Of a stretch of 33,210 nt of DNA, positions 1-33,210 are shown one piece after another. The notes under the pieces are model-generated. The model ran no database searches. It worked only from the letters and a program-made list of their open reading frames with translations, and was not told where the DNA came from. The number at the start of each line of letters is the position of its first letter. Position 1 is the first letter of the stretch. The stretch lies in NCBI GenBank assembly GCA_012518555.1, contig JAAYRW010000046.1, positions 1 to 33,210 on the forward strand. Direction: 5' to 3'. The translations under genes and the position numbers were made by a program. Source of the stretch: Tissierellia bacterium (GTDB lineage: Bacteria; Bacillota; Clostridia; Tissierellales; Sedimentibacteraceae).

Positions 1-563
1 CCAATGGTATTTGGATTATCCATAAGCTCAACAACAGTAGGAAGGCCGCCAAATTTTAGATATTGATTAAATTTATCCTGTAGATTATCCCTATTATTTG
101 AATCAATAAAATCGAGATATTCTTTAAAAGATAAAGGTTGCATTTTGATTTCTACGTACCTACCAGAAAGTAATGTGGAAAGCTCAGAAGATAACAAATA
201 TGCGTTGGATCCAGTGATATAGATGTCCACATTTGCATCTACAAGGAATGAATTTACTGTTCTCTCCCAAGATGGGATCATTTGAACTTCATCTAAAAGA
301 ATATAGCGTTTCGTTTTTTTATCAACTAACCGCTCATTAATATAGGTATGCATTTCTTTGTAATTAGAAATACGATCAAACTCAAAGGACTCAAAATTTA
401 TACTAATTATATTTTCCGTGGGTATACCAGTATCAATTAAGTGGTTTTTGAATAGGGAAAGTAGAGTAGACTTCCCACAACGTCTAATCCCAGTAATAAC
501 TTTAATTAAGGGTTTATCCTTGTATTGGATTAGCTGAGATAGATATAAGTCTCTATTTTTCAC
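1..563 (-). CDS. AAA-type ATPase with DUF4143 family architecture (N-terminal part, runs off the window)
   Basis: About 187 codons are visible, read leftwards from a GTG start at 563; the C-terminus lies beyond base 1. The N-terminus has a Walker A motif (TGIRRCGKST), then a Walker B region (RYILLDEVQM) and a sensor-like ITGSNAYLLSSEL segment. That order is typical of the AAA_14/DUF4143 ATPases, cytoplasmic proteins of unknown physiological role. GTG is preferred because the only nearby ATG (ATG-TCG-TGA) stops at once, and GAGGTGA lies just upstream of the GTG. The gene has its own promoter and sits directly against the truncated 3' end of a flavoprotein gene read in the same direction, which suggests insertion. 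Family assignment is firm. Function is unknown. Confidence 0.85.
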   Translation of the reverse strand, partial: MKNRDLYLSQLIQYKDKPLIKVITGIRRCGKSTLLSLFKNHLIDTGIPTENIISINFESFEFDRISNYKEMHTYINERLVDKKTKRYILLDEVQMIPSWERTVNSFLVDANVDIYITGSNAYLLSSELSTLLSGRYVEIKMQPLSFKEYLDFIDSNNRDNLQDKFNQYLKFGGLPTVVELMDNPNTI

Positions 564-581
564 GACATCACCTCTTGTAAG

Positions 582-610
582 AGTATATCCTAAAATCTGT
601 TAAAAATCAA
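582..610 (-). promoter_or_regulatory. Promoter of the DUF4143-type ATPase
   Basis: On the minus strand TTGATT (610-605), a 17-bp spacer and TATACT (587-582) form a good vegetative promoter. Transcription would begin near 575, leaving a very short leader before the GTG at 563. The large palindrome at 612-637 lies immediately upstream of the -35 box. Confidence 0.65.
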
Positions 611-611
611 T

Positions 612-637
612 ATTTTTTAAGTTATAACTTAAAAAAT
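612..637. repeat. Perfect 26-bp palindrome upstream of the ATPase promoter
   Basis: Each 13-base arm reads ATTTTTTAAGTTA and continues without a spacer into its exact reverse complement. It lies between the stop of the truncated flavoprotein (650) and the -35 box of the ATPase promoter. It could be an operator, a hairpin that ends transcription from either side, or the terminal structure of an inserted unit. The sequence alone does not decide which. Confidence 0.7.
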
Positions 638-649
638 AGTCGGGCCTAT

Positions 650-1537
650 CTAACTATGGTTCCGGATATTGTCAATTTGACCCCAGATTATTCCTTCGCC
701 GGTTGCACCAGGAGCTACATAGGGGAATGCATTGATCATTTCAGGTATGTATTCCTCAAGCATTTCTTTGTTTGCACCAAAACCACTTGTACATAATACT
801 GTATTTTCAGCCTTAATTAGAATAGTTTCATCCTTGTCTCTTTTAACAAATGCACCTATTACCTGACCGTCTTCCACAGCTAATTCAATAGCAGGGGAAT
901 TTAACATAATTTCTATATTATCGTTTTTGTTAGCATTGTCTATTAATACAGTAGTCATACCTTGACCACCACCCTCTGCTATATGCATACGATAATTTGA
1001 CTGGCCATAGTATAGATTATTTGTTATAAGGCTCATGACAACACCTTGCTCCTCAAGCCATTCAATAACATTTTTTGCGTTTTCTGTTACAGTATATACT
1101 AAATCTTTTCTGACACTGTAGGAATTAGGCCTAAATATATCACGAGCGAACAAATCCTGATTATCAATTATACCAGCTTCTTTTTGCTGGTTTGTTTCTG
1201 CTGCAGGAACTATTCCTCCTGACAACAAAGTCGCCCCTCCCAGATATCCTAATTTTTCTGCCAATATTACATTTTTACTGTTCTCAGCAGCAGTTAAAGC
1301 ACTAGTTAACCCTGCACCTCCGCCTCCAAGTACTAAGACATCCGTTTCCAAAGTTTCCGCATATTCCGGTGCTGCATCTCCTGTTGAGATTGTGATTGAA
1401 GAAACATCGTTTTCTTCATTGCTGTTTTCTTCTTGCCCTGGTTCTGGCTCTGGCATATCTTTTTGTTCAGTAGTGCATCCCGCTAATGAACCCATAACCA
1501 AAAGGCCACATAACAGCAAACTCAAAACTTTTCTCAT
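650..1537 (-). pseudogene. Truncated secreted FAD-binding (fumarate reductase/urocanate reductase-like) lipoprotein
   Basis: The 295-residue reading frame starts with a Sec lipoprotein signal (hydrophobic segment at residues 4-17, lipobox LAGC with Cys21). An acidic linker follows, then an FAD-binding Rossmann start (VLVLGGGGAGLTSAL) and the GG-rich region GYLGGATLLSGG. These are typical of FrdA-type flavoprotein reductases, which are usually about 500-600 residues. The frame ends soon after GATGEGIIWGQ, where homologues enter the substrate-capping domain, so roughly the C-terminal half is gone. The start has a strong AAGGAGG site. Intact relatives reduce small organic acceptors outside the membrane; this copy could fold only its N-terminal FAD part and is probably dead. 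Insertion of the neighbouring ATPase is a likely cause. Confidence 0.75.
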
Positions 1538-1570
1538 ATATCCTCCTTAGAAATATGTATGTGTAAATTC

Positions 1571-1598
1571 ATTATACCATTGCAGATATGGTTGCCAA
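1571..1598 (-). promoter_or_regulatory. Probable promoter of the truncated flavoprotein lipoprotein gene
   Basis: Reading leftwards, TTGGCA (1598-1593), a 16-bp spacer and TATAAT (1576-1571) precede the start at 1537. A 10-bp palindrome CAATATATTG (1596-1605) overlaps the -35 box and could be part of an operator. The rest of the 1538-1855 divergent spacer shows only this promoter and the one for the opposite gene. Confidence 0.5.
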
Positions 1599-1737
1599 TA
1601 TATTGACCAACTATTCCATTTTTTACATATTATATTTCTTTTGCTTTTGCGAATATCCCTATTTGGCCAAAAAAGACTCTTTTAAATTATAGTTATTATT
1701 TAATCTTTGACTATTGCAAGACCAACTGTAAAAATGA

Positions 1738-1767
1738 TTGACAAAAAACAAACGGATATGCTACAAT
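1738..1767 (+). promoter_or_regulatory. Promoter of the Tat-exported OYE-like lipoprotein gene
   Basis: A consensus TTGACA (1738-1743) is followed by an 18-bp spacer and TACAAT (1762-1767). The predicted start near 1774 gives a leader of about 80 nt before the ATG at 1856. It faces away from the promoter of the truncated flavoprotein gene. Confidence 0.65.
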
Positions 1768-1855
1768 ATTAACAATAACTGCAAAGGAAATAGTTATCTT
1801 TTGTGGTATCAGTTGAAAAAATATGAAAACCTTATTTGTGAAAGGAGTAAGAATT

Positions 1856-4099
1856 ATGGGTATAACAAGACGAGAATTTTTAGCAGGTGTTGGAGCTGCA
1901 GGGTTGATTGCGGCGGGATCAACGCTTACAGCATGTACACCAACTACACCTGCGACCAGTGACAATAATGACATAAGGGAAAAAACGGCTAATAATGTTG
2001 AAGCTAGCAAGCCAGAAACAACTGAACTTATTCCGGAAGCGTATGTTAATCCACAGGATTATGATTATCGTCAAAATACAACTGATTTCAAGACATTATT
2101 TTCACCTTTAAAAATCGGATCGCTCAATCTCAACCACCGTATGATTAAATCTGCTGCAGGATCAGCTACTTATTTAGCTGGGCTTACCGATGAGTTACTC
2201 CAGTATTACATACAGTTTGCTAAGGGTGGAGTTGAGCTTATTTGGGTAGAAATGGTGGCTGAATTAGAACCACCTTCTGATGGCAGTCCAGCATCTCCCG
2301 AAGCTATTGAGTTTGGTAAAAAGCTTGTAGCTGAGTGTGGCAAATATGGTGCTAAGTTAGGTTATCAAACTTATGGTTTCTCACCCAAATCGGTTAACGA
2401 TATGACAAAGGAAGAAATTGTTGCCTTCCAAGATCGTTATGTAAAAATTGCTAAGCAGTTGAAGGAAATGGGCTTTGTCGCTCTTGAAATTAATGCTGCA
2501 GGTTTTAATCTTGGAGAACATTTCCTTTCACGTTTCCATAACAAACGTACTGATGAATATGGTGTGGGTAGTTTAGAGAATCGTGCTCGTTTCGTAACAG
2601 AAAGTGTGCAAAAAATTAAAGCAGCTTGTGGTAAAGACTTTATTGTTCAAGTTTTGATTAACTGTATCGAAGAAAATGACAACCTTACAAATAACGCTAC
2701 TTTAGCGACATTAGATAACGCCGTTACTTTACCACATAATAAAGTTACGACTATTGAAGAAGGTATAGAACTTGCCAAGCTTATCGAGGCTGCTGGATGC
2801 GATGCAATGCATCTTCGTTTAGGACCCTTGGACAACCATCCTTGTCAATTTGGTAGCGATTTATACTTTATTTTAAATGGTATTGAAGGCGCAACAGGTT
2901 ATGGTACTCAGTGGGATTTCTCTAAGCATTGGCAAGGTCAGCTAATTGCTAATCACAGTGGTGCAGGTATGCTAATTAACGTTGTTGCACGCTACAAAGA
3001 AGCCCTTAACATTCCTTGTGGTACTGTTACCTACATGGATCCGGCTCATGCTCCTGATTTCTTTGAGAAGGCCTTAGCCGATGGTAAAGTTGACTTTTAC
3101 CTTATGAATCGTCCGCTTACTACTGATACCGAATATGTCAACAAATTGAAAGAAGGACGTATAGATGAAATTGCTCCTTGTACCCGTTGCTTGCATTGTC
3201 ATATTGGTTCAAATGAGATGAATCGTGCTATGGGCTACTGTCGCGTTAATGCCTTAACACAACGAGTAATGACCGAAAATGGTCCGGCCACTTATGAGCT
3301 TCAGCCGGCTGAAGTTGTAAAGAATGTAATGGTTATTGGTGGTGGGCCTGCAGGTATGGAGGCAGCACGCATTGCTGCAGCTCGCGGTCACAATGTCACT
3401 CTTTATGAAAAGTCTGGTGAACTAGGCGGTGATCTTATTTTTGCCCATATAGTTAAAGGACCTCACGAAAATCTTAAGGATTTTAGGGATTACTTAGCAA
3501 GACAGTTGGAGCTTAATGGAGTGAATGTGGTATTAAACAAGGAAGTTGACACTGCGCTGATTAACAGTGAAGCTCCTGATGCTGTAGTCTTAGCAGTAGG
3601 ATCTTTACCTGGTGATGTAGGTGCAAGTGGGGGCAATGTGCCAATTATCGAGTATGAAAGATTCATGGGTAATGATACTGGAGAAAATGTTGTTGTATTT
3701 GGTTCAAACGCCCAAGCTTTTGATGCTGCTTTATGGCTGACGGTACATAAGAAAAAGGTTACTATAGTAACTCCTAATCCAGATGAAGATCTTGATAAGC
3801 AACAGTCTCACCATGCTCAACGTTTTATGACCACAGCACTTTATTCTTTAGGTGTAAAGGCATATACTGGATCTAGGATTAAGGAAATTGGCGATGGTCA
3901 AATCACCATTGCATCTAATCTGGGAGTTGAATATGTAATCGAAGCAGACTCCATTATCAACGCTGCAGACTTGCAAGCAAATAAATCTTTGCTTGACGGT
4001 ATTTCAGTGAAAGAGAAATATGCAATTGGCGACTGTAATGAGCCTTATAACATTGCTATGGCTATTCGTGCCGGAAATGATGTTGGACGCGCCCTGTAA
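1856..4099 (+). CDS. Tat-exported lipoprotein, NADH:flavin oxidoreductase (Old Yellow Enzyme) with C-terminal FAD/NAD(P) domain
   Basis: The 747-residue protein begins with a twin-arginine signal (RREFLAG, residues 5-11) ending in lipobox LTAC (Cys27), so it should be folded in the cytoplasm, exported and lipid-anchored outside. ATG 1856 is chosen because AAAGGAG lies just upstream and it puts the Tat motif at the N-terminus; an ATG at 1823 adds 11 residues. An OYE-type TIM barrel occupies about residues 85-440. Four cysteines follow (442, 445, 448, 462) in a C-x2-C-x2-C-x13-C arrangement suited to an iron-sulfur cluster. Next come a dinucleotide-binding motif VIGGGPAGMEAA and a second nucleotide domain. 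This is the 2,4-dienoyl-CoA reductase/BaiCD layout. The usual OYE ligand-binding motif H-G-A-N/H-G-Y is instead N213-A-A-G-F-N, so the substrate is probably atypical. Arginine is mostly CGT/CGC, unlike neighbouring genes that use AGA. Confidence 0.85.
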   Translation: MGITRREFLAGVGAAGLIAAGSTLTACTPTTPATSDNNDIREKTANNVEASKPETTELIPEAYVNPQDYDYRQNTTDFKTLFSPLKIGSLNLNHRMIKSAAGSATYLAGLTDELLQYYIQFAKGGVELIWVEMVAELEPPSDGSPASPEAIEFGKKLVAECGKYGAKLGYQTYGFSPKSVNDMTKEEIVAFQDRYVKIAKQLKEMGFVALEINAAGFNLGEHFLSRFHNKRTDEYGVGSLENRARFVTESVQKIKAACGKDFIVQVLINCIEENDNLTNNATLATLDNAVTLPHNKVTTIEEGIELAKLIEAAGCDAMHLRLGPLDNHPCQFGSDLYFILNGIEGATGYGTQWDFSKHWQGQLIANHSGAGMLINVVARYKEALNIPCGTVTYMDPAHAPDFFEKALADGKVDFYLMNRPLTTDTEYVNKLKEGRIDEIAPCTRCLHCHIGSNEMNRAMGYCRVNALTQRVMTENGPATYELQPAEVVKNVMVIGGGPAGMEAARIAAARGHNVTLYEKSGELGGDLIFAHIVKGPHENLKDFRDYLARQLELNGVNVVLNKEVDTALINSEAPDAVVLAVGSLPGDVGASGGNVPIIEYERFMGNDTGENVVVFGSNAQAFDAALWLTVHKKKVTIVTPNPDEDLDKQQSHHAQRFMTTALYSLGVKAYTGSRIKEIGDGQITIASNLGVEYVIEADSIINAADLQANKSLLDGISVKEKYAIGDCNEPYNIAMAIRAGNDVGRAL

Positions 4100-4134
4100 C
4101 ACATTCATAGTTCCAACCACAAACTAATTATCCT

Positions 4135-4170
4135 AAAGGTTGAAATTTTCAAAATTTCAACCTTTTTCTC
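4135..4170 (+). terminator. Rho-independent terminator after the OYE-like gene
   Basis: AAGGTTGAAATTTT pairs with AAAATTTCAACCTT across a minimal loop and is followed by a T-run, 36 bases after the stop codon. The stem is symmetrical and could also work on the other strand. Confidence 0.85.
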
Positions 4171-4240
4171 ACCTTCTATGGTTTCTGATGTCAATTAATA
4201 TTTTAGTTGTAATGAAAAATGATGTGTTTGGTCTAAAGTG

Positions 4241-4249
4241 TGATATAAT
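4241..4249 (+). promoter_or_regulatory. Extended -10 promoter element for sfsA
   Basis: TGATATAAT is an extended -10 (TGnTATAAT) about 84 bases before the sfsA start. No good -35 box is seen 16-18 bp upstream. The same GTGATATAATA core recurs at 5209-5218 ahead of the lic genes. Confidence 0.5.
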
Positions 4250-4332
4250 AGGAATGAAGAAGTATTTGACAAGAATGGTATTAAGCTATTAGATAAAGAA
4301 AATTAAGAATAGTAACTATAAAGGAAAATTAA

Positions 4333-5013
4333 ATGATTTATGACAATATAAGAAAAGCAAAATTTATAGACAGACCAAACAGATTTATTGCAAATATCGA
4401 AATAGATGGTAAGATTGAGGCCTGCCATGTTAGAAATACTGGACGATGTAGGGAATTATTAATAAAGGGTGCTGAAATTTATGTTCAGGAATCTAATAAT
4501 AGCAATCGTAAAACAAACTATAGTCTAATTTCTGTCTACAAGGGCGAGAGATTGATTAATATAGATAGTCAGGCTCCTAATAAGGTTTTTCATGAATACT
4601 TATTAAATGGAGGTCTATTTCAAAATATCACTACAATAAAAGCTGAATCCAAATATAATAATTCTCGTTTCGATTTTTATATAGAAGCAGATGGTAAGAA
4701 AAGTTTTGTGGAAGTAAAAGGTGTAACCTTGGAAGAAAAGGGTGTAGCTATGTTTCCGGATGCACCAACGGAAAGAGGTTTGAAACATCTAAATGAACTT
4801 GGAAAATGTTTAGATGAAGGTTATGAAGCATATGTGTGTTTTATGGTACAGATGAAGGATGTCTTGTATTTTACGCCTAACTATAAGACTCATAGGGAGT
4901 TTGGAGAAAGATTGAAAGATATAATGAAAAAGGGTGTAAATATTATGGCATTAGACTGTGAAGTTACAAAAGACAGCTTAGTAGCAAGAAATAAAGTTGG
5001 GATTATACTTTAG
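4333..5013 (+). CDS. sfsA: SfsA family protein (sugar fermentation stimulation protein homologue, nucleic-acid binding)
   Basis: The 226-residue length is normal for SfsA. The conserved N-terminal block is present (FIDRPNRFIANIEIDG, then HVRNTGRCREL), as is the central catalytic-looking region with RFDFYIE, SFVEVKGVTLE and the MFPDAPTERG motif. The VEVKG segment resembles PD-(D/E)xK nuclease cores, and family members have been reported to bind or cut nucleic acid. The physiological role is uncertain. AAGGA lies 7 bases before the ATG. The gene stands alone, between its own extended -10 promoter and a strong terminator. It is an ordinary chromosomal gene with no sign of damage. Confidence 0.93.
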   Translation: MIYDNIRKAKFIDRPNRFIANIEIDGKIEACHVRNTGRCRELLIKGAEIYVQESNNSNRKTNYSLISVYKGERLINIDSQAPNKVFHEYLLNGGLFQNITTIKAESKYNNSRFDFYIEADGKKSFVEVKGVTLEEKGVAMFPDAPTERGLKHLNELGKCLDEGYEAYVCFMVQMKDVLYFTPNYKTHREFGERLKDIMKKGVNIMALDCEVTKDSLVARNKVGIIL

Positions 5014-5054
5014 CGTTGAACATTAAACCAAGGTGCAAGAAGAGTGAAAAAGCT

Positions 5055-5113
5055 AATACCTCTAAGTAGACAATCTAATTAAAAAATTAGATTGTCTATT
5101 TGGGGTATTTTTT
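5055..5113 (+). terminator. Long-stem rho-independent terminator after sfsA
   Basis: An outer pair AATACC/GGTATT and an inner stem AGACAATCTAATT/AATTAGATTGTCT (with one G-T pair) build a stem of about 25 bp ending in TTTTTT. It separates sfsA from the lic region. Confidence 0.85.
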
Positions 5114-5284
5114 ATGGGAAAGTATAGTAAAAAAAGATACATGCCTATACCAAAGAAGCATAAATATTCTGATTCTTGGGTCTTTATGTTGAAATATTTC
5201 TTAAAATGTGATATAATAATTAATATAACCGTTGAAATTCTGGGAACGGGAATAAATATCTTAGCTGAAAAGAATGATCGCTAA
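5114..5284 (+). CDS. Possible 56-residue basic peptide (doubtful small ORF)
   Basis: An ATG directly after the sfsA terminator opens 56 codons with a lysine-rich start (MGKYSKKRYMPIPKKHKY) and a hydrophobic middle. GGGGT upstream is a weak ribosome site buried in the terminator stem. The promoter of the lic operon lies inside this frame at 5189-5217. I do not recognise the product. It may well be spurious. Confidence 0.2.
   Translation: MGKYSKKRYMPIPKKHKYSDSWVFMLKYFLKCDIIINITVEILGTGINILAEKNDR
5189..5217 (+). promoter_or_regulatory. Promoter of the lic operon
   Basis: TTGAAA (5189-5194), a 17-bp spacer and TATAAT (5212-5217) preceded by TG at the extended -10 position make a strong promoter. 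Transcription would start near 5224, about 310 nt before the licD-like start codon. Confidence 0.7.
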
Positions 5285-5534
5285 GCATATTTAGTAGTAT
5301 AATATTCGAAAAAATGACACTGCTTTAGATTTTCCTTTCGTTTTAAAAATTAAGAACAAAACCAAATCATATGTGAGAAGTTAAATATCTAGCTATTTAT
5401 CGCTACTTAAAATTTAAAGTCTAAAATAAGATGGTGAAAGACCACCCTCTTATTTCTTGTGCTCAAAATAAATAAAACTACAAATTAGAGCAATTCAGGC
5501 CCTTGAGGCACTACTTATAATGGGGAGGTAAAAA
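5224..5534 (+). other. Long 5' leader of the lic operon with several hairpins
   Basis: This stretch of about 310 nt has no convincing gene. It can form CCGTT/AACGG (from about 5229), CTTAGC/GCTAAG (5258-5286 region) and a larger stem AAATAAGA...GGTG/CACC...TCTTATTT (about 5426-5458) that lacks a T-run directly after it. The last 15 bases hold GGGGAGG for the licD-like gene. I recognise no known riboswitch motif. It could be a regulatory leader, or simply spacer. Confidence 0.4.
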
Positions 5535-6386
5535 ATGGATTGTGAAATAAATTCTAATGTACTTAGGAAAGTACAATTAGTACAATTGGAAATATTAAAT
5601 GAATTTGATAGGATATGCAAAATGAACAACTTGCCCTACCAACTATTTTCGGGTTCGCTGTTAGGAGCAGTCAGGCATAAAGGGTTTATTCCGTGGGATG
5701 ATGATGTAGATGTTTGTATGTTGAGAAAGGATTATAATAGGTTTTTAAAAATATGTAGAGAAGAGCTAGATGAGTCCTATTTCTTACAAACCCATGAAAC
5801 AGACAAAGAATATATTCATTCCTTTGCAAGAATTAGAAAAAATAATACTTTTGCCTTACAACACTATTATTCTAATGTAGATATGCATCATGGTATATTT
5901 ATCGATGTATTTCCATTAGATAATATATTGCCAAATACTATTTTAGGTAAATTACAATATTTTGCTATTTATATTCTTAGAAAACTAAAATTCATAAAAA
6001 TAAAGGCTTTACATTCAAACAACATTTACAAAAAGATTGTAGAAAGAATTTTGTATTATTTATTGAAGCCCTTCAAAATGAATACAATAAATAAAATAGA
6101 AACAAAAATCGCCTGTATGTTTGAAAATAGAAATACTAAATTTTCAACTTGTTTAACTGAAGGGGAGAAAGATGTTTATTATAGGTATATAGTTGAAAAT
6201 GATGAGTTTTATGATATTGTGCAAATGGAGTTTGAAGGACATTTATTTCCAGCTCCAAGAGATTATCATAAAATATTAACAAGAAATTTCAATGACTATA
6301 TGTCTCTTCCACCTATAGAAGAGCGAAAACCTCATCATGGAATTATAGAAGTTAACTTTGACAAAATTTCTGAAAGATATAGTTAA
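5535..6386 (+). CDS. LicD family phosphotransferase
   Basis: This 283-residue cytoplasmic or membrane-associated protein carries the LicD signature: GSLLGAVRHKGFIPWDDDVDV at residues 40-60, where the aspartates bind metal in a nucleotidyltransferase-like fold, then HGIFIDVFPLD. LicD enzymes move phosphocholine (or a similar phospho-alcohol) from CDP-choline onto a cell-surface glycan or teichoic acid. GGGGAGG lies just before the ATG. It is the first gene of a co-directional cassette with a fused nucleotidyltransferase-choline kinase (24 bases downstream) and a LicC-like cytidylyltransferase, which together supply its donor. The acceptor polymer is not shown here. A symbol is withheld because several LicD paralogues with different acceptors exist. 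Confidence 0.88.
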   Translation: MDCEINSNVLRKVQLVQLEILNEFDRICKMNNLPYQLFSGSLLGAVRHKGFIPWDDDVDVCMLRKDYNRFLKICREELDESYFLQTHETDKEYIHSFARIRKNNTFALQHYYSNVDMHHGIFIDVFPLDNILPNTILGKLQYFAIYILRKLKFIKIKALHSNNIYKKIVERILYYLLKPFKMNTINKIETKIACMFENRNTKFSTCLTEGEKDVYYRYIVENDEFYDIVQMEFEGHLFPAPRDYHKILTRNFNDYMSLPPIEERKPHHGIIEVNFDKISERYS

Positions 6387-6409
6387 AAAAGTTACAAGGA
6401 GAGATGTAT

Positions 6410-8017
6410 ATGAAGAGAAAAGTTAATCAGGCAGTAATTCTTGCTGCGGGAGAAAGAAAGGATTTTGATAGACCAGTTGGATTTCTTGAGATAGAGGATA
6501 CAACAATTATTGATCGACTAATAGGAATTCTTAAGGAAAAAGGTATCGAAAAAATTACAATTGTGACTGGTTATGAAAGTCATTATTTTGAAAATTTAAA
6601 TATAAAGGGATTGGAATTAGTATATTCTGATAGATATAAATGGACAGGTACTATGTACTCATTAGCCTTAGCTGAACAATTTATTGAAGGTGGGTTTTTG
6701 CTTATTGAAGGAGACCTTATTTTTGAAGAAAGAGCAATAGATTATTTATTAGATGAAAATAAGGAGAATTGTCTGGTTTTAGTTAATGAATCCGGTTCAG
6801 GGGATGAAGCCCTAGTAGAAACTAGAAATGGAAATGTTTTCAAAATTTCTAAGGATATGCATCAATTGGGAAAGATAGATGGTGAATTTATTGGAATATC
6901 AAAAATTTCTTATGATGCCTATAAGGATATGTTACTAGATTTTAAGTCTAGCAAAAACCCATATTTGCATTATGAATATGTTTTAATGAACGTTAAAGAT
7001 AAACATAGTATTAAATACACTAAAATAGATGATTTAGTATGGAGTGATATAGATTGTCAAAGAGATTACGAAAAATTAAAATACTATATTTATCCTAAGT
7101 TAAAAAGGAGAAAATCTGAATTTAAAGAAAAATACATTATTCAATTAGTATCCAATATATTAGGAGAAAAATATACAATAAAATCTCCTATAGAAAAATT
7201 AGGTGGAATGAATAATGATAATTATAGAATTAACACAAATTTGAAGGACTTTGTTTTCAGATTACCTGGAAAAGGATCCAATGAATCTGTAAATAGAGAT
7301 AGTGAATTAGAAAATTCTCGAATAGCCCATAGTATAGGTTTAGATTGTAATACGATTTATTTTGATAAAGTATCCGGTATTAAAATTGCAGAATATATTG
7401 AAGATGCAGAGACCCTAAATATTACAACAGCAAAGCGGGAAGATAATATGGAGCTAATAGCATATGCCCTTAACGCATTGCATAATAGTGAAAAACAATT
7501 TTATAAAGATTTCGATCCTTTTGAAGAGATAGAAGAATATAAGAAGACTGTCATTAGTGAGGACAGCAGTTTATTAGAAAATTATAAAGAATTAGATAGT
7601 GTAGTAATTTATTTAAAAGATAAGCTACAAAGTTTATCATTAGAATATGTTCCATGCCATTTAGACCCTTGGCCGGAAAACTTTATTAAAGGAAAAGAAA
7701 AAATATATCTTATCGATTGGGAGTATAGTGCAAACTATGATAGATTATGGGACCTAGTTTCAATAGCTTTAGAATGTGACTATTCTGAAAATCAAGAGGA
7801 ATTATTTTACAACAAATATTTTGGAAGAAAACCACTAAAGGAAGAGTTAGAGAAAATGAATCTACTAAAAGTACTTATGGATATGTACTGGAGTATGTGG
7901 GCCTTATCTAAAATTAGCTGTGGAGATAAGGAACTTAATGATTATTCTCTTGACAGGTATAAGAGGGGGATTAGAAACTTTAGCAAAATAAAACATAAGG
8001 CAAAAATAAGGAGGTAA
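6410..8017 (+). CDS. Fusion of a degenerate nucleotidyltransferase domain with a LicA-type choline kinase
   Basis: The 535-residue protein has two parts. Residues 1-235 have the nucleotidyltransferase fold (AVILAAGERKDF, a D102-containing IEGDLIF, and WSDIDCQRDYEKL near 211). However, the GxGTRL...PK nucleotide loop is replaced by GERKDFDRPV, so cytidylyl transfer by this half is doubtful. Residues 260-535 are a LicA/choline-ethanolamine kinase: GGMNNDNYRI nucleotide loop, catalytic CHLDPWPENF (416-425, Asp419 and Asn424) and the metal motif IDWEY (435-439). The likely reaction is ATP-dependent phosphorylation of choline or a related amino alcohol. ATG 6410 is preferred over 6404 because AAGGAG (6396-6401) is then 8 bases away. 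It lies 3 bases before the licC-like start, so translation is probably coupled. Confidence 0.87.
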   Translation: MKRKVNQAVILAAGERKDFDRPVGFLEIEDTTIIDRLIGILKEKGIEKITIVTGYESHYFENLNIKGLELVYSDRYKWTGTMYSLALAEQFIEGGFLLIEGDLIFEERAIDYLLDENKENCLVLVNESGSGDEALVETRNGNVFKISKDMHQLGKIDGEFIGISKISYDAYKDMLLDFKSSKNPYLHYEYVLMNVKDKHSIKYTKIDDLVWSDIDCQRDYEKLKYYIYPKLKRRKSEFKEKYIIQLVSNILGEKYTIKSPIEKLGGMNNDNYRINTNLKDFVFRLPGKGSNESVNRDSELENSRIAHSIGLDCNTIYFDKVSGIKIAEYIEDAETLNITTAKREDNMELIAYALNALHNSEKQFYKDFDPFEEIEEYKKTVISEDSSLLENYKELDSVVIYLKDKLQSLSLEYVPCHLDPWPENFIKGKEKIYLIDWEYSANYDRLWDLVSIALECDYSENQEELFYNKYFGRKPLKEELEKMNLLKVLMDMYWSMWALSKISCGDKELNDYSLDRYKRGIRNFSKIKHKAKIRR

Positions 8018-8020
8018 CAG

Positions 8021-8713
8021 ATGAATGCTATTATACTAGCGGCAGGTATGGGGACAAGACTTAGGCCGCTTACAAATGATACACCTAAATCCCTTGTTAA
8101 AGTAAACGGCCAACCGATAATAGAAAGGCAGATAAAGTTTTTAAATGAAATAGGAATAAAAGATATAATAATTGTAACAGGATATTTAAATGAGAAGTTC
8201 AATTATTTGATCGATAAATATGGCGTTAATATTATATTTAATGATAAATATAGTGTATATAACAATGGATATACAATGTATCTAGTAAAAGATTACTTGC
8301 AAAATTCCTATGTACTTGAGGGAGATGTATACTTGACTAGAAATTTTTTGGAGTCTGAATTAGTTAAATCAACTTACTTTGCAGGAAAAAAAGAAGGTTT
8401 TACTAATGAATGGATTTTAGAACATAATCATCTAAATGAAATTATTAATATAAAAATAGCTAGTGGTAGTGATTATATAATGTCAGGAGTATCTTACTGG
8501 ACAGGGGAAGACGGTAATAAGATAAAAGAAAAACTTGAAGCTATGGTAAAGAAGGATGGCTTTGAGAATTTGTTTTGGGATGATTTAGTAAAGGATAATC
8601 TTGAAGATTTTAATATTCAAATTAGTAAGATCGAACCGACAGACTGGTTTGAAATAGACTCAATAGAAGACTTGCAAAATGCTGAACAATATAGGAGAAA
8701 TTCTTATGAATAA
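8021..8713 (+). CDS. licC: CTP:phosphocholine cytidylyltransferase (LicC-like)
   Basis: The 230-residue nucleotidyltransferase has an intact nucleotide loop, AAGMGTRLRPLTNDTPKSLV (residues 7-26). It also shows the LicC-like series VFNDKY-type IIFNDKYSVYNNGYTMYLV, LEGDVYLTRNF, SGVSYWT, LFWDDLVKDN and EIDSIEDL, close to the pneumococcal enzyme. It would make CDP-choline from CTP and phosphocholine supplied by the preceding kinase, and LicD would use the product. GGAGG sits 6 bases before the ATG, inside the end of the previous gene. No licB choline permease is present in the window, so choline must enter by another route, or the true substrate is a different amino alcohol. Confidence in LicC-type activity is good; substrate identity is inferred. 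Confidence 0.87.
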   Translation: MNAIILAAGMGTRLRPLTNDTPKSLVKVNGQPIIERQIKFLNEIGIKDIIIVTGYLNEKFNYLIDKYGVNIIFNDKYSVYNNGYTMYLVKDYLQNSYVLEGDVYLTRNFLESELVKSTYFAGKKEGFTNEWILEHNHLNEIINIKIASGSDYIMSGVSYWTGEDGNKIKEKLEAMVKKDGFENLFWDDLVKDNLEDFNIQISKIEPTDWFEIDSIEDLQNAEQYRRNSYE

Positions 8714-8740
8714 AAAAATCAAAAAAGCATACAATTATCA

Positions 8741-8769
8741 TTGACACGTATAAAAAACACGTATATAAT
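8741..8769 (+). promoter_or_regulatory. Consensus promoter of hicAB with a direct repeat
   Basis: A perfect TTGACA-17-TATAAT promoter. ACACGTATA occurs twice, at 8744-8752 and 8757-8765, 13 bp apart, covering the space between the -35 and -10 boxes. Such repeats are a plausible operator for the DNA-binding antitoxin HicB, which is known to repress its own operon in related systems. The leader to hicA is about 80 nt. Confidence 0.75.
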
Positions 8770-8856
8770 TATGATGAGAATAAGTTATACCTTTTATAGA
8801 TTGTATATAGTGGTCGGAACTACCTAATAGAGGAAATACTAATCTTGAGGTGTCAT

Positions 8857-9045
8857 ATGGCTTATTCTTATAAAGATGTTGTTAAAATCTTAAGACAAAA
8901 TGGGTGGCAACTTAAAAGAACAAGTGGCTCTCATGAAATCTATGCTAATTCTGAAGGTAAAATATGTCCAGTTAAGTGTACCAGTAAGGACATTCCTTTA
9001 GGAACTTTAAAAAGCATTGAAAAGATTACAGGGATTAAGTTTTAA
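8857..9045 (+). CDS. hicA: HicA toxin, mRNA interferase
   Basis: The small (62-residue) protein fits the HicA double-stranded-RNA-binding fold: YKDVVKILRQNGW, then the RTSGSHEIY motif whose histidine is the catalytic residue in characterised HicA toxins, and a C-terminal IPLGTLKSIEKITGI helix. HicA cleaves mRNA and stops growth when not held by HicB. ATG 8857 with GAGG six bases upstream is preferred to an in-frame TTG at 8845. The toxin gene comes first and hicB follows 47 bases later. The active-site motif is intact, so the toxin should be functional. Confidence 0.9.
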   Translation: MAYSYKDVVKILRQNGWQLKRTSGSHEIYANSEGKICPVKCTSKDIPLGTLKSIEKITGIKF

Positions 9046-9092
9046 TCCCTCGCCTCTTTAATTTATATAATATGTATTGGAGGTCTATGGTT

Positions 9093-9491
9093 ATGAAAAA
9101 CAGATATATTTATCCTGCCATAATTAGGCTTGAAAATGATTCTTATACAGTTAGGTTTCCGGATTTAGAAAATTGTTTTACATTTGGTGAAAATTTAGAG
9201 GATGCTATAGATAGTGCAAGAGATGTTTTAGAATTATGTTTATATGATATGGAGCAGGATGGAGTAAGGATTCCGGAAGCTTCCGTATTGTCAGATATAA
9301 GCCTAAATGAAAATGAATCAATTGCGTTAGTAGATGTATGGATGATCCCCGTTAGAGATAAAATGGAAAATAGATCTATAAAGAAAACCGTTACTATTCC
9401 TAAATGGATAAATGATATTGGAGTGGAACATAATTTGAATTTTTCACAGCTATTACAAGCGGCTATTAAAGAGAAATTAGATATAAAGTAA
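9093..9491 (+). CDS. hicB: HicB antitoxin with C-terminal ribbon-helix-helix domain
   Basis: About 132 residues. The N-terminal half is the HicB partial RNase-H-like fold (YIYPAIIRLENDSYTVRFPD, then GENLEDAIDSARDVLE), which neutralises HicA. The C-terminal KKTVTIPKWINDIGVEHNLNFSQLLQAAIKEKL segment has the layout of a ribbon-helix-helix DNA-binding domain, so the protein should also repress the hicAB promoter. GGAGGT (9079-9084) favours ATG 9093; ATG 9072 and 9087 are in frame but badly placed. A strong terminator follows, so the module is self-contained. Confidence 0.9.
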   Translation: MKNRYIYPAIIRLENDSYTVRFPDLENCFTFGENLEDAIDSARDVLELCLYDMEQDGVRIPEASVLSDISLNENESIALVDVWMIPVRDKMENRSIKKTVTIPKWINDIGVEHNLNFSQLLQAAIKEKLDIK

Positions 9492-9516
9492 TATCATAAA
9501 GCAGACTTGTTTAAAA

Positions 9517-9564
9517 AATGAAAAACTGCTATAACTCAATTAGAGTATATAGCAGTTTTTCATT
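9517..9564 (+). terminator. Terminator of the hicAB operon
   Basis: AATGAAAAACTGCTATA (9517-9533) pairs perfectly with 9548-9564. The T-run lies inside the right arm (GCAGTTTTTCATT). The near-perfect symmetry suggests it works in both directions. Confidence 0.8.
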
Positions 9565-9573
9565 GCGCTCTTA

Positions 9574-9750
9574 TTAGTTTGAAAAATTATTCCAAAATTC
9601 AATGCCCCACTTTGAAGGTCTCTCTTTAGGGTTGATTGCCATCAATGAAAGGGCGGCAGCATTTAGAGCGTTTATACCTTCGGATGGCTCGGCACCTGCA
9701 TGGGCTTCTTTGCCTATAAATTTTATTATTTTGCTTCTCCAGAGTTGTTT
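9574..9750 (-). pseudogene. Remnant of an M20-family amidohydrolase/peptidase
   Basis: A 58-codon open stretch bounded by in-frame stops encodes FIGKEAHAGAEPSEGINALN followed by AAALSLMAIN. This is a recognisable piece of the dimerisation domain of M20 amidohydrolases of the aminobenzoyl-glutamate-hydrolase kind. After MAIN the reading leaves the family pattern and soon ends. There is no start codon with a ribosome site and no catalytic domain. It is a relic. The rest of 9565-9882 holds nothing else that I recognise. Confidence 0.6.
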
Positions 9751-9882
9751 TTAAATAATTATAGCATAGAAAGCTTAGTAATGTATGTTCAAATTCAAGG
9801 AAGAGAAAGAGCTAGCTCTTATGGAACAAATTGATTTGAAATGCGTCTATATAAAGGCAGAAAAAACTACACGAGGTGCCAA

Positions 9883-10557
9883 ATGAATATATTATTTAGA
9901 AAGATTATATTAACTCTTGCTGTAAGTTTGGTCATAGCAATCCCTCATATTGGAAAAAATATAACCCCCATATTAACTGAGGATTCTAGCCCGGGTGTTG
10001 ACTTTTCTTTGAGTGATAGTGACTTAAATGAAGAAGGTATTATTAAATCTGAAGTTGCCAAGGAGATTATTGAAAAGATAGCATATGAGTTGATAGTTGC
10101 GATTAAAGATAAGGATCCAGTTATTTCAAATTATGTACATCCGGTTAAGGGTGTTAGATTTACCCCTTATACGACAGTCTCAATAGAAAGTGATATCATT
10201 TTTAATAAAGAAGATATGAAAAGCTTCTTTGATGATGAAAGTTTATATGTTTGGGGGTATTACGATGGCATTGGAGATGAAATTAAATTAACTCCAAGCC
10301 AATATTATGAAAAGTTCATATACTCCCAAGACTTTATGCACACTGCCGAAATTGGATACAATGAAGTGTTAAGCGATGGTAATATGAACGAAAATCAATT
10401 TGAGATATATAAGAATCCAATTGTTGTTGAATATTATATACCGGAAGTTAATCCTGAATTCGGGGGTCTTGATTGGCAAAGCCTTAGATTGGTATTTGAA
10501 GAATATGAAGGTAATTGGAAATTAGTCGGTATAATTCACAATCAATGGACGATATAG
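9883..10557 (+). CDS. Secreted or membrane-anchored protein of unknown function
   Basis: About 224 residues when started at ATG 9883, which has GAGGTG upstream; an in-frame ATG at 9841 would add 14 unlikely residues. Residues 5-22 form a hydrophobic signal or anchor (ILTLAVSLVIAIPHIG), and the rest is hydrophilic and should lie outside the membrane. The body resembles a conserved Bacillota extracytoplasmic domain with HPVKGVRFTPY near its start, WGYYDGIGDEIKLTPSQYY in the middle and LRLVFEEYEGNWKLVGIIHNQWTI at the end. I know no assigned activity. It converges on the MATE gene with only 3 bases between the stop codons and no visible terminator. Confidence 0.7.
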   Translation: MNILFRKIILTLAVSLVIAIPHIGKNITPILTEDSSPGVDFSLSDSDLNEEGIIKSEVAKEIIEKIAYELIVAIKDKDPVISNYVHPVKGVRFTPYTTVSIESDIIFNKEDMKSFFDDESLYVWGYYDGIGDEIKLTPSQYYEKFIYSQDFMHTAEIGYNEVLSDGNMNENQFEIYKNPIVVEYYIPEVNPEFGGLDWQSLRLVFEEYEGNWKLVGIIHNQWTI

Positions 10558-10560
10558 TAA

Positions 10561-11880
10561 TTAGCTAGCATGGTTCCATCTATTGCTTTTATATCTAGCA
10601 AAGCACAATATTGCTGCAAAAACCCAAGCAGATATTTCACTTATGGCTATAATATCAGGACCAACTAGGGTAGCTAATGTATATGACATAATAACTCTAA
10701 GTATTAGGGAGGACATTGAGCTTATACAAGTAAATATAACATCTTTATTTCCTTGTAAGAATGCATATATTGAGTGTTCTATACCTAGTATCGGGTAGAA
10801 AAAGGCTAAAGTATAGAAAAATCTTTGCCCGATATTAGCAACTTCATCAGAAACACCGAATAATTTCATAAAATTCCAACCGCCAAGAACAAGAATTGTA
10901 GTAACTGAAATTGAAACTACCAGTGAAATGATTATTCCTTTTTTAAGACCTTCCTTTGCTCTAGTCATATTGTTTGCCCCTATATTTTGGGCAGTAAAAA
11001 TAGAAATAGCAGATGAAAGATTTATAAGTGGAAGTATTGTTAGTGAATCAATTTTATAGGCTGTAGTTATAGCAGTTACAACGTCTACTCCAAATGAATT
11101 CATAATTTTCTGTAAAAACAGCATTCCAAAAGATCCTACGGTAGATTGTATTACAAGTGGTAGGCTTAATCTTAAAATATCAGTTAAGACAGCCAATTTT
11201 ATGAATTCTTTTTTGATATAGATTCTTAAAACTTGGTGTTTGGCTATAGAAACAATTAAAAATAGACAGGAAGAAACTTGAGCTATAACAGTTGCTATAG
11301 CTGCACCTTTCACACCCCATCTAAAAATATTTATAAATACTAAGTCTAAAACTATGTTTATTAAAGTTGATAGTATAATTGAGTGCAATGGAGTCTTGCT
11401 GTTACCAATTCCTTTTAACATTGCACTAAATAAGTTATAAAGAACTAAAAAGGGTACACCTAAAAATATTATAGACAAATAATCATAAGCTGGTTTTATT
11501 ATTTCAACAGGTGTATTTAATAGGATTAATATTTTATCTATGAATATAAAACCAAGAATAGCAACAAGAGTAACGGATAATGCTAAGAATGAAAAAATAG
11601 TACTTGATAATTTTGTTATTTGACTGTAGTCCTTTGCACCGTAATGCTGGGAAAGCAATATTGTATAACCGGAAACAAATCCTGTCGTAATAAAAATAAC
11701 TATGTTTAAAACAGGTGCAGAGATACCCACTGCTGCTAATGCTGCCTCGCCTACAAAATTTCCTACGATTATTGAGTCAACAATGTTGTACATTTGTTGT
11801 AAAAACCCCGATATAATAAGGGGCATAGTAAAATACAGCAATGCTTTAAATAGATTGCCTTCTGTCATATTGTTTTTCAT
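10561..11880 (-). CDS. MATE family multidrug/cation antiporter
   Basis: This 439-residue integral membrane protein has about 12 hydrophobic segments in two homologous halves. The N-terminus, LLYFTMPLIISGFLQQMYNIVDSIIVGNFVG, is characteristic of DinF/NorM-like MATE exporters, which use a Na+ or H+ gradient to expel drugs or metabolites. Length is normal and no disruption is seen. GGAG lies 5 bases before the start. It is a lone gene that converges with the preceding secreted-protein gene. A 7-bp inverted repeat TATAGTT/AACTATA (about 11901-11927) lies in its upstream region and might be an operator, though the evidence is weak. The substrate cannot be told from sequence. Confidence 0.92.
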   Translation of the reverse strand: MKNNMTEGNLFKALLYFTMPLIISGFLQQMYNIVDSIIVGNFVGEAALAAVGISAPVLNIVIFITTGFVSGYTILLSQHYGAKDYSQITKLSSTIFSFLALSVTLVAILGFIFIDKILILLNTPVEIIKPAYDYLSIIFLGVPFLVLYNLFSAMLKGIGNSKTPLHSIILSTLINIVLDLVFINIFRWGVKGAAIATVIAQVSSCLFLIVSIAKHQVLRIYIKKEFIKLAVLTDILRLSLPLVIQSTVGSFGMLFLQKIMNSFGVDVVTAITTAYKIDSLTILPLINLSSAISIFTAQNIGANNMTRAKEGLKKGIIISLVVSISVTTILVLGGWNFMKLFGVSDEVANIGQRFFYTLAFFYPILGIEHSIYAFLQGNKDVIFTCISSMSSLILRVIMSYTLATLVGPDIIAISEISAWVFAAILCFARYKSNRWNHAS

Positions 11881-12067
11881 AACTTCTCCAAATTTGCTAT
11901 AGTTAACCTTTAAATTAAACTATATAATTCTTTGCTAATGTAATTCTGAAAACAGTAATATATCTTAACTCAAATACAGATTATATCACAAAAGCTTTAA
12001 AAAACCTATAGTTTTTACTGTGGATGTTTGGCTCTTCTGTTGTGGGGCATGTATTGGAAAACATTTA

Positions 12068-12096
12068 TTGACTAAAATGATATATAATAATATAGT
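12068..12096 (+). promoter_or_regulatory. Promoter of the NYN-LOTUS gene
   Basis: TTGACT (12068-12073), 17 bp, TATAGT (12091-12096). Its start point near 12103 lies downstream of the earlier in-frame ATG at 12020, which supports the ATG at 12131. Confidence 0.6.
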
Positions 12097-12130
12097 ATAT
12101 TCAGTGGACAATGAGAAAAGGAGAAAAATA

Positions 12131-13033
12131 ATGCTTCAGGAAAAGCGATTTGCTGTATTAATAGATGCAGATAATGTTTCAGCAAAGTATATCAAATACA
12201 TATTAGAAGAAGTTTCTAATTCAGGTGTAGCAACTTATAAAAGAATATATGGTGATTGGACAAAGCCTAACGCATCATCCTGGAAGGATGTATTGTTAGA
12301 ATACTCAGTAACTCCAATTCAACAATACAGTTATACAGTTGGGAAAAATGCAACTGATTCCGCTATGATAATCGATGCTATGGATATACTTTATTCAGGT
12401 AATGTTGAAGGATTTTGCATAGTGTCAAGTGACAGCGATTTTACGAAATTATCATCAAGGCTTAGGGAATCGGGAATGCTTGTTCTTGGAATGGGAGAAA
12501 GAAAAACTCCGAAACCATTTATAGCATCATGTAATCAATTTAAATTTTTAGATCTTATAGCTGAAACAGAAAAGAAAAGCATTGAAACAAAAACAAATAA
12601 AGATATTGAAAATGATAAGGTTGACAATATAAGATCTGAAGGAAGCTTAGAGATTACATCAAACCAAGAGTTAGAAAAGAGCGAAGCCCCAAAAAATATG
12701 ACTGATATATCTACAATCAAATCTGCAATAATAAAAATCATGAATGAAGCTGATAATGATGACCAAAATATGCACATGGGTGAACTTGGAAGCAAGTTAG
12801 TAAAAAGATATCCGGATTTTGATGTAAGAAATTATGGGGATACAAAACTATCTAAATTTCTAAAGAAATTTGATTTCTTAGAAATTAGTACTAAGTCAGA
12901 TGGTGGAGGAACTTCAATGTGGGTTTCCTTAAAAACAAATAACTCCAATACAAATAATATAACAGTTAAAAATATAAAGACTAACTCTCAGAAAAAACGT
13001 AAAAAATATTATAGGAAAAATAAAAAGCATTAG
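12131..13033 (+). CDS. NYN-domain (LabA-like) putative ribonuclease with C-terminal OST-HTH/LOTUS domain
   Basis: The 300-residue protein has an N-terminal PIN-like NYN domain with the expected acidic residues: VLIDADNVS near residue 10, DSAMIIDAMDILYSG near 75 and IVSSDSDFTKL near 97. A charged linker follows. A LOTUS/OST-HTH winged-helix domain comes next (IKSAIIKIMNEAD to KSDGGGTSMWVSL), known in relatives to bind RNA, and the tail is lysine/arginine-rich (KKRKKYYRKNKKH). It probably cuts or handles structured RNA in the cytoplasm. AAAAGGAG precedes ATG 12131; the longer frame from 12020 starts before the promoter. The bacterial target is unknown. Confidence 0.88.
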   Translation: MLQEKRFAVLIDADNVSAKYIKYILEEVSNSGVATYKRIYGDWTKPNASSWKDVLLEYSVTPIQQYSYTVGKNATDSAMIIDAMDILYSGNVEGFCIVSSDSDFTKLSSRLRESGMLVLGMGERKTPKPFIASCNQFKFLDLIAETEKKSIETKTNKDIENDKVDNIRSEGSLEITSNQELEKSEAPKNMTDISTIKSAIIKIMNEADNDDQNMHMGELGSKLVKRYPDFDVRNYGDTKLSKFLKKFDFLEISTKSDGGGTSMWVSLKTNNSNTNNITVKNIKTNSQKKRKKYYRKNKKH

Positions 13034-13064
13034 TTTCTTTTTAATAGCTCAGGAGAAATATGTT

Positions 13065-13160
13065 ATGAGTGCTGGCAAAAACATTATTAGAACATACAGA
13101 AATATCGGTATTAGTAAGGAGCAATATTTTGAATTGAGGGAGAGTGAAATATATGACTGA
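13065..13160 (+). CDS. Possible 31-residue leader peptide or gene relic before the SEC-C gene
   Basis: ATG 13065, with AGGAG nine bases upstream, opens a 31-codon frame ([20 protein letters not shown], then [11 protein letters not shown]) whose stop overlaps the start of the next gene. That overlap would allow translational coupling. It could equally be the end of a lost gene. I do not recognise the product. Confidence 0.3.
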
Positions 13161-14502
13161 AGAAAAAGAAAAGGAAATTTTTGATTTATACAATAGAAAG
13201 TCGGATGTTGTCCGTTGCCCTTATGGAAGGTCACCTGTCCGTAAGTTGCTTGATTCCTATGCAAAGGCTGCAGTAAATCTATATGGTATTATTAGACGTG
13301 TAGACTTAGTTGATATTTTTAATGAACAAAACCTTGAACAGACTACATATGAAGAAGTTTATATTCTTCTTTTGCCACTTGTGCTAAAAGACGGCTGGTA
13401 CTGTTTTTACAAAGAATATCTCGTACACTATGCGTTTTTTGAGAATTTTGAGGCGGTTGAGTATTTGCTAAGACAGCAAGGAGACAAACCCCGATACATA
13501 CCTGAAAAAAATGAATTTCTAATGTATGTTAGTGAATATTATATAGATAATGGCCATCTGAATAATGTAGGCCGTTTCATGTTGGAGACTTTCGACGATC
13601 ACAGGAATATACGGAAATGTTATGTAGAAGTAAAAGACTATATACTTTATGGAGATGGAATAAGTGAATTAGCATCTATTTTAGATAGATATAATCTTAT
13701 ATTTAGTAATGAAAATCAGTTTCAACAGTTTATGGATCTTATTATGTTTGCTAAAAACAATACGAGAATCTGGGAAAATAATGGGTACACACCATCAGAA
13801 CTCCATGAAATTCTTGCTAAAGAGGATAAAAAAATTATCGAGTTTCCAACAATAGAAAGAAGGAAGAAGATAGGGCGTAACGACCCCTGTCCATGTGGAA
13901 GCGGTAAAAAATATAAAAAGTGCTGTGCTAAGCTGGATGATACCAAAAGTGCACAGTTAAGTTCTGAAGAGCGAATACTTTTCTTTGAAACCTGGTTTGG
14001 TCTTATGGGATTTGTTAATGAGCGTATAAAAGTAATTAAAGTCAAAATTAAGCCGGAATTTCCTAATACTGTCAGCGATACGATGATACTCAAAGTAAGA
14101 GAAGTGCTGTGGGAAGAGCCAGAGTTAATAGATGAATATATCAATACCGCCCAACTGACGCAAGAAAAAATTGATATTTTAAAGTTGTGGAGAACAAACT
14201 ATAAAAAGGGAATGTTTCTCATTTTAGAATATCAAGCAGAGTACGCTGTTGCAATAGCTCCAAATGACCAAGGCGAAGATAGGCTTTACGGTATAAAAGG
14301 AATAAGTGATTCAGTAGCAACTACATTGAGGCAAAACTTGCCCACGCAAATTGAAACTGTTTTGCTTCCCTTCAAAGGTAAGATTATCTATGATAGCTTT
14401 ATTGGTACGTTTCCGCTGAGTTTTGGGGAGGGTGCAAAGGCGGCTTTTCGCGAAATGTATGCCAATGCTGCTAAGCATGGAATTATTACAAGTTTGGAGT
14501 GA
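13153..14502 (+). CDS. SEC-C metal-binding motif protein of unknown function
   Basis: About 449 residues, cytoplasmic, with no signal peptide. The only recognisable domain is a central SEC-C zinc motif [18 protein letters not shown], near residue 240, as found at the C-terminus of SecA and in many stand-alone proteins. The flanking regions of roughly 235 and 200 residues are helical and match no family I know. Start ATG 13153 has GGGAG about 10 bases upstream; a GTG at 13144 lies too close to it. The SEC-C motif often mediates protein or nucleic-acid contacts, but this gives no specific role here. The gene lies in an accessory stretch between unrelated loci. Confidence 0.8.
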
Positions 14503-14581
14503 ATTGACTTTGAAGAAGAAATGAATGCTTGGTAGAAATATGCTGAGCTATTCTTAACAAAGATTCTTGAAAGTAGAAAAA

Positions 14582-14590
14582 TGTTATAAT
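14582..14590 (+). promoter_or_regulatory. Extended -10 promoter for the flavin reductase/HAD pair
   Basis: TGTTATAAT is an extended -10 element about 75 bases before the TTG start at 14666. No strong -35 box is seen at the right distance. Confidence 0.45.
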
Positions 14591-14665
14591 AAATTGGATT
14601 GGTAATAATATATTATATATGCTTATATCTTATAAATTGATAAAGCGACGAAAGGAGAGAATTTA

Positions 14666-15187
14666 TTGAGTTTGGATAATTTTACAGAAATAAGACCTAG
14701 GGAATTAAACAAAAGTCCGTTTCAGCTTATAGGAAAGGACTGGATGCTGGTAACTGCAAAAAAGGATAATAATGTAAATACAATGACAGCCTCCTGGGGT
14801 GGCCTTGGTGTCATGTGGAACAAAAATGTTGCTTACATAGTATTAAGACCTCAGCGCTATACAAAGGAATTTATAGATAATAGCCATACTTTTTCTTTAT
14901 GCTTTTTCCATGAGAAATATAAAAAACAATTATCGTATATCGGTTCTGTTTCAGGCAGGGATGAAGACAAATTGTCTAAAACTGATTTAACTTTGGGGAG
15001 CTATAAAAACACGCCATTTTTTGAAGAATCTGAAATTGTAATTATATGCAAGAAACTATATGCACAGGAGTTTGAAGCTGATTCCTTTATTGACAAAGAG
15101 TTGGTAGCAGAAAATTACCCCAATAATGATTTCCATACATTATATATTTCAGAAATTCAAAAGATTCTGGTGAAGAAGGTATTATAA
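14666..15187 (+). CDS. Flavin reductase-like FMN-binding protein
   Basis: This 173-residue protein of the flavin reductase/DIM6-NTAB split-barrel family shows MLVTAKKDNNVNTMTASWGG, VAYIVLRPQRYTKEFID and FSLCFFHEKYKKQL, the segments that hold FMN in this fold. Members reduce flavins with NAD(P)H or use bound FMN for small redox reactions in the cytoplasm. The start is a TTG at 14666 with AAAGGAG eight bases upstream; no ATG fits. A HAD phosphatase follows 14 bases after the stop, so the two are probably co-transcribed. The family is clear but the substrate is unknown. Confidence 0.83.
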   Translation: MSLDNFTEIRPRELNKSPFQLIGKDWMLVTAKKDNNVNTMTASWGGLGVMWNKNVAYIVLRPQRYTKEFIDNSHTFSLCFFHEKYKKQLSYIGSVSGRDEDKLSKTDLTLGSYKNTPFFEESEIVIICKKLYAQEFEADSFIDKELVAENYPNNDFHTLYISEIQKILVKKVL

Positions 15188-15201
15188 TAGGTGTAGATAA
15201 T

Positions 15202-15927
15202 GTGAAGACCAAGTGTGCATTTTTTGATATTGATGGTACAATTTTTAGAAATTCATTGATGATTGAACATTTCCAAAAGTTAATAACCTTTGAAGTAATA
15301 GATCCTGTAGTTTGGTATACCAAGGTAGAAAAGGTGTATTTAGAGTGGGAGAAAAGGTATGGGGATTTTGAGGAATACTTGGAAATTTTAGCAGGTGTTT
15401 ATTTAGATGAGCTTAAAGGTTTTGATAAATCTTATATTGAATATATTGCTGATCATGTTATAAAATCCAATGGAGACATGGTCTATAAATATTCTAGAAA
15501 TCAAATTGAATATCATAAAAAGCAAAACCATAAAATTTTTTTTATTTCCGGAAGTCCCGATTTCTTGGTATCCAGAATGGCTGAAAAGTATGGGGCAACA
15601 GAGTACAGAGGTAGTATCTACAAGGTTGATTCTCAAAATAAGTTCACTGGTGAAATAGTAAAAATGTGGGATTCTGAAAGCAAACAGAGAGAGCTTAATA
15701 ATTTGATAAAAAAATATAATGTTGATCTAAAAAATAGCTATGCATATGGTGATACGACTGGGGATTTTTCAATGCTTAAAATGGTTGGCAATCCTGTAGC
15801 TATCAATCCAAACAGAGAGTTGTTACTATCTATACGAAAAGATAAAGAATTGAGCAAAAAAACTACTATAATTGTTGAACGTAAAAACGTAATATATAAA
15901 TTAGATTCAAAGGTTGAAATACTATAA
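15202..15927 (+). CDS. HAD-superfamily phosphatase, subclass IB (SerB-like)
   Basis: The 241-residue protein has all four HAD motifs: FFDIDGTIF with the nucleophile and acid/base aspartates (residues 9 and 11), ISGSP, a lysine downstream, and the metal-binding GDTTGDFSML. The HAD-IB layout with a helical cap inserted after motif I resembles phosphoserine phosphatase and related lysophospholipid or small-molecule phosphatases. The start is a GTG at 15202, with AGGTG a little upstream and the previous stop only 14 bases away, so coupling is likely. A terminator follows at 15987. The exact substrate cannot be given. Confidence 0.85.
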   Translation: MKTKCAFFDIDGTIFRNSLMIEHFQKLITFEVIDPVVWYTKVEKVYLEWEKRYGDFEEYLEILAGVYLDELKGFDKSYIEYIADHVIKSNGDMVYKYSRNQIEYHKKQNHKIFFISGSPDFLVSRMAEKYGATEYRGSIYKVDSQNKFTGEIVKMWDSESKQRELNNLIKKYNVDLKNSYAYGDTTGDFSMLKMVGNPVAINPNRELLLSIRKDKELSKKTTIIVERKNVIYKLDSKVEIL

Positions 15928-15986
15928 TAAAAACACATTTTACAATCAAATTTACAGTGGTGGGTAGGGTATAGATAGAAGTGGAC

Positions 15987-16026
15987 GAACATTCAATCAA
16001 ATTAACTAGATTGAATGTTCTTTTTT
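15987..16026 (+). terminator. Rho-independent terminator after the HAD gene
   Basis: GAACATTCAATC (15987-15998) pairs perfectly with GATTGAATGTTC (16009-16020), followed by TTTTTT. A closely similar hairpin stands at 17884-17924, so the first sigma operon lies between two related copies. Confidence 0.88.
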
Positions 16027-16141
16027 ATTCTTTGTTTGAGAAGTTTATTTTTGTAGATAAGAGGGTAATCAATTCTTATATTATTGTTTGATTTAATGAG
16101 AAACTGGCATAATAGAACTAATTATAAAAAAAATTAAATGT

Positions 16142-16170
16142 ATGCAATAAAATCTACTTTAATTGCGTTA
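16142..16170 (+). promoter_or_regulatory. ECF-type promoter, copy 1 (first sigma operon)
   Basis: ATGCAATAAAA (16142-16152), exactly 14 bp, then GTTA (16167-16170), 22 bases before the sigma gene. The same two boxes with the same spacing stand before 26965 and 28631. A run of A/T bases lies just upstream in all three. The spacing from GCAATA to GTTA (17 bp) fits ECF promoters. Autoregulation by this sigma factor is inferred. Confidence 0.75.
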
Positions 16171-16191
16171 TCTAAATGAGGAGTTGTTAAA

Positions 16192-16788
16192 ATGCTTTTA
16201 TTTACCATGGTGATGAATGATGAGCCAAATAATTTAAAACAAAATAATATAGATGAAAAGCTCTTTAAGCGTATTGCAGATAATGATATGCAGGCTTTGG
16301 AAGAATTGTACCATCTTACGGAGAGAACTCTTTATGCATATCTATTGTCTATTGTAAAAAACCATGATGAAACTTTGGATATAATGCAGCAGACTTATAT
16401 TAAGATTATGTCTTCAGCGCACCTATATAAACCACAGGGTAAGCCCTTAGCCTGGATATTTACAATAGCTAAAAACTTACATTTATCAAATTTAAGAAAA
16501 GGTAAAAAAGAAATATATTTAGATTCTGATGAAATTTCTAATAATGCAAAATTTTCTTATATCACTAATAATGACGATAAAATAGTTCTTGAAACAGTTT
16601 TAAAAATATTAGACCAAGAGGAGAGGAAAATAGTGATGCTATATGCGGTATCCGGTCTTAAGCACAGGGAAATTGCTGAAAGCATTGGTCTTAAACTATC
16701 TACGACACTATCAAAATATCATAGAGCATTAAAGAAAATCAGAAAACATCTTATAGAAGGGGGTGAAGGATATGAAGAATTTAAATGA
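16192..16788 (+). CDS. ECF-family RNA polymerase sigma factor (paralogue 1)
   Basis: The 198-residue protein has the two sigma domains of the ECF class. Region 2 covers about residues 25-105 (ALEELYHLTERTLYAYLLSI, then QQTYIKIMSSA and KPLAWIFTIAKNLHLSNLRK). Region 4 covers about 130-185 (LDQEERKIVMLYAVSGLKHREIAESIGLKLSTTLSKYHRALKKI), with a helix-turn-helix that reads the -35 box. GAGGAG precedes the ATG. Its end overlaps the anti-sigma gene by 17 bases, so the two are translated together. A paralogue at 26965 is alike in length, motifs and partner gene. It probably transcribes its own operon from the promoter at 16142 when released by the anti-sigma factor. Confidence 0.9.
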   Translation: MLLFTMVMNDEPNNLKQNNIDEKLFKRIADNDMQALEELYHLTERTLYAYLLSIVKNHDETLDIMQQTYIKIMSSAHLYKPQGKPLAWIFTIAKNLHLSNLRKGKKEIYLDSDEISNNAKFSYITNNDDKIVLETVLKILDQEERKIVMLYAVSGLKHREIAESIGLKLSTTLSKYHRALKKIRKHLIEGGEGYEEFK

Positions 16789-17815
16789 TAGAGAAATTTT
16801 GAACCATATTAAAAATAGTGTTGATCAAGCACCTATTGATATATTAGACAATATTAAAAATCAAACAGTGGTAAAGATGATTAAACATGATGATATAACA
16901 AGACAAGAAAGCAAGTCATCCAAAACAACTCTTAAATCTATTATGTCCTTTGCCGCGGCGGCAGCAGTGTTCCTGTTTATGTTTAATATTTTCCAATTTA
17001 GACTCCCTGATAGTGAAATTTATATAGATGTGAATCCAGGTGTTCAGATTACAACAAACAGAAGAGATGATGTAATAAAATTATTGCCGATAAATGATGA
17101 AGCAGCAGAGATAGTTAAGGATATAGAATTTAAAGGGAAAGAAATTGAAATAGTTACAGGGGAGATTGTTGATTCTTTGATAGATAATAATTATATATCT
17201 GAAGATGATGATGTAATGCTCTTGTCTGTATATAATAAGGATTTGGAAAAAAGCAAAAGACAGGTTAGGGAAATAAACGATACAATTCATAAAAAGCTTG
17301 ATGATAATCACAAGAATCCTATACTGCTATCTCAATCCATAGATAAGAGCAATACTGTGGATGAATTTGCAAAGAAATATGGAGTATCCGTCGGAAAGAT
17401 GACTTTTATTCGAAATATGATAATATTAAACCCTGAACTTAAAACTGAAGAACTTGTTGATTTATCTTTAAGTCGATTAATTGAAATATCCAATGATATT
17501 GGAATAGATATTGAAAAGATAATAGACAGCGGAAATGATGAAAGGATAACAAATCCTATAGTAGAGCCACTGCCTGTAGATGATGATTATGACGATGACA
17601 ATGATGACGACAACGAAAGTCGACATCTCATAGGTAATATAAAGGCAATGGAAATAGCATTGGGTTTGGCAAATGGAAAAATTGTTGATTTTGAATTGGA
17701 CGAAGACGATGGATATTATAAATATGAAATCGAGATAGTTGCAGATGGTTATGAATATGAAATTGAATTAGATGCCTATACGGGCGAAGTTTTAGAATTT
17801 GAAAAAGATGATTAA
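16772..17815 (+). CDS. Membrane-bound anti-sigma factor with RsgI-like ectodomain and C-terminal PepSY-like domain (paralogue 1)
   Basis: The 347-residue protein spans the membrane once. Residues 1-50 are cytoplasmic and hold the block SVDQAPIDIL shared with the second copy, the likely sigma-binding part. Residues 54-76 form the membrane helix. Outside lies the RsgI-type motif YIDVNPGVQITTN (83-95); in characterised RsgI proteins cleavage occurs at the Asn-Pro bond of this motif. A helical domain follows, then an Asp-rich linker and a PepSY-like repeat (DFELDEDDGYYKYEIEIVA... AYTGEVLEFE). ATG 16772 is preferred to GTG 16763 because it matches the start of the paralogue and is properly spaced from GGGGG. 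It probably holds the sigma factor until an outside signal triggers proteolysis. The signal is unknown. Confidence 0.85.
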   Translation: MKNLNDREILNHIKNSVDQAPIDILDNIKNQTVVKMIKHDDITRQESKSSKTTLKSIMSFAAAAAVFLFMFNIFQFRLPDSEIYIDVNPGVQITTNRRDDVIKLLPINDEAAEIVKDIEFKGKEIEIVTGEIVDSLIDNNYISEDDDVMLLSVYNKDLEKSKRQVREINDTIHKKLDDNHKNPILLSQSIDKSNTVDEFAKKYGVSVGKMTFIRNMIILNPELKTEELVDLSLSRLIEISNDIGIDIEKIIDSGNDERITNPIVEPLPVDDDYDDDNDDDNESRHLIGNIKAMEIALGLANGKIVDFELDEDDGYYKYEIEIVADGYEYEIELDAYTGEVLEFEKDD

Positions 17816-17883
17816 GATGATAAAGAGAGAAAAAATTCTGCATGCAAAATAAAGTATTAATTAATATAATAATATAAGACAAA

Positions 17884-17933
17884 ACGAACATTCCAATGGA
17901 AATTTACCAGATTGAAATGTTCGTCTTATTTTT
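17884..17933 (+). terminator. Terminator after the first sigma operon
   Basis: ACGAACATT (17884-17892) pairs with AATGTTCGT (17916-17924), extended inward by CAAT/ATTG, then a T-rich tail. The sequence is closely related to the terminator at 15987, hinting at a small repeat family. Confidence 0.75.
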
Positions 17934-17981
17934 CATTAGAACAATATTTTTATACTATCATTCACTCCCAGACTGATCTTA

Positions 17982-18119
17982 TTGAGTTTAAAATATAACA
18001 ATCTGAATTTGATTATTTGCATTGCAATGGCTGTGGTGTTTATGATAATATATACAAGTCTAATTGAATTTAAAAGAAGAGGAGTGAGGAAAGGCTTAGA
18101 GGTCGGAAGAATTCTATAA
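17982..18119 (+). other. Possible small membrane peptide or gene relic in the 17934-18189 spacer
   Basis: An open frame ending at 18119 could start at TTG 17982 (45 residues) or ATG 18027 (30 residues). It predicts one membrane helix (LIICIAMAVVFMIIYTSLI) and a basic tail (KRRGVRKGLEVGRIL). Neither start has a ribosome site, so it may be the end of a decayed gene. An 11-bp odd palindrome TTGCATTGCAA (18017-18027) and a TATAAT at 18115-18120 lie in the same spacer. A clear promoter for the following operon is not visible, which may mean it needs an activator. Confidence 0.25.
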
Positions 18120-18189
18120 TAAGTTATCGAATTTGAGAAAATGTTTTAGGTAAATTGATTGAATTATTTGTCTTAATATGGAGGTAGTA

Positions 18190-18975
18190 ATGAGTAAAAT
18201 ATGCAATTATATGAATAATAGTATAAACAAGTACATAAGGCCCTATACATTTCCTGTTGCGGTGAAATTATTAGCAAAAGGGGAAGCTTTGCCACAGAAA
18301 ATGAGAGTACCGACAGAAAATCTTGGTCATCCAGTTGCATTTTGTCAAGCTGTAAGTATGGCAAGAAGATTTGGGTGGCCGGTGGCGCTTTATCAGAAAG
18401 ATCAAGCTTGTGGCTTAGCACAGATTGCTCTCGGATACAAAGAAGAGCCTGACTTTATGAAGGATGGGTCTATGGTGTATCCCTTATATGTAGAAAATAT
18501 GGAAGCTGGTAAAAAAACACAGGAATCTACTCCTAAAATGCCAACAGCTCATACTTACTGTATAATTGTTGCTCCATTGCATTTGGCTGAATTTGATCCG
18601 GATGTAATAATTGTATATGGTAATGCAGCGCAAATAACTAGGTTGGTTCAAGGTGCACTTTATAAAGAGGGTGGATATATTGAGTCGCGGTTCGCAGGTC
18701 GTATAGCGTGTGGAGGGCAAGTAGTTGTTCCTATTGTAGAGGATCGTTGTAATGTAATAATTCCCGGTGGTGGAGAGCGAGTGTTTGCAGTTACTACAGA
18801 TGATGAATTAGCATTTTCAATGCCAAAGTCTAAATTTGAAGATTTAGCAGAAGGCCTTGAAAAAACACATAAGGGTGGAGTTGCAAGGATTCCTACACCT
18901 TTTGCAGCAATAAATGCAAAACCACAATTTCCAGAAGCATACTGGGAATTAGAAAAGTATTGTGATTTAAGATAA
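18190..18975 (+). CDS. DUF169 family protein
   Basis: The 261-residue cytoplasmic protein matches the uncharacterised DUF169 family: PVAVKLL near the N-terminus, FCQAVSMARRFGWPVAL with a conserved cysteine, CGLAQIALGY, then DVIIVYGNAAQITRLVQGALY and a final GGGERVFAVTTDDELAFSMP. Its activity is not known to me. GGAGGT gives ATG 18190 an ideal ribosome site and lies across the earlier in-frame ATG at 18178. It is the first gene of a run with an acyl-CoA dehydrogenase and both electron-transfer flavoprotein subunits, which suggests a role in that redox reaction. The conserved cysteines might carry a cofactor, but that is inference. Confidence 0.85.
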   Translation: MSKICNYMNNSINKYIRPYTFPVAVKLLAKGEALPQKMRVPTENLGHPVAFCQAVSMARRFGWPVALYQKDQACGLAQIALGYKEEPDFMKDGSMVYPLYVENMEAGKKTQESTPKMPTAHTYCIIVAPLHLAEFDPDVIIVYGNAAQITRLVQGALYKEGGYIESRFAGRIACGGQVVVPIVEDRCNVIIPGGGERVFAVTTDDELAFSMPKSKFEDLAEGLEKTHKGGVARIPTPFAAINAKPQFPEAYWELEKYCDLR

Positions 18976-19011
18976 TATCTATATAATAAAGAATGTATTA
19001 GGAGGATAAAT

Positions 19012-20166
19012 ATGCAGTTTTTTAAATTTACAGAAGAACAAGAGTTGTTAAGAAAGGCAGTAAGAGAGTTTGTGGAAACAGAGATAGCCCCAAAGGCAGC
19101 TGAGTGGGATGAAAAGGATTATTGCCCTATGGAACTGTTTCCTGTTATGGGTGAATTAGGTATAAATGGAATATTTGTTCCAGAAGAATACGGCGGAGCA
19201 GGAATGGGCCATGTGGAAAGGGCAATATGCTTAGAAGAAATATCCAGGCATTCTGCAGGATTGGGTATAGCTCTTATGACACATCATTTAGGAATGGCTG
19301 CTATTTTAGATTTTGCTAGTGAGGAGCAGAAACAAAAATACTTGCCGGAACTTTGTGAAGGAACTAAGTTATGCGGATTATCAGTTACAGAGCCTGGAGG
19401 AGGTTCGGATTTTGCAGGTCAAAAGACTACAGCAGAATTAGTTGATGGACACTGGCTACTAAATGGGCGTAAATGTTTCATAACTAATCACCATGCTGAT
19501 GTGAATGTTGTAACAGCTGTTACAGGTCAGAATGAAAAAGGAAGAAATCTATTAGGAGCTTTTATAGTTGAGAAGGGTACACCAGGATTTAGCGAAGGAC
19601 GTAAGGAGAATAAGTTAGGCCTAAGAGCTTCTGTAACAGGTGATGTTGTATTAAATGATGCAAAAGTACCGGAAGAGAATATAATAGGTGAAGCTGGTTC
19701 AGGAGCTAAGATAGGTATGGCATGTATCGGTGAAGTAGGTAGAGCCGGCATGAGTGCTATCTGTGTGGGAATATTAAGAGGATGTGTTGAAGAGGCAGTT
19801 AAATTTTCTAGTGAGCGTATCTTATACGGTAGACCTATATCTAAGCTACAAGCTATACAATTTGAAATAGCAAATATACGTACTGATTATGAAACAGCAA
19901 GAATGTTACTCTACTATGCTGCTGGGAAAAAGGATGCCAAGTTACCTGCAACAGCGGATTTTGCAATAGCGAAGTACCATGCTACAGAAGCAGCTGTCCG
20001 TTCATCAAAGCGAACTATGGATCTTATGGGTGGCTACGGAATTGTCAACGAATATCCTGTAGGACGTTTCCTAAGAGATGCTTTGGCATCCATACCGTCA
20101 GGAGGAACTTCCCATATCCAACAACTAATAATAGCAGGGGATACTTTATCATCATATAAGGCATAA
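19012..20166 (+). CDS. Acyl-CoA dehydrogenase family flavoprotein with altered catalytic site
   Basis: The normal-length (384-residue) protein has the full fold: helical N-terminus, the FAD and substrate motif CGLSVTEPGGGSDFAG, the beta domain (WLLNGRKCFITN) and the C-terminal helices (RTMDLMGGYGIVNEYPVGRFLRDA). In most short- and medium-chain enzymes the base is the glutamate of the motif Y-E-G-T-S-x-I-Q. Here it reads IPSGGTSHIQ, so glycine (residue 364) replaces it. The alternative base position used by isovaleryl- and long-chain enzymes also seems not to be glutamate (GEVGRAG). EtfB and EtfA follow directly, so electrons pass to or from an Etf. It may act as a reductase or on an unusual acyl-CoA. 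AGGAGG precedes the ATG. Confidence 0.88.
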   Translation: MQFFKFTEEQELLRKAVREFVETEIAPKAAEWDEKDYCPMELFPVMGELGINGIFVPEEYGGAGMGHVERAICLEEISRHSAGLGIALMTHHLGMAAILDFASEEQKQKYLPELCEGTKLCGLSVTEPGGGSDFAGQKTTAELVDGHWLLNGRKCFITNHHADVNVVTAVTGQNEKGRNLLGAFIVEKGTPGFSEGRKENKLGLRASVTGDVVLNDAKVPEENIIGEAGSGAKIGMACIGEVGRAGMSAICVGILRGCVEEAVKFSSERILYGRPISKLQAIQFEIANIRTDYETARMLLYYAAGKKDAKLPATADFAIAKYHATEAAVRSSKRTMDLMGGYGIVNEYPVGRFLRDALASIPSGGTSHIQQLIIAGDTLSSYKA

Positions 20167-20181
20167 GTGAAAGGAGAAATT

Positions 20182-21030
20182 ATGGCACTGAATATAGTAG
20201 TTTGCATAAAGCCTGTTCCAGATCCTCAATATTATGACAAGGTTAGTATAGATCCGGAAACGAAGAGAATTATTCGAGAAGGTATTCCCACAATAATAAA
20301 TCCTGTAGACAAGAATGGAATAGAGGCAGCATTACAACTTAGAAAACTGTACGGAGGAAAGGTAACGGTAGTTACTATGGCTCCTCCTAATGCAGTAGAG
20401 AATTTACGGGAAGCTCTTGCTATGGGCGCTGATGAAGCAATTTTGCTTTCAGATAGAGAATTTGGAGGTGCAGATACCTTGGCTACCTCCTACACACTGG
20501 CAAAGGGAATAGAAAAGTTAGCTAACTTCGATATAGTATTTTGTGGTGTAGAAAGTGCTGACGGAGCTACTGCTCAAGTTTCTTCACAGCTTGGTGAATG
20601 GCTGGGAATTCCGCATTTGTGGAATGTATTTGAGATTGAAGCAGAGGATGAAAGAAACTTAAAAGTGAAAACAAAAGTGGAAAATGGTTCAATGGATTGG
20701 GAAATAAAGCTACCCTGTTTGCTGGGAGTGGCAAGAGAAGTTAATAAACCACGTTTTATTTCAGCCATGGGTATAATAAAGGCTAAAAAGAAACCAATAT
20801 CCATATGGGGAAGGGATGATCTTACTTTAGAAGATGAAAGGATCGGACTTACCGGTTCTCCTACTAAAGCCGGGGAAATATTCGAACCAGATCTTAAGAG
20901 GAAGGGAGAAATCCTTAAGGGTTCCTTAGAAGAAGTAGTAGATGTATTAACAAGCAAGGTGAGAGCCGCTGGTATCAATATTACTGAAGGAAAGGGAATA
21001 GGTTCTGAGGAGGTGTCCGAGGATGAATAA
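20182..21030 (+). CDS. etfB: Electron transfer flavoprotein beta subunit
   Basis: The 282-residue EtfB has the hallmark start NIVVCIKPVPDP, then AIEAALQLR-type IEAALQLRKLYGG, AMGADEAILLSD and the FCGVESADGATAQVSSQLGEWLG block that binds the nucleotide. With EtfA it shuttles electrons for the dehydrogenase just upstream; some clostridial Etf complexes bifurcate electrons, which cannot be decided here. ATG 20182 with AAAGGAG is preferred to the GTG at 20167. The gene overlaps etfA by 8 bases, so subunit synthesis is coupled. The tail beyond residue 230 is longer than in housekeeping EtfB. Confidence 0.93.
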   Translation: MALNIVVCIKPVPDPQYYDKVSIDPETKRIIREGIPTIINPVDKNGIEAALQLRKLYGGKVTVVTMAPPNAVENLREALAMGADEAILLSDREFGGADTLATSYTLAKGIEKLANFDIVFCGVESADGATAQVSSQLGEWLGIPHLWNVFEIEAEDERNLKVKTKVENGSMDWEIKLPCLLGVAREVNKPRFISAMGIIKAKKKPISIWGRDDLTLEDERIGLTGSPTKAGEIFEPDLKRKGEILKGSLEEVVDVLTSKVRAAGINITEGKGIGSEEVSEDE

Positions 21031-22003
21031 AATATGGGTATTTGCCGAGCAAGTGGAATGTTCTTTAGATAGAGTAGTTTTGGAACTTTTGACAAAGGCA
21101 AAAGAGTTGGCGAGGGAGATGGCTGGAGAAACAGAAATAGCCGCTGTACTTTTAGGATGCAATGTAGAATCTTTAGTAGAAAGCTTGGGAAAATATGGTG
21201 CAGATAAAGTGTATTTAGCTGAATCAGAAGAACTAAAGTTATATAATCCGTCAATATATGCCCCCATAATAACAGAGTTAGTAAAAGAAGAGGATCCTGA
21301 CATTTTCCTCTTTGGAGCTACTGCAATCGGCTCTGAACTTTGCCCAACAATTGCAGCTCAATTAAAGACTGGAGTTGCAGCTCACTGTATTGATATGAAT
21401 ATTAACAAGGATGGCAAGTTGGTTGCTACGGTACCATCCTTTGGAGGTAAGATAGTTGGGGAGATTCTTTGCCCAGATACACGTCCCCAGATGGCCAGTG
21501 TTAAGCCTGGTATTTTCATTCAAGGTGAAGAAGAAGAGAGAGAACCGCTAGTAGAAAAGGTTGAAGTAAACATAAATACCGAAAACCTTCCTCTTAAAGC
21601 TATAAGTCTTAATAAAAAAGAGATAAAAGGTGTACCTCTAGATAAGGCAGAAATAGTTTTTTGTGGAGGATTTGGCTTAGGTAATAAAGAAAACTGGGAG
21701 AAGTTAGAAAGATTAGCGGGATTATTCGGTGGAGCAGTGGCATGTACACGCCCTGTAGTAGATGAAGGTTGGGCCCCAGGTGAACATTTAATGATTGGAA
21801 CCAGCGGTAAATCAGTAAGACCGAAGGTTTATATTGGTTTTGGTATATCGGGAGCAACTCACCATGTTTGCGGTATTAAGGATTCCGGTTTGATAATTAG
21901 TGTAAATAACGATGAAAAAGCAGCTATATTTGAAATTTCAGATATTGGAATAGTTGAGGATTTAAATAAGGTATTAGATCAATTGTTATTAAAGTTTTCC
22001 TAA
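21023..22003 (+). CDS. etfA: Electron transfer flavoprotein alpha subunit
   Basis: The 326-residue EtfA has an N-terminal domain like EtfB and a C-terminal FAD domain: GGFGLGNKENWEKLERLAGLFGGAVACTRPVVDEGW, MIGTSGKSVRPKVYIGFGISGATHHVCGI and IISVNNDEKAAIF. These match the family GxGSR...GQTGKxVxPxLYIAxGISGAxQH signature with small changes (SR to TR, Q to I, QH to HH). These changes suggest a catabolic subfamily rather than the housekeeping Etf. GAGGAGGT inside the end of etfB serves as ribosome site. It closes the DUF169-dehydrogenase-Etf operon before a hairpin at 22032. Confidence 0.93.
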   Translation: MNKIWVFAEQVECSLDRVVLELLTKAKELAREMAGETEIAAVLLGCNVESLVESLGKYGADKVYLAESEELKLYNPSIYAPIITELVKEEDPDIFLFGATAIGSELCPTIAAQLKTGVAAHCIDMNINKDGKLVATVPSFGGKIVGEILCPDTRPQMASVKPGIFIQGEEEEREPLVEKVEVNINTENLPLKAISLNKKEIKGVPLDKAEIVFCGGFGLGNKENWEKLERLAGLFGGAVACTRPVVDEGWAPGEHLMIGTSGKSVRPKVYIGFGISGATHHVCGIKDSGLIISVNNDEKAAIFEISDIGIVEDLNKVLDQLLLKFS

Positions 22004-22031
22004 TGAAGCAAAAGTTAATATAGTATAAGAA

Positions 22032-22066
22032 TGACGGTTAAAGGATTTACCTTTAGCCGTCAATTT
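22032..22066 (+). terminator. Probable terminator after etfA
   Basis: TGACGGTTAAAGG pairs with CCTTTAGCCGTCA (one G-T pair) around ATTTA. Only a weak T-rich tail (ATTTATTA) follows, so termination may be partial. Confidence 0.65.
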
Positions 22067-22131
22067 ATTATATAAACCTGAGTTTCTACTGTGCTGTATG
22101 TCTTATAGTGGCTGAAATTAAGGATAAACAG

Positions 22132-22160
22132 TTGAGAGTGAAGGGGTTATCTGGTATACT
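22132..22160 (+). promoter_or_regulatory. Promoter of the AraC-type regulator
   Basis: TTGAGA (22132-22137), 17 bp, TATACT (22155-22160), 42 bases before the ATG at 22202. The regulator is therefore transcribed apart from the Etf operon. Confidence 0.65.
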
Positions 22161-22201
22161 TTGTTTAAAGTTGATGAAAATTTAAATAAAGGGTTGTTAA
22201 C

Positions 22202-23617
22202 ATGAAAAAATCCGATAAATATAAGATAAACAGTTCTATAAAAAAAGAAGTAATATTCTTTAATGAAGAGCCTTTTTCTATGAAGATACAGACCATAAAG
22301 AGGTATCCCATTCATTGGCACCAGGATGTTACGGAAATATTAATTCCAATCAAAGGAACAATTAATGTTGCAACAAATTATGAAAGAATTTTAGTAAAGG
22401 AAAATGATTTTGTTTTTATTAACAATAAATCTTTTCATTTTATAGAAAGTTCTGAAGAAGCAGTTGTTGCAAGCATCTATATAAATCTAAATTTCTTTGA
22501 AAAAAAGTATGAAGATATTAAATATATGTACTTTAGAAGTAATATGTATTCTAGAAAGTATAAAGAAATTGAAAGTGATAATTACAATTTAAGAAAAAAA
22601 TCTCACAAAAAAATGTTCAGGAATAAACTTATAGGTGTAATAGTAGATGCTATTTCTAATAATGAATCATTGGCTAAAATTTCAAATTTTTATATAGAAC
22701 AAATTGTTAAGTCAATGGTAAATGACTTTAACTGGCTTCAATTTTTAAAAACAAGAAAAATTAAAAAAGAAAGTTTGGACAGATACCATAGGATAGTAAA
22801 ATATATTAAAGATAATGTTAATAAAAAAATAACATTAGATACTATTATATCAATGGAATATATATCGAAAAATTATTTTTCGCATTTTTGGAAGGAACTA
22901 TGCGACTTTAGTTTTACGGAAAGAGTATACTTTGAGAAAGTTATAGCTTCTGAATTTAAGTTACTTACCACCAATATGAATATTGTTTCTATCGCGGAGG
23001 AACTTAACTTTTCGGATCCTAAGTACTATTATAACCACTTTAAAAGATGGTATGGCTGTACTCCTTTAGGGCATAGAAAACGGTGTTTTTCCTATATGAA
23101 ACTGGATATGGAGCATAGTCAATTGACAAATGATAAAGCAGTGGAAATTATTGATGATTATATAAGTTTTCATTCTATGTCATCCTACGAAGACTTATAT
23201 TCATTTGCGAAAAATAACTATATAATAATTGAAAGAATATTTTTACTAGATGATGATTTTTCTCTTAATGGAGATATGAGTATAGTTTTAGATTTATTCA
23301 AATATGCAAGAATTGAAAATTCTATTACAAAAATGAATTGGCACATTATATTTCAAATTATATTGATTTCTTATGTGAGAAATTTAGATTTGACAGTAAA
23401 AATAGATTGTACCTTCAGTGAAAAAATAGATTTTTTAGAAACATTAAGTAATTTTTTTCAATTCAGTTTCTTTCATTTTGATTCTACTCTAATTAATAAG
23501 TGGGATTATTTTATAAGATACGATGAAAGTGTCACTATAAATTATATAAAGAGCATAAAATCAATAGTTGGCAGCAATGTAGATAAGGCTGTATTTAAAT
23601 ATTACTTTGAGTTTTGA
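22202..23617 (+). CDS. AraC-family transcriptional regulator with extra C-terminal domain
   Basis: The 471-residue protein has a cupin-like sensing domain (HWHQDVTEILIPIKGTINVATN, residues 38-60, to FINNKSFHFIE near 80). The double helix-turn-helix of the AraC family lies in the middle, at about 194-300 (ITLDTIISMEYISKNYFSHFWKEL, then IVSIAEELNFSDPKYYYNHFKRWYGCTP). A further 170 residues of unknown type follow, whereas most AraC proteins end with the helix-turn-helix. It probably binds a small ligand and controls the Etf operon upstream or the flavoprotein gene downstream; the direction of control is inferred only. The short TTGTTAAC before the ATG gives a weak ribosome site (AAAGGG). Confidence 0.85.
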   Translation: MKKSDKYKINSSIKKEVIFFNEEPFSMKIQTIKRYPIHWHQDVTEILIPIKGTINVATNYERILVKENDFVFINNKSFHFIESSEEAVVASIYINLNFFEKKYEDIKYMYFRSNMYSRKYKEIESDNYNLRKKSHKKMFRNKLIGVIVDAISNNESLAKISNFYIEQIVKSMVNDFNWLQFLKTRKIKKESLDRYHRIVKYIKDNVNKKITLDTIISMEYISKNYFSHFWKELCDFSFTERVYFEKVIASEFKLLTTNMNIVSIAEELNFSDPKYYYNHFKRWYGCTPLGHRKRCFSYMKLDMEHSQLTNDKAVEIIDDYISFHSMSSYEDLYSFAKNNYIIIERIFLLDDDFSLNGDMSIVLDLFKYARIENSITKMNWHIIFQIILISYVRNLDLTVKIDCTFSEKIDFLETLSNFFQFSFFHFDSTLINKWDYFIRYDESVTINYIKSIKSIVGSNVDKAVFKYYFEF

Positions 23618-23618
23618 A

Positions 23619-23712
23619 GGTCTTGATGTAATAGTAGATTTTACCGGTTCCGGAAGGACTTGACCTTTTAAGAGAAGGAAAAGTTTCAGGGCGACTTGTT
23701 ATGAATAATTAA
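23619..23712 (+). pseudogene. Short frameshifted coding relic
   Basis: Directly after the AraC stop, one frame reads GLDVIVDFTGSGRT and a second frame, shifted by one, continues DLLREGKVSGRLVMNN before a stop. Both pieces look like parts of a medium-chain dehydrogenase/reductase, though in an intact enzyme they would be far apart. Family is a guess; that this is decayed coding sequence is more likely than not. Confidence 0.35.
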
Positions 23713-23724
23713 ATAGAAAACAAC

Positions 23725-23755
23725 AAAGCATTTAGGTAATCCTAAATGCTTTTGA
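23725..23755. terminator. Bidirectional terminator between the AraC and flavoprotein genes
   Basis: AAAGCATTTAGG (23725-23736) and CCTAAATGCTTT (23741-23752) form a perfect 12-bp stem with loop TAAT. T-runs are available on both strands, serving two convergent genes. Confidence 0.85.
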
Positions 23756-23784
23756 TAGTTACTTACTATTAATTTTCATAAAAG

Positions 23785-25467
23785 TTATAAACTGGCTACA
23801 ATTTGTCCGGCTAAGTATCCAAATGTATCTGTTCGCCCTGCGGCTATTCCAACTAATAACTCAGGATAATTGTTGCTGAAGAAACCACCGCTGTCATTGC
23901 CGATTGCGTATAATCCATCTATTGGATTGTGTGATTTATCCAATACTTGAAGATTAGTATTTATTCTTAAGCCGTCTAAAGTACATAATAACTGTCCCCC
24001 TATTGTTGCAGCTCTGTAAGGAGGCTTTGTCAATGGTAACATACGATAAGATTCTTTCCCGAAATCTTCGTCATAACCTTTTTCACATAATTCATTGTAG
24101 CGATTAACTGTCGCAACTAAATTATCAGCCGGTATGCCCAGCTTATCTGCTAAACCTTCTAAAGTTTCATCCTCTACTACAATTCCTCTTGGCATCAATA
24201 CTTCTTGGTGGAATCCTTCAGTTGCTTCCTCGTCGAACAACATCAGCTTACTTCCCGAAGGACTATATTGAATTCGGGAACACCCGATAGTGCGGAATTG
24301 TCTTGTATGTTCTCTCCAATCAGAATCCCATATCATGCAATATGTATCTTCCGGTTCCAAAGTAGCTGCATGTATCATAAAATCATAGGGAATGGATTCA
24401 TTAACAAATCTTTCACCCTTTTTATTTACTTTAAGAAAAGGTTGACTGCCTATGTGAGTCATCATTCCTTGTTTTAGATCTCCGCCGGTTGTTGCATCCG
24501 GAGGACATCCTCCTCTATCAAAAATCATAACTGTAGGAACATCATCCTTTGCAGCCCCTATCCATGTTGCTGCTTTTATGCCATCTCCCTGACTTCCCGC
24601 GTGACTGTCGGTAGCCGTACAGCTATTATAAGCTAAGGGGTTAAGAGTTTTAAGCATATCCAAATTCGCTGAATATCCCCCTGTAGCCAAGATAACTCCT
24701 TTTGAAGCGTTTATTTTAATGTATTCTTCTCCAGTTTTCGCAGCAGCACCTGTTACTCTTCCTTCGTTGTTTTCCCTGATAAGTTGAACCATTGGTGTTT
24801 CGAGAAGTATTTCTACACCGAGGCTTTCAGCGTATGTTTTCAAAATTTCCGTTACATATATTGATTTTTCCTCATTCTGAACATTATGTTGGATGGGAAA
24901 GGTTTTATAATAACCTTTATTTTCTCCTGAATCAGTTTCCGCCATAACGTAGGCACCTTGATCTTTGACTATACCCTCTAACCAGTTTATCATGTCACCA
25001 CTGTTATCTGCCCATAATTTAATTAATTTTTGGTCAACCCTGTGGGATGCATATTTGCATGCTTCTTCTATAATTTCAAACTTGTCCAATTCTATGCCTG
25101 CTTCTTTTTGTAAATTACTACCTATTGCTCCAATCCACCCTCGTCCCGTTCCAATCATGGCATTTCTTTCTATAACCGTTACCTTGGCACCATTTTCTGC
25201 TGCTGAGCAAGCTGCAAATAAGCCTCCGTTACCGGCTCCGACAATTAAGACTTCAGTATCTAAAGTCTTTTTGAAATCGGTTATTGGTTCAGGAGGTATA
25301 TCCCAGCTTTCAATTTTCTCCGGTTCGGAATTTGATAAATCATTTCCATTTGAACTTGTATCAGCTGTACTTGTACCTGCTGCACAGCTTGCCAAAAATC
25401 CTATAGAACTTATTCCCACTGCGCTTGCTGCAGCACCCTTAATAAAATCACGACGACTTAATCCCAT
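23785..25467 (-). CDS. Tat-exported FAD-dependent reductase lipoprotein (fumarate/urocanate reductase-like)
   Basis: The 560-residue protein starts with a twin-arginine signal (SRRDFIKG, residues 4-11) ending in lipobox LASC (Cys28), so it should be exported folded and lipid-anchored. After a polar linker comes the FAD motif VLIVGAGNGGLFAACSAAENG. Later blocks are GVILATGGYSANLDML, SHAGSQGDGIKAA, NKKGERFVNE, TVNRYNELCEKGYDEDFGK and a final GLRINTNLQVLD...GLYAIGNDSGGFF. These are FrdA/UrdA-like. Such enzymes pass electrons from the membrane to an organic acceptor. ATG 25467 fits AGGAG and the Tat motif; ATG 25485 adds six residues. A LysR gene is divergent and probably controls it. The acceptor is unknown. 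Confidence 0.9.
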   Translation of the reverse strand: MGLSRRDFIKGAAASAVGISSIGFLASCAAGTSTADTSSNGNDLSNSEPEKIESWDIPPEPITDFKKTLDTEVLIVGAGNGGLFAACSAAENGAKVTVIERNAMIGTGRGWIGAIGSNLQKEAGIELDKFEIIEEACKYASHRVDQKLIKLWADNSGDMINWLEGIVKDQGAYVMAETDSGENKGYYKTFPIQHNVQNEEKSIYVTEILKTYAESLGVEILLETPMVQLIRENNEGRVTGAAAKTGEEYIKINASKGVILATGGYSANLDMLKTLNPLAYNSCTATDSHAGSQGDGIKAATWIGAAKDDVPTVMIFDRGGCPPDATTGGDLKQGMMTHIGSQPFLKVNKKGERFVNESIPYDFMIHAATLEPEDTYCMIWDSDWREHTRQFRTIGCSRIQYSPSGSKLMLFDEEATEGFHQEVLMPRGIVVEDETLEGLADKLGIPADNLVATVNRYNELCEKGYDEDFGKESYRMLPLTKPPYRAATIGGQLLCTLDGLRINTNLQVLDKSHNPIDGLYAIGNDSGGFFSNNYPELLVGIAAGRTDTFGYLAGQIVASL

Positions 25468-25507
25468 TTTATTATCTCCTCTCAAATTTTGTTGTTTTAT
25501 TAACTAT

Positions 25508-25553
25508 ATTATAACAAATTATTATAGAAGTTGTTATTTAAGTATGTTATAAT
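25508..25553. promoter_or_regulatory. Divergent extended -10 promoters with a LysR-type inverted repeat
   Basis: ATAACAA (25511-25517) and TTGTTAT (25531-25537) form an inverted repeat with a 13-bp gap, the kind of site LysR regulators bind. On the minus strand TGTTATAAT (25516-25508) and on the plus strand TGTTATAAT (25545-25553) are extended -10 boxes for the flavoprotein and the LysR gene. The minus-strand -10 lies within the left arm, so binding would affect it directly. Confidence 0.65.
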
Positions 25554-25583
25554 TAATAAATAATTTTTATTACGGAGTGATAA

Positions 25584-26471
25584 ATGAATATAAAACAATT
25601 GGAAAGTTTCATTGAGGTAAGTAATACATTGAATTTTACCAGAGCTGCACGAAATTTATATATAACACAGCCTGCCGTAACCCATCAAATACAAACATTA
25701 GAAGATGAATTGGGATTAAAACTATTTACTAGGTCGAAACATAATGTAGAGCTTACGCCTGCCGGTCAGTCCTTTCGCAATGATGTTCAAGATATATTAA
25801 TGAGATTAAACATGGCTGTTGCAAAAGCTAAAAATTATTCTCAGGAATTTGAAGCAAGTTTATCTATTGGGTATGGTGGCAATGTAGAAGTAAAACATTT
25901 AGCGAGTATACTAAGCATATACAAGGAAAAAATGCCCTATGTTCATCTATATATAAAGATGGTTGATGCTGTAGAAAAAAGTAATTTGTTTGCAAACGAT
26001 AATTTGGATATTATATTTGCAGTTAAGGAAAGTATTAATAATGTGAAAGATGTCAGTTATAGGGAATTGTACAAGGGAAAATTTGTTTGTGTAGTTCCTA
26101 AGAATCATGAATTGGCACGTTACAAAAATATATCTATTACTGACTTAAAGGGACAGTCATTGATATTATTAGATCCGATAAAATGCCCGCAAGAAATGGC
26201 AAGAGTACAAAAGAATATCCAAAACACTTGTCCAGAAGCTGTCGTTTATTATTCTGATTCAGGTCTAAACAGTTATACTATGATAAAAGGCGAATTAGGA
26301 ATTGCAGTTATGCCAAACTTTGTATGTCCGGAAGATTCCGACCTTGTGTTTATTCCCATAAAAACCAAAGAAATTATTTCATATGGAATTGCTTGGCATA
26401 ATAATATTAAGAGAGAAGAAATAAAAGAGTTTGTTGAAATTACAAAAGAAGTTTATGAATATAATAAATAG
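25584..26471 (+). CDS. LysR-family transcriptional regulator
   Basis: The 295-residue protein has the N-terminal winged helix-turn-helix of LysR proteins (MNIKQLESFIEVSNTLNFTRAARNLYITQPAVTHQIQTLEDELGLKLF) and a two-lobed effector domain from about residue 90. It is divergent from the Tat flavoprotein gene with only 116 bases between the start codons and an inverted repeat in the gap, the usual arrangement for control of the neighbour by the neighbour's substrate. ACGGAG lies just before the ATG. A terminator follows at 26484. Confidence 0.92.
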   Translation: MNIKQLESFIEVSNTLNFTRAARNLYITQPAVTHQIQTLEDELGLKLFTRSKHNVELTPAGQSFRNDVQDILMRLNMAVAKAKNYSQEFEASLSIGYGGNVEVKHLASILSIYKEKMPYVHLYIKMVDAVEKSNLFANDNLDIIFAVKESINNVKDVSYRELYKGKFVCVVPKNHELARYKNISITDLKGQSLILLDPIKCPQEMARVQKNIQNTCPEAVVYYSDSGLNSYTMIKGELGIAVMPNFVCPEDSDLVFIPIKTKEIISYGIAWHNNIKREEIKEFVEITKEVYEYNK

Positions 26472-26483
26472 CCTGCCCTATGC

Positions 26484-26522
26484 AAAAACAACTTGAGGAA
26501 AAGTTCTTCAAGTTGTTTTTTT
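26484..26522. terminator. Terminator after the LysR gene
   Basis: AAACAACTTGA pairs with TCAAGTTGTTT around a short inner stem (GGAA/TTC), followed by TTTTTTT on the plus strand. The minus-strand gene at 26529-26765 ends just beside it, so it may serve both. Confidence 0.85.
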
Positions 26523-26528
26523 AATAAT

Positions 26529-26765
26529 TCATGTAGTTGTGTTTTTCCAATAATCATTGGCAGCAGCTACCGTTTGGAAATTTATTGCAATAATTTGTGA
26601 AGCTGCTATTAGACTGTCTGCATTTTTTGAATATAGTGGTCGCAGTCTATTCCTAATTTCTTCAGATGGCTGTGTATATACAACACCTCTTTGAGAAAGT
26701 TGAATTGCTAACTCGAAACCTTCTTGCGGTGTATCGGTTCTTAAACTTAAAAGCCATTGTTCCAT
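26529..26765 (-). CDS. Small hypothetical protein (78 aa)
   Basis: An excellent ribosome site (GGGGGAG) stands 4 bases before the ATG, and the 78-codon frame ends next to a terminator, so it is probably real. The protein is soluble with no signal or membrane segment. Its sequence (start MEQWLLSLRTDTPQEGFELA, end IIAINFQTVAAANDYWKN) predicts mostly helix. I do not recognise it. It lies between the LysR gene and the second sigma operon, reading against both. Confidence 0.65.
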   Translation of the reverse strand: MEQWLLSLRTDTPQEGFELAIQLSQRGVVYTQPSEEIRNRLRPLYSKNADSLIAASQIIAINFQTVAAANDYWKNTTT

Positions 26766-26915
26766 ATTTCTCCCCCTTCCTTTTATAATATATGCTTATA
26801 AAAGGAATAGGGTTCGGAAAGGATAGTTACATAAATTATCTATTTTTTCGTATATTAATTTTGAATATAGATAGATTGGGTATAAAGATATAAATTATAA
26901 AAAATATAAAAATTT

Positions 26916-26944
26916 ATGCAATAAAAATGCACATTCATTAGTTA
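26916..26944 (+). promoter_or_regulatory. ECF-type promoter, copy 2 (second sigma operon)
   Basis: ATGCAATAAAA (26916-26926), 14 bp, GTTA (26941-26944), 21 bases before the sigma start. Box sequences and spacing are identical to copies 1 and 3, while the 14-bp spacers differ completely, so the conservation is of the boxes, not of a duplicated block. Confidence 0.75.
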
Positions 26945-26964
26945 TATAGTTAAAGGAGCCGTGT

Positions 26965-27552
26965 ATGTTATTATTTACATTTGTTTATGATGATAATCCG
27001 AGGAAACAGGGAAATAAAATAGAGATAAATGAGAATCTTTTTCATAGAATTGCAAAGGATGAAATGAATGCCTTTGATGAACTTTATGGACTTACGGAAA
27101 GAACTATGTATGCATTTGCCGTTTCCCTTACGAAGGATCATCAAAAGGCTCTTGATCTTATGCAGGATACCTATGTAAAGATTCTTTCAGCGGCGCATTT
27201 GTATAAACCAATGGGGAAGCCTTTGGCATGGATGTTTACAATTGCTAAGAATCTTCACTATACTAATACTGTAAAAGAGAAAAGGAGTATACCTTTGGAA
27301 CCGGAGGAGGTTGCAAATGACAAAAAGTTCTCTTATGTTACAGATGTAGAGGACCGGATAGTTCTTGAAGGAGTTTTGACCTTGTTGTCCCAAGAGGAAA
27401 GGGAGATTGTAATGCTATATGCAATATCCGGCATGAAGCATAAGGAAATTGCAGAGTCTTTAGAGCTAAAATTGTCTACTGTTTTGTCAAAATACCACAG
27501 AGCTCTTAAAAAACTTAGAAAATACTTGGAAAGAGGTGAGGAAAGTCCATGA
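26965..27552 (+). CDS. ECF-family RNA polymerase sigma factor (paralogue 2)
   Basis: This is a 195-residue paralogue of the factor at 16192, with the same N-terminal MLLFT start, region 2 (AFDELYGLTERTMYAFAVSL, DTYVKILSAAHLYKPMGKPLAW) and region 4 (LSQEEREIVMLYAISGMKHKEIAESLELKLSTVLSKYHRALKKL). The helix that reads the -35 box is almost the same in both, which predicts shared or overlapping promoter specificity. AAAGGAG precedes the ATG. The stop overlaps the anti-sigma start as ATGA, so the two proteins should be made in balance. Confidence 0.9.
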   Translation: MLLFTFVYDDNPRKQGNKIEINENLFHRIAKDEMNAFDELYGLTERTMYAFAVSLTKDHQKALDLMQDTYVKILSAAHLYKPMGKPLAWMFTIAKNLHYTNTVKEKRSIPLEPEEVANDKKFSYVTDVEDRIVLEGVLTLLSQEEREIVMLYAISGMKHKEIAESLELKLSTVLSKYHRALKKLRKYLERGEESP

Positions 27553-28553
27553 ATGAAAAGCAGATTTTAAGTAGTTTAAAAAAATCCATAAATCAGGCAC
27601 CTATAGATATTTTAGAAAAAATTAAGGAAGAGCCAAGGACGAAGATGCTACAACATGACCATATTACTATGCAGAACACAAGGACGAATTCATTTAGAAA
27701 AGTAATGCCCTACGCATCAGTTGCTGCGGCATTGTTTATTGGATTTTTCGGTTGGTATTTCCAGAGGGGTATGCCAGACAGCAAGGTATATTTAGATGTT
27801 AATCCAAGTATTGAAATAGTTACGAATAGACAAGACGAAGTTATAGACTTAACAGCATATAATACAGATGGTACTACAGTTACAAAAGATTTAGAGTATA
27901 AAGGAAAAACAATGTACCAGGTAACAGAGGACGTTTTAGACAGAATGTTGGATGAAGGCTATATAGACAAGGAACACGAATTTTTGCTTCTTTCAGTTTA
28001 TAACAAAAATGACAGTAAGGCAGAGCAACAAAAACAAAATCTTGATAAAAGCATTCACCAATATCTTCAGGCAAAGGAATTGGAGCCTATAATTCTTTCC
28101 CAGAAACTTAGTAACACCTCAACTATTGAAAGATATGCAAAAGAGTATGGAATTTCAGTAAGTAAAATGACCTTTATCAGAAATCTTATTATTCTAAATC
28201 CAGACTTACAGACAGAAGATCTGGTAGATTTAGGAATCGAGGAACTTGTAAGCTTAAGTCAGGGTATGGGTATTGAATTGGATAAGATAATTGACTCTTC
28301 AGACTTTGACAAAATTAAAAACCTGCAGACTGAACCTATAATAGAACCTGAATATGAGCCAGAGCCGGAATTGATTTCTCTGGAACAGGCAAGGACGATT
28401 GCACTTTCTGTTGCTGATGGAGTGATTACGGATTTGGATTTTGATGATGATGATTTAGAGTATGAAGTGGAAATCCAAGTAGGGGATTTGGAATATGAAA
28501 TTACCATAGATGCAAGAACTGGAGAGATTATTGAGATAGAAATAGATGATTAA
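27549..28553 (+). CDS. Membrane-bound anti-sigma factor with RsgI-like ectodomain and C-terminal PepSY-like domain (paralogue 2)
   Basis: The 334-residue protein has the same order of parts as its paralogue at 16772: a cytoplasmic segment with SINQAPIDILEKIKEE (residues 13-28), a membrane helix at about 54-72, then outside YLDVNPSIEIVTN (81-93) with the Asn-Pro bond known as a cleavage site in RsgI proteins. After that come a conserved helical block (EYGISVSKMTFIRNLIILNP) and a PepSY-like C-terminus (ISLEQARTIALSVADGVITD...ARTGEIIEIEID). The linker is Glu/Pro-rich (EPIIEPEYEPEPE) instead of Asp-rich. It should bind and silence the co-encoded sigma factor. The ligand is unknown. Confidence 0.85.
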   Translation: MNEKQILSSLKKSINQAPIDILEKIKEEPRTKMLQHDHITMQNTRTNSFRKVMPYASVAAALFIGFFGWYFQRGMPDSKVYLDVNPSIEIVTNRQDEVIDLTAYNTDGTTVTKDLEYKGKTMYQVTEDVLDRMLDEGYIDKEHEFLLLSVYNKNDSKAEQQKQNLDKSIHQYLQAKELEPIILSQKLSNTSTIERYAKEYGISVSKMTFIRNLIILNPDLQTEDLVDLGIEELVSLSQGMGIELDKIIDSSDFDKIKNLQTEPIIEPEYEPEPELISLEQARTIALSVADGVITDLDFDDDDLEYEVEIQVGDLEYEITIDARTGEIIEIEIDD

Positions 28554-28570
28554 AAATTATTTTAAAAATG

Positions 28571-28599
28571 ATGCAATAAAAACAGAGCTTGGTAAGTTA
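28571..28599 (+). promoter_or_regulatory. ECF-type promoter, copy 3 (stand-alone RsgI-like gene)
   Basis: ATGCAATAAAA (28571-28581), 14 bp, GTTA (28596-28599), 31 bases before the start at 28631. It sits in the 77-bp gap after the anti-sigma gene, so the third gene can be transcribed alone as well as by read-through. Confidence 0.72.
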
Positions 28600-28630
28600 A
28601 CCTAGTAGAAAGGAAAAGGAGGCAATAAAA

Positions 28631-29533
28631 ATGAAAGGAAAAATAAAATATTTAATACTTCCAGTTTTAATATTAGCATTAGCAGTAGGAGGATACGCTG
28701 TAACACGGCCTGTAAACTCACTGACAATGGATGTAAATCCAAGTATTGAAATAGTTACAAACAGATTGGACAGAGTGGTGGAAATCAATCCTTTAAATGA
28801 GGATGCAAAGGAACTTCTAAAAGATTTTAATCCTAAGGATAAGAATTTAGAAAGAACAGTAAACGATTTGGTTGATCTCATGATTCTTACAGGACATATT
28901 CGAGGTGGCGATGACAACTTTGTTATGATAACAGTAACGGATAAATTAGTTGATAGTAAAGTCGTTAATAAGATAAACGAAGCAATAGCGGCTATGCTTC
29001 AGAATAAACAGATTGAAGCAACAGTATTAAATCAAACTATAACAAAGAGCGACAAGGGTAAGAAACAGACGGGAGTACAGCTTGCAGCACAGAAAATCCA
29101 AGAAATTGACGGAGGCCTTACAGCAGAACAACTAGGCTCCATGACTGTCAAAGAGCTTATTTACTACAGCAGGGACAATAATATATCAATTGAGGACATA
29201 TTTAGAGTTGCGGCAGGAAACATAGATACGGGAAGAGGTAAAGAGTTTGAAAGAGACGATGACTATAAGGATAAAAGCACAGTGGACAAGAGTACGGTAG
29301 ACAAGGCTAGTACAGATGTAAGCAAGAAGCAGCATAATACTTCAAAGGGAAGAATATCGGCTGAAGAAGCAAAAGATATTGCTTTCGGTCTAACAGGTGG
29401 AGGAAGAATAACAGAATTTGAATTAGATGATGATGAGTACGAAATAGAGATAAAATATAAGGGAAAAGAATACGAAGTTGAAATAGATGCTTATACAGGT
29501 AAGATTCTTGAATTTGAGGTAGATGATGATTAA
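28631..29533 (+). CDS. Stand-alone RsgI-like/PepSY membrane protein without anti-sigma domain
   Basis: The 300-residue protein begins at once with a membrane helix (residues 7-24) and then SLTMDVNPSIEIVTNRLD (30-47), the same RsgI-type motif as in the two anti-sigma factors. A helical domain follows, then a linker with a short repeat (KSTVDKSTVDKASTD) and a PepSY-like C-terminus (RISAEEAKDIAFGLTGGGRI... AYTGKILEFEVDDD). The cytoplasmic QAPIDIL segment is missing, so it cannot hold a sigma factor in the same way. It has its own copy of the ECF-type promoter. A decoy, co-sensor or effector of the envelope response is plausible but unproven. AAGGAGG precedes the ATG. Confidence 0.82.
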   Translation: MKGKIKYLILPVLILALAVGGYAVTRPVNSLTMDVNPSIEIVTNRLDRVVEINPLNEDAKELLKDFNPKDKNLERTVNDLVDLMILTGHIRGGDDNFVMITVTDKLVDSKVVNKINEAIAAMLQNKQIEATVLNQTITKSDKGKKQTGVQLAAQKIQEIDGGLTAEQLGSMTVKELIYYSRDNNISIEDIFRVAAGNIDTGRGKEFERDDDYKDKSTVDKSTVDKASTDVSKKQHNTSKGRISAEEAKDIAFGLTGGGRITEFELDDDEYEIEIKYKGKEYEVEIDAYTGKILEFEVDDD

Positions 29534-29632
29534 TATCTAAAACCGGCAAAACCAGTATATTATTATTAATAAAAAGGCTAGTATAAAAAAATATTTGCAA
29601 AAAATTTCGTCAAAAATTTTTCAATTTTGGTA

Positions 29633-29661
29633 TTGACAAGAATTTAAGTAAGTGTTATACT
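29633..29661 (+). promoter_or_regulatory. Promoter of the T-box operon
   Basis: TTGACA (29633-29638), 17 bp, TATACT (29656-29661). Transcription from near 29668 enters the T-box leader. The preceding 29534-29632 holds nothing clear. Confidence 0.8.
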
Positions 29662-29667
29662 TCTGAA

Positions 29668-29966
29668 AAATACACAAGTTAATGAGTAACATAAACGCAG
29701 TGATAAGGAGCAGTAAGCATTATCAATGATTTCAGAGAGTTGTTGGATGGTGAGAAACAATGTCGACGTAATGCTGAACTAGCCTTTGAGCGGACTTGCC
29801 GAAGTTTGAGTAGGCGGGTACGAGAAGCCAATCGTTACAAGTGGCAGGATATCGAGAAATCTGTATCCAAGAGGTGCATTTCGTATGAAATGAACAAGAG
29901 TGGTACCGCGAAAGATTATAATCTTCCGTCTCTTAGGTTTAATACCTGAGAGAGGAAGATTTTTTT
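29668..29966 (+). promoter_or_regulatory. T-box leader (tRNA-sensing riboswitch), leucine specifier CUA
   Basis: The leader ends with the T-box sequence AAGAGTGGTACCGCG (29896-29910), which contacts the tRNA acceptor end. A terminator follows: ATCTTCC (29921-29927) with GGAAGAT (29954-29960), inner stem TCTCTTAGGT/ACCTGAGAGA, then a T-run. In Stem I, AGTA and AGCATTA pair with TAATGCT (29769-29775). This is followed by GAA (29776-29778) and the specifier CTA (29779-29781), the same order as in the glycine T-box (GAA-GGC). Uncharged tRNA-Leu with a UAG anticodon should therefore turn on the transporter and dehydrogenase genes. The T-box call is firm and the specifier fairly firm. A 69-codon frame inside it is not a gene. 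Confidence 0.9.
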
Positions 29967-30020
29967 ATTGCCTTTCTCATGGTAAAAGTGTATTAAAAAA
30001 TAACTATGAGAGGTATGAAA

Positions 30021-31217
30021 ATGGAAAAGCAAAAACAATCAGTAACAAAGAACATGGGCTTTACAGGTGCATTTGCAGTTGCATGCGTTTTGTTCGGCTC
30101 TCATGCCGGAGGCGGATTTGCCACCGGTAATCAAGCAACACAGTACTATGTGCAGTATGGATGGACTGCGCCAATTATGGCAGTAGTAGCCATGGCTCTT
30201 CTTACTTTAACTATTAAAGAATGTATGATTATGTATAATTCAAGAGGTTTGAAAAGCTACAAAGAGCTGTTTCAAACATTGTACCATCCCTTTGATAAAT
30301 TATCTTTTTTATTTGATATATATTTTTACACCATGGTTTTATGTGCCGTTGGTGCTGTAGTGGCAGGCGCTGCATCTTTGTTAAACAGGACATACGGCAT
30401 ACCGTATGTATATGCAGTATTGACAGTTGGTGCCTTGTTGTTGGCAATGACAATTTTTGGGGCAACAATGGTTTCACGAGCATCGACAGTAATGTCTATA
30501 GGAATTTTGGTATCATGTGGGATAATATTTATTTTAGGTATAAATGCAAAGTTACCGGAAATATCAAATATATTTGCTGCTAAACCAGGTAATGAAAATA
30601 TAGGCAGAGGAATTCTAAATGCATTTACATATGCAGGATTTCAGTCGGTAGTTATTCCAACTATGATTGCTTGTGGTAAATCAATAAAAAATACTAAGGA
30701 AGTTTCCCGTTCTATGATGATTGCATTTATAATTAATTCTATTGCATTAGTGTTATCAATAATAATGCTACTAGGATGGTATACTGAATATATGCAAGCA
30801 GGAGAAACTACACTACCTACATTGTACGTTGCAGGTCAGTTAGGAAAGTCCTATGTATTCTGGGCTTACAATATATGTTTGTTCCTATGTTTCATTTCAA
30901 CCGGTGTAACGACTATTTATGGTTTTGTAGAAAAATTTGAAAAATCAAAGGTATTAGCAGGTGTAAACAATGTAATTATAAGAAGAATAGCGGTTTCAAG
31001 CTTTATAATGATTTTATCTATGGGAATTTCAATGGTTGGATTAGACAGTATAATTAAGTATGGATACGGATACATGGGATATTTGGGTATTGTAATAATA
31101 ATTGTTCCATTCTTAACTGTAGGAGTTTATAAAAACAGAAAATTCTTAAAAGAAAAAAACAACACATCAAGTGTGGCTATTAAAGAGGCTTCCTTTGCAG
31201 ATGGAGCAGAATATTAA
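30021..31217 (+). CDS. YkvI-like membrane transporter (putative amino-acid permease)
   Basis: About 398 residues with 10-11 membrane helices. The start, GFTGAFAVACVLFGSHAGGGFATGNQ, resembles the YkvI family within the amino acid/polyamine/organocation-type fold; the small-residue FGSHAGGGFATG is likely the broken helix that holds the substrate. Control by a leucine-type T-box points to leucine or a branched-chain relative as cargo, or a product made from it. ATG 30021 has GAGAGG seven bases upstream; earlier in-frame ATGs at 30006 and 30015 lie on or before that site. The dehydrogenase gene follows 39 bases later. Confidence 0.82.
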   Translation: MEKQKQSVTKNMGFTGAFAVACVLFGSHAGGGFATGNQATQYYVQYGWTAPIMAVVAMALLTLTIKECMIMYNSRGLKSYKELFQTLYHPFDKLSFLFDIYFYTMVLCAVGAVVAGAASLLNRTYGIPYVYAVLTVGALLLAMTIFGATMVSRASTVMSIGILVSCGIIFILGINAKLPEISNIFAAKPGNENIGRGILNAFTYAGFQSVVIPTMIACGKSIKNTKEVSRSMMIAFIINSIALVLSIIMLLGWYTEYMQAGETTLPTLYVAGQLGKSYVFWAYNICLFLCFISTGVTTIYGFVEKFEKSKVLAGVNNVIIRRIAVSSFIMILSMGISMVGLDSIIKYGYGYMGYLGIVIIIVPFLTVGVYKNRKFLKEKNNTSSVAIKEASFADGAEY

Positions 31218-31256
31218 TAATTTAATTAAAGTGAAAATAAAATAAGGAGTAAAAAA

Positions 31257-32351
31257 ATGAAGACACAATTTTTTCCAGGTTATACTATAGGTCCTAGTGC
31301 TTATGATAATATAGTAAAAATATGTAGTATGTATGGTAAGAAAGCTGCAGTAATCGGTGGAGAGCAGGCCTTAAAGGCAGCAACAAATAAAATAAAAAAA
31401 GCAGTTGAGGGAACTAGTTTTGTAATTACAGGATTCTTTCCCTATGGAGGAGAAGCATCAATAGAAAATATAGAAAGATTAAAAGCTATAACTGAAGTTC
31501 AGGAAGCAGATATAATTTTTGCCGTTGGAGGTGGCAAAGCTATAGATGCGGCTAAAGTTCTTGCGCAAAGAACAAACAGAGTATATTTTACATTTCCTAC
31601 TATTGCATCCACATGTGCAGCATGTACAAGTTTAGGGATTTTATATCATCCTGACGGTTCTTTAAGAGAATATTCATTTTTACCAGAGATCCCTACCCAT
31701 ATATTTATCGACAGTGAAATTATTGCAAATGCACCTAGCAAATATTTTTGGGCAGGAATCGGAGATTCAATGGCGAAATATTTTGAAAGCTCCATATCAA
31801 GTCGTGGAGATGAACTAAGCCACACTCAAGGTATGGGTGTAAACATTGCTGCAATGTGTAACGAACCTTTTGTTAAATATGGAGTTAAGGCTCTAAAGGA
31901 CTGTGAAAACAATCAAGTAACTCATGAACTTGAGGAAATTACTTTAGGAATAATAATATCTACCGGTTTCGTATCAAATCTTGTAAACATAGATTTAAAT
32001 ACAGGATTGGCTCATGCAGTTTATAATGGGTTTACAGTTATTCCACAAATAGAAAAATACGGACACCTTCATGGTGAAGTAGTTTCCTACGGAATTTTAA
32101 TATTATTAATAGTAGATAAACAACAAGAAGAGTTTAGAAGGATTTTTAAATTCAATAAGGACATGGGTTTCCCTACAAAGCTTGCAGATTTACACTGTAC
32201 CATTGGTGCTGTTGACAAAATGATTGAAAAATCTCTTAAAGGAATAGATGTAAGACATTACCCATACAAGGTTACACCGTCAATGATAAAGGAAGCAGTA
32301 GAATTTTTGGAATCATATAATGAAGCCTTTGATGGAAATTTATCAGCATAA
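31257..32351 (+). CDS. Iron-containing alcohol dehydrogenase family protein (glycerol dehydrogenase-like)
   Basis: The 364-residue cytoplasmic NAD(P)-dependent enzyme has the family dinucleotide motif AVGGGKAIDAAK, the TIASTCAACTSLG block, and metal ligands in WAGIGDSMAKYFE (Asp), GLAHAVYNGF (His) and YGHLHGEVVSYG (His). Members oxidise or reduce polyols, alcohols and aldehydes. Family length and key residues are intact. AAGGAG precedes the ATG. Co-transcription with the transporter behind a leucine T-box suggests it acts on what the transporter carries or on a leucine-derived keto or alcohol compound. The true substrate is not shown. A terminator follows. Confidence 0.88.
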   Translation: MKTQFFPGYTIGPSAYDNIVKICSMYGKKAAVIGGEQALKAATNKIKKAVEGTSFVITGFFPYGGEASIENIERLKAITEVQEADIIFAVGGGKAIDAAKVLAQRTNRVYFTFPTIASTCAACTSLGILYHPDGSLREYSFLPEIPTHIFIDSEIIANAPSKYFWAGIGDSMAKYFESSISSRGDELSHTQGMGVNIAAMCNEPFVKYGVKALKDCENNQVTHELEEITLGIIISTGFVSNLVNIDLNTGLAHAVYNGFTVIPQIEKYGHLHGEVVSYGILILLIVDKQQEEFRRIFKFNKDMGFPTKLADLHCTIGAVDKMIEKSLKGIDVRHYPYKVTPSMIKEAVEFLESYNEAFDGNLSA

Positions 32352-32363
32352 CAATACCTATAA

Positions 32364-32403
32364 GAAAGGACGCTTCGATTGGGAGTGTCCTTTCCTCTTT
32401 TCT
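32364..32403 (+). terminator. Terminator after the alcohol dehydrogenase gene
   Basis: GAAAGGAC (32364-32371) pairs with GTCCTTTC (32387-32394), followed by the T-rich CTCTTTTCTCTT. Confidence 0.75.
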
Positions 32404-32430
32404 CTTAAGTTAAAGTATCGTAAATAACCA

Positions 32431-32459
32431 TTGAATCTAAACTCTTCAGCTGATATAAT
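32431..32459 (+). promoter_or_regulatory. Promoter of the chain-length determinant gene
   Basis: TTGAAT (32431-32436), 17 bp, TATAAT (32454-32459) with TG at the extended -10 position. It is a strong vegetative promoter 41 bases before the ATG. Confidence 0.75.
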
Positions 32460-32499
32460 AGCTATGTTATTAGTGAGTACGATTAACGAGGAGTGAATA

Positions 32500-33210
32500 A
32501 TGAACGAAAATAATAATGTACACTATTATGAGGATGAAATTGATTTAAGAGAGTTAGTAATGGCTCTTTGGAAAAGAAAGAAAATGATAATTGCATTTAC
32601 ATTGATTGCCGCCATAATTGCCGGGGCATTCAGTATGTTTGTATTGTCACCTGTTTATGAAACAAGGCTGAACATTGTAATAAGTATGCCAGACCTTTAC
32701 CATACTAGGTATGGTGAATACAAACTACCTATTACTACAAATGAGCAGTACATAAATTTAATAAAAAGTAACGATGTATTACTTAATACCATTAGGGATA
32801 TGGGCTACTCGGATGTAACTGTAGATGGATTAGGTAAAAGGATAAACATTAATTCTCCTGACGCTAGATCCAATACGGTACAAAATAGTTTTACCATTAC
32901 GGTATTGGCAGATAAGCCTGAAGAATCTTATGAACTTGCTAATTCATTATTTAATAATTATATTGAATTCATGGATGTAATGGTAAAGGAAAGGGCTATT
33001 AGTCACTATATTAATCATTTTAATGTAGAACTTATGTCCTTACAGAATTCTTTAGATATTGAAATGGAAACTTTGGCTAAAAATGAAGATTTACTTTCTC
33101 AAACTCCAAAATCTATTGACTTAAAGTCAAATATTGAAATTCAAACAGAGCTTAACGGTGATAGCGACTATGTAGTTCCTGTAGATACGGCTAATCCAAA
33201 TTATATAAAA
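32500..33210 (+). CDS. Wzz-type polysaccharide chain-length determinant (N-terminal part, runs off the window)
   Basis: 237 codons are visible and the frame continues past the window. Acidic residues and EIDLRELVMALWKRKKMIIAFTLIAAIIAGAFSMFVLSPVYET at about 13-56 give the Wzz signature: a short cytoplasmic start, a membrane helix, then a large outer domain. The outer part contains predicted coiled-coil (NVELMSLQNSLDIEMETLAK). Wzz/CapA-type proteins set polymer length and often activate a partner tyrosine kinase during capsule or exopolysaccharide export. GAGGAG precedes the ATG. It is probably the first gene of a polysaccharide cluster to the right. Confidence 0.88.
   Translation, partial: MNENNNVHYYEDEIDLRELVMALWKRKKMIIAFTLIAAIIAGAFSMFVLSPVYETRLNIVISMPDLYHTRYGEYKLPITTNEQYINLIKSNDVLLNTIRDMGYSDVTVDGLGKRININSPDARSNTVQNSFTITVLADKPEESYELANSLFNNYIEFMDVMVKERAISHYINHFNVELMSLQNSLDIEMETLAKNEDLLSQTPKSIDLKSNIEIQTELNGDSDYVVPVDTANPNYIK

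Follow-up and report, generated by a model that had tools for sequence, protein, structure and literature searches.

A putative ECF sigma circuit producing its own RsgI-type ectodomains, with a promoter base that tracks one sigma residue

The described systems closest to the locus discussed here are SigI/RsgI and Mycobacterium tuberculosis sigma-H. For SigI, two reports describe a SigI-C domain in place of region 4 (PMC6056542, PMC10575876), and a further report sets out the RsgI cascade of Clostridium thermocellum in three steps (PMC12203970). The sigma-H study gives a promoter with GGAAYA at -34 to -29 and GTT at -11 to -9, and has residue N92 contacting the -11 pair (PMC6411747). For the Clostridioides difficile factors CsfT and CsfU, the promoter consensus is given as unknown (PMC7438776). 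In the collection of open-licence literature searched, no description of an ECF sigma factor combined with an RsgI-type ectodomain was recognised. Such a combination is encoded in the 33,210-nucleotide stretch of Tissierellia bacterium DNA analysed here (the window): the pair is a hybrid, an ECF sigma with an RsgI-type ectodomain that retains its Asn-Pro motif.

Three identical elements and the units that follow them

The window holds exactly three copies of the pattern ATGCAATAAAA-N14-GTTA, at 16142-16170, 26916-26944 and 28571-28599, always on the forward strand and with a 14-base spacer of unrelated sequence, just as an earlier note on this DNA had reported; dinucleotide shuffling of the window (100 shuffles) gives an expectation of 0.00 exact matches, and the next-nearest site carries two mismatches. 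In promoter 1 the -35 box GCAATA lies at 16144-16149, with an A-tract running to 16152, and the -10 GTTA at 16167-16170. All three copies have the -34/-11 spacing of sigma-H promoters, and their transcription starts are predicted near 16178, 26952 and 28607. The distances to the start codons measure 21, 20 and 31 bases, so that the near placement claimed earlier (21-31 bases) stands while its lower bound shifts to 20; the third promoter lies 17 bases 3′ of the stop codon of the preceding gene, anti-sigma 2. The logo of related loci further includes an A/T-rich stretch some 11-20 bases 5′ of the -35 box, which the window copies, judged by eye, have as well and which, placed by offset from the box, spans 16124-16133, 26898-26907 and 28553-28562 on the same strand. 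This stretch is absent from the earlier account.

Only three RsgI_M genes were found in the genome, and each copy precedes a unit with one of them; all three units encode RsgI_M together with PepSY, in line with the ectodomain claimed for them before. The first gene is an ECF sigma factor in two of the three units (all genes being on the forward strand). Sigma factor 1 (198 aa, 16192-16788) and sigma factor 2 (195 aa, 26965-27552) match Sigma70_r2 and Sigma70_r4_2 in a Pfam scan, exceed the TIGR02937 sigma70-ECF cut-off and have regions 2 and 4 only, as group IV (ECF) sigmas do; the position that reads the -11 base (see below) is Ser in the former and Thr100 in the latter. Directly 3′ of the sigma genes lie those for anti-sigma 1 (16763-17815, exact start codon uncertain) and anti-sigma 2 (27549-28553), each with a short cytoplasmic segment, a transmembrane helix, RsgI_M with a DVNP motif, and PepSY, so that each sigma is co-encoded with a transmembrane protein whose anti-sigma activity is putative. 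The third unit begins with a 300-aa orphan ectodomain protein (28631-29533), composed of a basic N-terminal tip, a transmembrane helix, RsgI_M with N36-P37, a disordered acidic linker and PepSY, and lacking the anti-sigma segment.

Very probably, all three elements serve as promoters for a single ECF specificity, with sigma/anti-sigma pairing and autoregulation. The near-identity of the two region 4 sequences, pointed out previously, amounts to 42 of 55 residues, and to 17 of 21 in the recognition stretch. Promoter-level cross-talk between the two sigmas is likely, because the boxes are identical, region 4 is near-identical and the reading residue is Ser or Thr. Two insulated circuits, in which anti-sigma pairing or small promoter differences would restrict each sigma to its own operon, could draw on the divergent linkers (12 of 25 residues identical) and on Ser versus Thr at the reading position, but appear improbable, since neither boxes nor spacing differ among the three sites and the recognition stretch is largely shared.

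In the 2.09-Mb draft genome, TGCAATAAAA-N13-15-GTTA occurs nowhere but at the three window sites, and TGCAATAAAAN{13,15}GTTA yields three matches, all in the window, versus none for the reversed control. That the motif might be equally common at random sites, which the earlier note had named as fatal to its proposal, was tried with genome scans and random windows and did not hold. One-mismatch forms occupy 13 further places, versus four in the reversed control; the five of these with exact 14-base spacing were inspected and rejected as a wider regulon, since every one falls within an open frame 100 codons long or longer. Around the genome's other PepSY gene, no element was found within the 3,000 bases at the start of contig 15, which contain that gene. 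The “regulon” of the host genome is three promoters, not a broad set: a tiny regulon of sigma and anti-sigma, plus an ectodomain-only protein with RsgI_M and PepSY and no anti-sigma segment.

Conservation and the -11 base among relatives

Of 391 sampled genomes of the class, 29 contain the sigma family, as do 54 of 300 genomes of one family of relatives. Proteiniclasticum ruminis and Acidaminobacter hydrogenoformans are cultured relatives in which this locus is present too. A close sigma occurs in just 3 of 27 genomes of the host's own family, host counted, and the contig may thus bear acquired genes or be misbinned; in a binning probe, the acyl-CoA dehydrogenase-like neighbour on contig C147 had a 78% relative in one same-genus genome, and was 33-43% identical or absent elsewhere in the genus. 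The 84 sigma genes collected (L016-L096 and the window) form 79 pairs with an RsgI_M anti-sigma, and 71 of them have the element upstream at spacing 14 with at most one mismatch; five have it at spacing 15 only, some weakly, and eight lack a recognisable element. A stricter form precedes 60 of the 84, versus 61 of 15,568 random windows. All 17 linked orphan ectodomain genes carry the element within 300 bases of the domain (L034 with one mismatch). That the three window sites are recent duplicates free of selection would fit the paralogy of the sigma operons, whose sigmas are 61% identical, but the unrelated spacers speak against it and retention of the element in dozens of species-level genomes contradicts recent duplication, leaving this idea with almost no probability.

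The -11 base of related promoters varies, giving either GTTA or CATTA, and tracks one residue in region 2.4 of the sigma. Met at this residue goes with A at -11 in 63 of 63 cases, and Ser or Thr with G in 27 of 28 (the exception, L049, has Thr with A); other residues pair with either base (17 A, 3 G). A hold-out set gave 21/21 for Met with A and 6/6 for Ser/Thr with G (27/27 together), and a column scan scored residue 100 at 20.5, with the next best column at 6.0. An independent-pairs test on the tree was underpowered (two pairs on starred branches, six in total), so it is the hold-out and the column scan that carry the case for co-variation. Counted from residues common to both proteins, the co-varying position corresponds to sigma-H N92. 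Moreover, the -11 base is the same at sigma and orphan promoters in all 15 linked loci where both could be typed (a sixteenth, L035, was left out, its sigma promoter not being typable). One region-2.4 residue seems to set the -11 letter, in which case sigma and promoters would have switched together several times.

These data also bear on the view that the element is a transcription-factor operator or a housekeeping promoter. This stretch is rich in A/T and has many sigma-70-like matches (66 versus 61.6 in shuffles), and one, at 16054-16082 upstream of promoter 1, makes other transcription starts possible; yet a spacer of mostly random sequence fixed at 14 bases, the sigma-H geometry and the co-variation with a sigma residue render that view very unlikely. 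The ECF-type promoter and its autoregulation, as put forward in the earlier note, appear well supported by deep conservation in place, the sigma-H geometry and the -11 co-variation, and the rigidly spaced bipartite element before the sigma's own gene has the form expected of an autoregulated promoter.

Beyond the host, GTTA sites were surveyed in 22 genomes (host included) picked mainly for GTTA-class sigmas, and CATTA sites in 28 genomes, mostly with CATTA-class sigmas and many of gut origin by their record titles. The former gave 54 sites, 37 at sigma loci and 17 elsewhere (table read by eye), with seven in the reversed control; six of the nine non-sigma sites opened lie inside open frames (L112 near the frame start), and that of L115 lies 22 bases 5′ of a GGDEF-like gene (label by eye). 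The latter gave 38 sites, 25 at sigma loci and 13 elsewhere, with two in the reversed control and zero sites in two of the 28 genomes; among seven non-sigma sites opened, four precede exported Cu_amine_oxidN1 proteins, one is inside a frame and two have no clear gene.

The orphan ectodomain and a proposed circuit

The cytoplasmic segment of the anti-sigmas is short, with an A.PD.L consensus, and matches no Pfam anti-sigma family (the class I anti-sigma domain, ASD-I, being a cytoplasmic domain of four helices). Outside, the [VI]NP motif is present in 76 of 79 anti-sigmas. The orphan matches PDB RsgI chains whose first residue aligns with P37, as would be expected of the fragment that follows cleavage at Asn-Pro. 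In its structure model the nine best folds are RsgI periplasmic domains; RsgI_M domain, Asn-Pro motif and fold of a putatively autocleaving periplasmic domain are all present, as far as sequence and model tell.

The position of the element, its exact sharing and conservation, the pairing of sigma with anti-sigma, the domain composition and the -11 co-variation can all be read from sequence, and a circuit may be proposed on that footing. At rest, each sigma would be bound to a membrane anti-sigma through the latter's short cytoplasmic segment, and the RsgI-type ectodomain of this anti-sigma would already be self-cut at Asn-Pro, the pieces still joined. A signal at the ectodomain or the PepSY domain would separate them, and proteolysis, by a site-2 protease and then or jointly a cytoplasmic one, would destroy the anti-sigma. 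The freed sigma, reading GCAATA (-34 to -29) and, after 17 bases, GTT (-11 to -9), along with the A/T-rich upstream element, would transcribe its own operon, the paralogous one and, from its private promoter, the orphan. Since the orphan has the same outer domains and holds no sigma, it may absorb the signal or whatever gives rise to it, as a shut-off or buffering loop doubling as effector. We consider this sink role somewhat less likely than not, and equally so the composite reading that the circuit's conserved output is its own sensor, as a sigma-free ectodomain sink, with the Met or Ser/Thr residue of region 2.4 setting the -11 base.

Close to an even chance attaches to the orphan being a plain effector, an acidic PepSY envelope protein that binds metals, peptides or wall enzymes and whose ectodomain likeness reflects descent only, a reading that leaves that of the promoters as it is. 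In two genomes where no orphan was seen at the sigma locus, the element is followed by an exported Cu_amine_oxidN1 protein with two or four PepSY domains (L151, L137); in a third, an acidic Cu_amine_oxidN1 protein (L129) has two copies of it, 78 and 159 bases 5′ of the gene; one linked orphan (L102) has four PepSY domains; and PepSY proteins elsewhere have envelope roles or bind lanthanides (PMC10653890, PMC11845868). Yet all 17 linked orphans keep both RsgI_M and [VI]NP, neither of which a simple binder would need. A lanthanide or metal role for PepSY was also weighed, the suggestion coming from a relative only. No conserved downstream neighbours of the orphan were evident by eye in 13 loci, so the pathway cannot be read from its neighbourhood.

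Under the circuit proposed above, a stress control that regulates itself would seem to make, as its main product, additional copies of the sensor that it exposes to the outside; should the orphan act as a decoy, membrane signalling would here use a compact form of negative feedback. The analysis also provides a testable promoter logo for the whole sigma family and a natural code of one residue and one base for specificity, directly testable and useful for orthogonal switches, while the tie between RsgI-type autocleaving ectodomains and ordinary ECF sigmas suggests that sensing and sigma modules have been exchanged.

Relation to known systems

The sigma family may already be listed as a numbered group in the 2021 ECF classification. 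As in SigI/RsgI of Bacillus and C. thermocellum, RsgI_M with an Asn-Pro motif, a transmembrane helix and the order of sigma then anti-sigma are all found, and the sigma gene bears the sigma's own promoter. Unlike SigI, the window sigmas have a real region 4 and so fall outside a SigI-C class defined by lacking it; their promoter differs from the SigI A-tract/CGWA type, and none of the window's proteins matches RsgI_N (PF12791) at E 0.001, a domain that RsgI-like proteins encoded upstream in L022 and L025 do match. M. tuberculosis sigma-H shares the 23-base distance and a corresponding reading residue, whereas here there is C rather than G at -33, an extra A-tract, a membrane RsgI-type anti-sigma and, in many relatives, A at -11. 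Exported PepSY domains likewise occur in YpeB, TseB/CopD and LanP, as portrayed in the two PepSY reports (PMC11845868, PMC10653890), but in the present system PepSY is fused to RsgI_M, with the sigma's own promoter ahead of the gene.

The promoter element and its conservation

The three copies of the element TGCAATAAAA-N14-GTTA described in the earlier note, at 16142-16170, 26916-26944 and 28571-28599 of the forward strand (predicted promoters 1, 2 and 3), proved real and exact, with both boxes identical across all three, and are absent from dinucleotide shuffles. The genome-wide scan proposed there, run with TGCAATAAAA-N13-15-GTTA on the 2.09-Mb, 88% complete draft, returned those three copies only. 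With up to one mismatch there are 16 copies, the three exact ones included (reversed control, 4), and five extra one-mismatch copies with exact spacing all lie within open frames. Each element copy has an RsgI_M gene in the unit that follows it, and these are the three that the genome contains; its two close sigma genes share 61% identity, the next-best match being far weaker.

Conservation was assessed over 84 sigma genes, held by 79 sigma-relative loci from a genome collection (the best 80 of 118 having been kept), two same-genus loci and the window. Within 200 bases upstream, the element at spacing 14 and with at most one mismatch is present at 71 of the 84 (51 perfect), forms at spacing 15, some of them weak, occur at five, and none was found in the 200 bases searched at eight. 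The motif is not equally common at random sites, the outcome that the earlier note had set against its proposal, since a stricter form precedes 60 of the 84 sigma genes and occurs in 61 of 15,568 random windows from the same loci. It is also present at all 17 linked orphan genes, counterparts at related sigma loci of the ectodomain-only protein (the orphan) encoded behind promoter 3. The spacer carries little information over most of its length, its last bases being partly conserved, and 11-20 bases upstream of the box lies an A/T-rich stretch (0.88 A+T versus 0.51 for the loci, 58 promoters) that is retained in G+C-rich loci (0.89 versus 0.41, 26 promoters). For the sigma relatives at five loci (L020, L060, L073, L077 and L096) no RsgI_M partner was detected in the fetched locus, and at L060, L077 and L096 the element is missing as well.

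Co-variation of the -11 base with sigma residue 100

The -10 box in relatives is either GTTA or CATTA, and the sigma column with the highest mutual information with the -11 base (75 of 84 classified) is residue 100, Thr100 of the second window sigma and the proposed reader of that base. New genomes supplied a hold-out of 58 loci (30 of 30 matches plus the best 30 of 61, minus two from the window), of which twelve, more than 95% identical to others, were dropped; of the remaining 46, seven were unclassified (four Met, two Ser, one Asp) and 39 were scored. There, Met accompanied A in 21 of 21 cases, Ser or Thr accompanied G in 6 of 6, and other residues accompanied A in 11 of 12. When both sets are joined (111 of 130 classified), Met goes with A in 63/63 and Ser/Thr with G in 27/28, locus L049 being the exception, while other residues occur 17 times with A and three times with G. 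A column scan using frequencies taken from other rows gave residue 100 a score of 20.5 bits, against 6.0 for the next column and a mean of -7.7. Five isolated GTTA rows within CATTA clades, chosen by eye, two from the discovery set (L063, L071) and three from the hold-out (L178, L185, L194), have S, S, S, T and Q at this position. A tree-based pairs test fell short of significance, with two independent pairs on starred branches, six in all, and too few switches; the Fisher value that accompanies it takes no account of relatedness.

The promoter in the Mtb sigma-H open complex carries GGAAYA (-34 to -29) and GTT (-11 to -9), with N92 and I91 contacting the -11 pair (PMC6411747). W81, I85 and N88 of sigma-H correspond to W89, I93 and N96 of the second window sigma, and a hand count from these shared residues, made in place of a structural alignment, would equate N92 with residue 100. 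The G of GTTA lies 23 bases from that of GCAATA, the spacing also seen in the sigma-H promoter, which predicts transcription starts near 16178, 26952 and 28607.

Encoded proteins and regulon

Regions 2 and 4 were found in both window sigmas, and the protein following each joins a short segment in the cytoplasm, by way of a TM helix, to RsgI_M and PepSY domains. Given the identical boxes and a recognition stretch sharing 17 of 21 residues, each sigma should read all three promoters; and because promoter 3 starts 17 bases past the stop of anti-sigma 2, the orphan may be transcribed from both promoter 2 and promoter 3.

The orphan (300 aa, 28631..29533), the single protein of the third unit, has an outer part like that of the anti-sigmas and few residues ahead of its TM helix, the anti-sigma segment being absent. 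In its AlphaFold model (mean pLDDT 73, pTM 0.48) the TM helix spans residues 4-25 and the RsgI_M region 27-195; the acidic linker is of low confidence, the PepSY domain is modelled confidently, and N36-P37 falls between two strands. The nine best solved folds for the model are all RsgI periplasmic domains, and the PDB RsgI chains that match the orphan by sequence begin at a residue aligning with P37, as would be expected for the piece left after an Asn-Pro cut; we take the exact cut site in those chains to be the Asn-Pro position aligning with N36-P37. Of the 79 anti-sigmas, 76 retain the [VI]NP motif, as do all 17 orphans.

A pattern scan of 50 genomes (22, the window genome included, plus 28) gave 92 sites (reversed controls, 9), 62 placed at sigma loci and 30 elsewhere, and the neighbourhoods of 16 of these 30 were inspected. 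Apart from the sigma operon, the target that recurs is a PepSY-bearing exported protein, which at linked loci is the orphan. Two further genomes have Cu_amine_oxidN1 proteins with PepSY in its place (L137, L151), and in a third (L129:1501-1608) two tandem CATTA-type promoters, 81 bases apart, precede an exported acidic Cu_amine_oxidN1 protein in which no PepSY match was found. A Tissierella MAG (L115, minus strand, 1501) has the element 22 bases ahead of a gene labelled GGDEF-like by eye, a candidate extra regulon member.

Elsewhere in the window, a DUF169 gene, followed by an acyl-CoA dehydrogenase-like gene and two electron-transfer flavoprotein subunit-like genes (assigned by eye, 18178-22003), sits between the two sigma operons, the dehydrogenase-like protein being 78% identical to one from a same-genus genome, and 5535-8713 holds a putative LicD/nucleotidyltransferase set for phosphocholine decoration, read by eye from translations.

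Mechanism, origin and relation to known systems

The promoter, the sigma/anti-sigma pairing, the domains and the co-variation are established at the level of sequence; we infer the signal, the protease steps in the present system and the role of the orphan. For RsgI, the order of events is autocleavage, RseP and then a cytoplasmic AAA+ protease (PMC12203970), and in B. subtilis release follows cell-wall defects (PMC10202637). Because anti-sigmas and orphans preserve [VI]NP, autocleavage is likely to be the first step here too. The orphan might act as a sink for the signal or for the signal's cause, which would fit the few other conserved targets seen; a simple effector role in the envelope is roughly equally probable.

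Close sigmas are patchy in the family: of 27 genomes only 3, the window genome among them, carry one, and the second window sigma is 75-79% identical to sigmas of several Tissierellia/Clostridiales MAGs versus 47-51% to same-genus ones, a distribution suggestive of transfer or binning. In Gudongella and Soehngenia MAGs (L022:2105-3756, L025:2034-3805) a SigI-like sigma and an RsgI_N protein lie directly upstream of the ECF/RsgI_M system. Both SigI-like sigmas have region 2 only, and for that of L022 the SigI NCBIfam models score best, yet below their cut-offs. No RsgI_M match was found in either RsgI_N protein, so these are not established as the source of the ectodomain. Within the text of the open-licence literature searched, we recognised no paper describing the combination of an ECF sigma with an RsgI-type ectodomain; the family could be covered by the main ECF classification, the SEAL-domain paper or the RsgI autoproteolysis paper. 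The pairing is a variant of known parts.
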